Source of the DNA: an uncultured Bacteroidota bacterium
Lineage (GTDB): Bacteria; Bacteroidota; Bacteroidia; Bacteroidales; UBA12481
DNA: 64,000 nucleotides
Direction of reading: 5' to 3'
Assembly: GCA_903851365.1 (NCBI GenBank)
Contig: CAINOB010000083.1
Span: forward strand, 1 to 64,000
Below the pieces are notes generated by a model, which saw nothing but the letters and a program-made list of their open reading frames with translations, did not search any database and was not told the DNA's origin. Positions 1 to 64,000 of the stretch are shown here, in pieces (position 1 is the stretch's first letter; each line of letters begins with the position of its first letter). The translations under genes and the position numbers were made by a program.

Positions 1-49
1 ATCCAACCAGTACCAGTCCGAGTGCGAAGATTTTTAAAGAAGTTTTCAT
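1..49 (-). CDS. DUF4402-type secreted protein, N-terminal fragment cut by window edge
   Basis: Only the first 16 codons lie in the window. They encode MKTSLKIFALGLVLVG, identical to the start of the DUF4402 protein at 392-934, and the upstream DNA is also nearly identical. This is therefore the signal peptide of a further tandem paralogue whose body lies left of the window. The start is ATG at 47-49 on the minus strand. The identity of the missing body is inferred from the duplication; it could also be a different protein behind a copied leader. Confidence 0.75.
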   Translation of the reverse strand, partial: MKTSLKIFALGLVLVG

Positions 50-216
50 GACGTATTTTTTTTGTTTGTTTGTTTCGTTGTCGTTTACACTGCCAGACAA
101 ACAAAACCTATACCACTTTGGCATACCAAAGTTAATTTATTGATTTTCTGTATGTTATAATGTTGATAGGAATTTAATAACTTCCAATTTGTGGAATTAT
201 TATTCCAATATGGAAG
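1..216 (-). repeat. Copy A of a segmental duplication (leader plus signal peptide)
   Basis: Bases 1-137 match 886-1022 almost perfectly; the visible differences are in the segment around 119-127 (tggcatacc here, tagcatgcc in the other copy). The match decays from about 138 but islands persist to the ATATGGAAG near 216. It covers the 5' untranslated region, the probable promoter and the first 16 codons of a DUF4402 gene. The rest of the 50-335 spacer shows no gene or other element that I recognise. Confidence 0.9.
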
Positions 217-335
217 ATTATATGAAGAGGGACTTTCATGAAAATTCAAAGATTTGCAAATTATGTTAACTGGCAACACCTTCTAAAGGAAAGGCAGAAT
301 TAAATATCTGGCAGGATCAAATCAAACTTACAGAT

Positions 336-370
336 AAAAAAAAGCGCTACCCAAAGGCAGCGCTCTTTCA
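336..370 (-). terminator. Rho-independent terminator of the DUF4402 gene at 392-934
   Basis: Read on the minus strand, GCGCTGCC, a TTT loop and GG(G)TAGCGC form a GC-rich hairpin with one G-T pair, followed directly by eight T. It begins about 25 bases after the stop codon of the gene, as expected for intrinsic termination. Confidence 0.85.
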
Positions 371-391
371 ATATTTTGATTTGTAGAATTC

Positions 392-934
392 TTAGTTGTA
401 GTTCACCGAAATCGTGTAGGTTCCTGCATAAGGTCCAACTTTCTGATCTATACCAACATTCAGTGTGGCCCCAACCTTTAAGGTAATCGAACCTCCGGTA
501 AGCGTAACACTAGCCAAATTTGCCTGATCAGTAATCCAACCTGTCGTTGCAGTAATGGTCATGTTGTCCCCTCCAACGGCGGCTCCAGTTCCAATAAGGT
601 TGGTTACAGAGGTCGGCATAGTGATTGATACAAGGCTCCCACTCTGACCGGTAAGGAGAAATTCTCCAGCTACACCGTTGCCACCAACGATATCTGCTGT
701 ACTAGCGGATCGACTTCCTGAGGTGGCGAGCACAACTGTTGAAGTAGCGCCTGCCAAACCTGCAAAGGTCCCAAAATCCATCGGGGTTGATTGAGCCATC
801 GTCAATGCTTTTACAACATTGGCAGCTGCAGTACCACCTGTTGATAAAGTTGACGTACCTGTCTGTGCGTTTACATTCATTCCGAATCCAACCAGTACCA
901 GTCCGAGTGCGAAGATTTTTAAAGAAGTTTTCAT
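392..934 (-). CDS. DUF4402 domain secreted protein 1
   Basis: About 180 residues when started at the ATG at 932-934 (MKTSLKIF...). The open frame extends further upstream, but that part runs through the conserved leader and lacks signal-peptide character. A signal peptide of about 25 residues ends at VNAQ. The rest is Gly/Ser/Thr/Ala-rich and predicted all-beta, ending PYAGTYTISVNYN. The closing pattern (aromatic, G-[ST]-Y, hydrophobics, YN) is shared with the two genes that follow and is typical of DUF4402 proteins, which are small exported beta-sandwich proteins of unknown role, possibly pilin-like or surface-layer. It belongs to a tandem family and has its own terminator. Confidence 0.85.
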   Translation of the reverse strand: MKTSLKIFALGLVLVGFGMNVNAQTGTSTLSTGGTAAANVVKALTMAQSTPMDFGTFAGLAGATSTVVLATSGSRSASTADIVGGNGVAGEFLLTGQSGSLVSITMPTSVTNLIGTGAAVGGDNMTITATTGWITDQANLASVTLTGGSITLKVGATLNVGIDQKVGPYAGTYTISVNYN

Positions 935-1101
935 GACGTATTTTTTTTGTTTGTTTGTTTCGTTGTCGTTTACACTGCCAGACAAACAAAACCTATACCA
1001 CTTTAGCATGCCAAAGTTAATTGGCTTATTTACTGCTAGTTAAAATGTTGATGCAGATTTAATAGCTTCCAATTTGTGGAAATTATGCTTCGATATGGAA
1101 G
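886..1101 (-). repeat. Copy B of the segmental duplication
   Basis: Counterpart of 1-216, offset by 885 bases. It spans the signal-peptide codons of the gene at 392-934, its leader (with a GTTTG-rich stretch near 949-960) and the spacer up to the stop of the next paralogue at 1105. The repeat length shows that one gene plus its promoter was copied as a unit. Confidence 0.9.
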
Positions 1102-1104
1102 TTT

Positions 1105-1605
1105 TCAGGGTTCAATTGGCCAGTTATATACGAAGGTAACCTGGTAGGATCCGGCAAAAACCCCTTTTTGATTTTCATCCCCGGAACTCACCCTGACTGT
1201 AGCTCCAACTTTAACTTTTTGAATGTTACCGGATGCAGCACGACTGTCGGTACCAGAATCTGAAGTGGCAGTCCAATCACTCACCTGTATAGCAAACAAA
1301 CCATTACTGCTAATAAGAGTCGTGGGACTTTCTGGCAGCTTGACTTCAAAAGTCGCATCTCTGGTCCCGTAAATGGAAAATACAGCGGGGTTAATGCTCA
1401 TGGAAGCTGCAGCCTCCCGCGATGTGGAAATGGCAGAATATTTTGCGGATATTGTGTAGGAAGCACCCTGGCTGCCGGCTGACGTACCCAAAACATCAAC
1501 AACCTCAGCAGAGATACGCCCGGTCACTGAAACCTGCGCCGGAGTGCTGCAGGGAAAAACCAGCAAGCAAACGATAACCAATAATATGCTGATCAGAAAT
1601 TTCAT
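1105..1605 (-). CDS. DUF4402 domain secreted protein 2
   Basis: 166 residues. The N-terminal hydrophobic segment MKFLISILLVIVCLLVFPCS followed by TPAQ is a signal peptide. The mature part starts VSVTGRISAEVVD, closely matching VTATGHISAEVVD in protein 3, and ends VFAGSYQVTFVYN plus a short tail WPIEP. Both ends fit DUF4402. A Cys in the leader (FPCS) could suggest a lipoprotein, but the position fits a lipobox poorly and TPAQ is a better cleavage site. It shares strand and style with its neighbours but does not share the duplicated leader. Confidence 0.85.
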   Translation of the reverse strand: MKFLISILLVIVCLLVFPCSTPAQVSVTGRISAEVVDVLGTSAGSQGASYTISAKYSAISTSREAAASMSINPAVFSIYGTRDATFEVKLPESPTTLISSNGLFAIQVSDWTATSDSGTDSRAASGNIQKVKVGATVRVSSGDENQKGVFAGSYQVTFVYNWPIEP

Positions 1606-1734
1606 CGGATCTATCTCATCAAATCAAATACAGTTAAACATAAAAAATCCCGAATGAATTAAATTCAGGGCGGTAGTTGGTCGTAGGTCTAAAAATAAAC
1701 TTACGAAACTTTTATGAATAAACAATGGATTTGG

Positions 1735-1772
1735 ACAAAAAAGAAGGGTGGTACCCTTCAAATACCACCCTA
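1735..1772 (-). terminator. Rho-independent terminator after DUF4402 protein 3
   Basis: On the minus strand AGGGTGGTA and TACCACCCT form a perfect 9-bp stem around a nine-base loop, followed by TCTTTTTT. It lies about 65 bases downstream of the stop codon at 1838. A weaker imperfect hairpin near 1645-1668, also followed by T residues on this strand, may back it up. Confidence 0.85.
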
Positions 1773-1837
1773 GAACCAAATGAGAATTAACCCCTATATA
1801 AACAATCGACGCCTAGCTTACAGGCTCGAAAATTTAA

Positions 1838-2263
1838 CTAATTATAATCGAAAGTTACTTTGTATGACCCGGTGTAAACGCCTGTAGGTGTTACGTTATT
1901 ACCTGCATTTAAAGTAGCTCCCAAACTTACTTTCTGTGCACTTGCCAGCAAATCATTCCGTCCTGAAGTCGCAGTCCAGTTGCCCATCGTCAAAGTATCG
2001 TTTCCATCAACTTTGGTGATGGTAGTCTGGGTTTCATGAATGGTTACCGCGAAAGTGGTTGCCTGTGTGCTGGAAACAGAGAAAGTAGCCGGTGTAATAC
2101 TGTTGTTTGAACTTAATGATGATGATGACGAAATTGAAGCGGAGATGCCATCAACAACCTCGGCAGAAATGTGCCCGGTTGCAGTAACCTGCGCATTGGC
2201 ACTGATGATCGTGAATGTCATCATCAAGATAGCTGCTGCGGTGGTTAAAATTGCATTTTTCAT
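1838..2263 (-). CDS. DUF4402 domain secreted protein 3
   Basis: 141 residues from the ATG at 2261-2263 (MKNAILTTAAAI...). An alternative ATG six codons upstream (2279-2281) would give a longer signal-peptide n-region and cannot be excluded. The signal peptide ends SANAQ. The mature protein begins VTATGHISAEVVDG, has a serine-rich loop encoded by a run of tcatcatcatcattaag-like codons, and ends VYTGSYKVTFDYN. The family features are the same as for the two other paralogues. The gene is divergent from the MaoC-like gene, and a strong terminator follows it. Confidence 0.85.
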   Translation of the reverse strand: MKNAILTTAAAILMMTFTIISANAQVTATGHISAEVVDGISASISSSSSLSSNNSITPATFSVSSTQATTFAVTIHETQTTITKVDGNDTLTMGNWTATSGRNDLLASAQKVSLGATLNAGNNVTPTGVYTGSYKVTFDYN

Positions 2264-2558
2264 GGCGCTTTCGTGCTTCATTTTCGATTTGTTGAACCAA
2301 ATATAAGGCACCCTGAAAGGCCCAGAAATAATGCGATTGCCTATTTCCGGTTTCGTTTGATGAACAGAAAACTTAATGTGACGAATGAATCATCTGTGCA
2401 AATTTTCGATTGACGAACGGCATGTTTTTCCTGATCTCCGTGCATCGGGGCGTCATTCGTCAAAAACGAAGTCCTCAGTCTTTTGTCTACCAAAAAATGT
2501 CTCCGTGGTTAGATTTATTTATATTGGCACGCGAAAACGAAACCTATACCTATATTAT
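2264..2558. other. Divergent intergenic region with a 10-bp inverted repeat
   Basis: No gene is apparent in this spacer between the DUF4402 and MaoC-like genes. It contains a perfect inverted repeat, TGACGAATGA at 2379-2388 and TCATTCGTCA at 2453-2462, with a further TGACGAA at 2411-2417. The open frame that reads through it into the MaoC-like gene has no protein-like features and is not called. Confidence 0.6.
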
Positions 2559-3026
2559 ATGCCCCCACGTATTATAAATGGCCTCGCCGAATTCCAAACC
2601 CTGGTTGGGACGGAAATCGGTGTATCAGACTATATGACAATCACTCAGGAACAAATAGACAAGTTTGCGGATGCCACACTTGATCACCAATGGATACACA
2701 CGGATGCTGAACGTGCGAAAACAGAATCGCCCTTTGGAACAACCATAGCTCACGGATACCTTACCCTTTCTGTATTGCCGCACCTGTGGTACCAGATTGC
2801 TGATGTCAGAAAAGTTAAGCTACTGGTAAACTATGGATTGGAAGACTTTAAATTCAATCAGCCTGTCAAAGTGAACGATCAGGTGAGAATCAGGGTGTTT
2901 ATGGATGCGCAAACCAATCTCCGGGGTATCATTAAAACCCGGATGAAAGTTACCATGGAAATTTTGGACAATCCCAAACCCGCTTACGTGGGCTATATCC
3001 TTTTCCTATACCATTTTACGGATTAA
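2559..3026 (+). CDS. MaoC-like (R)-specific enoyl-CoA hydratase/dehydratase
   Basis: 155 residues from the ATG at 2559. The hot-dog fold MaoC signature is visible: SDYMTITQEQIDKFADATLDHQWIH near residues 23-46, with Asp-His in the catalytic loop, then SPFGTTIAHGYLTLSVLP near 54-72. The D-x(4)-H arrangement and the FGTTIAHG motif are typical of MaoC family dehydratases such as NodN-like proteins. Likely substrate: a 3-hydroxyacyl-CoA; cytosolic. Upstream in-frame codons (from 2385) cross the repeat-bearing spacer and are excluded. It stands alone, convergent with the next gene by 10 bases, so context adds nothing about the pathway. Confidence 0.85.
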   Translation: MPPRIINGLAEFQTLVGTEIGVSDYMTITQEQIDKFADATLDHQWIHTDAERAKTESPFGTTIAHGYLTLSVLPHLWYQIADVRKVKLLVNYGLEDFKFNQPVKVNDQVRIRVFMDAQTNLRGIIKTRMKVTMEILDNPKPAYVGYILFLYHFTD

Positions 3027-3036
3027 CCCAGAGGGC

Positions 3037-3837
3037 TTACAACTTCCGGAAGAGCTTCTCTGCCACCTTCTTATAAAAGGCAGGATCATCGGCTTCGAGC
3101 GCCTTTAGTTGCTCCTTGCAAGAAGATTTATCTCCATTACGCAGATTTATCAGGGCAAGGAACCATCTTGAACCAGACCTGTATGTACTGTCACTTGTAA
3201 CGAGCTCCTCAAAAAGCTTTGCAGCATTAGGATAGTTGCCTTCCTCAAGAAGCGTAACTGCTTCATAATATGAGCCTCCACTATAAGAAGTGGTATCAAC
3301 CGATGCCAGATTCGGGGTGAATCCGGATTTGAATTTTTCAAATAGTGCGACAGGATTCGGCTTCATAACCACCGGATAAACAAAGAGGTACAGTAGAAAA
3401 ACTATCACAGGTACTGATACCAGTGACCATCTGAGGTACTTTTTGTTTTTAGATTTCTCCGCCTCACGGTCCATCTTATCGGAGACATCGTAAATTTCCT
3501 TGAGCAAAAATTCATTAGCCGCAAAAACCTGCAGCACATCATGTTGCCGTGCTGTCGGATCTACTTCCTTGACCAATAATGCTTTATCCAGCCAGAAAAG
3601 TTCCGGAGAGGAATATTCCATGGATTCAATAATCAACGCTGGTTCAATATCACGGCTGAGATAGAGGAGTAATTTCTGCTGCTGTAATGGAAGTCCCTTG
3701 ATCTGCCGGTTCAGCTGCTTCAACCGGTCGTCAGTATCGGACAGCTCAAAAAGCGAAACGGGAACATCATGTACACCTACTTCATGCTCCGAAGTAAGTG
3801 GATGATTAGCAAGCCATTTTCTTATTTCTGCTTCCAT
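3037..3837 (-). CDS. Membrane-anchored protein with degenerate sigma-like N-terminus and C-terminal TPR-like region
   Basis: 266 residues from ATG 3835-3837, one base after the stop of the upstream gene. Residues about 35-90 (GLPLQQQKLLLYLS followed by I..SMEYSS...W..KA) recall a worn sigma-factor region 4, but no confident helix-turn-helix is visible. A single transmembrane helix (VPVIVFLLYLFVYPVV) lies near 155-172, preceded by Lys-rich residues. The remainder contains a helix pair (EAVTLLEEGNYPNAAKLFEEL) that fits a tetratricopeptide repeat and probably lies outside the membrane. I do not recognise the family. Likely co-transcribed with the gene at 3839-4537 and perhaps crtB. Confidence 0.6.
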   Translation of the reverse strand: MEAEIRKWLANHPLTSEHEVGVHDVPVSLFELSDTDDRLKQLNRQIKGLPLQQQKLLLYLSRDIEPALIIESMEYSSPELFWLDKALLVKEVDPTARQHDVLQVFAANEFLLKEIYDVSDKMDREAEKSKNKKYLRWSLVSVPVIVFLLYLFVYPVVMKPNPVALFEKFKSGFTPNLASVDTTSYSGGSYYEAVTLLEEGNYPNAAKLFEELVTSDSTYRSGSRWFLALINLRNGDKSSCKEQLKALEADDPAFYKKVAEKLFRKL

Positions 3838-3838
3838 A

Positions 3839-4537
3839 TTATGAGCCCGCCACAATCTGACGAAGAACATTCTGATGAAACTCCCCAACAAATTTAGCAT
3901 GAAAAATGGGGTAAAGCTCCCTGTCGCGAAAAGCCGAGCGACTATGGTAATGCGTTACATGACTGATCTTTGTATATCCATTTGGCATTTCGGAAAACCG
4001 GATTTCCTGGGAACCCTGCGAAACTCCATCATGCAGATAACAAAAGCAAATGGTCTTACTGGGCTCATCGAGCCGGGTAATCTCGAAAGCTACGCCCATA
4101 TTCTTCAGCCCTTTCAAAAGGCTGAGATTAACGTATATAATATTACCAACCCGGATTGGCTCGTTGGCATTTTCAGCATAGATGAATTTATTTTTCGGTC
4201 GGGAAAAAAGGAATCCAAACTTTACCAGATGGCCGGTCCATGCTTTTCTTGGGGAAATATTAGTGTACTTTTCCCACACATTTCCAATACCAGCCTTAAC
4301 TACGTAAGTTTTTACATCAGTCAGATAATTCAGGGAATCTTCCTTCCGATAACAGGCCGTCACGATATGCTGAAAATCATTTGCTGTTTTCACATGTTCG
4401 CGTGTAACAAGTTCTCTGACCGCTTTCTGTGGTATCCGGTTGATATCGAGTATGTCACCCGGCACCTGGGCTATAGAGGGAACTGAAATCAGCAGTGCAG
4501 CAGCAAAGGATATTATTAAGGCAATCTTTCGGGACAC
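3839..4537 (-). CDS. Exported protein of unknown function
   Basis: 232 residues with a clear signal peptide (MSRKIALIISFAAALLISVPSIAQ). The mature region has no family that I recognise. It includes a stretch with Cys-x-Cys (TICFCYLHDG) and a C-terminal amphipathic segment rich in His and aromatic residues (HVTHYHSRSAFRDRELYP), which ends in a pattern reminiscent of lipid-binding START/polyketide-cyclase-like folds. That resemblance is weak. It lies 60 bases downstream of crtB on the same strand and one base ahead of the next gene, so a role in the envelope linked to carotenoids is possible but unproven. Confidence 0.6.
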   Translation of the reverse strand: MSRKIALIISFAAALLISVPSIAQVPGDILDINRIPQKAVRELVTREHVKTANDFQHIVTACYRKEDSLNYLTDVKTYVVKAGIGNVWEKYTNISPRKAWTGHLVKFGFLFSRPKNKFIYAENANEPIRVGNIIYVNLSLLKGLKNMGVAFEITRLDEPSKTICFCYLHDGVSQGSQEIRFSEMPNGYTKISHVTHYHSRSAFRDRELYPIFHAKFVGEFHQNVLRQIVAGS

Positions 4538-4597
4538 TTTGTATCAATTTTGAAGGCGCTAATTTATTAATAATTCGCCGATTGATACCGAAAACAA

Positions 4598-5530
4598 TCA
4601 GTGCCTGAACTCCGCGATGGTCCGTGAAACACGGTCATGGATCTCTTTGGCTGTTGGATTGAGTTCGGCGGCGGTAAAATTCCCACTCATAACATCAATC
4701 CGCTCAAATACCATCAGATAGAGATTGAAAATTATTAAAAGGCTTAGTTGGTATCTTGGCCCGACCAAAGGACTGATCCGTTCCAGAACCTTCCAGGTCT
4801 GCTGCCGATAATCATCGGCCAGCTCAAAATATTCTTTCATCAGGTTGCGAAATCCGACAGTTACCGGCGCACCCTCCGCGATCTGTTTCATCAAGGGCCT
4901 CGTAAGATCGTTTGCAGCAAGCCTGTCATCGGCAAAACAGTTCAGGTTATTCAACTGATCCTTCTGGAAATCGCGGATCGTATGAACGAGATAACTAAAT
5001 ATGGCACAAGGTCTCGAAGCGGGTTTTACATCAAAAAGAGGATCCTCCCAAATCCCGTCAACCTTTCGGATGCCGCATAAGTGAACGAAAATGGAAGAGG
5101 GTGCCACCGTTGCCCCATCAGAATAATCTATAAATGATTGAATATCCGGGAATCCATCGTGGTTAATATCATAAATCATCGCTTTAGCGAAATCCTCCAA
5201 TGGCCATATAGGAATTCTGAATCGGTTGATGGTGTGAATCAAATCCTTCTGAAACAGACCCGGGCTGCGACTTGCACGGATATTCCCGAGCCACTTGTCA
5301 ACATGCCGGGTGAATTTTTCCCGGTCCTTTTCTTCGATACGCAGGTGCTGAGCCTTATAATCATCGATCATATCATCGATTTTTCTCATAAAGGCATAGC
5401 AAGTCCGGGCGGCATGGAATCTTTCCTCTTCCCAGAATCCGGCAGCAACCAGGATATTTGGATGTTCAGTGATCCTCTCGATGGGAATCCGGTTTAAAAT
5501 ATCAAAATACAACTGTTGATCGTCGTCCAT
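4598..5530 (-). CDS. crtB: Squalene/phytoene synthase family protein, probable phytoene synthase
   Basis: 310 residues, normal for the family. The first Asp-rich motif is DDMIDD at residues about 52-57 (consensus DxxxD, binds Mg-diphosphate) and the second is RDFQKD near 186-191, equivalent to RDVGED in classical enzymes. These enzymes condense two prenyl diphosphates head to head (GGPP to phytoene, or FPP to dehydrosqualene). Its start codon directly follows the stop of crtI, so the two are translationally coupled. The pairing with a CrtI-type desaturase favours carotenoid over hopanoid synthesis; chain length of the substrate cannot be read from sequence. Confidence 0.88.
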   Translation of the reverse strand: MDDDQQLYFDILNRIPIERITEHPNILVAAGFWEEERFHAARTCYAFMRKIDDMIDDYKAQHLRIEEKDREKFTRHVDKWLGNIRASRSPGLFQKDLIHTINRFRIPIWPLEDFAKAMIYDINHDGFPDIQSFIDYSDGATVAPSSIFVHLCGIRKVDGIWEDPLFDVKPASRPCAIFSYLVHTIRDFQKDQLNNLNCFADDRLAANDLTRPLMKQIAEGAPVTVGFRNLMKEYFELADDYRQQTWKVLERISPLVGPRYQLSLLIIFNLYLMVFERIDVMSGNFTAAELNPTAKEIHDRVSRTIAEFRH

Positions 5531-7015
5531 TTATTGTTCTTTTAATATGCGCTCGCTGGTGAGCTTGGCCGAGAGCAAAACCAGGGGAACTCCATTTCCC
5601 GGATGTGTACTGCCACCAGTGAAATACAAATTGCGATACCGGTTATGCCGGTTATGCGGGCGTAAATAGCCCATCTGCATGATGTTATGACCTAAACTGC
5701 CAAAAGTTGCACCCCTGGATACATGAAACGCACTTTCCCAGGTACCCGGCAAATAACAGATCTCAAACTTTATATGATCCGCAAAATCGGTAAATCCCAA
5801 TTTCTCCAAACGACGGATAACACCCTGACGGGCCATGGTACGAGTACTGGTCCAATCCTGATTTTTCTCCGGATCGATATGCCCAACCGGTATCACCACG
5901 GAGATGGAATCCTGATTTTCCGGAGCGGCAGTGGGATCAGTTCGAACCGGTGAGTGGATATAAAAACAAAATTCCTGAGAGAGTGACTTGTCCTGAAAAA
6001 TGGTATCGAGGCATTCCCTGTACTGGTCGGACAGAAATACATTATGCTGGGCAAGCCCGGGATAAACCTTATCGATTCCCCAATGAAAAACCATCGCAGA
6101 GCAAGCATGTCTCAGTTTATTTATCCGGACTGCGGGGCGCTTATCCGGCAACAAATTGCTATAAACATAAGGCAAATCGGCATTAGCCACCACGATATCA
6201 GCCTTGACGCTGGAATGATCCTCAAAAAGAATCCCTGTCGCCCGATTACTATCAGTCAGGATCTTAGCAGCTGGCATATTGCATACAAAATGCACTCCGA
6301 GCTGTTTTGCATAATCAACGAGCTTAGCCGCAATTTGGTTCATCCCACCTTTCGGAAACATGGCACTCTCCAAAAGCTCAGCCGCCGGGAGCATGGAAAA
6401 CAGAGCCGGTGCCTGATACGGACTTTGCCCTACATATATATTCTGGAAAGTAAAAGCCATTTGAAGGTGTGGATGCCGGAAAAACCGCTCCACAAAAGTC
6501 TGATGACGGAGATACGCTTTAAGCTTGATCAGTAGACCGACATTACTCAGGTTAACAAAATCGAACAGCTTGTAAAAGTTCCTTCCCAGCAGGCGCGAAA
6601 GGCCTAATTGAAGAAATTCATAACCCTGATCAAGATAAGATTTCATCATGTTGTAGCTACCCTTCTCAAGGGCTTCGAGCTGCGCCTCCATTTTTTTCTC
6701 ATCCTTGGTGAAATCCAGCACCGTACCATCATCAAAATAAAGCTGATAGAGTGTGGTCACGGGTATAAACTCAATGAATTTCTCCAGGTCGATATCCATC
6801 GATGCAAAAGTTGACCGATAGACTTCCGGCATGAGAAAAATGGTGGCTCCCAGATCGAACCGATGTCCGTCGCGCAAAGTTTGGCTGACACGCCCGCCGG
6901 GAGTATTGTTCTTTTCGTACACCGTGACATCAAATCCACTCTTGGCCAATCTGATAGCAGTGGAGATTCCACCGATACCAGCGCCTATTACAGCCACAGA
7001 TTTACCCTTTACCAT
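5531..7015 (-). CDS. crtI: CrtI-type phytoene desaturase
   Basis: 494 residues from ATG 7013-7015; an upstream in-frame TTG at 7024 is less likely. The N-terminal FAD dinucleotide-binding motif is VAVIGAGIGGISTAIRLA followed by VYEKNNTPGGR, the hallmark of CrtI/PDS flavoproteins. The C-terminal signature NLYFTGGSTHPGNGVPLVLL is also typical of bacterial CrtI. It introduces conjugated double bonds into phytoene or dehydrosqualene at the inner membrane. First gene of a probable crtI-crtB operon reading leftward. No cyclase, hydroxylase or glycosyltransferase for carotenoids is nearby, so the final pigment is unknown. Confidence 0.93.
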   Translation of the reverse strand: MVKGKSVAVIGAGIGGISTAIRLAKSGFDVTVYEKNNTPGGRVSQTLRDGHRFDLGATIFLMPEVYRSTFASMDIDLEKFIEFIPVTTLYQLYFDDGTVLDFTKDEKKMEAQLEALEKGSYNMMKSYLDQGYEFLQLGLSRLLGRNFYKLFDFVNLSNVGLLIKLKAYLRHQTFVERFFRHPHLQMAFTFQNIYVGQSPYQAPALFSMLPAAELLESAMFPKGGMNQIAAKLVDYAKQLGVHFVCNMPAAKILTDSNRATGILFEDHSSVKADIVVANADLPYVYSNLLPDKRPAVRINKLRHACSAMVFHWGIDKVYPGLAQHNVFLSDQYRECLDTIFQDKSLSQEFCFYIHSPVRTDPTAAPENQDSISVVIPVGHIDPEKNQDWTSTRTMARQGVIRRLEKLGFTDFADHIKFEICYLPGTWESAFHVSRGATFGSLGHNIMQMGYLRPHNRHNRYRNLYFTGGSTHPGNGVPLVLLSAKLTSERILKEQ

Positions 7016-7111
7016 CTGATACAAATGTTAAGAAACAAAGATGATAACCACCCCAAAATTAATAAAGTTTAAACCGGTGAACGGATGAAAATGAGCGGTG
7101 AACGGCGGCAG

Positions 7112-7141
7112 TTGATTATTTCCTCCTTTTCTCTATTTTCG
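7112..7141 (+). promoter_or_regulatory. Bacteroidota-type promoter candidate for the first PQQ-like propeller gene
   Basis: TTG at 7112-7114 and TATTTTCG at 7134-7141 are separated by 19 bases, close to the Bacteroidetes primary sigma consensus TTTG-N19/21-TAnnTTTG. The distance from the expected transcription start to the ATG at 7172 is about 25 bases. This is the only good promoter match I found at the head of the 7-20 kb cluster. Confidence 0.4.
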
Positions 7142-7171
7142 TCATCTCAAAACACTCTAACACCAACTCAT

Positions 7172-8383
7172 ATGACGAAAATTTTTTCTTTCATTCTGGT
7201 TTCGCTGTTAATCACTGTCAGTGCTTCAGCTCAGGCCACTCACTGGAGAGGTCCAACTGGTAATGGCATCTATCCCGATAAGAATCTGCTTAAAGAATGG
7301 CCGGCTGAAGGACCTGCTATGCTCTGGCATTTTGATGAGCTGGGCAAGGGATTTTCCTCGCCGGTATTTGCAAACGACAAGATCTATCTGACCGGGACGA
7401 TCGGTGACCAGGGATTTATCTATGTTTTGTCGATGGATGGCAAACAGGTAGCAAAATACCCATACGGTAAGGAGTTCATCGAAAGCTGGCCAGGAGCCCG
7501 CTCCTCGGTAACAATTGTCGGCGATCTTTTGTACATGGAAACCGGTTATGGCAACCTGTTCTGCATGAGCACCAAAGACGGATCCATTAAATGGAAAAAG
7601 GATTTTCTGACTGAATTCGATGGAAAAAATATCACCTGGGGATTTACAGAAACAGTATTAATCGATAAGGATGTTTTGTATTGCACTCCTGGCGGCAAGG
7701 TGAACAACGTAATGGCCCTCAACAGGCTAACCGGTGAAACTATCTGGTCAAGCACTGGGAAAGAGGAGCTTTCCGCCTATTGCACCCCCCTGCTTATCGA
7801 GCTGCCGGCAAGAAAACTGCTGGTCACCATGACTGCCAACGATATTATCGGCTTGGATGCAACAAGTGGCAAACTGCTATGGTCACATCCACAGACCAAC
7901 GAATGGGCCGTTCATGCCAATACCCCGGTTTATGCTGATGGCGGAATTCTTTGTTTCAGCGGTTACGGTCAGGGTGGTCCGAAATTAAAACTCAGTGCCG
8001 ACGGAAGCTCTGTCACACAGGAATGGTTTGCCAAATCATTCGACAGCCGCATGGGCGGTGCCGTTTATGTTGATGGTTATGCATACGGATCGGGCGATAC
8101 ATCAGGAAAAGAATGGCAATGCCTCGACTGGAAAACCGGTGAGAAAAAATATGCTTCCACTGATGTAGCCAAGGGTGTTGTAATTTTTGCTGATGGCATG
8201 CTTTACGGATATTCCCAAAAAGGTGAAGTATTTATGGCAAAAGCCACACCGGCAGAATTCAAGGTAGCCAGTAAATTTTCCATCACAATGGGTTCCGATC
8301 AGCATTGGGCACACCCGGTAATTAATGATGGGATTTTGTATGTAAGAAGAGGCAATGCGGTAATGGCGTTTAAAATAAAGTAA
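7172..8383 (+). CDS. Exported PQQ-like beta-propeller protein A
   Basis: 403 residues from ATG 7172; the preceding in-frame codons overlap the probable promoter. The signal peptide MTKIFSFILVSLLITVSASAQ is followed by ATHWRGPTGNG, the usual N-terminal W-R-G-P entry of PQQ-like (PF13360-type) propellers. Repeats of the form (A/V)-x-x-x-x-G-x-x-x-W recur through the protein (for example NRLTGETIWSS, DATSGKLLWSH, DWKTGEKKY). Proteins of this type may bind PQQ or only share the fold; no dehydrogenase-specific feature is visible. Periplasmic. First of four propeller proteins in this cluster. Confidence 0.85.
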   Translation: MTKIFSFILVSLLITVSASAQATHWRGPTGNGIYPDKNLLKEWPAEGPAMLWHFDELGKGFSSPVFANDKIYLTGTIGDQGFIYVLSMDGKQVAKYPYGKEFIESWPGARSSVTIVGDLLYMETGYGNLFCMSTKDGSIKWKKDFLTEFDGKNITWGFTETVLIDKDVLYCTPGGKVNNVMALNRLTGETIWSSTGKEELSAYCTPLLIELPARKLLVTMTANDIIGLDATSGKLLWSHPQTNEWAVHANTPVYADGGILCFSGYGQGGPKLKLSADGSSVTQEWFAKSFDSRMGGAVYVDGYAYGSGDTSGKEWQCLDWKTGEKKYASTDVAKGVVIFADGMLYGYSQKGEVFMAKATPAEFKVASKFSITMGSDQHWAHPVINDGILYVRRGNAVMAFKIK

Positions 8384-8408
8384 GAAGGTTGAGATTCGAA
8401 GACCATGT

Positions 8409-8513
8409 TAGAGATTCGAAGGCCAATTTTGAGTTTTGAAATTCCAAAATCAAGGACCTCGTCAATACTTGAATCTGTAATTTCAGCATTCAACACTGGC
8501 CCTCGAATCACTA
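8409..8513. repeat. 46-bp imperfect inverted repeat (long hairpin)
   Basis: Arm 8409-8454 begins TAGAGATTCGAAGGCCA; the reverse complement of arm 8468-8513 begins TAGTGATTCGAGGGCCA. By hand count 36 of 46 positions match with no gap, around a 13-base loop. A second, direct partial copy of GATTCGAAG precedes the left arm at about 8394-8402. It fills most of the 155-base spacer between propeller genes A and B. It resembles a decayed miniature element or a structured RNA; no transposase is nearby. Confidence 0.75.
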
Positions 8514-8538
8514 ACTTCAAAGACGATATAAGGTTCAA

Positions 8539-9966
8539 TTGACTAAACGATTAAGAAATATTATCCTCCTTGCGGCGATAGTCACGATGACCGCTTCATT
8601 CGTCTGGTGGCTGGCGCATGATCCGGTGCATGATTTTACCAAAAGCTTACCGGGGAAGGATAATAGACCGCCGCGTGCCGATTCGCTGACTGAGCTGGTT
8701 CATATTGGCGAATATTTTAATGCCGGCACCGGCACTATCACAGAAGGAATTGAAACCTGGCCGCGATTTCGCGGAGCGGATTTCGATAATATCAGCAAAT
8801 CGGGCAAAAAACTTATCGATGGCTTCGGAGGGCAGGTCCCGAAGATCCTATGGACAGTGGACCTTGGTGAAGGCCATGCCGGGGCTGCTATTTATAAAGG
8901 AGCCGTTTATGTTCTTGATTATGACGAGCTCAAACGAAGCGATATACTTAAGTGCATCAATCTGGCCGATGGCAAACTGGTGTGGGAACGAGGCTATCGC
9001 GTTACCATCAAAAGAAACCATGGCATGTCGCGGACCGTCCCTGCTGTCACTGAAAAATATATTGTATCGATTGGCCCGAGAGCTCATGTGATGTGCCTCG
9101 ATCGCCTGACCGGCAATGTTAAATGGGGCCTGGATGTTGAAAAAGAGTATAAAACGGAGATCCCTTTCTGGTACACCGGTCAGTGCCCTATCATTGAGAA
9201 TGACATGGTTTACGTTGCCACCGGGGGGAAAGCTCTGATGGTAGCTTTGGATTGCGAAACCGGAAAGAAAATCTGGGAAACTCCAAATCCGAAAAACTGG
9301 AAAATGTCGCATTCATCGATCATGCCCATGGAATTTGGCGGTCGAAAAATGTTAGTTTACAGTGCTGTCGGGGGTATTTGCGGCATCGCCGCGTCCGGAC
9401 CTGATGCGGGAACAGTACTCTGGTCATCCACTGCCTGGAACAAATCCGTGGTGGCGCCATCTCCGGTTTGCATGCCCGACGGGAAAATTTTTCTCACCGC
9501 CGGATACGGTGCCGGGAGTATGGTTTTGCAACTTGAATCATCAGGCAGTAACTTTACAGTCAAGATGATCGACCAATATCTTCCAGCGGAAGGATTGGCC
9601 TGCGAGCAGCAGACCCCGCTCTATTTCAAGGGTCATCTTATCGGCATAGAGCCAAAAGATGCCGGTGCCCTGCGAAATCAGTTGATCTGTGTAAACCCCG
9701 CCAATTGCCGCGTTCCGGTATGGAGCAGCGGCTCTGAGGCAAGGTTTGGATTGGGGCCTTACCTGATTGCTGATAATAAAATGTTTATATTGAATGACGA
9801 TGGAGTTCTGACCCTAGCGAAGCCGGACATTAAAAAATATATGCAGATCGATCAGATCAAATTGTTTGACGGGCAAGATGCCTGGGCCCCGATTGCCGTG
9901 GCCGACGGATATATGGTGCTGAGGGACTCGAAGCGGATGATAGCAATAAAACTAGCTGCTGATTGA
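8539..9966 (+). CDS. Membrane-anchored PQQ-like beta-propeller protein B
   Basis: 475 residues. The best start is TTG at 8539, giving TKRLRN plus a hydrophobic helix (IILLAAIVTMTASFVWWLA) as an uncleaved N-terminal anchor; the first ATG at 8587 would cut into that helix. After a linker, WPRFRGADFDNISKSGK is the W-x-R-x-R-G entry of a PQQ-like propeller, and LDRLTGNVKW, LDCETGKKIWE and similar strands follow. The propeller should lie in the periplasm. The stop TGA overlaps the ATG of the next gene by one base, so the two are translationally coupled. Cofactor content is unknown. Confidence 0.83.
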   Translation: MTKRLRNIILLAAIVTMTASFVWWLAHDPVHDFTKSLPGKDNRPPRADSLTELVHIGEYFNAGTGTITEGIETWPRFRGADFDNISKSGKKLIDGFGGQVPKILWTVDLGEGHAGAAIYKGAVYVLDYDELKRSDILKCINLADGKLVWERGYRVTIKRNHGMSRTVPAVTEKYIVSIGPRAHVMCLDRLTGNVKWGLDVEKEYKTEIPFWYTGQCPIIENDMVYVATGGKALMVALDCETGKKIWETPNPKNWKMSHSSIMPMEFGGRKMLVYSAVGGICGIAASGPDAGTVLWSSTAWNKSVVAPSPVCMPDGKIFLTAGYGAGSMVLQLESSGSNFTVKMIDQYLPAEGLACEQQTPLYFKGHLIGIEPKDAGALRNQLICVNPANCRVPVWSSGSEARFGLGPYLIADNKMFILNDDGVLTLAKPDIKKYMQIDQIKLFDGQDAWAPIAVADGYMVLRDSKRMIAIKLAAD

Positions 9967-10928
9967 TGAACAGAAAACTGATCATATCGATTTTACTGGT
10001 GCTCGCCATCATCATTGTCGCACTCGTTGTAATTGATGTGCTGAACTCAAGACCCGACAAGCGTCCGGACAATCCATATGAATATTCGGTCGACCAGTTT
10101 AAGTCGGTGGATTCAACCCTGATAAAATACACAGAAACGCTGGATTTCACTTTCGGCGACCTTGACCTTCGCGGAATTGCCTTTGCCAACGACCGTCTGT
10201 ATCTCGTAGAAGATAATTTCCTGGTGATCTTTTCCACCGAGGGTAAAAAACTGGCAAAATCGCCACTTCCTGAATCACCAACATGCGTAGCTGCCTCATC
10301 AAATGGAATTTACATCGGATTCGCGAACCATATCGCCCAGTATAATCTGGATGGCCTGCAGATAAAATCATGGGAATCACCGGGTGACAGTACGCTGATA
10401 ACCAGTCTGGCGGTGCAGGATTGCTACGTTTTTGCTGCTGATGCCGGAAAACGCCGGGTCCTGAAATACATGACCAATGGTGAGCTGACCGGAAGTTTTA
10501 CCGGGAAACGCGACAGTGCCGATTTGCATGGATTTATCATTCCCAGTCCCTATTTCGACCTGGCCGTGAACACTTTCGGGGAATTATGGGTAGTGAATCC
10601 GGGTCAGCATGCCTTTGAGAATTATACTTTCAACGGCGAGTTGCGGGGTTTCTGGGAAAAGACTGCCATGACGATTGACGGATTTTCCGGTTGCTGCAAT
10701 CCGGCCCATATGGCTGTTTTATCAGATGGATCGTTTGTTACAGCCGAAAAAGGAATGGTAAGAATCAAGGTTCACAAAGCATCCGGAGAGTTGTTGTCGG
10801 TGGTTGCACCACCGGAAGCTTTCGAAGGGGAGACACATGCTCCGGATCTGGCAGTAAGTCCTGCCGGGGATATTTACGCACTCGATTTCGAGCGCAAAAT
10901 GATCAGGGTATTTCAATTAAAAAAGTAA
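9966..10928 (+). CDS. Membrane-anchored NHL-repeat beta-propeller protein
   Basis: 320 residues from ATG 9966. A single N-terminal helix (LIISILLVLAIIIVALVVIDVL) anchors a six-bladed NHL-type propeller; blades such as ITSLAVQDCYVFAADAGKRR and HMAVLSDGSFVTAEKG are visible. A vicinal Cys-Cys in GFSGCCNPAHMA near residues 238-249 is notable: it might form a disulfide, ligate a metal, or bind a redox partner, but I cannot assign it. Coupled to propeller B upstream and two bases before the ferredoxin gene, so it probably belongs to the same membrane complex. Confidence 0.75.
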   Translation: MNRKLIISILLVLAIIIVALVVIDVLNSRPDKRPDNPYEYSVDQFKSVDSTLIKYTETLDFTFGDLDLRGIAFANDRLYLVEDNFLVIFSTEGKKLAKSPLPESPTCVAASSNGIYIGFANHIAQYNLDGLQIKSWESPGDSTLITSLAVQDCYVFAADAGKRRVLKYMTNGELTGSFTGKRDSADLHGFIIPSPYFDLAVNTFGELWVVNPGQHAFENYTFNGELRGFWEKTAMTIDGFSGCCNPAHMAVLSDGSFVTAEKGMVRIKVHKASGELLSVVAPPEAFEGETHAPDLAVSPAGDIYALDFERKMIRVFQLKK

Positions 10929-10930
10929 GC

Positions 10931-11506
10931 ATGGACCGGAAAAAATTCATAAATAATTCAGGTCGCCTGGTTCTTCTGGGCGGATTGGCTTACCTGACCG
11001 GGTCGATCATTTATCAGCGGAAGGTTTCGGCCTCTGGTAAATACGTCTGGCAGATTGATCCCTTTAAATGTACACAGTGCGGCCGGTGTGCCACCGAATG
11101 TGTCAGGGACCTTTCGGCCGTTAAATGCGTGCATGCATACTCGTTGTGCGGTTACTGCGACCTGTGCGGTGGATATTTCAAGCCCAATACTCACAAACTG
11201 AATACCGGAGCTGAAAGCCAGCTTTGTCCAACTGGTGCCTTGAACCGCAAATTCGTTGAAGAACCATTTTTTCAGTATACCATTGATGAAAAACTGTGCA
11301 ACGGGTGCGCAAAATGCGTGAAGGGTTGCGGATCATTCGGCAATGGATCCCTGCATCTTCAGATCCGGCACGACCTGTGCCAGAATTGCAACGAATGCTC
11401 AATTTCCAGAATGTGCCCTTCGAACGCCATCAGCAGGGTACCTATTGAAACAGCCTATCTGATTAAAGGTGATTTTAAAAAACCGGCTGTTTCGACTCCA
11501 AAATAA
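10931..11506 (+). CDS. Membrane-anchored polyferredoxin, up to four [4Fe-4S] clusters
   Basis: 191 residues from ATG 10931. The N-terminus MDRKKFINNSGRLVLLGGLA resembles a Tat leader (RRxFLK) with RK or KK in place of the twin arginine, followed by a hydrophobic helix to residue 30. Seventeen Cys follow, grouped at about 47/50/53/57, 66/73/76/79, 99, 123/126/129/133 and 150/153/156/162. This is the layout of NrfC/DmsB-like electron-transfer subunits. Which side of the membrane it sits on is uncertain because the Tat motif is not canonical. The stop overlaps the start of the NapH-like gene (TAATG), as in napGH-type pairs. Confidence 0.85.
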   Translation: MDRKKFINNSGRLVLLGGLAYLTGSIIYQRKVSASGKYVWQIDPFKCTQCGRCATECVRDLSAVKCVHAYSLCGYCDLCGGYFKPNTHKLNTGAESQLCPTGALNRKFVEEPFFQYTIDEKLCNGCAKCVKGCGSFGNGSLHLQIRHDLCQNCNECSISRMCPSNAISRVPIETAYLIKGDFKKPAVSTPK

Positions 11507-12762
11507 TGAAGTGGCTTAAAATCATATTGTTCTTGCTGCCACTGACACTGGCATTCCACAATCTGGATGCCCAGCAGCGTTTCCCGAAACCCGAGTTTCA
11601 CACCCATTATACACAGCCAACACCCACAACTCCCGAACCTCGCGGCGTTGGGATGGAGTTTTTTGATGTGCTGGTGCTTCTGGTAGTTCTTAGCCTGACC
11701 TCCTGGTTTGCCATCAGGAAAAGATCGCGCAACGGGATATTACTGCTGACGGTTTTCTCTGCCATCTACTTTGGCTTCTACCGAAATGGGTGTATCTGTA
11801 CGGTTGGATCCATTCAAAATGTGGCCCTGGCTTTGGCCGATCCCAAGTATGTGATCTCTTTGTATGCCTTATTGTTTTTTCTTTTACCCCTGATATTCAG
11901 TCTGTTTTTCGGGCGCGTTTTCTGCGGTGCCGCCTGTCCGCTTGGTGCCATTCAGGACCTTTTAATTTTTAACCCGATAACTATTCCGGCCTGGTTGCGG
12001 AAGACCCTGGGTTTTATACCCTACCTGTATTTAGGTCTGGCTGTTTTATATGCGGCCACAGGAACCGAATTCATTATCTGCCGCTACGATCCGTTTATTG
12101 GCATCTATCGCATGAATGGCCCGCACCTGATGATTTATCTGGGAATTGCCTTTTTACTGATGGGCCTGTTTATTGCACGCCCCTACTGCAGGTTCTTTTG
12201 CCCATATGGTGCTATCCTGAATGTTTTCTCACGCTTCAGCCGGCGACATTTATCTGTATTTCCGACAAAATGCATCCAATGCAAGCTTTGCACCACCTCC
12301 TGCCCATTTGAGGCAATCGATTTTCCGGATGAAGAAAAATCAAAACCTGATACGAAAACCAACTCCAGGAAGTTTATCCTTTATCTTGCCCTGATTCCGG
12401 TTTTGATGCTGGCAGGTGCATGGATCGGATCGAAATCGCATGTTTTCTTATCGAAAGCGCATCCGGATGTATATCTGGCAGAACTGCTCATTTCGCATCC
12501 CGAATTAAAAACCGATTCAAAAAATATTGATATCCAGACATTCCTTGCCTCAGGAAAATCACTGGAAACATTAGTTGCTGAGGCACAGGTTATCCGCGAC
12601 AAATTTAAGACCGGAAGCTGGATACTGGGAGCATTCCTGGGGTTGGTTATCGGCCTGATGGCAATGAACCAGGTGATTTTCCGGCGCAGGGAAGATTATC
12701 AGGCTAATAAAGGAAACTGTTACAGCTGCGCAAGATGTCTGGATTATTGCCCTGTAGAGTAG
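11506..12762 (+). CDS. NapH/NosR-type integral membrane Fe-S protein
   Basis: 418 residues. An N-terminal hydrophobic leader (to LDAQ) and about five further membrane helices are seen. Two C-x3-C-P motifs (FCGAACPLGAI and FCPYGAI preceded by YCR) are the NapH/NosR hallmark. A classical CIQCKLCTTSCP cluster motif follows near residue 258. The very C-terminus carries another, CYSCARCLDYCP, two residues before the stop. Such proteins pass electrons between the quinol pool or cytosol and periplasmic redox proteins. It is paired with the polyferredoxin and sits amid propeller proteins, so it is the likely membrane conduit. An insert of about 80 residues after the third cluster contains a further helix. 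Confidence 0.88.
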   Translation: MKWLKIILFLLPLTLAFHNLDAQQRFPKPEFHTHYTQPTPTTPEPRGVGMEFFDVLVLLVVLSLTSWFAIRKRSRNGILLLTVFSAIYFGFYRNGCICTVGSIQNVALALADPKYVISLYALLFFLLPLIFSLFFGRVFCGAACPLGAIQDLLIFNPITIPAWLRKTLGFIPYLYLGLAVLYAATGTEFIICRYDPFIGIYRMNGPHLMIYLGIAFLLMGLFIARPYCRFFCPYGAILNVFSRFSRRHLSVFPTKCIQCKLCTTSCPFEAIDFPDEEKSKPDTKTNSRKFILYLALIPVLMLAGAWIGSKSHVFLSKAHPDVYLAELLISHPELKTDSKNIDIQTFLASGKSLETLVAEAQVIRDKFKTGSWILGAFLGLVIGLMAMNQVIFRRREDYQANKGNCYSCARCLDYCPVE

Positions 12763-12765
12763 TGG

Positions 12766-12793
12766 ACTGAAAACTGAAGACTGGAGACTAACT
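12766..12793 (+). repeat. Heptad array, unit ACTGAAA
   Basis: Four exact 7-base steps: ACTGAAA, ACTGAAG, ACTGGAG, ACTAACT. They occupy nearly all of the 33-base spacer between the NapH-like gene and propeller C. Confidence 0.7.
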
Positions 12794-12795
12794 AA

Positions 12796-14769
12796 ATGGA
12801 CAAGAACGAAGAAAACAACAATAAAGGCGATAAGATAAAACTGGTCGGGAACCTGGTGACGGCGACGGGGATTTTCTGTCTGGCACTGGCACTGCTGCTA
12901 ATGATCAATTACTGGCATATCAGGCAAAATAAGCCACTCGAGACCGAATCACTGAAATCTTTGGTTCAGCAGTTTCAGGCCGATCCGGAAAGCGAGGTAT
13001 TAAAGAAGGAGATACGTAATCTCGACCTGTTGGCCCGAAAAGCTTTTTTCACAAGTAACTGGCAGGTAAAAACCGGGGCCTTTCTGTTGTTGCTTGGTGG
13101 TATCGCCTTCGCAACCTTGCTCAGGATTTTTCACACCCTGAAAGCCCGTATTTTGGAACCACTTATTGATGGAGTGGATTCAGGAATTACCCGGATGTTA
13201 TCACAACGCTGGATACTCATTACTGGTGGTGTTATGCTGGGATTGGCACTGACTTCATCATTCCTGACAACCGATTATCTTAAGTTTTACGAGGATACCG
13301 GGAACGTAGTGCAGGCGCCGCCACCAGAGTCCACTGTTAAGGTAGCTGCTGTTGACGGAGGACAGCAGACAGAAGATAAGAAGACGGCAGACGAGAAGAC
13401 CGGAGACAAGAAGACAGTAGACGAGAAGACGGTAGACGAGAAGACGGTAGACGGAAGTCAGATCGGTACTGAGGCACCCGGGAGCGCTGTCATCCCGACG
13501 AAAGTCGGGACCCCGTCCCTTACAGCGAATGCATCAGCGGAGAAAGCAGGAGGCAACCTTGGTACTGAAGTTACCAAGAGCGTTGTCATCCCGACGAAAG
13601 TCGGGACCCCGTCCCTTACCGCGGAATTTAAAAATCATCCATCTTTCCGCGGCCCGTGGGGACAAGGCACCTCCTACAGCACCGGAATTCCGGTTGACTG
13701 GGATGGACCGTCGGGGCGAAATATCAAATGGAATGTGGAGCTGAGCAAGAAAGGTTATAACTCTCCGGTTCTCTGGAACAACTTACTTTTTGTTGCCGGA
13801 GCAGATAATATATCAAGAGTCGTATACTGCTACAATCGCCTCGATGGCAAATTATTATGGGAACAGGAGGCAAAAGACATTCCGGGATCACCCCCGGCCG
13901 CTCCAAAAGTCACAGCTGATACCGGGCTCGCTGCACCCAGTGTAGCCACCGATGGCAAGCTCGTTTACGCAATTTTCGCTACCGGTGATCTCCTCGCGCT
14001 CGACATGGATGGAAAGCGCATCTGGGCAAAAAACCTGGGTGTACCGGATAACCATTACGGGCACTCCTCGTCACTTATTTGTCATAAGGATAAGCTGATC
14101 ATTCAGTTTGATACCAATAAAGGCGGACGGTTGCTGGCACTGAACAATGCAACTGGCGAAACTAGCTGGGATACACCCAGGAAATCAAAAATATCCTGGT
14201 CATCGCCGATGCTTGCCGAAATCGATGGAAAACTTCAGGTCATAACAACTTCTTCTCCAACCGTCGCCGGTTATGATTTTGAAACCGGAGCACAAATATG
14301 GGCTTTGGATTGTCTGTCTGGTGAGGTAGGTCCTTCAGCGGCATATGCCGACGGACTGGTATATGCAGCCAACGAATATGCCACGCTGGTGGCTATAAAA
14401 CCCGGACCAACACCAACAGCGGTCTGGAAATCTGATGAATACCTGCCGGAAGCTGCCAGTCCCGCCGTCAGCGACGGATTACTTTTTATAGCAACGAGTT
14501 ATGGAATGTTCGCGTGCTACGATGCTAAAACAGGACAGAAGCAGTGGGAAAAAGAATACGGGCAAGGATTTTATGGGTCACCCATGATAGCCGATGGCAA
14601 AGTATATGTAATGGAACGAAACGGGGCCATGCACATTTTCAAGGTCGATCGTAAATTAACCAGTCTGGGAGATCCGGCTTTGGGAGAAAAATCGGTAGTC
14701 ACGCCTGCATTTGCTGATGGAATGATTTATCTCAAAGGGGAGAAATACCTTTACGGTATAGGAAAATAG
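12796..14769 (+). CDS. Multi-helix membrane protein with C-terminal PQQ-like propeller (propeller C)
   Basis: 657 residues. Three hydrophobic helices lie near residues 17-36, 94-112 and 136-154. Next comes a low-complexity linker of about 100 residues (165-275), then a PQQ-like propeller starting HPSFRGPWGQGTSY and continuing to the C-terminus with strands such as YNRLDGKLLWEQ and DAKTGQKQWEK. The linker holds five pentads of type (K/E)KT-x-D and two copies of VIPTKVGTPSLT, which are translations of repetitive DNA rather than family sequence. The propeller is predicted periplasmic. It follows the NapH-like gene by 33 bases. Its role is probably electron exchange or sensing at the membrane surface; no catalytic assignment is possible. 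Confidence 0.82.
   Translation: MDKNEENNNKGDKIKLVGNLVTATGIFCLALALLLMINYWHIRQNKPLETESLKSLVQQFQADPESEVLKKEIRNLDLLARKAFFTSNWQVKTGAFLLLLGGIAFATLLRIFHTLKARILEPLIDGVDSGITRMLSQRWILITGGVMLGLALTSSFLTTDYLKFYEDTGNVVQAPPPESTVKVAAVDGGQQTEDKKTADEKTGDKKTVDEKTVDEKTVDGSQIGTEAPGSAVIPTKVGTPSLTANASAEKAGGNLGTEVTKSVVIPTKVGTPSLTAEFKNHPSFRGPWGQGTSYSTGIPVDWDGPSGRNIKWNVELSKKGYNSPVLWNNLLFVAGADNISRVVYCYNRLDGKLLWEQEAKDIPGSPPAAPKVTADTGLAAPSVATDGKLVYAIFATGDLLALDMDGKRIWAKNLGVPDNHYGHSSSLICHKDKLIIQFDTNKGGRLLALNNATGETSWDTPRKSKISWSSPMLAEIDGKLQVITTSSPTVAGYDFETGAQIWALDCLSGEVGPSAAYADGLVYAANEYATLVAIKPGPTPTAVWKSDEYLPEAASPAVSDGLLFIATSYGMFACYDAKTGQKQWEKEYGQGFYGSPMIADGKVYVMERNGAMHIFKVDRKLTSLGDPALGEKSVVTPAFADGMIYLKGEKYLYGIGK
13366..13465 (+). 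repeat. In-frame AGACGG-type minisatellite inside propeller C gene
   Basis: A degenerate array of 7-8-base steps (AGACGGC, AGACGAGA, AGACGGT) with an overall 15-base period. It stays in frame and encodes KKTAD, EKTGD, KKTVD, EKTVD, EKTVD. The same AGAC-centred unit appears in the spacer at 19840-19877 and, inverted, at 43763-43815. Confidence 0.8.
13488..13523 (-). repeat. Palindromic repeat element, copy 1 (in coding sequence)
   Basis: Stem CCCGAC/GTCGGG with the flanking conserved GTCATC and GGGACGGGG parts of the element (read on the minus strand). In the host gene it encodes VIPTKVGTPSLT. It is identical to copy 2 over at least 35 bases. Confidence 0.88.
13584..13619 (-). repeat. Palindromic repeat element, copy 2 (in coding sequence)
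   Basis: Same sequence as copy 1, 96 bases further on. Preceding bases (GGTACTGA...AGAGCG) also match those before copy 1, so a 96-base, 32-codon unit was tandemly duplicated after the element was already in the gene. Confidence 0.88.
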
Positions 14770-14775
14770 GTTAGA

Positions 14776-14799
14776 AGTTGAGGAGCTGAGGAGTTGGTG
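14776..14799 (+). repeat. Octad array, unit AGTTGAGG
   Basis: Three 8-base steps: AGTTGAGG, AGCTGAGG, AGTTGGTG, just after propeller C. A further ATTGAAAACTGA near 14806 resembles the ACTGAAA unit seen at 12766. Confidence 0.55.
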
Positions 14800-14825
14800 T
14801 GATGATTGAAAACTGATATCAATAG

Positions 14826-14845
14826 CCTTCGGTTTTAACCGGAGG
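14826..14845 (+). other. Hairpin ahead of the NuoEF-like gene
   Basis: CCTTCGGTT and AACCGGAGG form a nine-base stem with one T-G pair and a two-base written loop (opening to four in practice), followed by TAGGG. It sits 19 bases before the ATG at 14864. It may be a REP-like element or an attenuating structure; there is no T-run, so it is not a standard terminator. Confidence 0.55.
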
Positions 14846-14863
14846 TAGGGATTATTCAAAAGC

Positions 14864-17203
14864 ATGAAGATTAAAGAGGAAATAGCTACAATATTATTGG
14901 AGACCGGTACTGAAAGGGAAGCGGTTATTCCTATTCTGCAGGCTATACAGAAGAAATACAATTATCTTCCGGAGGAGGCATTGCGGGAGGTTTGCAAAAA
15001 AACCACCATCACCCCCGAACAAATCATGGGGGTGGCCAGCTTCTATTCGCAGTTCCGGTTAAAGCCGGTCGGCAAACATATGATTCGCGTATGCGTTGGT
15101 ACCGCCTGTCACGTTAAAGGTGCCTCCCTGATTTTTGATGCCCTTCACCGTGAACTAAAACTTACCGGCGACGAAGAAACTGATGCCAGTGGCCTGTTTA
15201 CGCTGGAGAAAGTCAGTTGCCTGGGATGCTGTACTTTGGCTCCTGTAGTTCAGATTGATGGAGTGACCTATGGGCATGTAGCGCCGGATAAGGCAGGGAA
15301 AATCCTTACGGATTTTCTGGGGCAGAAGGGCAAGAAGGCAAAAAGTAAAATAAGAAATACAGAAGGTGAAAAGATTGAAGGGGAGATCAGAATTGGCCTG
15401 GGATCGTGCTGCGTAGCCAGCGGTAGTGAGTCTATCCGCGAAGCGGTGGAAGAAACGGTGAGTAATAACGGACTGCAGATAAATTTAAAATCAGTGGGTT
15501 GTGTGGGCATGTGCCACCAGGTACCCCTGATGGAAATTGTTCCGGCCAATGGAGTGCCGGTTTTATATACCCATGTTGATCCGAAGGATGTAAAGTCGCT
15601 GATCGAAAAGCATTTCAATCCACCAACTCTATTAAAAAGATTAAGTGTCAGGGCACAAACCCTGATCGAAAATATTCAGGACGACAGCCGTTGGGAAGGA
15701 GTAGAGCGATATACGTCGGATGTCAGGGAAAGGCATATCACCTCATTTCTTGGCCGGCAGGTTCCTTTGGCAACTGAATTCAGGGGAATAATCAATCCTC
15801 TTGACATCAATGAATACAAGAGCCGCGAAGGGTTTACTGCCTTGCAGAAATGCCTCACCGGGATGTCTCCAGATGAGGTTACCCGTGAGGTACTCGACAG
15901 CGGCGTCCGCGGTCGCGGAGGTGCCGGATTTCCGACCGGTAAAAAATGGGAGATGGTTGCCAGTCAGAAAGCCCAAGTGAAATATGTTATTTGCAATGGC
16001 GATGAGGGGGATCCGGGTGCCTTTATGGACAGGATGCTCCTCGAATCCTACCCATACCGGGTGATTGAAGGAATGCTCATCGCCGCTTATGCTGTTGGCG
16101 CAACAAAAGGCTATTTCTATATACGCGCCGAATATCCGCTTGCGGTGAAACGGATGACTGCGGCCCTGCAATTTTGCCGGGATGAAGGAATTATCGGACC
16201 CAATATTCTGGGCAGCGGATGGTCATTCGAGGTAAATCTATACGAAGGTGCCGGAGCATTTGTTTGTGGTGAGGAGACTGCCCTGATAGCCTCCATCGAG
16301 GGGAAACGGGGATTTCCTACACAGCGCCCGCCCTACCCCGCTGTGGAAGGATTATGGGATGCACCCACGCTGGTCAACAATACCGAGACTTTCGCGCTGA
16401 TTTCCTGGATTATCCGCCACGGAGCATCAGCTTTCCATAGTCTGGGAACAGCAAAAAGCAAGGGAACTAAGGTTTTTGCACTGGCCGGAAAAATTAACCG
16501 TGGAGGGCTTATTGAAGTTCCCATGGGTATAACCATCCGGAAAATTGTTGAGGATATCGGCGGAGGCATTGCTAACGGAAAAAAATTTAAGGCGATACAG
16601 ATTGGTGGTCCATCAGGTGGCTGTCTGCCTGAATCACTTGCTGATACACCGATTGACTATGAATCGATGGCTGAGCTTGGAGCCATGATGGGATCCGGTG
16701 GCCTGGTGGTCCTGGATGAGACTGACTGCATGGTTGATATGGCCCGTTATTTTCTCTCATTCACTCAAAAAGAGTCATGCGGAAAATGCACTTTCTGCCG
16801 TATCGGCACCCGACGGATGCTCGATATTCTCGATCGTCTGTGCACAGGCAAGGGCAAGGCTGCAGACCTGGATGAGCTGGAAAAACTTGCCGGATGGACA
16901 AAAAAGGGGAGTCTTTGTGGTCTGGGCCAAACGGCGCCCAACCCGATTCTCACCACCCTCCATTATTTCAGGGAAGAATATGAAGCTCATGTTACAGGCC
17001 ATTGTCCCACCGGCAAGTGCATGGACCTGATCACCTATACAATCAACGACAAGTGTATCGGCTGTACTTTGTGTGCCCAGAAATGTCCGGTGGATGCCAT
17101 CGAGTTCAGACCGCATGAGCAGCACGATATTATACAGGAAAAGTGTATTAAATGCGATACCTGCCGGCTGGTTTGCCCGACAGATGCCGTAATAAAGAGA
17201 TAA
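14864..17203 (+). CDS. NuoE-NuoF fusion with extra [2Fe-2S] domain and C-terminal 2x[4Fe-4S] ferredoxin
   Basis: 779 residues. Domains in order: NuoE-like thioredoxin-fold [2Fe-2S] domain (1-150; Cys near 77, 82, 119, 123); a second thioredoxin-like [2Fe-2S] domain (172-250; SCC at 181-183 and CVGMC at 213-217); NuoF-like NADH/FMN domain (290-620; GRGGAGFPTGKKW, CNGDEGDPGAFMDR); the NuoF [4Fe-4S] motif SCGKCTFCRIGTRR; and a two-cluster ferredoxin at the C-terminus (CIGCTLCAQKCP, CIKCDTCRLVCP). This is the HydB/HndC/StnB-type NADH-oxidising subunit with its NuoE partner fused. Cytosolic. Eight bases separate it from the flavoprotein gene that follows, its probable partner. No hydrogenase catalytic subunit is present. 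Confidence 0.93.
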   Translation: MKIKEEIATILLETGTEREAVIPILQAIQKKYNYLPEEALREVCKKTTITPEQIMGVASFYSQFRLKPVGKHMIRVCVGTACHVKGASLIFDALHRELKLTGDEETDASGLFTLEKVSCLGCCTLAPVVQIDGVTYGHVAPDKAGKILTDFLGQKGKKAKSKIRNTEGEKIEGEIRIGLGSCCVASGSESIREAVEETVSNNGLQINLKSVGCVGMCHQVPLMEIVPANGVPVLYTHVDPKDVKSLIEKHFNPPTLLKRLSVRAQTLIENIQDDSRWEGVERYTSDVRERHITSFLGRQVPLATEFRGIINPLDINEYKSREGFTALQKCLTGMSPDEVTREVLDSGVRGRGGAGFPTGKKWEMVASQKAQVKYVICNGDEGDPGAFMDRMLLESYPYRVIEGMLIAAYAVGATKGYFYIRAEYPLAVKRMTAALQFCRDEGIIGPNILGSGWSFEVNLYEGAGAFVCGEETALIASIEGKRGFPTQRPPYPAVEGLWDAPTLVNNTETFALISWIIRHGASAFHSLGTAKSKGTKVFALAGKINRGGLIEVPMGITIRKIVEDIGGGIANGKKFKAIQIGGPSGGCLPESLADTPIDYESMAELGAMMGSGGLVVLDETDCMVDMARYFLSFTQKESCGKCTFCRIGTRRMLDILDRLCTGKGKAADLDELEKLAGWTKKGSLCGLGQTAPNPILTTLHYFREEYEAHVTGHCPTGKCMDLITYTINDKCIGCTLCAQKCPVDAIEFRPHEQHDIIQEKCIKCDTCRLVCPTDAVIKR

Positions 17204-17211
17204 TTATCAAA

Positions 17212-18699
17212 ATGATTGAACTCCATATCGACGGGATAAAATTGAGTGTGGAATCCGGAACAACGGTGATGGAAGCTGCACGGCAACTGGATATTCAGGT
17301 TCCATCGATGTGTCATAATGGCGACCTTCCACATTTTGCCTCTTGCATGATCTGTATGGTAAAAGATGCGAAAAATGGCAAAATGTTCACCTCCTGCACG
17401 GTAAAGGCCACTCCGGGAATGGAGATCATCACCCTGGATGAGGAGATCCGTGAAGCCCGCAAAACAGCACTCGACCTGCTCCTGAGCGATCATGTGGGAG
17501 ATTGTGATGCTCCCTGTCAAATCAGCTGTCCAGCGCATATGGATATCCCGAGGATGAATCATTTATTGGCGCAAAGCAGGTTTGAAGATGCCTATAATGT
17601 TGTTATTCAGGATATAGCTCTCCCATCCATTCTTGGCCGTATTTGTCCGGCTCCCTGCGAAGGCGCATGCAGGAGAAATTCGGTGGATGAGGCAGTTTCG
17701 ATATGTTTTCTAAAGATGTATGCGGGGGACTTCATCCATCAGCAAAAAGCTAAACCCATGGGTAATTTCGCATTCAGCGACGGGGTCCCCGCTTCCGCGG
17801 CGATGACAACTCTTCGAGGGTCACGCGTTGCTGTCATCGGTTCCGGCCCTCATGGTCTTTCAGCGGCGTGGTACCTGCAATCTTTTGGCTATCAATGCAC
17901 GATTTTCGATAGGAATCCTTTACCCGGAGGCGCCCTGCGCTATTCAGTTCCCAGAAATTTGCTTCCAGAAGAAGTGCTCGATCTGGAAATTGAACGAATA
18001 AAACAGTCAGGAGTCATTTTCCAGATGAATGCCGAAATTGATCCGGAGCGGGTTAAGGAGCTGGAAAAAGAATTTGATGCCGTAGTTTATCCTTTGGAGA
18101 AGCCCTTGAAAATGGCGATCAAGGCTTCGGCATTTGGTAAGGAAGCCGCCTGGGAAACCAGGCAGAAGTTATCGGGACAGCCAATAATTGGCGAACCAAA
18201 AATGTTCAATTCACGTTTCGGTAAGCTTCAGGAATCCGAAGCCCTTGAATACCTCAAAGAATCAGTTCCGGGCGATCGCATCGAACCGGCCAATGGATTC
18301 ACTCACGGAATGACAGCCGAAGAGGTTGTTGCCGAAGCCGCCAGATGCCTCCACTGCGAATGCCGTAAGGCTGATGATTGTTTGCTCAGAATTTATTCAA
18401 ATGAGTATCAGGCCGATCAGAAACGTTTTCAGGGACCTGAACGCAAACCCGTTACCAAGCAATTTCAGCATGACACAGTTGTTTATGAACCTCAGAAATG
18501 TATAAAATGCGGTATTTGCGTCAGGATAACGGCAAAACATCAGGAAGAGTTCGGACTCACTTTTATCGGGCGCGGTTTTGATGTGGTCATTGGGGTGCCA
18601 TTCAGCGAATCGATCAGGGAAGGTTTGACTCATACCGCCGGGGAAGCAGCCGATGCATGTCCCACCGGAGCTCTGGCAAGGAAAGGAGGAAGAAAATGA
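17212..18699 (+). CDS. [2Fe-2S]/GltD-like flavoprotein lacking an evident NAD(P)H-binding domain
   Basis: 495 residues from ATG 17212. Order: plant-type [2Fe-2S] domain (1-75; MCHNG, CMIC, SCTV); GltD-type Fe-S region (CDAPCQISCPAHMDIPR, then GRICPAPCEGACRR); FAD-binding motif VAVIGSGPHGLSAAWYLQ near 203 with DRNPLPGGALRYSVP. Then, at FDAVVYPLEK, the usual second Rossmann fold (GGGN-x-AMD, NAD(P)H) is missing. The sequence passes straight to a tail like that of NfnB/StnC proteins (RCLHCECR) and a C-terminal cluster motif (CIKCGIC...CPTGAL). A palindromic repeat contributes DGVPASAAMTT just before the FAD domain. Likely partner of the NuoEF-like protein; its stop overlaps the next start (ATGA). 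Confidence 0.85.
   Translation: MIELHIDGIKLSVESGTTVMEAARQLDIQVPSMCHNGDLPHFASCMICMVKDAKNGKMFTSCTVKATPGMEIITLDEEIREARKTALDLLLSDHVGDCDAPCQISCPAHMDIPRMNHLLAQSRFEDAYNVVIQDIALPSILGRICPAPCEGACRRNSVDEAVSICFLKMYAGDFIHQQKAKPMGNFAFSDGVPASAAMTTLRGSRVAVIGSGPHGLSAAWYLQSFGYQCTIFDRNPLPGGALRYSVPRNLLPEEVLDLEIERIKQSGVIFQMNAEIDPERVKELEKEFDAVVYPLEKPLKMAIKASAFGKEAAWETRQKLSGQPIIGEPKMFNSRFGKLQESEALEYLKESVPGDRIEPANGFTHGMTAEEVVAEAARCLHCECRKADDCLLRIYSNEYQADQKRFQGPERKPVTKQFQHDTVVYEPQKCIKCGICVRITAKHQEEFGLTFIGRGFDVVIGVPFSESIREGLTHTAGEAADACPTGALARKGGRK
17779..17825 (+). repeat. Palindromic repeat element, copy 3 (in coding sequence)
   Basis: GACGGGGTCCCCGC, then CGGCGATGACAACTC and CGAGGGTCAC: the element consensus in plus orientation, with a somewhat worn stem. 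It encodes SDGVPASAAMTTLRG between the Fe-S and FAD domains of the flavoprotein. Confidence 0.8.
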
Positions 18700-19838
18700 G
18701 AGGGATATTGATATTGATGCTACTGCTGAATGTCGTGGTAAAGGATGCGTTCCCGACTTTCGTCGGGATGACAGAAAAGGGCTCCGCGGGAGGGCAAAAT
18801 CCTGCTATTTCCCGCGGGAATCAGGCGTTGACAGGTGAGGTACATGAAAACCTTCCTGCGAAAATCAAGCAGCTCTGGTCATTTAAAGCGGCCGATGAAA
18901 TGAAGGCATCGCCGGTAGTGAGCGGTAACATTGTGGTCGCCGGAGGTATGGACGGATCGGTCTATGCTCTGGACCTGAACGGAAAATTGCTGTGGAAGTT
19001 TGCTACAGGAAACGGAATCGAAGCACCGGCACTCATCCTCGACAATACGGTTTATGTTGGAAACCTTACTGGAATATTGTTTGCTCTGAACCTGAAAGAT
19101 GGTAAAGAAAAATGGAGATATGCCACTGAAGGCCAGATTAGCGGATCAGCCAACTGGTGGAAATCAGGCAATTCAACCCGCATTCTGGTAGGCAGTTACG
19201 ACTACAACCTGCATTGTGTTGATGCTGCAACAGGTAAAGTTGTTTGGAAATACGAATCCGATAATTTCATTAATGGCGCCACAAGCTGTGTCGATGGAAA
19301 TGCAATTTTCGGAGGCTGCGACGGATATTTACATATTGTGGATATCGCTACCGGCAAAGCTTCAGCCAAAATTGATGTATCAACGTACGTTCCCGGATCC
19401 ACACCAACATCAGACGGGTTATCTTATGTTGGCGATTACGATGGAGGTTTTACCTGTGTGAGCATCAAGGAGAAAAAAATCAGCTGGAAGTATAAAAATG
19501 AAAAGACCCAGTTACCATTTGTAGCTTCCGGAGCTATCTCAGGGGACCGGGTGATTACAGGAAGTCGCGATAAGCAAGTTTATTGTTTCAGTAAAACAGA
19601 TGGCAAATTGCTGTGGAAGTACAATACCGGTGAAAAAGTTGATGCCTCACCCCTGGTTTGTCAGGATAAGGTTTTAGTTGCGAACATGCGCGGCGATCTT
19701 GTTTTACTAAAATTAAATGATGGCACCCTGGTCTGGACCTACGAAACAGGTACACCTGTTTTTAGCAATCCGGCGGTATACCAGGGTAAGATATATTTGT
19801 GCGGGCAGGATGGGACGGTTAGATGTTACGGGAAGTAA
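18696..19838 (+). CDS. Exported PQQ-like beta-propeller protein D
   Basis: 380 residues from ATG 18696, which overlaps the previous stop and follows a strong AGGAGG at 18686-18691 (unusual here, where most genes lack one). The leader MRGILILMLLLNVVV is cut short by KDAFPTFVGMTE, a translated palindromic repeat, and a Gly/Ser-rich stretch follows. From about residue 55 regular propeller strands run to the end (DLNGKLLWKFATGNG, DAATGKVVWKYESD, SKTDGKLLWKYNTGE), arranged like BamB or PQQ-like proteins. Probably periplasmic, though the signal-peptide cleavage site is unclear because of the insertion. It is coupled to the cytosolic flavoprotein, which ties the propellers to the NADH-side enzymes. 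Confidence 0.82.
   Translation: MRGILILMLLLNVVVKDAFPTFVGMTEKGSAGGQNPAISRGNQALTGEVHENLPAKIKQLWSFKAADEMKASPVVSGNIVVAGGMDGSVYALDLNGKLLWKFATGNGIEAPALILDNTVYVGNLTGILFALNLKDGKEKWRYATEGQISGSANWWKSGNSTRILVGSYDYNLHCVDAATGKVVWKYESDNFINGATSCVDGNAIFGGCDGYLHIVDIATGKASAKIDVSTYVPGSTPTSDGLSYVGDYDGGFTCVSIKEKKISWKYKNEKTQLPFVASGAISGDRVITGSRDKQVYCFSKTDGKLLWKYNTGEKVDASPLVCQDKVLVANMRGDLVLLKLNDGTLVWTYETGTPVFSNPAVYQGKIYLCGQDGTVRCYGK
18738..18780 (+). repeat. Palindromic repeat element, copy 4 (in coding sequence)
   Basis: TAAAGGATGCGTTCCCGAC, loop, GTCGGGATGACAG: the element consensus with a perfect CCCGAC/GTCGGG stem. It encodes KDAFPTFVGMTE at the signal-peptide boundary. A second GC-rich inverted pair (CCGCGGGA and TCCCGCGGG, about 18783-18821) follows at once. 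Confidence 0.82.
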
Positions 19839-19839
19839 C

Positions 19840-19896
19840 GACAGACGAAAGAAAGACCGGGAGACGGAAGACCTAAGAGAATTGGCACATTGACAC
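19840..19896 (+). repeat. AGAC heptad-type array followed by a GCACATTG-type unit
   Basis: AGACGAA, AGAA, AGACCGG, GAGACGG, AAGACCT run through 19840-19877 with steps of 7-8 bases. Then ATTGGCACATTGACAC at 19881-19896 matches the family seen at 20971 and, inverted, at 58610. This fills the spacer between propeller D and the porin-like gene. Confidence 0.6.
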
Positions 19897-19903
19897 TTAA
19901 TAT

Positions 19904-20914
19904 ATGTTAAAGAAAATTGTGGGGATCGGGTTTATTTTGATAGTGCTGGGTAGTTTATCTCAAGCTCAGGATACGACAAAGGTAAAGGGATTTGAGTATG
20001 CTAAACTCAAGCCGATCGTACATTTCTTTGCCAATGCAGAATATAATCCATCTGCAGGAGTATCAAAAGATTATTCTTTTTGGATCGGCCGGACCCTCTT
20101 CGGATTTAATTATGATTATGACAAGCATTGGTCGGGTAAGGTGTTGATCGACCGCACCAGGCTCACCGGGTCGATGAATACCATGTACGTTAAAGTAGCC
20201 AACCTGCGATGGACGCCCAATAATCGTTTGGCGATTGAAGGCGGTGTCATTAATCAGAATAACTATATCCCTTTCGAAACATTCTGGGGATATCGTTTTG
20301 TAGCAGAAACATTCCAGGATCGGTATTATATCATACCCAGCACCGATGTCGGGGTTGCAGCCTATTATAAAATCAGTAAGCGGCTGACTATTGATGCTGC
20401 TGTTACGAATGGCGAAGGTCCGAGAATCGATCAGGATAATTTCGGAAAAATTAAACTTGCTGGCGGATTGACATTCAATCCTGATGAAAACTGGGAAACC
20501 CGAATTTTTTATCATTTGAAATCATCAGGTGAAACCGGATTTACAGCCAAAGAAAATCTGTTTAATGCCTATGCCGGCTATCGGGTGGGTGATAGATTTC
20601 GGGTGGGTGCAGAATTCATTTATGTCGATGGCTTTTTGTGCATCTCAGGTGCAAAATCCTATGGCGAAACCATTTTCGGAGTAGTAACCCTTTACAAAAG
20701 CCTGAAATTCCTGGTGCGCTGTGACCAGATTTCTGTCATTAAGAAAAATAACCCAACCCTATTTCCTACCAGTGGAAGCGCCCTGATCACTGGATTTCTG
20801 GTAAACCCCATCAAAGGGATCAATGTTTGTATAAATTATCAGGGATTCTATCCTGAAGAAAAAACGAACAAACCGACGCACAGGCTGTTATTAAGTTTTG
20901 AATACAGGTTGTAA
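19904..20914 (+). CDS. Outer-membrane porin-like beta-barrel protein
   Basis: 336 residues. The signal peptide MLKKIVGIGFILIVLGSLSQAQ is followed by alternating amphipathic beta strands (YSFWIGRTLFGFNYDYDKHW, NAYAGYRVGDRFRVGAEFIYVDG) and a C-terminal strand HRLLLSFEYRL ending with a hydrophobic residue pattern typical of barrel insertion signals. The architecture suits a phosphate-selective-like or general porin of Bacteroidota. No substrate can be read. It ends the redox cluster in orientation and spacing and may supply the periplasmic propellers with a substrate, but a link is only positional. Confidence 0.7.
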   Translation: MLKKIVGIGFILIVLGSLSQAQDTTKVKGFEYAKLKPIVHFFANAEYNPSAGVSKDYSFWIGRTLFGFNYDYDKHWSGKVLIDRTRLTGSMNTMYVKVANLRWTPNNRLAIEGGVINQNNYIPFETFWGYRFVAETFQDRYYIIPSTDVGVAAYYKISKRLTIDAAVTNGEGPRIDQDNFGKIKLAGGLTFNPDENWETRIFYHLKSSGETGFTAKENLFNAYAGYRVGDRFRVGAEFIYVDGFLCISGAKSYGETIFGVVTLYKSLKFLVRCDQISVIKKNNPTLFPTSGSALITGFLVNPIKGINVCINYQGFYPEEKTNKPTHRLLLSFEYRL

Positions 20915-20917
20915 AAA

Positions 20918-20954
20918 GGTATCAGGTATCAGGTATCAGGTATCGGGTTTCGGG
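20918..20954 (+). repeat. Heptad array, unit TATCAGG
   Basis: Five exact 7-base steps: TATCAGG three times, TATCGGG, TTTCGGG. It lies just after the porin-like gene. TTGGCAGATTAGCACATTGA at 20971-20990, directly before the next ATG, belongs to the GCACATTG family. Confidence 0.85.
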
Positions 20955-20994
20955 AAGAAAATTTTTTAAATTGGCAGATTAGCACATTGAAGTT

Positions 20995-22281
20995 ATGAGG
21001 ATCATACATATTATTCCCGGTTCAGGCGGCAGTTTTTACTGTGGCAACTGCCTGCGCGACAGCAAATATGTTGTTGCTTTGCGAAAAATGGGGCATGAGG
21101 TGGTAAAGGTACCGATGTATCTACCGCTGTTTTCTCACGATGATCTGCAGGAAATTCCAGTATTTTACGGTGCTATAAGCATATATCTCAAACAGTTATA
21201 TCCCATTTTTGAGAAAGCGCCAGCATGGTTTGACAATCTATTGAATTCCAAGCCGATGCTTAAGTTTGCTGCCGGTATGGCTGGGTCTACCAGCGCCAAG
21301 GGTTTGAGTGAGATGACGATATCTATGCTTAAGGGCGAACACGGACGCCAGCATGAAGAACTCGATCGGATGATCGATTGGATTAAGGAACACTATCCGG
21401 CTGACATTGTGCATCTCTCGAATGCTTTATTGTCCGGATTGGCCCCACGGATAAAAGAGAGGCTGGGGGTTAAGGTATATTGCTCCCTTCAGGATGAGGA
21501 TGTTTGGATCGACGTTATGAAGCCCGAGTTCCGTCAGGAGGCTTGGGATCTGATGCACGAAAACGCCAAGTCCATTGACCGGTTTATTGGTGTCAGCCAA
21601 TATTTTTCCGAACTGATGAAGGAGCGGATTAGTTTGACCGATGAACAGATTAAAACTATTTATCTCGGCATTGATCCTACTGATTATGAATATATTCCAA
21701 TATCAGAAAAGCCCAGAAATATTGGATTCATTTCCAGAATGTGTGCAGAAAACGGATTGGATATCCTGGTGGAGGCTTTTATCAGCCTTAAAGACAGACC
21801 CGGATTTCAGGATGTCAAATTGATTTTAACCGGTGGATCGACTGGTGAAGACAAGCACTATATCGGTAAGCTAAAGAAGAGAATTTCAGATTGTGGATTA
21901 AATGACGAGGTTGAATTCCAGGCAAATTTTGAAGAAGAGGGACGTAAGGAATTTTTCAGAAAGGTTTCAGTGTTATCTGTTCCGGTACGTATCGGTGAAG
22001 CATTTGGCCTGTACCTTCTGGAATCAATGGCTTCAGGTGTACCCGTGGTTCAGCCAGCGCTGGGCGCCTTTCCGGAGATTATCCGAAAGTCGGGCGGAGG
22101 AGAAACTTATGAGCCAAATCAACCTGAAATACTGGCTGATTCACTTGCCAAATTATTACCGGACACAGTACGGCTGTCAGAATTGAGCAAGGCAGGTCAT
22201 GATGGGGTTCACCGCTATTTTGATATTTTCACCCATGCCAGGGAATTGATTTCCGTTTATGAATCCGATATAAAATCATGA
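20995..22281 (+). CDS. Glycosyltransferase, GT4-like (GT-B fold)
   Basis: 428 residues. The N-terminal IIHIIPGSGGSFYCGNCLRDSKYVVALRKMGHEV is a GT-B donor/acceptor loop with a Gly-rich turn. The C-terminal half has the GT4 elements NIGFISRMCAENGLDILVEAF, LILTGGSTGED and EAFGLYLLESMASGVPVVQPALGAFPEI, with the E-x7-E arrangement. It transfers a sugar from a nucleotide donor to an unknown acceptor at the cytosolic face. Its stop overlaps the start of an ABC ATPase gene, so glycosylation and an ABC exporter are linked; a lipid or envelope glycan is a reasonable guess. Confidence 0.88.
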   Translation: MRIIHIIPGSGGSFYCGNCLRDSKYVVALRKMGHEVVKVPMYLPLFSHDDLQEIPVFYGAISIYLKQLYPIFEKAPAWFDNLLNSKPMLKFAAGMAGSTSAKGLSEMTISMLKGEHGRQHEELDRMIDWIKEHYPADIVHLSNALLSGLAPRIKERLGVKVYCSLQDEDVWIDVMKPEFRQEAWDLMHENAKSIDRFIGVSQYFSELMKERISLTDEQIKTIYLGIDPTDYEYIPISEKPRNIGFISRMCAENGLDILVEAFISLKDRPGFQDVKLILTGGSTGEDKHYIGKLKKRISDCGLNDEVEFQANFEEEGRKEFFRKVSVLSVPVRIGEAFGLYLLESMASGVPVVQPALGAFPEIIRKSGGGETYEPNQPEILADSLAKLLPDTVRLSELSKAGHDGVHRYFDIFTHARELISVYESDIKS

Positions 22282-22961
22282 GCGATATGGATACCATCCT
22301 TCGAATGGAAGGGGTGAGAAAAGAATTTGGCGTACCTGGCACTTCTTCGCGCCGGGTTGTTCTCTCTGATATAAATCTGACAGTCGGGAAGGGCGCAAGT
22401 ATTGCGATTACCGGACCATCAGGATCAGGCAAAACCACCCTCCTGAATCTCATCGCTGTACTGGACAAACCGGATCAGGGACTGGTTGAATTTAAGGGTA
22501 AAAATCTGGCATCTATGTTTCGTTCCGAGCTTGATACCTATCGAAACAGATCAATCGGCTTGGTTTTTCAACTTCACCATTTATTGCCGCAATGTACTTT
22601 AATGGAAAATATCCTGGTCCCTACGCTGGCCTTACCGGATAAATCGAAGAGGAAATTTTATCTCGACAGGGCCAGTGAACTAATAAAACGCATGGGCCTT
22701 TGGGACGTTCGTAACCAATATCCAGGAACACTTTCCGGAGGCGAATGCCAGCGAACCGCAGTTGCAAGGGCTCTTATCAATGATCCTGACTTGTTGCTTG
22801 CTGATGAACCCACCGGTGCCCTGGATCGCGAAAACGCACTTAAACTCATTGATTTGCTGACTGAGATCAACAAGATTGACGGAAAGACAATTATCCTGGT
22901 AACACACTCCGCGGAGATAGCATCCAGGATGAGTAGAACTGTTGATATCTCGACATTATGA
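22278..22961 (+). CDS. LolD/MacB-type ABC transporter ATP-binding protein
   Basis: 227 residues. Walker A GPSGSGKTT near 42-50, Q-loop VFQLHHLLPQCT, signature LSGGECQRTAVARAL and Walker B LLLADEPTGALD are all present, in the arrangement of LolD/MacB/FtsE ATPases that drive FtsX-type permeases. Starts within the ATGA overlap with the glycosyltransferase gene. Its permease partner is the next gene, 121 bases downstream, separated by a GC-rich repeat. Confidence 0.93.
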   Translation: MSDMDTILRMEGVRKEFGVPGTSSRRVVLSDINLTVGKGASIAITGPSGSGKTTLLNLIAVLDKPDQGLVEFKGKNLASMFRSELDTYRNRSIGLVFQLHHLLPQCTLMENILVPTLALPDKSKRKFYLDRASELIKRMGLWDVRNQYPGTLSGGECQRTAVARALINDPDLLLADEPTGALDRENALKLIDLLTEINKIDGKTIILVTHSAEIASRMSRTVDISTL

Positions 22962-22975
22962 TCCAAGATATACCC

Positions 22976-23070
22976 ACCCCCTGCCCTCTCCCTGAAACCG
23001 GGAGGGGAATAGGCAGCTTCGTTCCCGCGGAGCACATTCCCCCCTGTTTCAGGGGGGCTAGGGGGGTAAT
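22976..23070. repeat. GC-rich palindromic repeat between ABC ATPase and permease
   Basis: Two hairpins: CCCTCTCCC...GGGAGGGG near 22984-23008 and CCCCCCTG-TTT-CAGGGGGG at 23039-23057. The outer arms (TACCCACCCCC and GGGGGGTA) are roughly complementary, so the whole 95 bases form a nested palindrome. It differs from the GACGGGG element. It resembles small non-autonomous dispersed repeats; other copies would lie outside this window. Confidence 0.75.
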
Positions 23071-23082
23071 TTTTAGAGCAAA

Positions 23083-26000
23083 TTGAGTAAATTTAGATTT
23101 ATTCTAAGCAGCTTGTGGCATTATCGCTGGCGTAACCTAATCGTAGCGCTGGGGATGGCTATTGGCATGGCTGTGATTACCGGAGCTTTAGTGACCGGTG
23201 ATTCTGTGCGGTCAGGACTTCAGAACCTGGTTAGGTTACGCCTGGGAAAAGCAGATCTTTCGATTTCATCCGGTGACCGCTACCTTACCGATTCTTTATC
23301 GGTCAGGATGTCGGCCAAGCTGGGAATTCCAACAACTGCAGTGCTGCAACTCAAAGGATCAGCCGCATCCGGTGGAGGAGCCATAAGGTTACCTAAAGTA
23401 GATGTGTACGGCATTGATCGATCTTTCCGAGAGGTTACCGGTCCAAACACCTTCACTTCTCCACTGGAAGCAGATGAAGCCGTTATCAACGATAATCTTG
23501 CGTCGCGACTGGATGTTAAGGAAGGCGATGAAATTCTTATCCGGATAAATAAACCCGGACCAGTGCCTATCGATGCCCCCTTTGTATCCAATGAAGAAAA
23601 TATCGTTTCTGCTACCCTGACTATCAAAGCCATAGCAACGACTAATCAGGTCGGCCGCTTTCATTTGCAAACTACGCAGGCAGCTCCGTTCAATGTATTT
23701 CTCAGCAAAAAATACCTGCAGAAACTTTGCGGAATGAATGGTTTGTCCAACCTGATCCTTCTGTCGGGAAATGGTAAGGTAACCAGTATGCAAGCCGAAA
23801 AGGCGCTGTCCGAAGTTCGGACCCTGCGCGATGCCGGATTATATCTGGAAAAACATTCGACTACCGGCAAATGGATTCTCAGGACTCCACGGGTATTTTT
23901 CGATCAGCCAGCCATGAAAGCTATTGAATCTTATCCAGCTGATAAAACATTGTATTTCAGCTATTTTGTTAATGAATTTCGTGACGGAAACCAAACCACC
24001 CCTTACTCATTTGTATCAACCTTACCATCCAGCCAGATTAAACCCGGAGAAATCATGGTCAATCAGTGGCTTGCCGATGATCTTGGGGCAAAAAAAGGTG
24101 ATTCCATTTCGATCAGCTATTTCATGGTGGGACCCTTGCGCAATCTTACCGTTGAAAAAGCCCGGTTCCTGATTTCCGGAATATTATCGATGGACGATCC
24201 GCGTTGCGATCGTTTGCTCATGCCCGAGATCCCCGGATTATCCGATGCCGGCAATTGTCGCGATTGGGAGACCAGCATTCCCATTGATCTGGGGAAAATC
24301 CGCGACAAGGATGAGAAATACTGGAAACTTTTCAGAGGAACCCCTAAAGCACTTATCAATTCCGAAGCAGCTGCGGAATTGTGGCAAAACCGATTTGGGA
24401 AATATACACAGGTTCGTTTTGCTGCTTCCTCAAATCAAGCCGATATTGAATCATACATTTTGAGCCGTCTTCGGCCTTCTGACACGGGAATTCAGTTCCA
24501 CGAATCTTATAAGGAAGGCTTGGCTGCTGCGGCCAGTGGAGTAGATTTCAGCGGGCTGTTTCTGGGGTTAAGCTTTTTTCTCATCGCCGGCGGAATCATT
24601 CTCGTCGTCCTTCTTATCAGGCTGGGCCTCGAAAGTCGTCTGGCCCAGACTGGCACTTTGCGGGCCATTGGTTGGCCCGAACGGAAGATTCTTCGAATAT
24701 ATCTTTGGGAAAACAGCCTGGTTGCACTTGTCGGAACCATCATCGGACTTGGCCTTACCTGGTTGTATACAATATTAATATTCAAAGCGCTGAACGGAGT
24801 CTGGAACAGTATTGTATTGACCGACACATTACATCCCGTATTTAAAAGTATTACCATGGCATCCGGCATAGCCATTAGCCTGGTGGTTTCAGTTAGTTCA
24901 ACCTGGTTCGTCCTACTCCGATTTTTCCATCAGAAGAGCTCCAATCTCTTGCAGCGGAGAAAATTAAATGAAGCAGGAAAACGAAAAAACCTGCTTAAGA
25001 TTTTCTCCACCGCCATTATTGCCATTGCGATTGGTATCACGATATATGGTGTTATCCGGTTAAAAACTGTTGGCCCCACTTTCTTCTTTTCCGCCGGCAC
25101 ATTGATGCTCAGTGGACTTATTCTTGCAGCTATTCACCTCTTCCGTTATCAGGATATAGGTTTCAATCCCTCGTTAAATTTATGGAGGCTCGGGCGCAGC
25201 AATCTCCGGCGAAACAGTAACCGCAGTTTATCAGTCATCATGCTCTTTTCCATCGGAATGTTTTTAGTTATAGCCATCGGAGCCAACAGATCTGACATAG
25301 ACCCGGGAGGTACCGGAGGATTCCTGCTATATATGGAAACCACTGTGCCGGTGCCCGACAACCTGAACAATCCCCTGGTCAGGGCAAAGTATGGGCTCGA
25401 GACCCCATCGGAATTTGTTCAGATGAAAATTCTTGCCGGAGATGATGCCAGCTGCCTGAACCTGAATCGTGTACATAATCCGCCAATTCTTAGTGTGCCA
25501 AAAGGCTCCTTAGAAGGCAGGTTCCAGTTTCTTTCGCAATTAAAAAAGGGCTCGGCTGATGACAACTGGAAAATCCTGGAGCAGGACTTGCCAGGTGGCG
25601 CTATACCAGCAGTTGCCGATCAGACAGTGATTCAATGGGGACTTGGGCTTAAACCCGGAGATACCCTGAAATATAAAGCCGAAAACGGAGACATCGTAAA
25701 TATTGTGCTCATGGGCGGTCTTTCCAATTCGATATTTCAGGGGAACATCCTGATTTCAGAAGCACAATTTATCCGGCATTGGCCCTCAGTAAGCGGGACT
25801 AACCTCTTCTTAATTTCTGCAGATCCTGAGATGGTGCAGCCGGTCAAAAATGAAATAAATAGAGTTTTCCGGGACCATGGCACTGATCTGTTGCCCATTG
25901 CGGATAAGCTCGCAGCGTTCAATTCGATAGAAAACACTTATCTGTTTGTTTTCCTGGTGATGGGTGCCCTGGCTATGCTTTTGGGAACATTTGGCCTTGC

Positions 26001-26319
26001 CATAATCCTGGTCCGCAATCTTCAGGAGCGAAGGTCGGAAATTGCATTGCTGAGGGCAACAGGTTTCAGTCACTTGCGGATTCTCCGACTTATTGTAAGT
26101 GAATATTCCGTATTGCTTTTGTTCGGAACGCTGGCAGGTGGAGTCCCGGCAATGGTTTCGGTACTACCCGGCCTGCTTAATCAATCGGGAAAAGTGTCTT
26201 TATTGTTTTTGAGCTTGATCCTTTTAATCCTTTTGGCGAACGGGTTCTTTTGGATAATTCTGCTGGGATGGCAGGCAATTCGCAAGCCGGAGATTATTCA
26301 AAGCCTTAGAGAAGAATAA
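23083..26319 (+). CDS. FtsX-type ABC transporter permease, duplicated core
   Basis: 1078 residues. The most likely start is TTG 23083 (SKFRFILSSLWHYRWRNLIVALGMAIGMAV), since no ATG lies between the upstream repeat and the first helix. Two FtsX-like modules are visible: helices near 20-38, 490-520, 545-570 and 590-615, then a mid-protein pair, and a last group near 950-1060 (VFLVMGALAMLLGTFGLAII). Large extracytoplasmic domains lie between. Such permeases move lipoproteins, lipids or peptides across the inner membrane or act as mechanotransducers. Forms a pair with the upstream LolD-like ATPase. Confidence 0.88.
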   Translation: MSKFRFILSSLWHYRWRNLIVALGMAIGMAVITGALVTGDSVRSGLQNLVRLRLGKADLSISSGDRYLTDSLSVRMSAKLGIPTTAVLQLKGSAASGGGAIRLPKVDVYGIDRSFREVTGPNTFTSPLEADEAVINDNLASRLDVKEGDEILIRINKPGPVPIDAPFVSNEENIVSATLTIKAIATTNQVGRFHLQTTQAAPFNVFLSKKYLQKLCGMNGLSNLILLSGNGKVTSMQAEKALSEVRTLRDAGLYLEKHSTTGKWILRTPRVFFDQPAMKAIESYPADKTLYFSYFVNEFRDGNQTTPYSFVSTLPSSQIKPGEIMVNQWLADDLGAKKGDSISISYFMVGPLRNLTVEKARFLISGILSMDDPRCDRLLMPEIPGLSDAGNCRDWETSIPIDLGKIRDKDEKYWKLFRGTPKALINSEAAAELWQNRFGKYTQVRFAASSNQADIESYILSRLRPSDTGIQFHESYKEGLAAAASGVDFSGLFLGLSFFLIAGGIILVVLLIRLGLESRLAQTGTLRAIGWPERKILRIYLWENSLVALVGTIIGLGLTWLYTILIFKALNGVWNSIVLTDTLHPVFKSITMASGIAISLVVSVSSTWFVLLRFFHQKSSNLLQRRKLNEAGKRKNLLKIFSTAIIAIAIGITIYGVIRLKTVGPTFFFSAGTLMLSGLILAAIHLFRYQDIGFNPSLNLWRLGRSNLRRNSNRSLSVIMLFSIGMFLVIAIGANRSDIDPGGTGGFLLYMETTVPVPDNLNNPLVRAKYGLETPSEFVQMKILAGDDASCLNLNRVHNPPILSVPKGSLEGRFQFLSQLKKGSADDNWKILEQDLPGGAIPAVADQTVIQWGLGLKPGDTLKYKAENGDIVNIVLMGGLSNSIFQGNILISEAQFIRHWPSVSGTNLFLISADPEMVQPVKNEINRVFRDHGTDLLPIADKLAAFNSIENTYLFVFLVMGALAMLLGTFGLAIILVRNLQERRSEIALLRATGFSHLRILRLIVSEYSVLLLFGTLAGGVPAMVSVLPGLLNQSGKVSLLFLSLILLILLANGFFWIILLGWQAIRKPEIIQSLREE

Positions 26320-26323
26320 GCAA

Positions 26324-28045
26324 TCAGAGAGGGATCGTAAAATAAAATCGCGAACCTTTTCCCAATTCAGAGGTTAATCCGATCTTTCCGCCAAGCAATT
26401 CTACCAGCATCTTGGCAATACTCAATCCGAGGCCGGTACCCCGAATAGCCGAAAGTAATCCCATCTGACCCCGGTAAAATGCTTCAAAAATCCGCTCTTT
26501 TTCTTCATCAGGAATTCCCATCCCAGTATCCATTACATAAAATTCCAAATCGCGTTGGTTCGCTTCAAATCCCAATTCCACATATCCATTAAAAGTATAT
26601 TTCATCGCATTAGAAGCCAAATTGGTCAGTATCTGACGGATTTTTTCGGAATCTGACTCAATCGATAGATTCATATGTTCTGACGGGATATTTATCCTTA
26701 AAACAAATCCTTTTTTTACATCTGGAAAATTGAGCATCTGGAAGACATCCCGGATAAGTTCAGATGGTCTTATAGTAGATATGGTGATCGGCAATCTCTC
26801 ACTTTGCAGCCGTGAAACGATAACTACATCATCGATCATCTTCAATAAAAGGGTTGAACTTTTATTAACGATATCGGCATACCGGGTTTTTTCTTCTCCC
26901 TCAGCTTCCACCATTAAGTCAGAGAACCCCATGATAGCGTTCATCGGTGTCCGGATTTCATGACTCATGTTAGCAAGAAAAGCAGATTTCAGCCGATTGC
27001 TTTCTTCAGCCTTTTCCTTGGCACCAACAAGTTCAATTTCAGTATCCTTTCTCAGTTTTTCTTTATCGATGGCTTCCAGTGCAAAGCTAATGTCATTGCC
27101 TACTTCACATAGCAGATTGATCTCTTGCTCATCAAAGAAGAAAGGTACAGAGGAGTATAACATAAATGCTCCGAAAGTTATCCCCGAATGCTGCAATGGC
27201 AGCGCAATGGATGACCGATAACCCCGTTCCAGCGCCTTATCCCGCCATAAGAGCATCCGGGGGTCATTTGCGATATCCTCACTTAAATAATGATGCCCTT
27301 CCCTGATTGCTGAACCGGTAGGGCCTCTGCCTTCAGGCGAGTCGCTCACGGAAATTGGCTTCATCAGTGAGAGATAACCATCTTCGAAGCCTGAAACCTT
27401 AGTCGGCTTAACAAGTTTAGTTTGTTCATCAACAAACCCGATCCAGGCCATCCGGAACCCACCGACTTCTGTCGATATTCGGCAGACTTCTTCCAGTAGC
27501 TTTTCTTTCTCTCTATATCTGATAAAGGCTTGATTGATTTGAAGAATAATACTGTAAATCCGATTAGCCTTCTCCAACGCCAGGCTCTCTAAAGCAAGCT
27601 CTGAGATATCCTGAACACTCTGAACCGAAATTTCCTTGCCATCAATTTCAAGGAATTGAACTGAAAGAAGGCCTATACCAATTTCTCCGTTCTTTTTCCT
27701 AAATTGATACTTATAGCTGGAAATTCCACTCCCAGTTCTACTCCTTTCCAAAATGCCTTCTATCTCACCCGGGTTAACCTGCAGATTCAGGTCCTGAGGC
27801 ATTTTACCGATTGCTTCATCACGGCTGTAGTAAAACAATTTGTTGAAAGCTTCATTACAATCCAATAGTCGATGACCATCATTCGGATCTGTAATACTTA
27901 TTGCGGTGGGGGCGTTTGAGAAGAATTTAAAAAACCGATCATTTGAAGATTGGGCCTTGTCTTGGAGAATTTGTAATTGACCGGCAAGAGAATCCAATTC
28001 TCTTTTCTGACTTTCTAACTGTTGTAGAAGGATTGAGGGGTCCAT
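26324..28045 (-). CDS. Soluble PAS-GAF hybrid-type sensor histidine kinase
   Basis: 573 residues with no membrane helix. Order: coiled coil (5-35), PAS domain (about 38-155), GAF domain (about 175-330), HisKA with H-box SHEIRTPMNAIMGFSDLM, and HATPase with N box (NLASNAMKYTF), DTGMGIPDEEK and GTGLGLSIAKMLVELLGG. It senses a cytosolic ligand and autophosphorylates on His. No response regulator is adjacent, so it is an orphan kinase. Convergent with the FtsX permease (4 bases) and divergent from the mannosidase gene. Confidence 0.92.
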   Translation of the reverse strand: MDPSILLQQLESQKRELDSLAGQLQILQDKAQSSNDRFFKFFSNAPTAISITDPNDGHRLLDCNEAFNKLFYYSRDEAIGKMPQDLNLQVNPGEIEGILERSRTGSGISSYKYQFRKKNGEIGIGLLSVQFLEIDGKEISVQSVQDISELALESLALEKANRIYSIILQINQAFIRYREKEKLLEEVCRISTEVGGFRMAWIGFVDEQTKLVKPTKVSGFEDGYLSLMKPISVSDSPEGRGPTGSAIREGHHYLSEDIANDPRMLLWRDKALERGYRSSIALPLQHSGITFGAFMLYSSVPFFFDEQEINLLCEVGNDISFALEAIDKEKLRKDTEIELVGAKEKAEESNRLKSAFLANMSHEIRTPMNAIMGFSDLMVEAEGEEKTRYADIVNKSSTLLLKMIDDVVIVSRLQSERLPITISTIRPSELIRDVFQMLNFPDVKKGFVLRINIPSEHMNLSIESDSEKIRQILTNLASNAMKYTFNGYVELGFEANQRDLEFYVMDTGMGIPDEEKERIFEAFYRGQMGLLSAIRGTGLGLSIAKMLVELLGGKIGLTSELGKGSRFYFTIPL

Positions 28046-28101
28046 GTATCACATTGAATCTCAAATATAATTGAAAAAACAATTAACAAATAGTTTCTGG
28101 C

Positions 28102-28131
28102 TTTCATCACCATTAGATTTCCTTACTTTTG
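28102..28131 (+). promoter_or_regulatory. Bacteroidota-type promoter candidate for the GH38 gene
   Basis: TACTTTTG at 28124-28131 matches TAnnTTTG exactly, with TTTC at 28102-28105 eighteen bases upstream as a near-consensus -33 element. The ATG at 28150 lies about 18 bases further. Confidence 0.5.
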
Positions 28132-28149
28132 AATAAATCTGTGAAAAAA

Positions 28150-31100
28150 ATGAAAAAACTGCTTTTATTACTGGTTTCACTTTCCTTTTCCAGCCTGTTA
28201 ATGGTATCAGGACAGTCGAATGGAATAAAAATTGATCAATGGCTTGTTGCCGGGTCCTACACCAATGATCAAACAAAAGATCTTTTGGGTTATCCATTTA
28301 TAGATGAGGCTTCTGCAATCCCTGCCGATGGTCAAAAGGCTGGTAATAATACCTGGAGAAAAGTGACCGCCTCATTTCTCGACTTTACCAAGCAGAATTT
28401 TAAACAAGTAACTAATTGTGCCGCTTATGCTTGCACCTACATCTATGCTCCGATTGAAAAACTGGCAACCATCCGGTTTGGTTCCGATGATGGCGCAATA
28501 ATCTGGCTGAACGGCAAAAAGGTCATGGAACGACTGGTTAAACGATCGCTCGTCGAAAACCAGGACACCCTGTTTATCCAGCTTGGCAAAGGATGGAACC
28601 GGCTTCTTATCAAGGTTGATCAGGGAGGTGCCGGCTGGGAAATGATTTGCTCCATTGTTGCATCTGATATCAAAATCAGCCAGGATCGCCCGGATCCTGC
28701 TAGCCTGGCCGTTAACAAGGAATTGGCAATTAATCGGGTATGGATATCAAAAGTAGGAAAAGATAAAACCTCGCTCTCTTTCGCTATCAGGAATGATGGG
28801 GCAATTGCAGTGGCCAATGTCCCCATTGAACTGGCAGATGCCAATGCTGCAACTTCTGAAAATACGTTTAAGAGCCGGGTCATCAAATTGCAGATGATCG
28901 CCCCCAATTCCATTGCAAGTACCAGTTTCGATATGCCTCTGAGTACATTGTGCGGACTTTTAAGCCATTCCGGAGCGGTGATCAGAATTTCCGGGAAAAA
29001 CGCAAAAAATGAGGTTGCCATTGAACCGGAAGTTGCAACTGAGTTGTTGATGAAAGCTGCAATGGAACCCGAAATTGCAGATAAGGATATCATAAAATCA
29101 GCTACCGGTATTGCCTCAGCAATGATGATATATGGAACAACGGCCGACTTTTCAGCATTGGCCCAGTCGGCTCTTGAGAAAATTGCTACCGGCAAAATGT
29201 TGGAAATCAAGCCGATTCTGGCATCGATTGAGGCAAAAGTTATTGCAGGTGCGCCCAACCTGAGGGGCGACAGCATTTACGTTATCGGTCATGCCCACAT
29301 GGATATGAATTGGCTATGGCCCTATTTTGAAAGCGTAAAAATGTTCCATGATAATTTCCGTCAGGTGATTGCTTTTATGGAACAATTCCCGGATTATCGA
29401 ATGCTGCAAAGTCAGGCTACTATTTATAAGCATATTGAACAAATGGATCCTCCGTTGTTTGAGAAAGTCAAAAAATATGTTGCTGAAGGCAGATTTGAGC
29501 TGGCTGGCGGTATGTGGACCGAGGGTGATTGCAACCTTACCGGTGGTGAAGCACTGTGCCGTTCCCTGCTTTTGGGACAGAGATATTTTCTCGATAAATT
29601 TGGCAAAACAGCACATGTTGGCTGGCTGCCGGATAATTTCGGACACATTTCACAATTTCCCCAGATGCTCAAATTGTCGGGTATGGATTATTATTATTTC
29701 CACAGATGCGTTCCTTTCATCGGGCCCTTTTGGTGGATTGGACCCGATTCGTCGAAAGTTCTTTGCTTTACCAATTACACCTATAATGGAGAAATTACCA
29801 CAGGTCTGAAAAACGAAGTCAGCCGGATATCCCCGATAACGCGCAAAATGCTGCATCCTACCGGAATTGGAGATCATGGTGGCGGACCAACATTAAAGAA
29901 TATCGAGATGGTGTATCAGCTGGATGCAACACCCAGGTTTCCCTCAATAAAGTTTGCCTCGGCTGAAGCCTTCTTTAAATCAACAGAAAAATTGCCGGTA
30001 AAACTCCCGGTCCATCGCGGTGAAATGCAGTTCATTTTCGAAGGCTGCTACACTTCAGTTGCTGAAATCAAAGAAAATACCCGACGAAGCGAGCAAGCCA
30101 TGTATTCGGCTGAATTCCTTTCGAGCCTCCGCTGGCTGACAGGAGACACCTACCCGGCGACAGAGCTGAAAGGATTATGGGAAACTGTGGCATTCAATCA
30201 GTTCCACGATATTCTTCCGGGATCAGCTATTTATGAATCCTACCAGGATGCTGTTGCTGACCATAAAATGGTTCAGAAAAAAGCCAATTACATTTTCGAA
30301 TCCGACTTCAGGAAGTTGTCTGATGAAATCAACTTTAAAAGCGGATCAGGACAACCTATCGTTGCACTGAACATGCAGCCCAGGAAAGGAAAAGTTTTAG
30401 TCCAGGCCGAAGTATTTACGCATCAAAACCCTGCCACAGCAGTACTTTCCGGGTGGGGTGACTACTATGAATATGGCCATGTAAAACCTTCAGCCGGAAA
30501 CAAGACTGCAACAGTAATGGTCCGGGACGGATCGGGAAAGAGTTATCCGGCACAGATTATTGGTGGCAAAGTTTTTCCGCCCGGATTCCGCTCAACAGTT
30601 CAATTTATTGCCGACAGTATGCCTGCCGGAGGTTACCGGACTTTTTACGTAGACGCCACGGTACCAGGATCCTCGGTGGAAGCGATTCCTGAAAAAGACG
30701 GGGTATTTGAGACTGAATTCTTTACGATCACTGTAGATCTGAAAAACGGAGACATTACCGGGTTAAAAGATAAACGCACCGGGAAGGAATATGTGGCTGC
30801 AAACGGTCGTCTCAATAAGTTAAAAATGTGGATGGAGGCACCCAATGGCATGAATGCGTGGACTATCGGAGAGACCAAGGAAATTCAGGATATCAGTGAT
30901 GTTGTCAGCGTGGCAATTATTGAGAGAGGACCTGTGAGAGCAACCGTTGAAGTGGTGAAAAAATGGGGACGGTCGAAATTCACGCAGAGAACCTACATCT
31001 ATAAAAATTATCCGCGAATCGATTTCGACCTTCAGGCCGATTGGTTTGAAATAGGCGATGGAATCAATCCCGCACCTTTCCTGAAAACGACCTTCGATAT

Positions 31101-31752
31101 GGCCTTCGAAAATCCCGCTTTCAACTGCCAGGTACCATTTGATGTAGTGAGCCGCCCGACCAACGGTCAGGAGGTTCCAGCACAGCAATGGGTGGATTTA
31201 TCTGATGGAACCAATGGAATAGCCCTCCTCAACAGGACAAAATTCGGTCACTCCTATGATAAGGGCCAGCTGCGACTGTCGCTGTTAAGAGCAACCTATA
31301 GTCCTGATAAATATCCGAACATCGGCGTTAATCACATTCAGTATTCCTTGTTTCCGCATTCCGGCGACTGGAAGAATGGCGTTTGGGCCGAAGGTGAAAA
31401 CTTTAACGTGCCGGTTTATGCCGCTGAACCTCCATCATTGGCCCTGACGAAAACTCATGCCACCCGACTGGAAAATGGATCGTTGATTTCAGTATCACCG
31501 TCTGAAGTAGTCATGAGCGGCATTAAGCAGGGTGAAGATGGGAAAAGCCTGATTATAAGGCTCGCCGAAGTGAACGGCAAGGAAACCCAGGCTGAGATTA
31601 CACTTCCTGTAACAGTTAACAGTGCCAGCCGGGTGAATATTATTGAAATGCCTTTGAAATCAGTTGCCGCACCCACTGTCAGCGGACATATAATTAAAGT
31701 GAAGCTCATGCCGCATGAAATTGTTACTTTGTCGGTGACGAGTGACAGGTGA
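28150..31752 (+). CDS. Exported GH38 alpha-mannosidase
   Basis: 1200 residues from ATG 28150; the earlier in-frame TTG overlaps the promoter. Signal peptide MKKLLLLLVSLSFSSLLMVSG. Residues about 25-175 form a jelly-roll-like domain (FGSDDGAIIWLNGKKV). The GH38 catalytic domain begins near 370 with GHAHMDMNWLW (zinc ligands His and Asp) and has WLPDNFGH, where Asp is the family nucleophile; a second metal His is in FNQFHDILPGS. The C-terminal beta domains match other GH38 enzymes. It should release terminal alpha-mannose from glycans in the periplasm or at the surface. The stop lies within a GTGACAG heptad array. It converges on the sialic-acid operon, which suggests host-type or plant-type glycan use. 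Confidence 0.93.
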   Translation: MKKLLLLLVSLSFSSLLMVSGQSNGIKIDQWLVAGSYTNDQTKDLLGYPFIDEASAIPADGQKAGNNTWRKVTASFLDFTKQNFKQVTNCAAYACTYIYAPIEKLATIRFGSDDGAIIWLNGKKVMERLVKRSLVENQDTLFIQLGKGWNRLLIKVDQGGAGWEMICSIVASDIKISQDRPDPASLAVNKELAINRVWISKVGKDKTSLSFAIRNDGAIAVANVPIELADANAATSENTFKSRVIKLQMIAPNSIASTSFDMPLSTLCGLLSHSGAVIRISGKNAKNEVAIEPEVATELLMKAAMEPEIADKDIIKSATGIASAMMIYGTTADFSALAQSALEKIATGKMLEIKPILASIEAKVIAGAPNLRGDSIYVIGHAHMDMNWLWPYFESVKMFHDNFRQVIAFMEQFPDYRMLQSQATIYKHIEQMDPPLFEKVKKYVAEGRFELAGGMWTEGDCNLTGGEALCRSLLLGQRYFLDKFGKTAHVGWLPDNFGHISQFPQMLKLSGMDYYYFHRCVPFIGPFWWIGPDSSKVLCFTNYTYNGEITTGLKNEVSRISPITRKMLHPTGIGDHGGGPTLKNIEMVYQLDATPRFPSIKFASAEAFFKSTEKLPVKLPVHRGEMQFIFEGCYTSVAEIKENTRRSEQAMYSAEFLSSLRWLTGDTYPATELKGLWETVAFNQFHDILPGSAIYESYQDAVADHKMVQKKANYIFESDFRKLSDEINFKSGSGQPIVALNMQPRKGKVLVQAEVFTHQNPATAVLSGWGDYYEYGHVKPSAGNKTATVMVRDGSGKSYPAQIIGGKVFPPGFRSTVQFIADSMPAGGYRTFYVDATVPGSSVEAIPEKDGVFETEFFTITVDLKNGDITGLKDKRTGKEYVAANGRLNKLKMWMEAPNGMNAWTIGETKEIQDISDVVSVAIIERGPVRATVEVVKKWGRSKFTQRTYIYKNYPRIDFDLQADWFEIGDGINPAPFLKTTFDMAFENPAFNCQVPFDVVSRPTNGQEVPAQQWVDLSDGTNGIALLNRTKFGHSYDKGQLRLSLLRATYSPDKYPNIGVNHIQYSLFPHSGDWKNGVWAEGENFNVPVYAAEPPSLALTKTHATRLENGSLISVSPSEVVMSGIKQGEDGKSLIIRLAEVNGKETQAEITLPVTVNSASRVNIIEMPLKSVAAPTVSGHIIKVKLMPHEIVTLSVTSDR

Positions 31753-31760
31753 CAGGTGAC
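31734..31760 (+). repeat. Heptad array, unit GTGACAG, spanning two stop codons
   Basis: GTGACGA, GTGACAG, GTGACAG, GTGACTA. The TGA of the mannosidase (31750-31752) and the TAG of the convergent MFS gene (31760-31762) both fall in or at the end of the array. Confidence 0.8.
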
Positions 31761-33007
31761 TATTCCATATTAGCTGTGATCGGCTTTAACATGGTCAGCT
31801 GAAGCAAAATAGCCAGTGCCACCGGGATTGCCAGGAAAGCCATATCGCGGCCCAGATGACCTGAATCGCTCGATTTGCCCAGGAACGAAGTGATCACCGC
31901 CCCGGAAAGTATTCCTGTCAGGTTCATAAGCCCATATCCGGCGGCACGATGCGCCGGGGAAACGAATTGGCAGAGAATAGGCATATTATTTGTATCGAAC
32001 ATGCCAAAGCCCAATCCGAAAAGAATGGCTCCGCAGATAATCGCCGCCAACCCGCCTCCAAATCCGATCAAAACCAGGGCTGGTATAGTAAGGCTCAGCC
32101 CGATAGCACCCGTAAAAATACGTCCTCTGAGATTAGTCCTTATCCATCGGTCGGCCAGCAATCCGCCAAAAATCACGCCTGCCAGCGAGGAAATTGCAAT
32201 GGTAATAGTAGCCATTGGGCCTGCCTGTGCCATTCCAATATTCAGCTTTTCTGAAAACAAGGAGGGGAGCCAGTTCTTGATCGACCAGCCCGGAAAGCTC
32301 GGGGCTGCAAAATAAAAGAGAATGACCCAGAAACTTATTGTTCCCAGCAGCATACCCAGACTGTTCCGCACCGAAGAAAGTCCTCCCACCTTAAAGGCTG
32401 GACCAGCTTTGTGCCGTACAGAAGCATCACTGTTCTCTCGCAGAAATAATATCAGAACAATACTGTACGTGATTCCGATCAGGCCAAATGACCAGAATGT
32501 GGTTTGCCAGCTGAAATGATGGGCTACAGTAGCACCGAAACCTCCTAAAGCCTGGCCAACATATATCCCCGACATGTGAATGCCAATCGCAAGTGACCGG
32601 GTGGTGCCCTTATGATAATCCGCTATCAGGGCCAAACCTGCCGGAATATATAGGGCTTCACTCAAACCCATCAGGGCACGCAAAAAGTACAATGTATGGT
32701 AGTCACCGGCAAAACCCATTGATAATGTTACCCCCGACCAAACCGCTAAACTGCCAACTATCAACCATTTCCGATTGACCCGGTCGGCGATCAAACCAGC
32801 TACCGGGCTCATTAATCCGTATATCCAAAGGAAGACAGCCATCAGCCGGCCAAAATTTTCGGCTGATTGCAATTCACCGATATCGCCCATCATGGAAGTT
32901 TTCATGGTCGACAGCATCTGTCGGTCGAGGTAATTCAGCAAGGCCACGCCCCACAATAATCCAACCACCGTCCAGGCATATCGCCTGCTTCGCTTTTCCA
33001 GATCCAT
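31760..33007 (-). CDS. nanT: MFS transporter, probable sialic-acid/amino-sugar importer
   Basis: 415 residues, about 12 membrane helices. The MFS loop motif appears as GLIADRVNRKWLIVG between helices 2 and 3 and GLLADRWIRTNLRGR in the second half. Bacteroides fragilis imports sialic acid through an MFS protein encoded with nanL and nanE; this gene is last in an operon with the equivalents of both. The start overlaps the stop of the epimerase gene. Substrate is inferred from context only. Confidence 0.8.
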   Translation of the reverse strand: MDLEKRSRRYAWTVVGLLWGVALLNYLDRQMLSTMKTSMMGDIGELQSAENFGRLMAVFLWIYGLMSPVAGLIADRVNRKWLIVGSLAVWSGVTLSMGFAGDYHTLYFLRALMGLSEALYIPAGLALIADYHKGTTRSLAIGIHMSGIYVGQALGGFGATVAHHFSWQTTFWSFGLIGITYSIVLILFLRENSDASVRHKAGPAFKVGGLSSVRNSLGMLLGTISFWVILFYFAAPSFPGWSIKNWLPSLFSEKLNIGMAQAGPMATITIAISSLAGVIFGGLLADRWIRTNLRGRIFTGAIGLSLTIPALVLIGFGGGLAAIICGAILFGLGFGMFDTNNMPILCQFVSPAHRAAGYGLMNLTGILSGAVITSFLGKSSDSGHLGRDMAFLAIPVALAILLQLTMLKPITANME

Positions 33008-34197
33008 TATATCAATTTGGTTTGTCCGGTTTCAATGTCATCGAGCGTTTTCCATACCTGATAAAGTCCGCGAGGAACATGGAAACACCCTTTCCACTTA
33101 CCCCCTTTCAATGTCAGGATCGGTTGACCCTGCCGGTTCAGGTATCCAAACCATTCACCGAATTCAGGATCCGGAAAGTGCGACCAGGTATAGTCGTGCA
33201 CAATTTCAAACCAACGAAGGCATTCCTGGTTACCAGTGAGTTGATACCCTTTTATCATGGTTATCAGGGTTTCAATATGCACCCACCAGAGCTTTTGATC
33301 CCACTCCAATTGCTGTGGAGGGAAGCCTTTGATGTCCATGAAATAAAAAATCCCGCCGTATTGTTTATCCCATCCAAATTCCATGGTGCGAAGGGCTATA
33401 TCCACCGCTTTATTTGCAAGCGCTCTGTTTTTCAACCGTTTAGCAAGATCAAGAATAAACCACATGGCCTCAATTGAGTGGCCGGGATTAATAAGCCTTC
33501 CCTCAAAAGTGTCAGAAAAGTTTCCTTCCAACGTTACATTTTCAGCAATCAGCCCGGTTTGAGGATTATAAAATACTTCCATCACTTCATGAATGCACTC
33601 CCTGATAGTTTTATCAATCTCATCGGACGATAGGAGTTGCTCAATTTCCAGCGAAAGGTTACAGAGGATCATCGGTAGTGAAAACCCTTTTAATGGCCTG
33701 ATTCCGGGGACCGATTTATTGTATTTACCCTTTGGATTTCCCTTTCTGGAAAGAATATTTTCGAAGGTGCTTTTCGCGATCAGGGCATACCTGTCATCAC
33801 CAGTAGCCAGGCTCAGCTGACCAAAAGCCATGCTGGCAAAGCAATCCGAGAAAATATTATAGGGCTGAACGAGTGGCTTCCCTTCCCGGGTCAATGAAAA
33901 ATACCAGTTACCTTGTTCGTCGCGACCATATTTCTCTAAAAAATCGGCTCCATGCATTGCAATACCTAACCATTCCGGTCTTTTCTCAACCTTATTGTAA
34001 AGTGATGAAAACATCCACACCTCGCGCCCCTGCAACCAAATAAACTTATCGGTGTCATAAACCTTACCCTGTTGGTCAAGGCATGTGAAAAATCCTCCTG
34101 CTTCCCGATCAGGAGAATATTTTTCCCAGAAGGGTATTACGTTGTTTAGCAGCTCATTCCGATATAATTCCGATAGTTCCCTGAAATTTAAACTCAT
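33007..34197 (-). CDS. nanE: AGE-family N-acylglucosamine 2-epimerase
   Basis: 396 residues, the usual length. Family features include FIWLQGREVWMFSSLYN near 53-69, YFSLTREGKP, NPGHSIEAMWFILDLA (catalytic His region) and WWVHIETLITMIKGY. These (alpha/alpha)6-barrel enzymes interconvert N-acetylmannosamine and N-acetylglucosamine, which connects sialic-acid breakdown to amino-sugar metabolism. Bacteroides uses this AGE type rather than the NanE type of E. coli. One base separates it from the mutarotase gene. Confidence 0.88.
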   Translation of the reverse strand: MSLNFRELSELYRNELLNNVIPFWEKYSPDREAGGFFTCLDQQGKVYDTDKFIWLQGREVWMFSSLYNKVEKRPEWLGIAMHGADFLEKYGRDEQGNWYFSLTREGKPLVQPYNIFSDCFASMAFGQLSLATGDDRYALIAKSTFENILSRKGNPKGKYNKSVPGIRPLKGFSLPMILCNLSLEIEQLLSSDEIDKTIRECIHEVMEVFYNPQTGLIAENVTLEGNFSDTFEGRLINPGHSIEAMWFILDLAKRLKNRALANKAVDIALRTMEFGWDKQYGGIFYFMDIKGFPPQQLEWDQKLWWVHIETLITMIKGYQLTGNQECLRWFEIVHDYTWSHFPDPEFGEWFGYLNRQGQPILTLKGGKWKGCFHVPRGLYQVWKTLDDIETGQTKLI

Positions 34198-34198
34198 A

Positions 34199-35374
34199 TC
34201 AGTTCTGATCTTTTATTTCGATAATTGCTTTGGTAACGATGGGGGTACGGATTCCAGGGCGTATTTCCCCGGATGGGATGTACACGGAATCACCAAAAAC
34301 AGCCGCAATTGTGGTAACCTGGCCCGGTCCGGGCGTTTCAGCCACACGGATCACTTTGCCCGTAATGGTATTAATCAACAGCACATCGCGGGAGAACCCG
34401 GGATGATTCTCCAATCCTGAATTTTTTTCACGGATCAATGCCTGCTTTTCCTCTTCATTCGTGGTTTTGGCAATGGCATCCAGCAAACGTTCGGTCCGGT
34501 TGAATACAATCCCTGCATCACCTCCAAACAGGAAAATATTATTTTTCCCAACCGCCGCACCGGTACCAGCCGACCATCCCCGTGGTTCACCGGAAGGAGT
34601 AACCAATTCACCAACTTTAACCCACTTCATTTTTGATGGCGAGTACTTCCATATATCCGGATAGAATTTCGATGTAATCCCTGTTTTATTTCGGCCGCCA
34701 ATAACAAAAATACAGGTCTCAGCGCCATCGCTCTGACTTACCACGGCAGCATTCGACAGGGGTACCGGGAGGTTTGGCAGGATTATCCACTCTAATTCTT
34801 CACGATTCAGATCAGCCGAATAAAATTCATCAAGTGCACCATCCTTCCCCGCTCCTCCTGCCAGATAAACCACGCTGTCAATAAGTGCCGCCCCTCCGCT
34901 CGTAACTGGTTGGGGTAGCGATTTTAGATGCTTTATCCTGATATCTCCGGAAAGCAGTTCCAGACTGATCACCTGACTTACAGGACCTGATGCATCTTCC
35001 CCACCCAGGCAAATTAAACGGTTAGCAAATGAAACACAGGAAGAGTAAGCCACCGGGCGAGGCAACCGTGTTTTTGCCTGCGTCCACTGTCCCACACCCG
35101 GGGATGGAGTGAGAATAAATATTTCATCATGGTAATGCTTTTTACCTCCACGCCATGGAACGGAATCGCCAAAATTAGAACCGCCGGCAACGATCAACCT
35201 GTTGTGACTGAACCCTGCCAGGGCACCAGCCACACCGTATTGAACGGGTTCACCGGCAGCAGGAGGAATGGGAGCCACCTTATGCCAGGTAATTACTGGA
35301 TTGTTTTGTGCCAATAGAGAGTTGCTTAAGGTTACCAATAGTACCAGTATTCCGGTGAAGAGCCTTTTGCTCAT
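34199..35374 (-). CDS. nanM: Kelch-type N-acetylneuraminate mutarotase (cyclically permuted, NanM-like)
   Basis: 391 residues with signal peptide MSKRLFTGILVLLVTLSNSLLAQ. Kelch blades are seen, such as AGFSHNRLIVAGGSNF, SSCVSFANRLICLGGEDA and CIFVIGGRNKTG. The opening WHKVAPIPPAAGEPVQYGV is typical of the cyclically permuted mutarotase family, which speeds alpha/beta interconversion of N-acetylneuraminate in the periplasm. Start overlaps the lyase stop by four bases. Other kelch proteins exist, but the operon supports NanM. Confidence 0.85.
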   Translation of the reverse strand: MSKRLFTGILVLLVTLSNSLLAQNNPVITWHKVAPIPPAAGEPVQYGVAGALAGFSHNRLIVAGGSNFGDSVPWRGGKKHYHDEIFILTPSPGVGQWTQAKTRLPRPVAYSSCVSFANRLICLGGEDASGPVSQVISLELLSGDIRIKHLKSLPQPVTSGGAALIDSVVYLAGGAGKDGALDEFYSADLNREELEWIILPNLPVPLSNAAVVSQSDGAETCIFVIGGRNKTGITSKFYPDIWKYSPSKMKWVKVGELVTPSGEPRGWSAGTGAAVGKNNIFLFGGDAGIVFNRTERLLDAIAKTTNEEEKQALIREKNSGLENHPGFSRDVLLINTITGKVIRVAETPGPGQVTTIAAVFGDSVYIPSGEIRPGIRTPIVTKAIIEIKDQN

Positions 35375-36291
35375 GATTTCCTGCAGGCGTATTCAAAGAA
35401 ATTCAAGGAATTCAGGTCAATCAGAAGTTTGGTTTTCTCACCTTCGGAAATCTGGCGATGCGGTAACCTGACAACTCCGTTTGGAATTCCCAGTTCATGC
35501 ATGATCGCCTTGCACGCTGAGATGTAACCGTAAGGAACTATCAAACGGATGATCTGGATTGCAAGTTTCTGGAGCGAAACGGCTTTTTCACGATCTCCTG
35601 CATCGAAAGCATCAAACATCTGAAAAAACAAGGGCGCCATAAAGTTATATGTGCTGCCAATATATCCTTTGGCGCCAATGGCACGGTTGGCTAAAGCAAT
35701 TTCATCGATCCCGGCCAACAGGTCGTACTTGCCATTCTCAAGTTCACTGGCCATCATGAAATCCTCGAGATCGTTATGAGTAAATTTTACACCTGTCAGG
35801 TTGGGAATTTTATCTCCTGCCAGGGTAAGAAATTGGGTCATCGGGGTAGTTAAACCCGTTAAAACTGGAATATGATAATAATAAAATGGCTTGTCAGGAG
35901 CTGAGGCGGCAACAACAGAACACCAGTCAACCAGTAATTCCGGGGTGGCTGGTTTCTGGTAGAAAGGCCCGGTCAATGAGATACCATAAACCTGATCTAA
36001 ACTTGCAGCATGAGCAGCTAACGAAGAAGCATCATTGACAGAAAGATGTCCCGCAAATACGAATATTTTAAAATCTGTCCCTTTAGCTGCATCGTTCCAT
36101 GCTTCAGCCATTACTCTCCGCTCATCATTGGTTAACTGATAACCCTCGGAAGTAGTGCCATTAAGGAATATTCCACGAATATTATTATTCAGCAGAAACC
36201 TTAAATAATCAGGAATCACATCAGGATTAATCGCTCCATTGGCTTTAATCGGAGTATGCGGAGCAGTGATAAGGCCGGTAATCTTTTCCAT
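35371..36291 (-). CDS. nanL: N-acetylneuraminate lyase (DapA/NAL superfamily)
   Basis: 306 residues. GIFLNGTTSEGYQLTNDER carries the G-T-T-S/G-E-G motif that binds the pyruvate carboxylate; FYYYHIP holds the catalytic Tyr; GVKFTHND holds the Schiff-base Lys. These fit N-acetylneuraminate lyase, which splits sialic acid into pyruvate and N-acetylmannosamine, rather than DapA (usually GTTGE, YNVP). Cytosolic. It lies between a dipeptidase gene 10 bases upstream and the mutarotase. Confidence 0.88.
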   Translation of the reverse strand: MEKITGLITAPHTPIKANGAINPDVIPDYLRFLLNNNIRGIFLNGTTSEGYQLTNDERRVMAEAWNDAAKGTDFKIFVFAGHLSVNDASSLAAHAASLDQVYGISLTGPFYQKPATPELLVDWCSVVAASAPDKPFYYYHIPVLTGLTTPMTQFLTLAGDKIPNLTGVKFTHNDLEDFMMASELENGKYDLLAGIDEIALANRAIGAKGYIGSTYNFMAPLFFQMFDAFDAGDREKAVSLQKLAIQIIRLIVPYGYISACKAIMHELGIPNGVVRLPHRQISEGEKTKLLIDLNSLNFFEYACRKS

Positions 36292-36301
36292 TTTTATTGA
36301 T

Positions 36302-37015
36302 TTAAATATCTCTTTTAAGATCTTCGAAAGGCAGGTCCATCAATTTATATCCTGACCATCCGTTGTAATCGAAATGCCACCATTCGGATAAAATATGCTT
36401 AAAACCAAAATGCTCCATGATGCCAAAGAGGAACTTCCGGTTGGCCAGGACAGTGTCAGGCAGATTGGGATAATCAGGATGTGCCCTTGCAGTAAAATCG
36501 TCAAAAGTGCTCGGCATCGGGATTTCCTTTCCAGATTGTAATTCAATCAATGTTAAATCGATAGCGCAACCACGATTGTGCCGTGAACCTTTTTTGGGGT
36601 CGGCAACAAAACTGGTATCAGGATACACTTTATAAAATGTTAATGAGGCAGCGTATGGCCGGTAGGCATCATAAATCTTCAGAGCAAGATGATGTGTCGC
36701 CAGCGAATCCTGGACTTTCTTGAGGGCATCGGCGACGGGTTTCCTGGCAAAAGCTTTGGGTTCAGTATAGATGACTTTTCCGGTAAAGTTGTTCACAGTA
36801 GCATAACGGATATCAAGAGTAATCCCGGGAATGGCTTTTTCCAGATCTACCATCCTGTTGTTTGGATTTTGTGCAACGAGGGCAGAATAAACTTCTTTCG
36901 TCTGAACCAAATCCAGATTATAGGGATTTTCTCCCTTTTTCTGATTCACCGGTGAACAGCTTGCCGAGAGCAAAATCAGCCAAATCGGGCATAACAATAA
37001 TGTTGCAGATTTCAT
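36302..37015 (-). CDS. Lipoprotein D-alanyl-D-alanine dipeptidase (DdpX/VanX, M15D)
   Basis: 237 residues. The lipobox is LLSASC near residue 20, so the mature protein is probably lipid-anchored in the periplasm. The M15 zinc site is visible: SRHNRGCAIDLT (His and Asp ligands) and EWWHFDY (catalytic Glu and third ligand His). VanX/DdpX hydrolyse D-Ala-D-Ala; the exported form suits scavenging of peptidoglycan fragments rather than vancomycin resistance. It heads the sialic-acid operon, 10 bases before the lyase gene, which is unusual. Confidence 0.9.
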   Translation of the reverse strand: MKSATLLLCPIWLILLSASCSPVNQKKGENPYNLDLVQTKEVYSALVAQNPNNRMVDLEKAIPGITLDIRYATVNNFTGKVIYTEPKAFARKPVADALKKVQDSLATHHLALKIYDAYRPYAASLTFYKVYPDTSFVADPKKGSRHNRGCAIDLTLIELQSGKEIPMPSTFDDFTARAHPDYPNLPDTVLANRKFLFGIMEHFGFKHILSEWWHFDYNGWSGYKLMDLPFEDLKRDI

Positions 37016-37040
37016 ATCCTATAAAAATAGGTTATATTTG
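37010..37040 (+). promoter_or_regulatory. Bacteroidota-type promoter candidate for the membrane histidine kinase
   Basis: TATATTTG at 37033-37040 matches TAnnTTTG exactly, with TTTC at 37010-37013 nineteen bases upstream. The -33 element overlaps the first codons of the divergent dipeptidase gene. The ATG at 37082 is about 41 bases downstream. Confidence 0.45.
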
Positions 37041-37081
37041 GGTGAGCGGATGATTACTGATTAAATTTTAAAGGGCAAAGA

Positions 37082-38833
37082 ATGGGTTCTCTGGACATGC
37101 GGACGATTTTGGTATGCTTCATGGTAATCAATATCATGAGCACCTTTGTACTCTTATTATTGTGGAAGCAAACCCACAACCGCTATAAGGGTACTTTTTA
37201 TTGGGTAATAACCTTCCTTTTCCAAACTCTGACGATGTTTCTGATTGCACTGAGGGGTCACATTCCGGATTGGATTTCTATGGTTGTATCCAACTCTTTA
37301 GCTATGATTGGTATAGCATTGGGGTACATTGGACTTTTAAAATTTCTGGGTAAAGAAATCAGATGGAAATTTAACGTTGGATTGATATTGATTTTTGTTT
37401 TTATTCATTTCTGGTTCGCAGTTGTTCATGTTGATCTGAAGATGAGGACCTTAAACCTCTCGGCAATCGCCTTTATCATATTTTTCCAATGTGCCTGGTT
37501 AATGCTTCATGAAGTTCCAAAAAGCATGAGGAAACTAACCTTTTTTGTTGGCTCCATCTATGTCGCTTATTGCGCGATTAACTTCATAAGGATTGCTAAC
37601 TGCCTCTTCGGCAAGCCAATGTCAAATGACTATCTTCATTCAGGTGGCTTTGAGAACTTTGTGATGGTCACTTACCAGGTTTTATTCATACTCCTAACAT
37701 TCGGTCTGGTGCTTATGTTCAATAACTACCTAACTAACAATGTATTAAAACAAGAAGAGAAATTTTCCAAAGCATTCCACTCCTCTCCTTATGCCATCCT
37801 GATAACAAGGTTTTCCGATGGCAAAATTATCGATGTCAATAATGGATTTCTGAAGATTTTTGAATACTCTTTTGAGGAGCTACAGGGGAAAACCACCCTG
37901 GAATTAAATATATGGGGAACTGAGGCTGATCGTGATGCTACCTTGCACGAAATATATAAGAGCGGAAAGATTCTGGACAAAGAAGCTAATTTCTGGAACA
38001 AGTCGGGTCAGGCCTTAACCGGTCTGATTTCCGCAGATATCATTGATCTTGATAATGAAAGATGCATGATTGCGAGTATAAATGATATCACTGCAAGAAA
38101 ACGATCTGAACTGGCGCTGATGAAAAATGAAGAACAGCTGAGGACGCTCAATGCCTCAAAAGACAAGTTTTTCTCGATCATCGCACACGACCTTAAAAAT
38201 CCTTTTAGCAGTATAATCGGCTTCAGCAGCCTTCTTCAGGAGCGTATCAAGGAAAAGGATTATGATGGAATTGAACAATACAGTGAAATAATTTTGAGTT
38301 CAGCTGAACGGGCAATGAATCTTCTGATGAACCTGTTGGAATGGTCGCGATCGCAAACCGGAAGAATGGAGTTTGCCCCTCAATACATCGAAATGGTGAC
38401 ACTGATAAACGAGGTGATAGATATTTTCGATGATAGTGCTCAGCAAAAATCAATTACCATTACACGAAAACTACCAAAGACTGCCATTGCATTAGCCGAC
38501 AAGGCTATGGCAAGCACTATTTTGAGAAATCTGATTTCCAATGCGATAAAATTCAGTATGCCGAACGGTAAAATTGAAATTTCAGCCGAGCAAAAGAAAA
38601 ATGAATTATTATTGAGCTTCACCGATAACGGAATTGGCATCAGTAAAACAGATATCAATAAACTATTCAGGATTGAAGAGAGCTTTTCAACCATAGGAAC
38701 CCGGAATGAGAAAGGAACGGGCCTGGGACTGATTTTGTGCAAGGAATTTGCTGAGAAGCATGGAGGAAAAATCTGGGTCGAGAGCGAACTGGGAAAAGGG
38801 AGTACCTTTTATTTCTCGCTTCCAATAGCGTAA
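37082..38833 (+). CDS. Membrane PAS sensor histidine kinase
   Basis: 583 residues. Six or seven helices occupy residues 8-215 (ILVCFMVINIMSTFVLLLLW, FFQCAWLMLHEV and others), forming a membrane sensor domain. A PAS domain follows (about 225-345, with FHSSPYAILITRF). HisKA has FFSIIAHDLKNPFSSIIGFSSLL, and HATPase has NLISNAIKFS, DNGIGISKTD and GTGLGLILCKEFAEKHGG. No partner regulator is adjacent. It is followed by an oxidoreductase gene 36 bases away, which may or may not share its transcript. Confidence 0.9.
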   Translation: MGSLDMRTILVCFMVINIMSTFVLLLLWKQTHNRYKGTFYWVITFLFQTLTMFLIALRGHIPDWISMVVSNSLAMIGIALGYIGLLKFLGKEIRWKFNVGLILIFVFIHFWFAVVHVDLKMRTLNLSAIAFIIFFQCAWLMLHEVPKSMRKLTFFVGSIYVAYCAINFIRIANCLFGKPMSNDYLHSGGFENFVMVTYQVLFILLTFGLVLMFNNYLTNNVLKQEEKFSKAFHSSPYAILITRFSDGKIIDVNNGFLKIFEYSFEELQGKTTLELNIWGTEADRDATLHEIYKSGKILDKEANFWNKSGQALTGLISADIIDLDNERCMIASINDITARKRSELALMKNEEQLRTLNASKDKFFSIIAHDLKNPFSSIIGFSSLLQERIKEKDYDGIEQYSEIILSSAERAMNLLMNLLEWSRSQTGRMEFAPQYIEMVTLINEVIDIFDDSAQQKSITITRKLPKTAIALADKAMASTILRNLISNAIKFSMPNGKIEISAEQKKNELLLSFTDNGIGISKTDINKLFRIEESFSTIGTRNEKGTGLGLILCKEFAEKHGGKIWVESELGKGSTFYFSLPIA

Positions 38834-38869
38834 CCATTTTCAAATCTGGGAGAAGAGGAAATTCGCTCA

Positions 38870-39871
38870 ATGACAAAACAGAAATACAACTGGGCTATAC
38901 TGGGCTGCGGGAAAATCGCAGGTAAATTCAGCTCCGACCTGAAGCTTCTCGGCAATGCAAATTTGTATGCAACAGCTTCGCGGAGCCTGGATAAATCGAC
39001 TGCGTTCGCCGAAAAATACGGATTCGAAAAGGCCTATGGCAGCTATCAGGAGATGGTGGTCGATCCGAAAGTTGATTGTGTATATGTTGCCTCCCCGCAT
39101 TCACACCATCACGATCATGCCATCCTTTGTCTGGAGCATGGCAAAGCCGTTCTGGTAGAAAAAGCTTTTGCCCTGACCGCATCACAAGCTAAAAAGATGA
39201 TCGATGCCGCCCGAAAAAACAACGCCTTTCTAATGGAAGCTTTCTGGACGCGTTTTCAGGCTTCTTTTGAAAAAGTGATGCAGGTTCTTGAATCCGGCGA
39301 ATTGGGAAAGGCCCGTATGATGCGCTCGGAATTTTGTTTTTTTGCTCCATATGATCCTGGTCATCGGTTATTTAATCTTGAGCTTGGCGGTGGTTCACTG
39401 CTCGATATCGGTATTTATCCTGTCTTCTGGGCAGAGCAGGTATTTGGAATCCCCTCGGAAATAACAACAACGGTTGATCTTGCTCCTACAGGAGCCGACC
39501 GGAGCATTGCCATGACCTTCAAATACCCTGAGGGTGAAATTGCCCAGCTCACCTCCAGCCTGGCGGTCTGCAGCGATACCCAGACAGAGATCTGGTGTGA
39601 AAAGGGTTTTATTCGTGTTCTGCGGATCGATCCGTCAACAGTAAAGGTGACGATATCAAAAAAAGACTCAACCGCAGAAGATATTATCTTTCACCTCGAT
39701 AAAGGCTTTGGCCTCCTTCTGGAAGCAAAACATGTTATGGAATGTCTGGATGCCGGGTTACTCGAAAGCCCACTACTGCCTCTTGAATGCACTTTCCGGC
39801 AAATGCAATTGCTCGATAGGATCAGGGAAATTGCCGGAATCAGATACCCAATAAAAACACAATTCAGCTAA
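38870..39871 (+). CDS. Gfo/Idh/MocA family oxidoreductase
   Basis: 333 residues. The Rossmann motif WAILGCGKIAGKFSSDL at the N-terminus binds NAD(P); DCVYVASPHSHHHDHAILCLEHGKAVLVEKAFAL contains the family EKP-like motif (here EKA), which carries the conserved Lys. GGSLLDIGIYPVFWA is the usual D-x-G-x-Y core. Likely a sugar or polyol dehydrogenase, cytosolic. The EKP-to-EKA change keeps the Lys. Substrate is unknown. Eleven bases precede the T9SS cargo gene. Confidence 0.9.
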   Translation: MTKQKYNWAILGCGKIAGKFSSDLKLLGNANLYATASRSLDKSTAFAEKYGFEKAYGSYQEMVVDPKVDCVYVASPHSHHHDHAILCLEHGKAVLVEKAFALTASQAKKMIDAARKNNAFLMEAFWTRFQASFEKVMQVLESGELGKARMMRSEFCFFAPYDPGHRLFNLELGGGSLLDIGIYPVFWAEQVFGIPSEITTTVDLAPTGADRSIAMTFKYPEGEIAQLTSSLAVCSDTQTEIWCEKGFIRVLRIDPSTVKVTISKKDSTAEDIIFHLDKGFGLLLEAKHVMECLDAGLLESPLLPLECTFRQMQLLDRIREIAGIRYPIKTQFS

Positions 39872-39881
39872 TAAAAACCTT

Positions 39882-40655
39882 ATGAGAATTAACTTCACAT
39901 GGTTACTGATATTCTCGGTTTTATTGTTGCCCTTGAGAACAGGTGCACAAACAGCCGGGACAATGACCCTGACCTTTACTACCAACTCAACAGGTGGATT
40001 TTCACCCAAGCACCTGGTGGCTGTTTGGGTAGAAAACAGTTCGAATGCATTTGTGAAAACAAAATTAAAAAGGGCATCAAATGGCAACCTCGACCATCTT
40101 AGCCTCTGGACCACAAATTCAGGCAGCAATGTGGTGGATGCCGTTACCGGGGCAACCATCACAGCCCATGGCCCACTAACAGTCACATGGAATGGAACAG
40201 CAGTGAGCGGAGCCCTGGTGCCTGACGGAAATTATACGGTGTGGGTGGAAATGGCCTGGGCTCAGGATTATACCACAGGAAAAACACATCAGACCTATAC
40301 CTTTTTAAAGGGACCCGATTCCGTTCATCTTACCCCCTCAGGCAACTCAAATCTTAGTGGGATTACCCTCGACTGGGTTCCCACGGCATCATCAACGGAT
40401 GAAACAGCTGTTGATCAGGATATAAAAGTTTACCCTAATCCTACCACAGGCCTGATTTATCTGGCACTGAATGCAAAGTCCGAAAACACCACCGTTAGAG
40501 TAATGAATTTAACCGGTGCCCTGGTCTACCGGGAATTTTTTCCAGATCCCGGACCTGCCCTCAGGACCATCAACCTGAGCAAGTTTACTCCCGGTATTTA
40601 TTTCATCAGAGTGGAAAATTCTGAATCTCATAATTTTAAGATCGTTTTGAATTAA
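39882..40655 (+). CDS. Secreted DUF2271-like protein with T9SS type A sorting domain
   Basis: 257 residues. Signal peptide up to RTGAQ; then a beta-rich domain (about 25-165) resembling DUF2271/FlgD-like Ig folds (LSLWTTNSGS, VPDGNYTVWVEMAWAQDY). The last 75 residues are a Por-type sorting domain: IKVYPNPTTGLIYLAL, then VRVMNLTGALVYREFF and TPGIYFIRVENSESHNFKIVLN. It should be exported by the type IX system and released or attached to the surface. This is one of the best taxonomic markers for Bacteroidota here. Function unknown. Confidence 0.88.
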   Translation: MRINFTWLLIFSVLLLPLRTGAQTAGTMTLTFTTNSTGGFSPKHLVAVWVENSSNAFVKTKLKRASNGNLDHLSLWTTNSGSNVVDAVTGATITAHGPLTVTWNGTAVSGALVPDGNYTVWVEMAWAQDYTTGKTHQTYTFLKGPDSVHLTPSGNSNLSGITLDWVPTASSTDETAVDQDIKVYPNPTTGLIYLALNAKSENTTVRVMNLTGALVYREFFPDPGPALRTINLSKFTPGIYFIRVENSESHNFKIVLN

Positions 40656-40666
40656 ACGCGTTTAAC

Positions 40667-42181
40667 ATGCGTATTCATTTTACACAGGTTGTTGGTATCG
40701 CAGCTTCTGGGTTATTAATTCAGACCAGCTGCACGCCAAAAGAAAAGATTGTTAAAACTCAGGCCCCGAAAAGGCCCAATATCGTGGTTATCCTTGCCGA
40801 CGACCTTGGATATGGTGATTTAGGATGCTATGGTGCCACAAAAATTAAGACACCGAATATTGATCGGATGGCAGCCGGGGGGTTGCGTTTTAACCATGGA
40901 TATTGCACCTCCGCTACCAGCACACCCAGCAGGTTTGCACTGCTTACAGGCCAGTATCCCTGGCGCAACGACCGGATCCGCGTTTTACCCGGCGATGCTC
41001 CATTGCTGATCGACCCGGCAAAAACCACAATGCCCGGAATGCTTCACAACGCTGGATATACCACCGGGATAGTGGGTAAATGGCACCTTGGATTGGGTTC
41101 AGGACAAGTCGACTGGAACAGGCAAATTGGCCCGGGTCCAAATCAGACGGGTTTTGACTATGCCTATATTATGGCAGCCACCAACGATCGGTGTCCGACA
41201 GTGTTTATCGAAAATGGGACCGTGGTTGGCCTTGATCCTGCAGATCCTATCCAAGTAAGCTATAAGCAAAACTTTCCAGGGGAGCCCACTGGGAAAGAGT
41301 TTCCCGAAAGGCTGAAAATGGGTCTTTCACAAGGACATGCCGGAACAATTGTCAATGGGATATCAAGGATCGGCTTTATGAAAGGTGGCACGAAAGCCAG
41401 ATGGACCGACGAATTCATGGTTGACACATTTCTGCTGAAGGCTGAGAAATTCATCGAAAATAACCGGTCAAAACCCTTCTTCCTCTATTATGCCCTGCAT
41501 GAGCCCCACTGCCCAAGAGTTCCATCGCCACGCTTTGTCGGATCTTCAGGCCTTGGACCACGTGGGGATGTTATTGTTGAGGCCGACTGGGTGGTGGGTG
41601 AATTTCTTAAAAAACTCGGACAGCTTGGCCTGGATCAGAATACGCTGGTAATTTTTACGAGCGATAACGGTCCGGTGCTCGACGATGGATATGCCGACCA
41701 GGCGGCAGTGCTCAACGGAACCCATACTCCGTGGGGCCCGATGCGGGGTGGCAAATACAGCCTGCTCGAGGCCGGAACACATATTCCCTTCCTGGTTAGC
41801 TGGCCTGGGCATATAACACCCGGTGTCTCCGATGCGCTCGTTTGTCAGATTGACCTGGCAGCCTCATTTGCCGAATTAACCGGTCAGCCAAATCCCGGTG
41901 CCGACAGTCAAAGTATTTTGGGTGCGTTGCTTGGAAAATCTCAACTTGGCCGTTCCTCCCTGGTCCTGGATAATGGCAGCGGCAAAACGTTGGTTCGGGA
42001 AAATGAATGGGTAATGATACCCGCCTATCCGGGGGTTCCACTGATGAAAGACGTGAATATTGAGACTGGGTTTTCGCCTGAAATTCAATTGTATAATATA
42101 AAAACCGATCCCGGACAGCGAAATAATCAAGCCAGCAAGAACCATGAAATGATAGAGAAAATGAAACTCATTATCCATTAA
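40667..42181 (+). CDS. Serine-type sulfatase (family S1)
   Basis: 504 residues. RPNIVVILADDLGYGDLGCYG at 36-56 supplies two metal-binding Asp. The modification motif is STPSRFALLTG with Ser85, which a radical-SAM maturase (anSME) would convert to formylglycine. GKWHLG near residue 141 and FTSDNGP near 330 are further active-site elements. A hydrophobic leader with Cys22 (IQTSC) may be a lipoprotein signal, though the lipobox is weak. The C-terminal domain is complete. It removes sulfate from a glycan or small aryl/alkyl substrate in the periplasm. No anSME gene lies in this window. Confidence 0.92.
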   Translation: MRIHFTQVVGIAASGLLIQTSCTPKEKIVKTQAPKRPNIVVILADDLGYGDLGCYGATKIKTPNIDRMAAGGLRFNHGYCTSATSTPSRFALLTGQYPWRNDRIRVLPGDAPLLIDPAKTTMPGMLHNAGYTTGIVGKWHLGLGSGQVDWNRQIGPGPNQTGFDYAYIMAATNDRCPTVFIENGTVVGLDPADPIQVSYKQNFPGEPTGKEFPERLKMGLSQGHAGTIVNGISRIGFMKGGTKARWTDEFMVDTFLLKAEKFIENNRSKPFFLYYALHEPHCPRVPSPRFVGSSGLGPRGDVIVEADWVVGEFLKKLGQLGLDQNTLVIFTSDNGPVLDDGYADQAAVLNGTHTPWGPMRGGKYSLLEAGTHIPFLVSWPGHITPGVSDALVCQIDLAASFAELTGQPNPGADSQSILGALLGKSQLGRSSLVLDNGSGKTLVRENEWVMIPAYPGVPLMKDVNIETGFSPEIQLYNIKTDPGQRNNQASKNHEMIEKMKLIIH

Positions 42182-42189
42182 GATTTAAC

Positions 42190-43635
42190 ATGAAAAGAGC
42201 AGCCTTTATTCTGATAACCATATTCTCTGGATTTCTGATCAGCTCTTGTAAAAAAGAAGATGTTACCGGTAAAAACCTGAGGATCATTTGCGAAGAACTT
42301 CGTCCTTATAGTTATGTGGAGGACAATACGCTAAAAGGCATATCAACAGATATTACGTCCAGAATATTAGATCTCATGGCTATACAGAACATGTCGGTTG
42401 AGGTCACTACGGATTGGGCCACTGCCTATTCTCTGCTCAAATATTCTGATAATGTTGCTCTATTTACCACCGGGCTCACTGCCGACCGTAAGGATCAGTT
42501 CCAGTGGGTGGGGCCAATTACCATGTTTTCAACAGGTTTCGTAGGGCTGCGATCATCAGGATATTCTATCAGTTCAATCGATGATGCCATGAAACTTACC
42601 TCCATCGGGGTAGTAACCGGTTACCCGACAGTAACCATGCTGCAGGACCAGGGATTTAAAAATCTGGTGATTTATAATACATTAACCGAAGCAGTTTCAG
42701 CCCTCTATGCCGGCACTGTTAGCTCTGTTTTTGATATTTCCAATTCAATCCGCACCACTGCCGCCGCAAATGGAAAGGATACCGGCCTGTTATCGGAACT
42801 ATATACCTATACCTCCGTTCAGGGGTTTATTGCTTTTTCGAAGGGAGTATCACCAAAGATCATCGCTTCGTGGCAGGAGAAGCTCGATCAGCTCAAGCAA
42901 TCCGGCTTCGTTCAGGATGTATATAAACTTTATTTGCCGGGAGTGAAGGCACCAGGATTGATTACCATTTATACGGAAGAAAATCCGCCGCAAAATTACA
43001 AGGCGGCTGACGGAACCCTCACCGGTAGCTCGGTGGAAATTGTAAATGCGATTAGCCAGCTCATTCCAATGTCAGTATCGCTTAATCTGGAAAGCTGGAA
43101 CGATGCGATTCAACAGGTTCAGCTTGCCCCCAACTCAATGATATTCAGTACAGCCAGAACAGCGGCACGTGAAAACCGGTTCCATTGGATCGGCCCCGTT
43201 TGTAAAAAGAACTATTGCTTTTTTGTCAGATCAAACAGTACTACCCATCTGGGTGTAATTTCCGATGCAAAGCTCCTTACTTCGATCGGAGTACCGGAGG
43301 GATGGGCCTCCGAACAGGAACTCAAGGATCAGGGATTTACCAATATCCAGAGTTGGCCTACGCCACAAATCGTTTTTCAAAAGCTGATGGACGGCACCAT
43401 CCAGGCCGCAGTACTTAATGATATCGCCATTCCCTATCTTGCTCAGCAAGCCGGGTATCAGGCATCGGAGGTACGTAACGAACTGGTTTTATCTTATACT
43501 GAAACTTACATGGCCTTTTCGCTTGATACCAAGGACTTGTATATGCAGCAGTGGGAGCAAGCTTATACCACAATTATGGGTAATGGGGTATTTGCAGAAA
43601 TCTGGGGTAAGTGGTATCCAGGGATTCGGTGGTAA
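42190..43635 (+). CDS. Lipoprotein with two tandem family-3 solute-binding domains
   Basis: 481 residues. Lipobox FLISSC near residue 20. Two SBP_bac_3-like domains follow: about 30-250 (LRIICEELRPYSYVEDNTLKG start, FTTGLTADRKDQFQWVGP) and about 255-481 (LITIYTEENPPQNYK start, FSTARTAARENRFHWIGP). The parallel F-[ST]-T-x-x-T-x-x-R-x-x-x-F-x-W-[VI]-G-P segments show an internal duplication. No permease or ATPase is adjacent, so it may be a sensor or a chemosensory/solute-trapping lipoprotein rather than part of an importer. Eight bases after the sulfatase. Confidence 0.85.
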   Translation: MKRAAFILITIFSGFLISSCKKEDVTGKNLRIICEELRPYSYVEDNTLKGISTDITSRILDLMAIQNMSVEVTTDWATAYSLLKYSDNVALFTTGLTADRKDQFQWVGPITMFSTGFVGLRSSGYSISSIDDAMKLTSIGVVTGYPTVTMLQDQGFKNLVIYNTLTEAVSALYAGTVSSVFDISNSIRTTAAANGKDTGLLSELYTYTSVQGFIAFSKGVSPKIIASWQEKLDQLKQSGFVQDVYKLYLPGVKAPGLITIYTEENPPQNYKAADGTLTGSSVEIVNAISQLIPMSVSLNLESWNDAIQQVQLAPNSMIFSTARTAARENRFHWIGPVCKKNYCFFVRSNSTTHLGVISDAKLLTSIGVPEGWASEQELKDQGFTNIQSWPTPQIVFQKLMDGTIQAAVLNDIAIPYLAQQAGYQASEVRNELVLSYTETYMAFSLDTKDLYMQQWEQAYTTIMGNGVFAEIWGKWYPGIRW

Positions 43636-43643
43636 GGGTGAAC

Positions 43644-43822
43644 GTCCTGCTGATGAATGCCGCAGTAAGGGACGGGGTCCCCGTGTCCGGCTGCGCCTGC
43701 ACGGGGATGACAAATCTCCGAGGGCCATTTCTGCGGACTGCCACCTGCCAACTCTTCCGATCTTCTGTCTTCCGTCTCTCGGTCTCCTTCTTCGTCCCCC
43801 GATCTCGTTCTTCGGTCACCCG
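43644..43822. repeat. Palindromic repeat element, copy 5 (intergenic), plus heptad arrays
   Basis: The element runs about 43661-43727: TAAGGGACGGGGTCCCCGTG, a loop with its own small stem, and CACGGGGATGACAAATC then CGAGGG. From about 43757 to 43842 a continuous series of 7-base steps follows (TCTTCTG, TCTTCCG, TCTCTCG, ... CACCCGT, CACTTGT, CACCCGT), changing from the inverted AGAC family to the inverted GTGAC family and running into the 3' end of the next gene. No gene lies here; frames open across it are translated repeat. Confidence 0.85.
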
Positions 43823-44851
43823 TCACTTGTCACCCGTCACGATAATGGAATCCGCCCTGGCACGAAGGTCATTCGGCAAGGTCCAGTTTCCTTTTACTTT
43901 TTTCAGAACTGATTCGTTGATATATATTTTTTCGGGTACAACATTCACGGTTTCATAATCCTTCACCGATTTGCCATTCAGGATCTCACTGGCTATTTTA
44001 CCTGCCTGGGCTCCAACACTCTGATAATTGGCCCCAATGCCGAAAAGAGTGCCTCGCATTGTTGAATACGGACTATTGTTAAATACCGGAATGCCGGCCT
44101 TCATACCCGCATTTATGTACATGTCGATGCCGGTTTCCACCACATTGTCGCCACCGATCCACAGTGCCTCGATTCCCCTGGCAGTCATGGCAACAGCAGC
44201 TTCATATACCTGAGAAGAGGTTTCAATGCCGGTTTCGACCAGCTCAATGCCCAGCTCCGCACAAATGGCACGGGCCTTTTTAACGCATGCCTCCGAGCAG
44301 GTTTCACCAGTGCACCATACAACCCCGACTTTTTTAAGATCTGGCTTCATTTCCCGGGCAATGCGGAAAGCCTTTTCAACAGGCTGAAAAGTACCAATAC
44401 CGGTGAGATGAGCCGGGTGCTGATCCTTACCCGGACCGGTTATCCCGACTCCTGAAACAAAAGGATCCGTAACAGCACAAAATACATGGGTAATCTTACC
44501 TGCTTTATTAGCATTGGCCATCACCTGCAATCCCGGTGTACTGATTGAAATCACCATATCGTATTTCTTGTTCAGAATCTCGAGAGCAATGGTATTTGCA
44601 GTCGGCAAATCCCCCTCTGGGCAATATCGAGTGATTTCCATTTGCCTTTGAGGAAAGATCTTTTGGGTATTCAATTCGCGGAGCAAACCCGTTTCTGTTT
44701 CATTGAGAATAAGGTTTGAATTGAACTTAAATATCGCAACACGCTTGATTTCTGCGCTTCGCTGATTTCCTTTGCGGTTTGAAAGATCCGAAAGAAGGAG
44801 AATGGCGACAACAGCCAGCAGGAAAAAAGCAGGTTTCAGGATATTTTTCAT
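43823..44851 (-). CDS. ABC transporter substrate-binding protein 2 (ABC_sub_bind family)
   Basis: 342 residues. The N-terminal hydrophobic segment (PAFFLLAVVAILLLSDLSNRKGNQ) may be an uncleaved anchor. The body is of the PF04392 (TrpX-like) type, with ITHVFCAVTDPFVSGVGI, HLTGIGTFQPVEKAF, KKVGVVWCTGE and NNSPYSTMRGTLFGIGANY. It is a paralogue of the protein at 47844-48863, sharing the AILLLSD-x-x-NR-x-GN leader. The 3' end overlaps the heptad array. Last gene of the operon, three bases after the ATPase gene. Confidence 0.88.
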   Translation of the reverse strand: MKNILKPAFFLLAVVAILLLSDLSNRKGNQRSAEIKRVAIFKFNSNLILNETETGLLRELNTQKIFPQRQMEITRYCPEGDLPTANTIALEILNKKYDMVISISTPGLQVMANANKAGKITHVFCAVTDPFVSGVGITGPGKDQHPAHLTGIGTFQPVEKAFRIAREMKPDLKKVGVVWCTGETCSEACVKKARAICAELGIELVETGIETSSQVYEAAVAMTARGIEALWIGGDNVVETGIDMYINAGMKAGIPVFNNSPYSTMRGTLFGIGANYQSVGAQAGKIASEILNGKSVKDYETVNVVPEKIYINESVLKKVKGNWTLPNDLRARADSIIVTGDK

Positions 44852-44854
44852 AAG

Positions 44855-45667
44855 CTAGATGTAATTTGCGGCAACCAGTTCAGCCACACTGTTATCTATC
44901 TGATCCTTCCTCCTCAATTCATCAAACAGGGAAAGCAGGTCGCTCACTTTCATCCGGCGCTTTTCCTCCTCTCCAAAATCGTAAGCAATTCGTCCTTTGT
45001 GCATCATGATCACGCGATTGCCAAGGTTTACAGCCTGCTGCATGGAATGCGTCACCATGAGTGTTGTGATTTTATCGCGCCTGATCACCTCCTCGGTCAG
45101 CTCGATTACCTTGGCAGCTGTTTTGGGGTCTAAAGCGGCGGTATGTTCATCGAGCAATAGCAGCTTTGGCTTGAGCCAGGTTGCCATCAGCAGGGTAAGG
45201 GCCTGACGTTGGCCGCCCGATAATTTCCCGATGGGATTTCCCAACCGTTCTTCCAATGACATCTGAAGAGGCGTAACACGAAGTTTGAATTCATCAATCA
45301 GGTTTTTTGGCAATCCCCAACCGAGACCCCTTGATTTTCCTCTCCGCGTTGCCAGAGCCAGATTTTCCTGTATCGACATATTTGGTGCGGTGCCGGTAAA
45401 AGGGTTCTGAAAAACCCTGCCAATAAAATCCGCCCTCCGGTGTTCGGGCCAACGAGTGATATTGACATCATCAACAAGAATCTGACCTGAATCAACCATG
45501 AATGAACCGGCCACAGCATTCAGTAATGTGGATTTCCCTGAACCGTTCGTTCCCAAAACGCAAACAAATCCACCGTCCTCCAGGGTAAGGCTGACTTCCT
45601 GTAGCGCGTTGACCTCGTTTACGGTGCCGGGGTTAAATACTTTAGATATATTGTTAACCTGTAACAT
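44855..45667 (-). CDS. ABC transporter ATP-binding protein (amino-acid-type importer)
   Basis: 270 residues. Walker A GTNGSGKST near 39-47, Q-loop GRVFQNPFTG, signature LSGGQRQALTLLMA and Walker B LLLLDEHTAALDPKT are present. The Glu is followed by His (DEH) instead of Pro, as in several branched-chain and TrpX-type ATPases. Four bases from the permease gene. Together with the permease and two binding proteins it should form an importer for an aromatic or branched solute. Confidence 0.93.
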   Translation of the reverse strand: MLQVNNISKVFNPGTVNEVNALQEVSLTLEDGGFVCVLGTNGSGKSTLLNAVAGSFMVDSGQILVDDVNITRWPEHRRADFIGRVFQNPFTGTAPNMSIQENLALATRRGKSRGLGWGLPKNLIDEFKLRVTPLQMSLEERLGNPIGKLSGGQRQALTLLMATWLKPKLLLLDEHTAALDPKTAAKVIELTEEVIRRDKITTLMVTHSMQQAVNLGNRVIMMHKGRIAYDFGEEEKRRMKVSDLLSLFDELRRKDQIDNSVAELVAANYI

Positions 45668-45671
45668 CTGA

Positions 45672-46604
45672 TTATTTGCTAGTTAGTCTGATTTTTTTCG
45701 TGTTCTTCATGAAGCCTGGCAAAATAAGCGCCAGTAAAACAAAGAGGGCAGTTATCAGTTTCAGATCGATAGGGTTCATACCCCAGCGAAGTGCAATAGC
45801 AACCAGGAGACGGAAAAGCACCGAGCCGATAACGGCACCGGTAATCACCAGTCCCAGACTATTCTCTGAGATCAGCGCTTCACCGATAATCACGCTTGCC
45901 AAACCCCACACCAACATTCCTATACCCATCTGAACATCAGCAAATCCTTGGTATTGAGCTAATAATGACCCGGCAACTGCAATAAATCCGTTTGACAGAG
46001 CCACGCCGGCAATGATCATCATCTTTGTATTGACGCCCAAGGCCCTGATCATTTGGGCATTATCACCCGTTGCGCGCATAGCGGTACCCAGGCGAGTTCG
46101 GAAAAACCACCAGAGTAAAAGACTAACCAGGACAATCAGGATAAGGCAGAAAAATAGTGTCCACAAATCCTTGGCAGGCACTTCCCAGCCCAGGACCATG
46201 GTTAATTTTCCTTCACCCGAAAGTTTCACGGCAAGCTTATCGAACCAGGTAAAAATGGTTGTTTCCGAGAGCAACGGGAGGTTGCTGCGTCCCATCGTAT
46301 GTAAATTCACTGAATATAGAGCCGTCATTACCAGTATCCCCGACAGCAGTGAATTAATTTTAAAACGCGTATGCAAAATTCCGGTAACCGTTCCTGCCAT
46401 CGCCCCTCCGATAAATGAAGTGAGGGTGGCCAGCAGTGGGTTAACTCCGGCAATAATCAAGGCAGCAGAAATGGCGGCTCCGAAAGTAAATGAACCTTCG
46501 GCCGTGATATCCGGAAAATCAAAAATCCGGAAACTGATAAAGATGCCAAGCGCCAGCATGGCGAGTATAAGTCCGATGGTAATGGATCCTAGGAGTAGTG
46601 TCAT
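45672..46604 (-). CDS. ABC transporter permease (BPD_transp_2 / LivH-like)
   Basis: 310 residues, about 9 hydrophobic helices, with the typical opening (LGSITIGLILAMLALGIFISFRIFDFPDITAEGSFTFGAA). The cytoplasmic coupling loop FRTRLGTAMRATGDNAQMIRALGVN near 168-192 is well conserved with LivH/TrpX-type permeases. Only one permease gene is present, so the channel is probably a homodimer. It lies between the STAS gene and the ATPase gene. Confidence 0.93.
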   Translation of the reverse strand: MTLLLGSITIGLILAMLALGIFISFRIFDFPDITAEGSFTFGAAISAALIIAGVNPLLATLTSFIGGAMAGTVTGILHTRFKINSLLSGILVMTALYSVNLHTMGRSNLPLLSETTIFTWFDKLAVKLSGEGKLTMVLGWEVPAKDLWTLFFCLILIVLVSLLLWWFFRTRLGTAMRATGDNAQMIRALGVNTKMMIIAGVALSNGFIAVAGSLLAQYQGFADVQMGIGMLVWGLASVIIGEALISENSLGLVITGAVIGSVLFRLLVAIALRWGMNPIDLKLITALFVLLALILPGFMKNTKKIRLTSK

Positions 46605-46622
46605 TTTTGTGATCCCTTTCTT

Positions 46623-47840
46623 TTATTCGATTTGCCCTATCCAGCAGATCCCGTTTTTAAACCGGCTATCGCCCAGGCCGTTAATTTCCCTTGTATCATT
46701 GATCAGGTGCAAAATATCACTCACTTCGGAGGTCCCGAAAAGTGAATGGATTATTTCACCATAATCCGGTTTTGTTTTCCTTAAAGGCTGGTATGGAAAG
46801 ACGGCTGTATGCAAATGCCCGATAGTCGATGATCCAGATTCGAGCGGCCTTAACCATGCGATTTTTTCAATGCTGCCACTTTCGAAATATCCAAACGATA
46901 AAGTAAGCATACGGGAATAGGCGGGTTCGGTCGTAAAAAACAGGTTATTGGCCAAACCTGGCAATTCAAGCAGGGACGGATCCTCCACCGGGGATTTTCG
47001 CAGTCTCATGCCAATCAGCCCATCGCTTTCCGCTGCCATCAGCAAAGCCATCTTTTTATAACCCGTAAGCCGCATTAAAACATCGACCAGGGTATGCAAA
47101 GTGATGGATAAACTACCCCCGGCAGGTTCAAAAATGATTCGGTCAGTGAAGTCACCCTTAACCTTAATGGCAAAAAGGGCATTTATTTCAGGAACATATT
47201 GCCCGCTGCTTAACGCGTAATCAGGAATCGAAGTCTGATCGGCTGGCATATAAGTGATTGCCTCGCCGAGAGAAAGGAATTCACCATATCTCGATTTGCA
47301 ATCCTCAAAACCAGTGCCTATGGCCCCAAGACCCAATGCAAATGTTTTCCTTTCGCTGGTCATCAACAGATTATCTTCAGCAGTATAAACCAGCTTGCCG
47401 GTAAACTCCGGATGGCCATGTACTAATAGCGTCATGGGTCCATTACCTGAAGATTCACGCTCAAAACGGAATCCTTCTTCAATCCTTCCGGTTGGAGAGG
47501 CAGGTTCCGGAGCTTTTACCTTCACGGTCTTTTGCTGAAACATATCAGCCATCCCCACCATTCTCAAAACTTCACGCACGGGGTCCGACATCACTGCCAG
47601 GTTAAGCGCCCCACCTATCTTGCTCAGATTCTTATATTGGCTCACCAAGACGCGGATGCCGAGTGAACTGAGGTAAACAACCTGTCCGAGGTCAAGTTCC
47701 ACATCATAAATCCCCTCACGGATGAGCGCATTTATGGTGTCATCAAGATGCCCTGTTGAGTTGGCATCAAGCCGACCACTGATTACGAGAACAGATTTCT
47801 TGCCGCTGACTGTTTTCTGGATATCCAGTTTACTTTCCAT
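46623..47840 (-). CDS. STAS-domain protein with unknown C-terminal domain
   Basis: 405 residues. Residues about 5-108 form a STAS domain: SVLVISGRLDANSTGHLDDTI, VYLSSLGIRVLVSQYK (with the Ser that is phosphorylated in anti-sigma antagonists), and VREVLRMVGMADMF. The remaining 290 residues (from about 120) have no recognised motif; they are mixed alpha/beta and may be a phosphatase-like or ligand-binding domain (GEAITYMPADQTSIPDY). STAS domains occur in regulators and in SulP transporters; one inside an ABC import operon is unusual. It sits between binding protein 1 and the permease with gaps of 3 and 18 bases. Confidence 0.8.
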   Translation of the reverse strand: MESKLDIQKTVSGKKSVLVISGRLDANSTGHLDDTINALIREGIYDVELDLGQVVYLSSLGIRVLVSQYKNLSKIGGALNLAVMSDPVREVLRMVGMADMFQQKTVKVKAPEPASPTGRIEEGFRFERESSGNGPMTLLVHGHPEFTGKLVYTAEDNLLMTSERKTFALGLGAIGTGFEDCKSRYGEFLSLGEAITYMPADQTSIPDYALSSGQYVPEINALFAIKVKGDFTDRIIFEPAGGSLSITLHTLVDVLMRLTGYKKMALLMAAESDGLIGMRLRKSPVEDPSLLELPGLANNLFFTTEPAYSRMLTLSFGYFESGSIEKIAWLRPLESGSSTIGHLHTAVFPYQPLRKTKPDYGEIIHSLFGTSEVSDILHLINDTREINGLGDSRFKNGICWIGQIE

Positions 47841-47843
47841 GTT

Positions 47844-48863
47844 TTATTTTGTCAGTTTGATATTTTCGGATAAACCATTAGGTATTCTTACTTTGTATTT
47901 ATCTGTTATAGTGGTATTTACCTGATAAATGGTTTTACTGACCAACCTGAAGGGGATTTCTCCCGGAGATTTACCATCGAGAACCATCTTAATCATGGAC
48001 CCTGCATCATAGCCAGCCTGATGATAATCACGCGCTACAATAGCCATGGCGCCTTGATCCTTTAGCTTGGTCACGAAACCGTAAAGAGGAATTCCACCCT
48101 TTTCTGCAGCTTTAATTATTGATGTTACGCAACTCCCAGTCAGATTGTCAGAAATCTGGCAAAAAGCCCCAACTCCCCTGGCGGTGATAGACATCGCAGC
48201 ATCGTTAATTTCTGAGGTCGTACTGGCAGGTGCGCAAACGAGTTCGATGCCTTTTTTTCGTGCAGCTTTCTCCAGTGCCTCTTTATAGGCAACCGAGTTA
48301 ATCTCAGCGGGTGCATATACAGTTCCGATTCGCTTAACTTCAGGTTGCAACCTGGAAACCAGGTCTATCATGCCCTCAAAATCACTCATGGTTGATATGC
48401 CCGTTATTCCAGCCACATGATCTGAAAATGATTTACCCATTCCGGCAATCAGGGGATCACCCACATTGGTAAACACAATCGGACTGCTGGTTTTTTTCTT
48501 TGCAAGTGCCTGAATAGTTGGCGTTGAACATCCGATGATCATATCCCAGGATTGCGAAGTAACCGTTCCGGCAATACTGTTCAAGGCTGATATATCTCCC
48601 TGAGCCTTAAACACATTTAGCGTAAAATCTTTCGATTCTAGCCATCCGATATCCTTAAGATAATCACGTACACCCTGTTCACAATCCTCGGAGTTTGGAC
48701 TGTCGACAAAATGTATAATACACATCTTGAAAATTTTATGTGATGAGGATTTGTGATTGCCGTTTTTGTTTCCGGTCCGGTTGTCAATGTCCGATAGCAA
48801 AAGAATGGCGGCAACAAATATCAGGGCGACCATGCCCTTTGCAATATTTGAAAATGATTTCAT
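47844..48863 (-). CDS. ABC transporter substrate-binding protein 1 (ABC_sub_bind family)
   Basis: 339 residues. The leader MVALIFVAAILLLSDIDNRTGN parallels that of the second binding protein. PF04392-type features are SWDMIIGCSTPTIQALAKK, IVFTNVGDPLIAGMGK, VKRIGTVYAPAEINSV and GAMAIVARDYHQAGYDAG. First gene of the operon; its ATG is a few bases from the paired MarR palindromes, so the operon is likely under the MarR regulator. Confidence 0.88.
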   Translation of the reverse strand: MKSFSNIAKGMVALIFVAAILLLSDIDNRTGNKNGNHKSSSHKIFKMCIIHFVDSPNSEDCEQGVRDYLKDIGWLESKDFTLNVFKAQGDISALNSIAGTVTSQSWDMIIGCSTPTIQALAKKKTSSPIVFTNVGDPLIAGMGKSFSDHVAGITGISTMSDFEGMIDLVSRLQPEVKRIGTVYAPAEINSVAYKEALEKAARKKGIELVCAPASTTSEINDAAMSITARGVGAFCQISDNLTGSCVTSIIKAAEKGGIPLYGFVTKLKDQGAMAIVARDYHQAGYDAGSMIKMVLDGKSPGEIPFRLVSKTIYQVNTTITDKYKVRIPNGLSENIKLTK

Positions 48864-48868
48864 TCCTT

Positions 48869-48902
48869 AAAGTTGCCAACTTTTTTTAAGGTTGGCAACT
48901 TT
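48869..48902. promoter_or_regulatory. Paired palindromic operators between the ABC operon and MarR gene
   Basis: Site 1, AAAGTTGcCAACTTT (48869-48883), is a perfect 7-1-7 palindrome; site 2, AAGGTTGgCAACTTT (48888-48902), has one mismatch. Their centres lie 19 bases apart. The two together also make a perfect 14-bp inverted repeat (48867-48880 with 48891-48904). Geometry suits two MarR dimers on one DNA face side; site 2 overlaps the -33 region of the MarR promoter candidate and site 1 lies next to the ABC operon start codon. Confidence 0.85.
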
Positions 48903-48920
48903 AAAACTTTACTACTTTTG
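48892..48920 (+). promoter_or_regulatory. Promoter candidate for the MarR-efflux operon
   Basis: TACTTTTG at 48913-48920 matches TAnnTTTG exactly; TTG at 48892-48894 is eighteen bases upstream and lies inside the right-hand palindrome. The ATG at 48943 follows 22 bases after the -7 element. Confidence 0.5.
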
Positions 48921-48942
48921 TATAGCATCTAAACATTTTTAA

Positions 48943-49392
48943 ATGGGAAGTGAAGTCAACGAGCTGGTCAACCTTTTTCAAAGCATTTTACATGCATACT
49001 CCATTATTGAAAGGCAGCCCCGCGATTTCGGGATCGGATGCACTGTCCACCTCTCGGAGCTGCAAACAGTTTCCATGATAGGGGAAAACCCTGAAGTTAA
49101 TATGACTCAATTAGCGGATATTATGGGCGTTACCCGCGGTGCGATATCCCAGACTGTACGGAAATTAGTGACTAAGAAATTGGTGAACCGCACGAATGCG
49201 CGAAATAATAAGGAGGTTAACCTTAATCTTACCCAACTTGGAAAGATGGTTCGTGATGGTTATCACGAAAGGATGAAAGAGGTTTTTACTTTCGCGGATG
49301 AACTTTATGCTGCCGCCACAACATCCGAACGAGAGCTGGTGAAAAGGCTTTTTATACAGATACACAGAAATATGAAAAATAGATTACCATAA
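48943..49392 (+). CDS. MarR family transcriptional regulator
   Basis: 149 residues. The winged helix-turn-helix is at about 35-100: LSELQTVSMIGENPEVNMTQLADIMGVTRGAISQTVRKLVTKKLVNRTNARNNKEV (central part), with the recognition helix TRGAISQTVRKL and a wing with RNNKEVNLNLT. The N- and C-terminal helices dimerise. It should bind the palindromes at 48869-48902 and repress its own operon and perhaps the divergent ABC operon until a phenolic or other ligand binds. It heads the RND efflux operon, the usual context. Confidence 0.92.
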   Translation: MGSEVNELVNLFQSILHAYSIIERQPRDFGIGCTVHLSELQTVSMIGENPEVNMTQLADIMGVTRGAISQTVRKLVTKKLVNRTNARNNKEVNLNLTQLGKMVRDGYHERMKEVFTFADELYAAATTSERELVKRLFIQIHRNMKNRLP

Positions 49393-49412
49393 GAGGTGAC
49401 GAGTGACAACAG
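49393..49412 (+). repeat. Short GTGAC heptad pair
   Basis: AGGTGAC, GAGTGAC, AACAG: two to three 7-base steps of the GTGAC family in the 29-base spacer between the MarR and TolC-like genes. It is within an operon, so it does not interrupt transcription. Confidence 0.5.
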
Positions 49413-49421
49413 AAAATAAAA

Positions 49422-50768
49422 ATGAAAACAAAACTGATCCTTATTCTGATAATTCTCGCCCAGGCCAGCTGGGCCCAGTCCCCTCTTGATGATTATATCC
49501 GGATGGGTCTCGAAAATAACCTGGCGCTCAAACAAAAGGAGACAAGTTACCGAAGGAGCCTCGAAACACTGAAAGAGGCCAAAGGTTTGTTTTTCCCTAA
49601 TATCACCCTAAATGCCAGGTTTTCAGTGGCTGAAGGTGGCCGGACCATCGACCTTCCGATCGGTGACCTGCTGAATCCTGTGTATGCAACTCTCAACCAG
49701 ATCCTTCATGCCAACAAATTTCCACAGATCGACAATCAATCGTTCATGTTCCTTCGTCCCATGGAGCAGGAAACCAAACTCAGGATGATACAGCCTGTTT
49801 TTAATACAGATATCTATTATAATTCAAAAATCAAAAAAGAGTTAACCTCCACCGAACAGGTCTCAGTGGTGCAATATAAGCAGGAGCTTGTCGCCGAAAT
49901 CAGGAAAGCATACTACAATGTTGCCATGGCCGAAGGAATTGTAACCATGCTCAACGATACCCGTAAACTTCTTGAGGAAAACGTCAGGGTTAATCAAAAG
50001 CTGGTGGATAATGGGAAAATTACGATCGACAATCTTTATCGTGCCCAGACCGAAATGAGCAAGTTCGATCAAAAGGTTCAGGTGGCTGCAAAAAATAGGG
50101 AAATCTCATCAGCATATCTTAATTTTCTATTAAACAGATCGTTAACAGAATCAATTATATTAGCCGAGCCAGATATTCTTCCCGGTATCGGTGTTGAATC
50201 GTCAATGTATAAGGAATCGGCATTGGCTAACCGCGAAGAATTAAAAAAGCTGAAACTATACGATAACATTACTGAATTGCAAGTGAAAATGAACCAGGCC
50301 GGTGCACTGCCGAATATTATGGTAGTAGCCGATTATGGGATCCAGGGCGAAAAATACAAGATCAATAAGGACTCCGATTTCGGTCAGGCTTCAGCTATAT
50401 TATCCTGGGACTTATTCGCCGGATTTCAAAATCGGGCTAAAATAAAACAGGCAAAACTTCAAAAGGAGATGCTGGATCAGCAATCGGAGGAGGTTCGTAA
50501 ACAGATTGAACTTCAGGTGATCAATGCGATGAACGAGCTAAAAACAGCACTCGCCGGAATCGAAACCGCAACGAGCCAGGTTAAAACGGCCCGCGAGGGA
50601 TTCAGGCTGGTCAAAAGGAGGTATGAGGAGGGTCAGTCCAACCTCATCGAGTTTATTGATGCCCGCACTACCTTAACCCAGGCTGAAGAAAATATGATCA
50701 TCTCAAAATATACGTATCTGGCTGATTATGCTGAGTTTGAAAAAGTTTGTGCGATAAATAAAATCTGA
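49422..50768 (+). CDS. TolC-family outer-membrane efflux protein
   Basis: 448 residues. Signal peptide MKTKLILILIILAQASWAQ. Two similar halves of long heptad-rich helices are seen (GLENNLALKQKETSYRRSLETLKEAKG; TAREGFRLVKRRYEEGQSNLIEFIDARTTLTQAEE), the second with the TolC family motif for the barrel-proximal turn (Y-x-x-G-x-S/A-x-x-x-L/I-x-x-L/I-D-A). It forms the trimeric exit duct of the RND system. One base precedes the adaptor gene. Confidence 0.93.
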   Translation: MKTKLILILIILAQASWAQSPLDDYIRMGLENNLALKQKETSYRRSLETLKEAKGLFFPNITLNARFSVAEGGRTIDLPIGDLLNPVYATLNQILHANKFPQIDNQSFMFLRPMEQETKLRMIQPVFNTDIYYNSKIKKELTSTEQVSVVQYKQELVAEIRKAYYNVAMAEGIVTMLNDTRKLLEENVRVNQKLVDNGKITIDNLYRAQTEMSKFDQKVQVAAKNREISSAYLNFLLNRSLTESIILAEPDILPGIGVESSMYKESALANREELKKLKLYDNITELQVKMNQAGALPNIMVVADYGIQGEKYKINKDSDFGQASAILSWDLFAGFQNRAKIKQAKLQKEMLDQQSEEVRKQIELQVINAMNELKTALAGIETATSQVKTAREGFRLVKRRYEEGQSNLIEFIDARTTLTQAEENMIISKYTYLADYAEFEKVCAINKI

Positions 50769-50769
50769 A

Positions 50770-51885
50770 ATGAAAAGATATAATAAATTTTTCGTGGTAA
50801 GGGACGGGGTTCCCGCCTTCGCGGGAATGACAACTCCATCGAGGGTCACCCGTCACCTGTCACCTGTCACCTTCTTGCTCTTGCTTGCTTTTTTGGCAGG
50901 CTGCAAGCCAGCGGCAGTGAAGGAAACCGTTAAAGCCGAGGTGGTGAAGGTCAGGGTGGTACCTGTATTGACCCAAAATATCAGCTTACCGGTGCGATCG
51001 GGCGGAATTGTCGCCACCAGTGAGGAAGTTAAATTATCGTTTAAAACTGGTGGAATTGTAGCCCATACCTATGTTAAGGAGGGCGATCTTGTGAAACAGG
51101 GACAATTGCTTGCCATACTCAACCTGTCGGAAATCAATGCCCAGGTGAATCAGGCCAAGAACGGATTTGATAAGGCACAGCGAGATTTTAACCGTGCCAA
51201 GAACCTGTATGCCGACAGTGTTGCCACTCTCGAACAGTTGCAAAATGCAGAAACAGCGCTCAACGTATCGAAATCGGTTTTGGATATGACCCAGTTTAAC
51301 CTGTCGCATTCCCGGATTATCGCGCCAAAAAGTGGGGTGATTCTGCGCCAGCTGGTAAAGGAAAACGAGCTCACTTCTCCCGGATATCCAGTTTATGCAT
51401 TGGGAATAAGTGGAAAAAGCTGGATTATCAGAACCGCACTATCCGACCGGGATATGGTAAAAATCAGTATTGGCGACTCAGCTAATGTAGCTATTGATGC
51501 CTGGCCAGGCGAGAGTTTCACTGCAAAAATCAGCCAAATCGATGAAGCGTCCAACCCCATGACCGGGACTTATGAAATTGAGTTGAAGTTGAGTGAGACT
51601 GCAAAAAAACTAGCCTCAGGATTTATTGCCAACATCGAAATTTATCCCAGCCGGAAAGAGTCCTATGCATTGATTCCCATGGCATCCGTGGTTGAAGCGG
51701 ATGGCCGGGTGGGCTATGTTTATGAAGTTACTCCATCCGGAACAGCAAAAAAAATCAAGGTAAACATTGCAACACTAAATGGAACACAGGCTGCTGTTAC
51801 CGGCGGACTGGAAAACGTGAAAGAAGTTGTCCTCGATGGAGTAGCCTACCTGGCTGATGGTGTGAAGGTGGATATCATTAAATAG
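50770..51885 (+). CDS. RND efflux periplasmic adaptor (membrane fusion protein), lipoprotein
   Basis: 371 residues. Residues 9-35 (VVRDGVPAFAGMTT and RVTRHLSPVT) are a translated palindromic repeat plus a GTCACC heptad run; then the lipoprotein signal resumes as FLLLLAFLAGC. The mature adaptor has the barrel-sandwich half-motifs (KTGGIVAHTYVKEGDLVKQGQLLAIL; then IIAPKSGVILRQLVKENELTSPG), an alpha-helical hairpin between, and a beta-barrel (KISIGDSANVAIDAWPGESFTAKISQI). It links the TolC-like duct to the RND pump. The N-terminal extension may alter signal recognition; an internal start could bypass it, but no ATG lies between the repeat and the hydrophobic core. Confidence 0.9.
   Translation: MKRYNKFFVVRDGVPAFAGMTTPSRVTRHLSPVTFLLLLAFLAGCKPAAVKETVKAEVVKVRVVPVLTQNISLPVRSGGIVATSEEVKLSFKTGGIVAHTYVKEGDLVKQGQLLAILNLSEINAQVNQAKNGFDKAQRDFNRAKNLYADSVATLEQLQNAETALNVSKSVLDMTQFNLSHSRIIAPKSGVILRQLVKENELTSPGYPVYALGISGKSWIIRTALSDRDMVKISIGDSANVAIDAWPGESFTAKISQIDEASNPMTGTYEIELKLSETAKKLASGFIANIEIYPSRKESYALIPMASVVEADGRVGYVYEVTPSGTAKKIKVNIATLNGTQAAVTGGLENVKEVVLDGVAYLADGVKVDIIK
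50797..50871 (+). repeat. Palindromic repeat element, copy 6, joined to a GTCACC heptad run (in coding sequence)
   Basis: TAAGGGACGGGGTTCCCGCC, loop, GGCGGGAATGACAACTC-type half with CGAGG (50798-50845), then GTCACCC, GTCACCT, GTCACCT, GTCACC. The stem is CCCGC/GCGGG. The whole composite of about 75 bases stays in frame within the signal peptide of the adaptor gene. Confidence 0.88.
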
Positions 51886-51900
51886 TGATCAGGATTCGTT

Positions 51901-54900
51901 ATGAAAATATCTGAATTAGCCGTAAAAAACCATCAGTTTACCATAGTTGTTTTCCTGATGCTGATCGCCGTGGGGGTATATGCTTATACTAAAATCCCGC
52001 AGGCTGAAGATCCCGATCTCCCGATGCCGATTGTGCCTGTAACCATCCTGTATCCGGGTGCATCGCCGATCGATATGGAGGAGCTGGTGGTGGATAAATT
52101 GGAAAAATCCTTTAAAGAGCTCGAAAATGTCAGGCGGATGTGGACCGATATCAAGGATGGTGTAGCCACAGTGGTAGTGGAGTTCACAGCCAACAGCGAT
52201 CCGGATAAAAAATATGATGAAGTAGTCCGGCAGGTTCAGACCACCAGGCCATCTTTACCGCAGGATCTGTATCTTATAGATATTAAGAAGATTAACGCAG
52301 GTGAAACAAGCATCGTTCAAAGTGCCATCGTATCAGCCACTGCTAATTATGATGAACTGCGAACTCAGGCGGAGAATCTGAAAGATATTATTGCCACCGT
52401 TCAAGGAGTAAAAAAAGCCGAAGCAGTAGCCTATCCTTCCAAAGAATTGCGGGTGGCAGTTGATTTGCCAAAACTCTCGCAGCTCCACATCACAATTACC
52501 CAGGTGATGAGCGCTATCCAAAGCGAAAATGCTAATATCCCCGGGGGCAGCGTGGAAATCGGACCGCAAAAATTCAATATCAAAACCAGCGGCAACTACC
52601 GGAGTCTCGATGAGGTCGACCGCACCATTGTCGGCTCCAATTTGGGACAGGTAGTCTATCTGAAAGATATTGCCTCAGTAACCTGGGACGATGAAGATCC
52701 GAGGTATTTCGGACGTTACAACGGCACCCGGGCGGTTTTTATAACAGCCAGCATGATGGATGCCCAGAATATTCATGATGTCAGGGACCGTATTTATGTG
52801 CAGCTGAGCAATTTCCGGAAGAAACTTCCAGCATCGATGACCCTGGAAAATGGCTTCGATCAGTCGATGAACGTTAAAAAGAAACTCAGCGGTCTCGAAC
52901 GCGACTTCCTTTTTGCCATCCTTTTGGTGCTCCTTACTCTGCTGCCGCTGGGATTGCGGGCATCCGGCGTGGTCATGGTTGCCATTCCCCTATCGGTACT
53001 TATTGGCTTATCGGGCCTCTATTTTTTGGGCTACAGCATCAACCAACTGAGTATCGTTGGAGCGGTTATCGCACTCGGTTTATTGGTAGATGATTCCATT
53101 GTGGTGGTTGAGAATATTTCCAGATGGATCAGGGAAGGGGCACCACCTATGGATGCAGCCATAAAAGGCACCAAACAAATTGGTGCCGCTGTGCTGGGTT
53201 GTACAGCTACCTTGCTGTTTGCCTTTCTGCCACTGATGTTTTTACCGGGCATGCCAGGCAAATATATCAGGATCCTGCCTGTTACCATTGCCCTGATTGT
53301 GCTGAGTTCCTTATTTGTTGCGCTCACCATCATCCCATTTATAACCAGTAAGATTTTCAAGGGAAATGTCGATCCACGTGGGAATATGATTCTCAGGGGA
53401 TTACTCAAGGGCATCGATTTCACTTACGGCCGCGCTCTTCACTGGTCGCTGCGCAATCCATTAATTACCCTCCTGATTGCCCTCGCATTCTTTGGCGGAT
53501 CACTATTTCTGATTGATATAATCGGGTTCAGTCTGTTCCCGAAAGCAGGGATGCAGCAATTCCTTATTACCATTGAAACCCCTAAAGGAAACACGCTTTC
53601 GGAAACCGACAAAGCGGTTCGTTTCGTGGAGTCTGTTCTTGCGAAAAAGAAAGAGGTCAATTATTACCTATCGAATATTGGCCGTGGCAACCCGAAAATT
53701 TTCTACAATGTGTTTCAAAAAGCCGAGCAAACCAACCTGGGTGAAATTCTGTGTGAGATGAACCTTGAGAAGCAGGTTGATATGACCAAATTTCTTGATA
53801 AGCTCCGCGATACGCTTAATAGTTATGTGAATGCCCGAATCTTTGTGACCGAATTCGAGAATGGCTCGGTTATCGGCGCCCCTATTGCGTTAAGGCTCGT
53901 CGGTGATGACCTTGGATTACTGAAAAAATATTCGGTTACTATCGATAGTATCATGGAATCCACCCCCGGAACTGTTTACGGAAAAAATCCCCTCAGCGAA
54001 ACCATGACAGATATCCGGATAGCGGTAAACAGTGATAAAGCTGGCATGTTTGGCATTCCGGGAATTGAGATCGACCGGACAGTAAGGCTGGCGCTTGCCG
54101 GATTGGAAGTCGGCAAATACCGTGAAGCTAATGGCAAGGAATATGCTATCAAGGTTCGTCTTCCCAAGGATACTGTAAATACGCTGGCCACGCTCGATAG
54201 GATATATGTCTCCTCGCTTAGCGGTGCCCAGATCCCATTATCGCAACTTGCCCGCATGGAATTTGAGAGCTCCCCCACGCTGATTGAGCACTACAATCAG
54301 GAAAGATATAACCTGATATCCTCCTATGTTAAAACAGGTTACAATACCGATAGGGTAACACAGGAAATACTGGCCAAGATCGATGCCATAAAATTACCCG
54401 AGGGATTTAAAATTATCCCGTCCGGTGAAATTGAAGGCCGGCAGGAGAGTTTCGGTGGCGTTGGGATTGCCATTTTGATTGCAATTTTTGGGATTTTCTC
54501 TATCCTGATACTCGAGTTCCGTACTTTTAAAAGCACACTTATTGTGTTGTCGGTTATCCCGCTTGGTATCATGGGAGGAATTGTAGCCCTTTACCTCACC
54601 GGATTCACACTGTCGTTTGCCGCAGCAGTCGGATTTGTCGCCCTCATCGGTATAGAGATTAAAAACTCAATTTTGCTGGTCGATTTCACCAACCAACTGC
54701 GGGAGCAGGGGGTAGAGCTCAATGAAGCGATTATCAAAGCCGGGGAGGTACGTTTTCTTCCGGTGATGTTAACCACCATGACGGCTATCGGCGGTCTGCT
54801 CCCGATTGCCTTAGGCGATTCGAACCTTTATTCACCGCTCGCCTGGGTAATTATCGGCGGTCTCATTACCTCCACACTTTTAGCGCGATTGGTTACGCCG

Positions 54901-54948
54901 GTGATGTATAAGTTGTTACCCCCGAAAATCGAAGAAAAAGATCGGTAG
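51901..54948 (+). CDS. RND efflux transporter permease (AcrB/HAE-like)
   Basis: 1015 residues. Twelve helices in two groups are apparent (first helix 15-32; group near 335-480; helix near 525-545; group near 850-1000). Two porter/docking domains lie between. Helix 4 contains ALGLLVDDSIVVVENISRW, which holds the paired Asp residues of the proton relay. GxxxG-type turns and the C-terminal ALIGIEIKNSILLVDFTNQLREQG are standard. It expels hydrophobic compounds, driven by protons. Last gene of the MarR-controlled operon. Confidence 0.95.
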   Translation: MKISELAVKNHQFTIVVFLMLIAVGVYAYTKIPQAEDPDLPMPIVPVTILYPGASPIDMEELVVDKLEKSFKELENVRRMWTDIKDGVATVVVEFTANSDPDKKYDEVVRQVQTTRPSLPQDLYLIDIKKINAGETSIVQSAIVSATANYDELRTQAENLKDIIATVQGVKKAEAVAYPSKELRVAVDLPKLSQLHITITQVMSAIQSENANIPGGSVEIGPQKFNIKTSGNYRSLDEVDRTIVGSNLGQVVYLKDIASVTWDDEDPRYFGRYNGTRAVFITASMMDAQNIHDVRDRIYVQLSNFRKKLPASMTLENGFDQSMNVKKKLSGLERDFLFAILLVLLTLLPLGLRASGVVMVAIPLSVLIGLSGLYFLGYSINQLSIVGAVIALGLLVDDSIVVVENISRWIREGAPPMDAAIKGTKQIGAAVLGCTATLLFAFLPLMFLPGMPGKYIRILPVTIALIVLSSLFVALTIIPFITSKIFKGNVDPRGNMILRGLLKGIDFTYGRALHWSLRNPLITLLIALAFFGGSLFLIDIIGFSLFPKAGMQQFLITIETPKGNTLSETDKAVRFVESVLAKKKEVNYYLSNIGRGNPKIFYNVFQKAEQTNLGEILCEMNLEKQVDMTKFLDKLRDTLNSYVNARIFVTEFENGSVIGAPIALRLVGDDLGLLKKYSVTIDSIMESTPGTVYGKNPLSETMTDIRIAVNSDKAGMFGIPGIEIDRTVRLALAGLEVGKYREANGKEYAIKVRLPKDTVNTLATLDRIYVSSLSGAQIPLSQLARMEFESSPTLIEHYNQERYNLISSYVKTGYNTDRVTQEILAKIDAIKLPEGFKIIPSGEIEGRQESFGGVGIAILIAIFGIFSILILEFRTFKSTLIVLSVIPLGIMGGIVALYLTGFTLSFAAAVGFVALIGIEIKNSILLVDFTNQLREQGVELNEAIIKAGEVRFLPVMLTTMTAIGGLLPIALGDSNLYSPLAWVIIGGLITSTLLARLVTPVMYKLLPPKIEEKDR

Positions 54949-54991
54949 ACGAAGAAGAAGATCGAAACACGAAACGCGTAACGCGGAAGAA
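54949..54991 (+). repeat. Heptad array, unit GAAACGC
   Basis: After an AGACGAAGAAGAAGATC stretch, four exact 7-base steps: GAAACAC, GAAACGC, GTAACGC, GGAAGAA (54964-54991). It fills the whole gap between two convergent stop codons. Confidence 0.75.
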
Positions 54992-55252
54992 TTACTGCCA
55001 GCGGGCGAGGTGCGAAATATGTGAAGTAAAGAACCAGCGCTTAAAATAGCCCATTCCCTGATTTTTCAGGATCTGCCTGACAAATTTTACCATCTGCTTC
55101 GACTTGGTGAAATCGTCGCGGAATGCGCCTTCCTGATAACACAAACTGCAGTAAACGGTACTTTTTGTACCATCCTTTTCTGTGCCGCCATGCCCTTTGT
55201 CCTGATCCATCGGCATTCCACAGCTCTGACAAAATCTATCAAATTTCCCCAT
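54992..55252 (-). CDS. Small zinc-ribbon protein
   Basis: 86 residues. Two Cys pairs (FCQSCGMP at 8-12 and YCSLCYQEG at 34-39) form a zinc ribbon of the putative zinc-ribbon family (PF12674 type); the GMPM and DFTKSKQMVKFV segments are also typical. Cytosolic; function not known. It is convergent with the RND gene, and 12 bases downstream of the response regulator gene, so probably last in that operon. Confidence 0.8.
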   Translation of the reverse strand: MGKFDRFCQSCGMPMDQDKGHGGTEKDGTKSTVYCSLCYQEGAFRDDFTKSKQMVKFVRQILKNQGMGYFKRWFFTSHISHLARWQ

Positions 55253-55264
55253 TTTATTTAGTTT

Positions 55265-55963
55265 TTAAGATTCAGCCCCGATTCTCCTGAAAAAGTCTTC
55301 CTTGTATTTTGCCCCGATAGAAATCCCCTCCCCGTTGCAGTAGACGTGGTTATTCTCGATTTTATCGATATGCCCGATATTAACCAGATAAGAATTATGA
55401 ACCCTCAAAAACTGGGTGCCGGGCAGCAAGGCTGTCATCTGGCTAAGCGTCATGCGGGTTAACGTTCGCTGGTTATTTGTAAATATGCTGAGATAATTGC
55501 CCTCACTCTTGATATGAGATATTTCCTCAATCAGCAGCTTCACCTGCTTGTAACCGTCCTTGATGAAAATATGCTTAGCAGGTACTGGAGCAGCACCCAC
55601 GGGTGTTGCATTCTGTTTCAGGTACCGTTGGATCGATTTATTGAACCGGTCGAATTCGATAGGCTTCAGCAGATAATCCACCGCCTCATAATCGTAACTG
55701 TCGAGCGCGTACTCCGAATAAGCGGTTGTAAAAACAATGCGCGGCGGGCACTTCAGCCGGCTTACCAGCTCCATACCTGACAATCCCGGCATGTTGATAT
55801 CAAGGAAGATAAGGTCCACAGGATTGTTTTTCAGATATTCCAATGCCTTAAACGGATCCGTAAAACGCTCCATCAAATCGAGTTCCGGCACCTTCGCCGC
55901 ATGTATCGAAATCACATCCAGTGCAAAAGGCTCATCATCAACAGCAATACTTCGGATCGTCAT
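55265..55963 (-). CDS. LytT-type response regulator (REC-LytTR)
   Basis: 232 residues. The receiver domain (1-118) has the acidic pocket SIAVDDEP, the phosphoacceptor in LIFLDINMPGLSGMEL (Asp near 53), FTTAYSEYALDSYDYEAVDYLLKP and the conserved Lys. The LytTR DNA-binding domain (about 130-230) shows IFIKDGYKQVKLLIEEISHIKSEGNYLSIFT and FLRVHNSYLVNIGHID. It binds direct repeats upstream of target genes after phosphorylation. The start overlaps the kinase stop by four bases. Confidence 0.95.
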   Translation of the reverse strand: MTIRSIAVDDEPFALDVISIHAAKVPELDLMERFTDPFKALEYLKNNPVDLIFLDINMPGLSGMELVSRLKCPPRIVFTTAYSEYALDSYDYEAVDYLLKPIEFDRFNKSIQRYLKQNATPVGAAPVPAKHIFIKDGYKQVKLLIEEISHIKSEGNYLSIFTNNQRTLTRMTLSQMTALLPGTQFLRVHNSYLVNIGHIDKIENNHVYCNGEGISIGAKYKEDFFRRIGAES

Positions 55964-58521
55964 TCATCTGCAATTTGGAGTACCAAATTACTTAATTCAA
56001 CAGACAGAATCACGATAAATCGATCCCCGGTATCTGCGATTGATAAAGTATAGTGATCAGGATAGATATGCTCCAGTCTCTGGCGAACATTCTGGATGCC
56101 GATTCCAAAGCCCTTCTCTTTATAGAATGCCTCGAAATTCTTATCCACCGAATTTTCAATCACAAACTGAAACCAGTTTTCAACGATCTGAAAGGTGACC
56201 TTAAGTTCCGATACGGTATTCGGATTTACCCCATGCTTAAATGCATTTTCAACAAACGGAATCATCAGCATCGGGGCGATCATGATATTCTGCTCTTCCT
56301 CAATCGCGTTATTAATCTCGATTTTATGCTCCACCGAGCTCCTGATGGCCTGCAGATTGATATAATCACGGATGTAGCTGATCTCCTTCTGTACCGGGAT
56401 TTTTTCCTTGTCCATATCTTCCACCAGGTAGCGCATCAGATTCGCCAGCTTGGCAATATATTCGGCAGTTTTAGGATTGTTTTCTTTAAGCGCAAAAGCA
56501 TAAACCGTATTGAGCGAGTTAAACAGGAAATGCGGATTTACCTGCGAGCGAAGCTGTTGCAGCTCTGCCTCCTTGTCACGGAACATTTTAAACCCAGTAT
56601 TCTTTTGAGTAAGCTGCTGTTTGACAAAGGCATAAATCATCGCCGGACCAATCATACACTGAATCCAAAAAGCAGTTTTAATTACAAATGGCTCCGGTCC
56701 CTTAATGACTTCAAAAAATGGAATTCTTACCCCAATATGTACAAGAGACCGGTAAACCCCGAACATATTTTCCAGATGAAATACCAGGATGGTTCCTACT
56801 AAAACCATGATCGCCGAAAACCATAATTTCGCGGCTCTCCTTTTTAGCATAAAATTAGGAATGAGGTATATGGCATAAAGATAAAATATCAGGATACCTA
56901 TGATAAAGACAAACAAGTCTTCCTGCCGTGAAGCATTCTGTACGTAAATAGAAAATGTGCGCGAAATAAAAAGAAATATAATAAGCACATTGGCAACCAC
57001 CTCCAGACTCACCAATTTTTCTTTGAAGAGGTACTGAATTTTCTGTTTCCGCCTGATCAGCAGATCCACATAATAAACCAAAAAAGACGCCGTGACCAGA
57101 ATCAGCCAGCTGTTAACCATAGCAATCATGCTGCGGTGATGAAGCCATTGAAACGGCGCATGAAAGTGATTTTCAGAGTTCCCAATGGATATCAAAACAA
57201 CGAAATAGAGGATAGTCAAAAGTGCCATCTGCAGGGCATACCATTGATACTTCGTCTTTTTAAACCATAGGGGAATAAGGTAGTAAACCTGCAGTCCGAC
57301 AAATAGTATCCAGGTTACAACCCGACCAACCGCCAGGGTTCTGTCGGCGGTCAACCGGTAGATTATAAAATAGTTCGACAGGTAAGCGAGTGCCGCAAGC
57401 AAAATCAGCCCCTTTATAATGTACAACGGATCAATGCGTTTCCCGCTCTTGCTGCGGTAGGTCACCACCTTGAATATGGCAAATCCTATGATTGCATAAA
57501 TTAATATCCCCACGATTAAGGACCATGAAGTGTAAAGAATTCTCGATGCATCACGGTAATTTCTGTCTGTGAGGCTGATATCCATGGAACCCAGAATTTT
57601 AGTGAGCTTCGGGTCATCCGAGATTTTCATGAAATAATCACGCAGAAGGATTTTCTCCTTTCCATTATGAATTCCATCGATGGCATCACTGATATAATGG
57701 TAAGAACAATAAGTCTTTACCAAACCCGACAGGTCCATCTGAATCCTATCGAGGTAATCCTGAAGAAGAATTCTTTCCTCCGGCGTTTTACGAACACGGA
57801 AATCAATGTAATTGGCAATAAACTCGCGGTACTCACGAAGGTCGAGCAAGGCCTGATCATTGGTTAGTGACAGCGTTGGTATGATACGGTTTATCAGGTC
57901 GTTACGGATAGAATCACCAAATGCCTCCTTTACGTCGCGGCCCATGAGGCTATTGAAATATTCACTGTTGATCCGAATGGTTTCCCGTTTCACAAACTCA
58001 GGGTCGAGCCGACTAGTGGAATCAGCGCGTTTAAGCAATTCGAGCTTTCGGTCCCTCAAATAGGGTAGATTCAATATCGGCTGGATACTTGACTGATCAG
58101 TCTTAAATCCATTATTTTCAGTTTGCTTGCCAAATAACAACTCGTACTGTTTCAAATAGTTGTTTATAGCAGTATTTCCCCCTGAAAATACGATAGTACT
58201 ATCCATGGCCCCCCGGGAAAACTCAACATGCATAGAATCGCCAGGCGAAAGCACAAATTTTACCCCCTCATTATAAAACCCAATCCGGCAGTTAGTTAAT
58301 GGTTTTAACTCGACGATTTTAAAGGAAAAAGTATTGCCCTCGCCGGTTTTCGTATGGGCAATGGTTTCAACCTCCCGCATTTTTGTGGTATCAAAGGAAT
58401 AGACCAGGAGGATTACCGGAGTATCCGGCTTGATATTCATCTTCCCTGTAATTACAGTCTGTTGTGAAAACAGGCCCGCTGATAGCAGCAGCCCGATAAT
58501 GAGTATGGATATCTTTTTCAT
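55960..58521 (-). CDS. LytS-like (His_kinase) sensor with exported N-terminal domain and seven-helix membrane region
   Basis: 853 residues from ATG 58519-58521. A signal peptide (MKKISILIIGLLLSAGLFSQQ) is followed by a DUF4369-like beta domain (about 22-120; GVKFVLSPGDSMHVEFSRG) and a helical periplasmic part. About eight membrane helices follow (345-620). The cytosolic kinase core has RSQVNPHFLFNSLNTVYAFA (phosphoacceptor His in PHFLFN) and PFVENAFKHGV (N box), as in the PF06580 family. The exported domain suggests it senses an envelope or extracellular signal, and the partner is the LytT-like protein encoded immediately after. DUF4369 at the front of a kinase is less common than in thiol-redox proteins. 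Confidence 0.9.
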   Translation of the reverse strand: MKKISILIIGLLLSAGLFSQQTVITGKMNIKPDTPVILLVYSFDTTKMREVETIAHTKTGEGNTFSFKIVELKPLTNCRIGFYNEGVKFVLSPGDSMHVEFSRGAMDSTIVFSGGNTAINNYLKQYELLFGKQTENNGFKTDQSSIQPILNLPYLRDRKLELLKRADSTSRLDPEFVKRETIRINSEYFNSLMGRDVKEAFGDSIRNDLINRIIPTLSLTNDQALLDLREYREFIANYIDFRVRKTPEERILLQDYLDRIQMDLSGLVKTYCSYHYISDAIDGIHNGKEKILLRDYFMKISDDPKLTKILGSMDISLTDRNYRDASRILYTSWSLIVGILIYAIIGFAIFKVVTYRSKSGKRIDPLYIIKGLILLAALAYLSNYFIIYRLTADRTLAVGRVVTWILFVGLQVYYLIPLWFKKTKYQWYALQMALLTILYFVVLISIGNSENHFHAPFQWLHHRSMIAMVNSWLILVTASFLVYYVDLLIRRKQKIQYLFKEKLVSLEVVANVLIIFLFISRTFSIYVQNASRQEDLFVFIIGILIFYLYAIYLIPNFMLKRRAAKLWFSAIMVLVGTILVFHLENMFGVYRSLVHIGVRIPFFEVIKGPEPFVIKTAFWIQCMIGPAMIYAFVKQQLTQKNTGFKMFRDKEAELQQLRSQVNPHFLFNSLNTVYAFALKENNPKTAEYIAKLANLMRYLVEDMDKEKIPVQKEISYIRDYINLQAIRSSVEHKIEINNAIEEEQNIMIAPMLMIPFVENAFKHGVNPNTVSELKVTFQIVENWFQFVIENSVDKNFEAFYKEKGFGIGIQNVRQRLEHIYPDHYTLSIADTGDRFIVILSVELSNLVLQIADE

Positions 58522-58642
58522 ATTCCTGAGAAATTTGGATTCTGTTTCAGGCACCAAGTAACCATCAATCAGGGATGGGAGGAAATAAATGGGATGGAAC
58601 GGCTAGGAAATGTGCTAATTTGCCAATGTGCTGATGTGCTAA
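58522..58642 (-). repeat. Spacer with ATGTGCTAA repeats
   Basis: ATGTGCT occurs at 58610, 58626 and 58634 with TAATTTGCC and TAATTA between, a degenerate 8-base (16-base) periodicity. The reverse complement (AGCACATTGGC) matches the units at 19881 and 20971. It lies at the 3' end of the amidotransferase gene; the upstream part (58522-58600), leading into the kinase gene, shows no other feature. Confidence 0.6.
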
Positions 58643-59335
58643 TTACTTATTCTTAAGAAACCTGCTCATCCATTCCGCAACCACGCTGCTGTGCACCGGT
58701 TTCTCCAAACTCGCAATACCGGTCGAAACCTGTTCGGGCGTGAGCAGATGTGCATTGGCTAGAATCAGTTTATGATCAAAATCAACAGAAAACTCAGGAT
58801 GTCCCTGAATGCCCAGCATATTTTTACCCACGAGGAAGATTCCGTTTGGAATATGGGGTGATCTGGCAATTAATTTAGAATTCGGAGGCAATTCAACAAC
58901 CTGGTCCTGGCACGACATCACCAGAGAGGCATTTGGTAGCGAGGGTTTCATCCACGGTTCATGCGCAAGAATCTCAAATACATGCACCCCAATACTCCAT
59001 CCTGATGGGGCTTTTTTTACCACTCCTCCAAGAGCAGCTCCTATTAACTGGTGGCCAAAGCATACACCGATACATGGATTACCCGATTCGGCAATCTCAC
59101 GGGTAAATTTTTTCAGTAAGTGGATCCAGGGAACATCATCATATACTGACAAGCGCGATCCGCTGATTATCCATGCATCACATTCAAAAGGACCGGCTGG
59201 AAAATCACCGTCGCAAACATAATAATCAACGAATTCGAATCCGGGTAAGATCCGTCGAAACATCTCGGGATAACTGCCATCCGGATGGTTCAACTCCTTA
59301 CGGGCATGGTCGCATATCAATAAGCCGACTATCAT
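58643..59335 (-). CDS. Class I glutamine amidotransferase-like protein
   Basis: 230 residues. The catalytic elbow is CIGVCFGHQLIGAALGG (nucleophile Cys near 87), and QGHPEFSVDF supplies the His-x-Glu pair. It is of the stand-alone GMP-synthase-like type. In this family ammonia donors and gamma-glutamyl hydrolases both occur; no synthetase domain is attached or adjacent, so a hydrolase or amidation role linked to the operon product is possible. Last of five co-directed genes; 10 bases after the LysE-like gene. Confidence 0.9.
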   Translation of the reverse strand: MIVGLLICDHARKELNHPDGSYPEMFRRILPGFEFVDYYVCDGDFPAGPFECDAWIISGSRLSVYDDVPWIHLLKKFTREIAESGNPCIGVCFGHQLIGAALGGVVKKAPSGWSIGVHVFEILAHEPWMKPSLPNASLVMSCQDQVVELPPNSKLIARSPHIPNGIFLVGKNMLGIQGHPEFSVDFDHKLILANAHLLTPEQVSTGIASLEKPVHSSVVAEWMSRFLKNK

Positions 59336-59345
59336 GATTTCAGAT

Positions 59346-60179
59346 TTATATCAACATTTTAACCGCCGAATAGGCAAAGTAAAGTGCAAACAGGCAAAGG
59401 ACAATTCCCAGACTTTTAATAATGCCATTTACAATTTTGGGATTTATTCGTGACCGGAAACGTGAGAGGATCACTGTCATCAAAACAAACCAGAGTATAC
59501 TACCGATGGCCAGTGCCAAAGCATAGGAAAGGCTTATCAGCATTGGGAACCAGCGAGGATGAGTGGTTGTGGTGCGAGGTACATGATTTTTAAAAATTTT
59601 CAGGGTATCCGCTTTGAAGTAAGAATTAACCCTCGGATTCTGAATACTGGAGCCTTCGATACTGTTCAGCGTTTTTACATTCTGGTCAATCATTGTATTC
59701 ATTCCACCGGTATTGAACCCCAGCGAAGCCACAAAGGAGATCACCAGAAATGAGGTTGTAAGACTTCCGAAGAACAGTGTTGGATTCAGAAAATTGACCA
59801 TAAATCCAGTATAAAGCGCACCCTTTCCCACAGGTATCGGTCGGACGGGTTTGGTGGGAATTTCCTCGACATGCTCGATGTCTACCTTCGATTTGAAGAC
59901 TTTGTAACCGATATAAAGAATGAAAACCGCACCCACAGCTAGAATATAGGGCATCGCCGGCTTGATGTAGGGAAAGAGCTTGGTGATTCCAAATACAGCA
60001 ATAAAAACGTAAATAAAATCGGCGAATGAAGCGCCAATGGCTATCTTATTGCAATACCGAATTTCCCCTTTCAATGCGTGCGAAGTAATCAGGATACTTA
60101 TGGGTCCTGCAATCGGCATCGAAAAGATGAAGCCGGATAACAGGCCGACAATCGACATTGTTATCAAACTTTCTACCAT
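59346..60179 (-). CDS. LysE/RhtB-type exporter
   Basis: 277 residues, longer than the usual 205-220. Six helices; the opening GLLSGFIFSMPIAGPISILITSHALKGE matches LysE/RhtB, and GASFADFIYVFIAVFG fits helix 2. An insertion of about 70 residues in the middle contains Asn/Thr-rich sequence (MIDQNVKTLNSIEGSSI), predicted extramembrane. LysE proteins export amino acids and similar small polar compounds. It overlaps the preceding nucleotidyltransferase gene by seven bases. Confidence 0.85.
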   Translation of the reverse strand: MVESLITMSIVGLLSGFIFSMPIAGPISILITSHALKGEIRYCNKIAIGASFADFIYVFIAVFGITKLFPYIKPAMPYILAVGAVFILYIGYKVFKSKVDIEHVEEIPTKPVRPIPVGKGALYTGFMVNFLNPTLFFGSLTTSFLVISFVASLGFNTGGMNTMIDQNVKTLNSIEGSSIQNPRVNSYFKADTLKIFKNHVPRTTTTHPRWFPMLISLSYALALAIGSILWFVLMTVILSRFRSRINPKIVNGIIKSLGIVLCLFALYFAYSAVKMLI

Positions 60180-60895
60180 GAGATATTAGACTGTTTTTGT
60201 CTGACATGATTTATAATACGCTGATAATCTTCTATGTAATCGATCTCTGCCCAGAAAAGCGGACTGATGTCAATTGCATGTAAATCAACATTATTACACT
60301 GCGAATAAAAAATCGTTTCCCACCAGGTATGATATTCCTCGGCTTCAATCATTCTGTTCATTACCTCCCTGAATTTGGACAGGTAAGTTTTTGAGATTTT
60401 TGCCGCCCCTACATATTCGCAGGTCCTTTCCTCAACACTTAAATCTTTACCATATTTTTTTACCAGCCCGTTCTCGCACACAAAGAAATAATCCCCCTCT
60501 TCAATTCGTGAATAGTCGGCCAGAAAAGTAATTTCATGTTCAGATTCCATCAGTGTATTTAGAATCTTTTCCTCAAGATAAACATCGGCATTAGCCAAAA
60601 TAATATCATCGTTTACTGACAGTTCCTCCCGTGCAAACCATAACGAGGCAATACTGTTAGTCACCCTGTAAAACGGGTTATAATAGAATTTTACCCCTAA
60701 CCCTTCAAGGTCCTTGTAGAAAAGCTCCTTCTGATAGCCCACAATGACAACTACTTCAATACCCGCATTCTGCAGCATTTCAACTGTGTAACGGATAAGC
60801 GATTTATTATCAGCAACCGGCAGTAAACTCTTTGGTTTAGAGATTTCCCGGCTAATTCTACTGCCAATTCCGGCAGCCATCATGATCATTTTCAT
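60173..60895 (-). CDS. LicC/PntC-like nucleotidyltransferase
   Basis: 240 residues. The NTP-transferase signature is MIMMAAGIGSRISREISKP at the N-terminus, with SLLPVADNKSLI next and DDIILANADVYLEE supplying the catalytic Asp. It resembles CTP:phosphocholine cytidylyltransferase (LicC) and CTP:2-aminoethylphosphonate cytidylyltransferase (PntC) more than sugar nucleotidyltransferases, which are usually longer. It would activate a phospho- or phosphono-alcohol as its CDP form for the neighbouring CDP-alcohol phosphotransferase. Exact substrate unknown. Confidence 0.85.
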   Translation of the reverse strand: MKMIMMAAGIGSRISREISKPKSLLPVADNKSLIRYTVEMLQNAGIEVVVIVGYQKELFYKDLEGLGVKFYYNPFYRVTNSIASLWFAREELSVNDDIILANADVYLEEKILNTLMESEHEITFLADYSRIEEGDYFFVCENGLVKKYGKDLSVEERTCEYVGAAKISKTYLSKFREVMNRMIEAEEYHTWWETIFYSQCNNVDLHAIDISPLFWAEIDYIEDYQRIINHVRQKQSNISW

Positions 60896-60915
60896 CTAGC
60901 AGGTGGTATTGACGT

Positions 60916-61974
60916 TCATAATACTTTCTTGATCAAATCTATCAATTCAAGATGATCTTCAATCGAATTATTCCCAATATGCGCAACCCTGATAATTCTA
61001 GTCCCCATTGCACCGCCGGTTGGATTAACAAAAACATCAAATTCATTTTTTAATCTTTCAAATACGCTCAAAGCAATTTCCTCATCAAAAATAACCGGTG
61101 TCAGTGCATTTGACAGTGGAAATCCGGGAAGTGAGGCTGGCAGTTCAACGACTCTATTGCGAAAAGCAGAACTGATGGCTTTTATTTTATTCAGCCTATT
61201 CGACAAACCATCAGATTCTAACCGGTTCAGCATGTCGTGCAGTTCGATCAGAATACCGACTGCCGGGGTAAATGGAGTCTGGCCCCTTGCTATGTTGCAG
61301 AGGTAATCATTGAAATTAAAATACATTGATTTCACCTTCTTCGGCAACACTTTTTCCCTAATAATCTTTCCATTTAGGACAATCATTGATAAGCCCGGTG
61401 CCAGACAAAATCCCTTTTGCGAACTCAAAATAGTGACGTCTATCCCCCACTCATCCATATAAAACTCATCACACAAGAAAGTGCTGATCGCATCAACTAT
61501 CAGATAAAGACCATTCCTTTTACAAAATTCCGATATGATCCCGATATCATACAATTGCCCGGTGGAAGTCTCGTGAAGATTCACCAGCATCCCGGTAAAA
61601 CCCTGATCATTATACTTTTCAAGGACCTCTCGGGTAAGAATTTCACCAAATTTCAGAACGATACTCTCGCTGGGTATTTCATGTACACGACAGATTTCAG
61701 CAAATCGTTGCCCAAAAGTACCCCCTGCAATAACAAGCACTTTATCCTCCGAACTAAAACAATTCATCACGGTCGCCTCCATAGCCGCGGTTCCTGAGGC
61801 TGTTAAATAGATGACCTTTGATTCCGGACCTGTTCCTGCCACTTTCTTCAGAAGAAGGTCGGTCTTCAACATCATTTGCGAAAACTCGGTAGTTCTGAAA
61901 TAAGGGATTTGTTGTGCCCTGATATCCAGAGTCTCTGGAAACATCTGAACTGGTCCTATAGTAAAAAGCTTCAT
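60916..61974 (-). CDS. Class V aminotransferase (PhnW/serine-glyoxylate type)
   Basis: 352 residues. The PLP lysine is in VTILSSQKGFCLAPGLSMI near 185-203; LIVDAISTFLCDEF holds the Asp that binds the PLP ring nitrogen; FTIGPVQMFPETL and YLTASGTAAMEATVMN are the usual N-terminal and phosphate-binding elements. Closest by eye to 2-aminoethylphosphonate:pyruvate or alanine/serine:glyoxylate aminotransferases. With the neighbours it could make or remove the amino group of a phosphonate or alcohol headgroup. It overlaps the CDP-alcohol phosphotransferase gene by four bases. Confidence 0.9.
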   Translation of the reverse strand: MKLFTIGPVQMFPETLDIRAQQIPYFRTTEFSQMMLKTDLLLKKVAGTGPESKVIYLTASGTAAMEATVMNCFSSEDKVLVIAGGTFGQRFAEICRVHEIPSESIVLKFGEILTREVLEKYNDQGFTGMLVNLHETSTGQLYDIGIISEFCKRNGLYLIVDAISTFLCDEFYMDEWGIDVTILSSQKGFCLAPGLSMIVLNGKIIREKVLPKKVKSMYFNFNDYLCNIARGQTPFTPAVGILIELHDMLNRLESDGLSNRLNKIKAISSAFRNRVVELPASLPGFPLSNALTPVIFDEEIALSVFERLKNEFDVFVNPTGGAMGTRIIRVAHIGNNSIEDHLELIDLIKKVL

Positions 61975-62882
61975 TCGTTAACTTTTTTATAGGTTGACTC
62001 GATGATTTTTTGGGCGATCCAAAGGATAAAAGTCAAGCCATTAAATCCAATCAGCGTAATCCAGACAAACAGGTCGATCCGGTGAAGGAAAGAACAAATT
62101 ATCATGCAGGTAATTTGGGAGGTTGGTCCGATAAATAGCCAGAGGCGCATGATGAGCCGGTTTTTCCGGTAATATTCCTGTGGATTTACCTTGATAGTTA
62201 CCGAAGATTTACGACTGGCCACCAGGGTACTCTGAAAGTAGGAGTATTTCAGATATGAAAATAATATTACCCGTTCGAACCATTTGCCCTTCTGTTGTTT
62301 AGCCAGTGCAAGCGCATTTTTAAATTCAACCAGTCCATCCTCGAAATTATTTTTACTCCCGAGGAAATAATCCAGAAATCTATTCCGGTAAAAATCGACT
62401 AGAACACAGTGTATCATATTGGATATTCCTGCCAGGCTGAGCATGATCCACCAAAAAGAAACATTTTCCTGGTGATTGGCAAAGCCAAAAGCCAGGCCAA
62501 CAAAAACTGCGATGGTGGCAGTCAGGTCGGCCATTCCATCGAGTATTCTGCCAAAAGTTGTTCCGTTTTTCTTAAGTCTTGCCAGTTGCCCATCGCTGCA
62601 ATCTAAAATATTAAATGCCATGTAAAAAAGGGCTCCGATAGTAAGGGCTGAAGGGGTGCCAACTGAGTAATACAGCCCTGCGATGATCCCCATCAAAATG
62701 GCAGCGATCGTTAAATGATTTGGGCGGATATTAGTCCGGTAAATTGCTTTTACCAATAAAAATGCAATTGGCCGGAAAAAGAAGAGGTCGAGTAATTGCT
62801 CCACCTCCTTAAGTTTCAAAGAATGGACATATTCCGAGTACCAACTGGTTTGACCCTGTGAGTTATTTACGTTTTGAGTCAT
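61971..62882 (-). CDS. CDP-alcohol phosphotransferase (integral membrane)
   Basis: 303 residues. The CDP-alcohol phosphotransferase motif D-G-x2-A-R-x8-G-x3-D-x3-D is complete: DGQLAR at 97-102, G111, D115 and D119, just after the second helix. About six helices are seen. At 303 residues it is longer than PgsA/PssA (about 180-240), with a soluble middle segment (about 165-240) and a cytosolic N-terminal tail. It transfers a CDP-linked headgroup to an alcohol acceptor or the reverse. First gene of the operon. Confidence 0.92.
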   Translation of the reverse strand: MTQNVNNSQGQTSWYSEYVHSLKLKEVEQLLDLFFFRPIAFLLVKAIYRTNIRPNHLTIAAILMGIIAGLYYSVGTPSALTIGALFYMAFNILDCSDGQLARLKKNGTTFGRILDGMADLTATIAVFVGLAFGFANHQENVSFWWIMLSLAGISNMIHCVLVDFYRNRFLDYFLGSKNNFEDGLVEFKNALALAKQQKGKWFERVILFSYLKYSYFQSTLVASRKSSVTIKVNPQEYYRKNRLIMRLWLFIGPTSQITCMIICSFLHRIDLFVWITLIGFNGLTFILWIAQKIIESTYKKVNE

Positions 62883-63011
62883 ATTCCATTTTTAGGCCTC
62901 TTGACTTATAATAATGACCTAAAAATAGAATTTTTTTTCACCATCCCACCTTGGATAATCAATGATCTGAGGTACAACATCGCCGATTAATTTATCCAAC
63001 CGGGAATTTCA
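62883..63011. other. Leader region with a 9-bp inverted repeat ahead of the headgroup operon
   Basis: ATTTTTAGG (62888-62896) and CCTAAAAAT (62918-62926) form a perfect inverted repeat with a 21-base spacer, starting five bases from the start codon of the CDP-alcohol phosphotransferase gene. It may be an operator or an RNA hairpin that covers the ribosome-binding region. The rest of the spacer shows no gene. Confidence 0.6.
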
Positions 63012-64000
63012 TCAATTACGCGACTGTTTAATTATATCCTGATAACGTTTTGCGCCATTCTTCATAGTCCGCATCTGACTAGCCATATCCACAGAATAGA
63101 GTCCAAATTTCATGTCGTATCCCAGCGACCATTCGAAATTATCCAATAGGCTCCAATAATAGTATCCTTTGATATCATAGCCTTCCGAGATGGCTTTTGA
63201 AACAACATAAAGATACTGGCTGATGAATTGCGCCCGGCGATCGTCCTTTGCATCGGCAATGCCATTTTCAGTAATGTAAATCGGAACACCAAACTGGGAT
63301 ACCGTTTTAATGGCCCGGTAAAATCCTTCGGGATATGATGCGTAATCCATATCGGTTTTTATTTCTCCCGGCAGCAGTTTTGCCTGAAAAGCCCTATCAA
63401 GATTAAATGAGAACTTATAGTTGTAATGTGAATAATAGTTCAGGCCGATAAAATCAAGGGATCCTTTCGCTTTTGGATTTTCCTCAATAAGTTTTGCCAT
63501 GGTGGGCATCACGAACCTGTATTTACCGGTTTTCAGAAAATTCAACGTTGTCCCGTTAAATACTCCTTCAATAAGGTTGGCGAAAACCCAGTCGCCGAGG
63601 TTCCATTTACTGTATGGATCGGCCTGGGTCATATTTTTAACCACGCCCACCCTGGCATGATCCCCGCCGGGGAGGCTCTTGATTTTCCAATAAGCCTGAA
63701 CATGCGCCTCCAGGATATTCCGGAGTACCACCGCGGCAAGCTGGGGGTCCTTTTTCCCCGGAGGATTGGCACCCTGAAAATATCCTTCCACAACATAAAC
63801 AGCCGGCTCATTGATAGTGCACCAGAATCTTACACGATCCTTGAGAGCCATATATACGACTTCCGTAAACCTGATAAAATCAGCAATATTTTCCTTTTTC
63901 TCGAATGCTCCTTTTTTCTCGAACCAGATTGGATTGGTAAAATGATGGAGCGTGACCATTGGAACTATTCCATTGACTATCAATGAATCGCAAACATCCT
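63012..64000 (-). CDS. GH1 beta-glucosidase, cut by the window edge
   Basis: At least 329 residues; the open frame continues past the right end (further codons read DVCDSL), so the N-terminal part, about 100-130 residues, is missing. MVTLHHFTNPIWFEKKG, then WCTINEPAVYV with the acid/base Glu (TINEP), and PIYITENGIAD with the nucleophile Glu (ITENG) are GH1 hallmarks. KGYYYWSLLDNFEWSLGYDMKFGLYSVD is the conserved aglycone-pocket end. It hydrolyses beta-glucosides or related sugars. Whether it has a signal peptide cannot be seen. Confidence 0.95.
   Translation of the reverse strand, partial: DVCDSLIVNGIVPMVTLHHFTNPIWFEKKGAFEKKENIADFIRFTEVVYMALKDRVRFWCTINEPAVYVVEGYFQGANPPGKKDPQLAAVVLRNILEAHVQAYWKIKSLPGGDHARVGVVKNMTQADPYSKWNLGDWVFANLIEGVFNGTTLNFLKTGKYRFVMPTMAKLIEENPKAKGSLDFIGLNYYSHYNYKFSFNLDRAFQAKLLPGEIKTDMDYASYPEGFYRAIKTVSQFGVPIYITENGIADAKDDRRAQFISQYLYVVSKAISEGYDIKGYYYWSLLDNFEWSLGYDMKFGLYSVDMASQMRTMKNGAKRYQDIIKQSRN

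Follow-up and report, generated by a model that had tools for sequence, protein, structure and literature searches.

A StnC-like Fe-S subunit that lacks the NADPH domain and half of the FAD domain, encoded in a redox gene cluster of Bacteroidota and Verrucomicrobiota

The gene at positions 17212..18699 (+ strand, 495 amino acids) of the 64,000-nucleotide stretch of DNA analysed here (hereafter, the window) encodes a BfuA/StnC-like Fe-S subunit that has no NADPH domain and whose FAD domain is reduced to its first half. As judged from alignments, the lack of the NADPH domain is shared across a syntenic family represented in two phyla, whereas the peculiarity of the window protein itself is the additional loss of half of the FAD domain. 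The first-pass annotation of this DNA is upheld in that the protein is StnC-like and its NADPH domain is gone, but is incomplete, as this loss is not confined to the window protein. The protein is probably the BfuA-type (StnC-derived) Fe-S wire of a Bfu-family complex in which the third partner is a membrane module and not NADPH.

Domain architecture and the deleted parts

The subunit consists of a [2Fe-2S] ferredoxin domain (17212..17490, residues 1-93, with Cys 34, 45, 48 and 62), a GltD/DPD-type Fe-S helical domain (17491..17745, residues 94-178, with His94 and Cys 98, 102, 106, 145, 149 and 153), the first half of an FAD Rossmann domain (17818..18096, residues 203-295, with the GSGPHG and PGG motifs), the deletion junction together with the last helix of the FAD domain (18097..18201, residues 296-330), and a C-terminal Fe-S region (18307..18681, residues 366-490, with Cys 379, 382, 384 and 390 and Cys 430, 433, 436 and 483), all on the + strand. 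A Pfam search detects Fer2_4 (residues 1-74), Fer4_20 (98-178), the start of a Rossmann domain (about 203-277) and Fer4_Nqo3 (423-488), along with a partial match to Pyr_redox_2 that stays under the cut-off. PF13510 and PF22117 score over the cut-off, so that the protein contains at least the 2Fe-2S and 4Fe-4S ferredoxin domains by which BfuA is defined.

The nearest solved proteins are 8oh5_C (StnC), 9bov_A and 9n5u_A, with alignments that flank a gap on both sides; in the alignment to the A subunits of StnABC/NfnABC, this gap is located where the NADPH domain sits. The AlphaFold2 model of the window subunit (mean pLDDT 82.5, pTM 0.79) contains a single, incomplete Rossmann domain and no second one, which is the outcome of a check that the first-pass annotation had proposed. 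Foldseek matches the model to StnC (8oh5_C) with an E-value of 2e-31, and VIA-align matches its whole length to 9bov_A (Z 30.2, 463 aligned residues, 3.4 A) and its residues 98-322 to NfnL, 5jfc_L (Z 23.0, 216 aligned residues, 1.9 A). The match spans residues 3-678 of 9bov_A, a chain of 1178 residues; the FdhF-like C-terminal domain of bacterial StnC is absent, and the window protein stops after a single C-terminal [4Fe-4S] motif. The NADP(H)-binding Rossmann domain is absent from the sequence, the alignments and the model of the window protein.

The motifs GSGPHG and PGG are kept whereas GGGNxAMD is missing, and the distance from the 'DAV' strand to the RCLxC motif is 89 residues, compared to 299 in the StnC encoded in the same genome, that is, 210 residues are missing. 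The initial impression that RCLHCECR directly follows FDAVVYP has to be corrected given that these 89 residues lie in between, among them the final FAD-domain helix, AIKASAFGKEAAWE. The gap is made up of two deletions. The first one removes the NADPH domain and is found in 102 of 104 relatives; the second one, of about 40 further residues, removes the last strand of the FAD domain with the 'G-D' motif and is found in the clade of the window protein, which accordingly falls short of the complete FAD domain of StnABC/Nfn-Bfu. The junction is common to the window and three other metagenome-assembled genomes (MAGs; L005, L006 and L007), and its presence in four genomes rules out an assembly or frameshift artefact. 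Together, these comparisons support the loss of the NADPH domain.

Relocation of the NADPH domain to a separate neighbouring gene is rejected as well: Pfam detects no GltD-type NADPH domain in any gene neighbouring the subunit in the window, nor in ten genes that immediately precede the subunit gene at seven sampled relatives and that encode four GDSL lipases, two 23S rRNA intervening-sequence proteins, one DUF1016 protein, one zinc alcohol dehydrogenase and two proteins without a match. At two loci, L016 (5343-5828) and L019 (7599-7976), proteins of the 23S rRNA intervening-sequence type (PF05635) are encoded between NuoEF and the Fe-S subunit.

The NuoE-NuoF partner, the gene cluster and the predicted electron path

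The NuoEF partner noticed at the outset adjoins the subunit gene as a NuoE-NuoF fusion (BfuC+BfuB-like, 14864..17203, + strand) with conserved cluster-ligand cysteines and a C-terminal 2x[4Fe-4S] domain. With Pfam counterparts used for the InterPro domains that define Bfu, the fusion contains the BfuB domains PF01512 (FMN/NADH), PF10589 (NADH_4Fe-4S) and PF14697 (4Fe-4S dicluster) over their cut-offs, as well as the NuoE-like domain of BfuC, PF01257, at its N-terminus (E 6.5e-53). The SLBB domain (PF10531) scores 22.7 bits against a cut-off of 27, and the respective region aligns without gaps to the solved B subunits; the B part matches 9n5u_B, 9bov_B and 8oh5_B. Its alignment with StnB/HydB takes in the FMN and NADH regions, the [2Fe-2S] region at the N-terminus and the dicluster region at the C-terminus, and its ligand cysteines are conserved in 83 of 87 rows at the weakest position and in 86 or 87 at most positions (a count without L197-L232). 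By sequence, the fusion thus retains the FMN, NADH-site and Fe-S ligand motifs of the electron-bifurcating StnAB/HydBC core. One Verrucomicrobiota genome (L177) carries two NuoE-NuoF fusion genes in tandem. The genome of the window also encodes a complete StnABC on another contig (C17, L145) and two more loci with HydB-like matches (C12, L146), so the window complex need not be the transhydrogenase of the cell.

Both genes belong to a cluster with a conserved order, on the + strand of the window: PQQ_2-type beta-propeller proteins a (7085..8383) and b (8539..9966, with a hydrophobic N-terminus), an NHL-repeat protein (9963..10928) with an N-terminal hydrophobic anchor, a NapG/MauM-like polyferredoxin (10931..11506) with four CxxCxxC motifs, a NapH-like membrane ferredoxin with six hydrophobic segments (11506..12762), a protein with three hydrophobic segments and PQQ_2-type beta-propeller c (12796..14769), the NuoE-NuoF fusion, the subunit, beta-propeller protein d with a hydrophobic N-terminus (18696..19838; its start overlaps the stop codon of the subunit as ATGA), a GT4 glycosyltransferase (20995..22281), an ABC transporter ATPase (22278..22961) and an FtsX/MacB-type permease (23083..26319). 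The polyferredoxin, in which Pfam detects only Fer4 domains, is labelled NapG-like here. The NapH-like protein matches the NapH/MauN family TIGR02163 with an E-value of 6e-11, at 42.3 bits against a curated cut-off of 213. A BBP2-like porin is also encoded inside the cluster (19904-20914). A search for PqqC in the same genome finds no match, but the controls are silent too, and the result has no bearing on the propellers.

The cluster is conserved in Bacteroidota and Verrucomicrobiota, with many Verrucomicrobiota loci carrying fewer of its genes. Upstream of NuoEF, propeller c is found at 68 of 72 testable loci, NapH at 56 of 64, NapG at 42 of 56 and the NHL-repeat protein at 20 of 29; the subunit follows downstream at 65 of 78 loci, with propeller d (48 of 70), GT4 (40 of 64) and the ABC ATPase (41 of 64) next door. 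Only loci with enough flank are counted, and these are lower bounds because the open reading frame calls miss genes in G+C-rich contigs; at L030, no NuoEF frame is called. Nine NuoEF loci lack an adjoining subunit gene. Four of these stop at a contig edge (L110, L128, L143 and L177); in four of the other five genomes the subunit is encoded elsewhere, with NuoEF not at a contig end, and in the fifth (G423, 82% complete) only StnC-like and shorter subunit matches are found. Similarly, 8 of 36 further Verrucomicrobiota loci, part of them short contigs, have no subunit match near NuoEF (L218, L222, L223, L225 and L227-L230). At two of about 105 loci, L130 (867 aa) and L043 (687 aa), a single protein contains both the subunit and propeller d, joined by one hydrophobic segment; the one in L043 resembles a lipoprotein signal.

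From the hydrophobic N-termini and general knowledge of these families, the NapG-like protein and the propellers are predicted to be periplasmic, and electron transfer to the NapG/NapH-like proteins would fit the gene order. In the proposed mechanism, the third redox partner NADPH is replaced by the membrane module (NapH-like and NapG-like proteins and propellers) encoded alongside, and electrons would move in single-electron steps through the Fe-S chain, in one direction or the other, linking the probably electron-bifurcating NADH/ferredoxin core with the membrane or periplasm, without a hydride step in the window-type subunit. In StnABC, the bifurcating flavin is not the FAD of StnC, from which electrons reach the StnAB core by way of C7, C6, C5, C4 and C3 (PMC10482914); by homology, clusters C7 to C3 would be kept and the FAD-NADPH end lost. 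The remaining FAD half would be mainly a scaffold, discarded wholly in at least two lineages, and at a few loci the wire itself would be shortened from the flavin end. The fold match to StnC, the domain states, the ligands, the G-D Asp, the NuoEF cysteines, the gene order, the fusions and the separate StnABC of the same genome all argue for such a complex; on the other side, adjoining genes do not prove physical coupling, fusions are rare, NapG, propeller d, GT4 and the ABC ATPase adjoin at a smaller share of loci, and some NuoEF loci have no subunit gene nearby.

A plain NADH- or ferredoxin-linked bridge to the membrane, non-bifurcating and functionally comparable to Rnf or Nqr, would also fit the loss of the known third substrate and the neighbouring redox proteins of the membrane and, probably, the periplasm. 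We find this alternative doubtful given that the additional [2Fe-2S] motif at the N-terminus and the dicluster motifs at the C-terminus are both retained in the B part, whereas clusters B2-B5 are reported to be missing in non-bifurcating homologues (PMC9304861).

The preferred reading, a Bfu-family complex with a membrane module as the third partner, is best appreciated against the known systems. StnABC/Nfn-Bfu (8oh5 from Sporomusa ovata, 9bov from Caldicellulosiruptor and 9n5u from Thermococcus sibiricus) share with the window system the [2Fe-2S] plus GltD-inserted Fe-S architecture, an equal set of ligands along the wire and a homologous, NuoF-like B subunit; the window system differs in that it lacks the NADPH domain, the second FAD half and the FdhF-like C-terminal domain, in the fusion of the B and C parts, and in its membrane/propeller gene cluster. 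Bfu types 2-4 (Wor-, Bam-, NiFe-, Nuo- and Rub-Bfu), as far as described in the accessible text of PMC9304861, likewise combine a BfuBC core and a third module that serves only to relay electrons to or from additional subunits; in the window system, NapG/NapH-like ferredoxins together with beta-propellers would take the place of these subunits, and this text names no such combination. It lists 57 clades of the Bfu family, 17 of them without an obvious function, and the window system may belong to one of these 17. NfnB, GltD and dihydropyrimidine dehydrogenase have the GltD-type Fe-S domain and the first FAD half in common with the window protein but contain complete FAD and NADPH domains, whereas both hydride-handling parts are gone from the latter. 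NapGH/NosR-type systems likewise include a NapH-like subunit with Fer4_5 and an adjoining polyferredoxin, but in the window these are encoded with an NADH-type Bfu core, and the NapH score is far under the curated cut-off. Neither the cluster nor the loss series is described in the titles and abstracts of open-licence papers found for Stn/Nfn, Bfu, NuoEF/NapH and vestigial flavin domains; the accessible part of an iron-limitation study of Bacteroidetes (PMC10434189) contains no such cluster either.

Domain states and cluster ligands among the relatives

A scan of genome contigs yields 41 loci. With the NuoE-NuoF fusion as the query (E<=1e-220), matches are detected in 63 of the 295 genomes of the order to which the window belongs, 42 of which (counted from the table) have one uninterrupted frame over both parts; in a 43rd genome, the match is visible only from residue 336. 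At the same threshold, 15 of 146 genomes match in the order of a Verrucomicrobiales MAG and, at E<=1e-230, 37 of 337 in its phylum; among 198 genomes sampled from the phylum of the window, an uninterrupted full-length match is present only in the window's own genome.

Among the 104 relatives compared (67 from the first sets and 37 from the Verrucomicrobiota sets), NADPH and FAD domains are both present in 2, the FAD domain only in 82, a class that takes in degenerate forms (L132, L136, L220 and L224), the first FAD half only in 7 and no FAD domain in 13, the states of L217 (FAD-less), L205 and L206 (both half FAD) having been set by eye against the script. Excluded before counting were six duplicates, the incomplete rows L037, L040 and L044, subunit copies at L187, L188, L189 and L191, and partial matches in L212 and L213; L211, which is cut by a contig edge, was kept. 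The full NADPH domain is found in two Verrucomicrobiota rows, L182 and L186, the latter covering Pyr_redox_2 end to end. The half-FAD rows are the window, L005, L006 and L007, and, in Verrucomicrobiota, L199, L205 and L206, whereas the FAD-less rows comprise 8 from Bacteroidota and 5 from Verrucomicrobiota.

Of the 104 relatives, 103 retain the 19 Cys/His cluster ligands, as does the StnC of the window's own genome. The retained motifs, on which the cofactor count rests, provide ligands for five clusters: a [2Fe-2S] cluster, an N5-like His/Cys3 cluster, two GltD-type [4Fe-4S] clusters and one C-terminal [4Fe-4S] cluster. In our own assignment of ligands, the [2Fe-2S] cluster would be bound by C34/45/48/62 and the C-terminal one by C430/433/436/483, the N5-like cluster by H94/C98/C384/C390, which flank the inserted GltD module, the distal GltD-type cluster by C102/C153/C379/C382, and the proximal one by C106/C145/C149 with one further ligand. 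The N5-like assignment is supported by L231 and L232, where the whole GltD module is absent, HxxxCxxCxxxxxC runs on without a break and what is left of the subunit forms one protein with NuoEF. The only exception to ligand conservation, the FAD-less subunit encoded at L211:1-843, lacks exactly Cys 106, 145 and 149, and this joint loss supports the assignment of the proximal cluster; Cys 98, 102, 153, 379, 382, 384 and 390 are retained, and the contig ends before the last four ligands. Hence, just the flavin-proximal cluster appears to be lost in L211. The lysine equivalent to the StnC cluster ligand K170 was considered as a marker of the flavin domain but had to be rejected, being replaced by histidine in the NADPH-bearing rows and variable in Verrucomicrobiota. 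The NuoEF frames of L231 and L232, with the fused mini [2Fe-2S]/N5-like/4Fe-4S subunit, are found in the same kind of gene cluster.

The FAD remnant and the number of losses

In the clade of the window protein, dN/dS of the FAD half is 0.05-0.10 (four of the five pairs are computable), compared to 0.03-0.18 for the Fe-S parts and 0.16-1.19 for the linker 179-202. The half FAD domain is under purifying selection and, given that its dN/dS resembles that of the Fe-S parts, the remnant shows no decay, and binding of FAD or an adenine nucleotide, with a part in electron transfer, may persist. If so, the half domain, binding FAD or its AMP half, would be a working redox or sensing site in which the internal flavin accepts electrons one by one from the wire and donates them to a partner protein and not to NADPH. 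Compatible with this possibility are, besides the low dN/dS, the GxGxxG motif, PGG and the acidic residue that follows strand 2, all retained in the window's clade, and the presence of both FAD halves in 82 of the 104 relatives. It is nonetheless rather unlikely: the G-D strand is missing in 7 rows, the G-D Asp, which both NADPH-bearing rows contain, is replaced in each of the 60 NADPH-less FAD-domain rows of the first NuoEF tree set in which it could be read, and the 13 rows without any FAD domain imply that this domain is not essential to the function of the family. In the set of 104 relatives, this position holds Glu in the FAD-only rows L198, L202 and L204, and L220 and L224 read AAED. Probably, the FAD remnant is kept as a scaffold. 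That the gene is a degenerating StnC paralogue without a present function, as the stepwise loss of domains might suggest, is very improbable because purifying selection extends along the whole protein except for the linker 179-202, all 19 ligands are kept in the window's clade, the frame is open in all four clade members and synteny is conserved.

In the 100-row NuoEF tree, for which L037 and L044 were also set by eye as FAD, the FAD-less state requires 7 changes, 5 of them forced by starred branches. The AU test rejects a single origin of all 12 FAD-less rows in the tree (p 9e-123), but the 8 Bacteroidota FAD-less rows fit as one clade (p 0.63), with that tree scoring higher; the claim is therefore limited to at least two complete losses of the FAD domain, as read from these phylogenies. 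The half-FAD state, present in two phyla, likely has two origins (p 0.087 for one clade in the AU test). In subunit trees rooted on StnC, the NADPH-bearing rows branch first, also with the Fe-S columns alone, whereas in NuoEF trees these rows are nested inside Verrucomicrobiota; either a retained NADPH domain with several losses or a later replacement of the subunit gene fits the trees, which are quick searches with long branches flagged in both subunit trees and in the 100-row NuoEF tree.

Taken jointly, these observations tentatively suggest, at somewhat less than even confidence, a membrane-bound Bfu class of Bacteroidota and Verrucomicrobiota that would couple NADH and reduced ferredoxin (or the reverse) across the membrane, via NapGH-like ferredoxins, to a periplasmic assembly of beta-propellers, with complete loss of the FAD domain at least twice and an A subunit in stages: NADPH and FAD domains, FAD, half FAD, none, flavin-proximal cluster lost, and no GltD module. 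If true, this would be a new kind of third partner for electron-bifurcating enzymes and would tie cytoplasmic NADH/ferredoxin to the periplasm in both phyla. The graded series would then amount to a natural experiment that shows what a flavin-linked Fe-S subunit can do without after the loss of its substrate, and would make the role of the non-bifurcating FAD testable.

A minor observation concerns the locus L036, the contig of which is titled Alphaproteobacteria; it is nearly identical here to the Bacteroidales MAG L035 and is probably mis-named or mis-binned.
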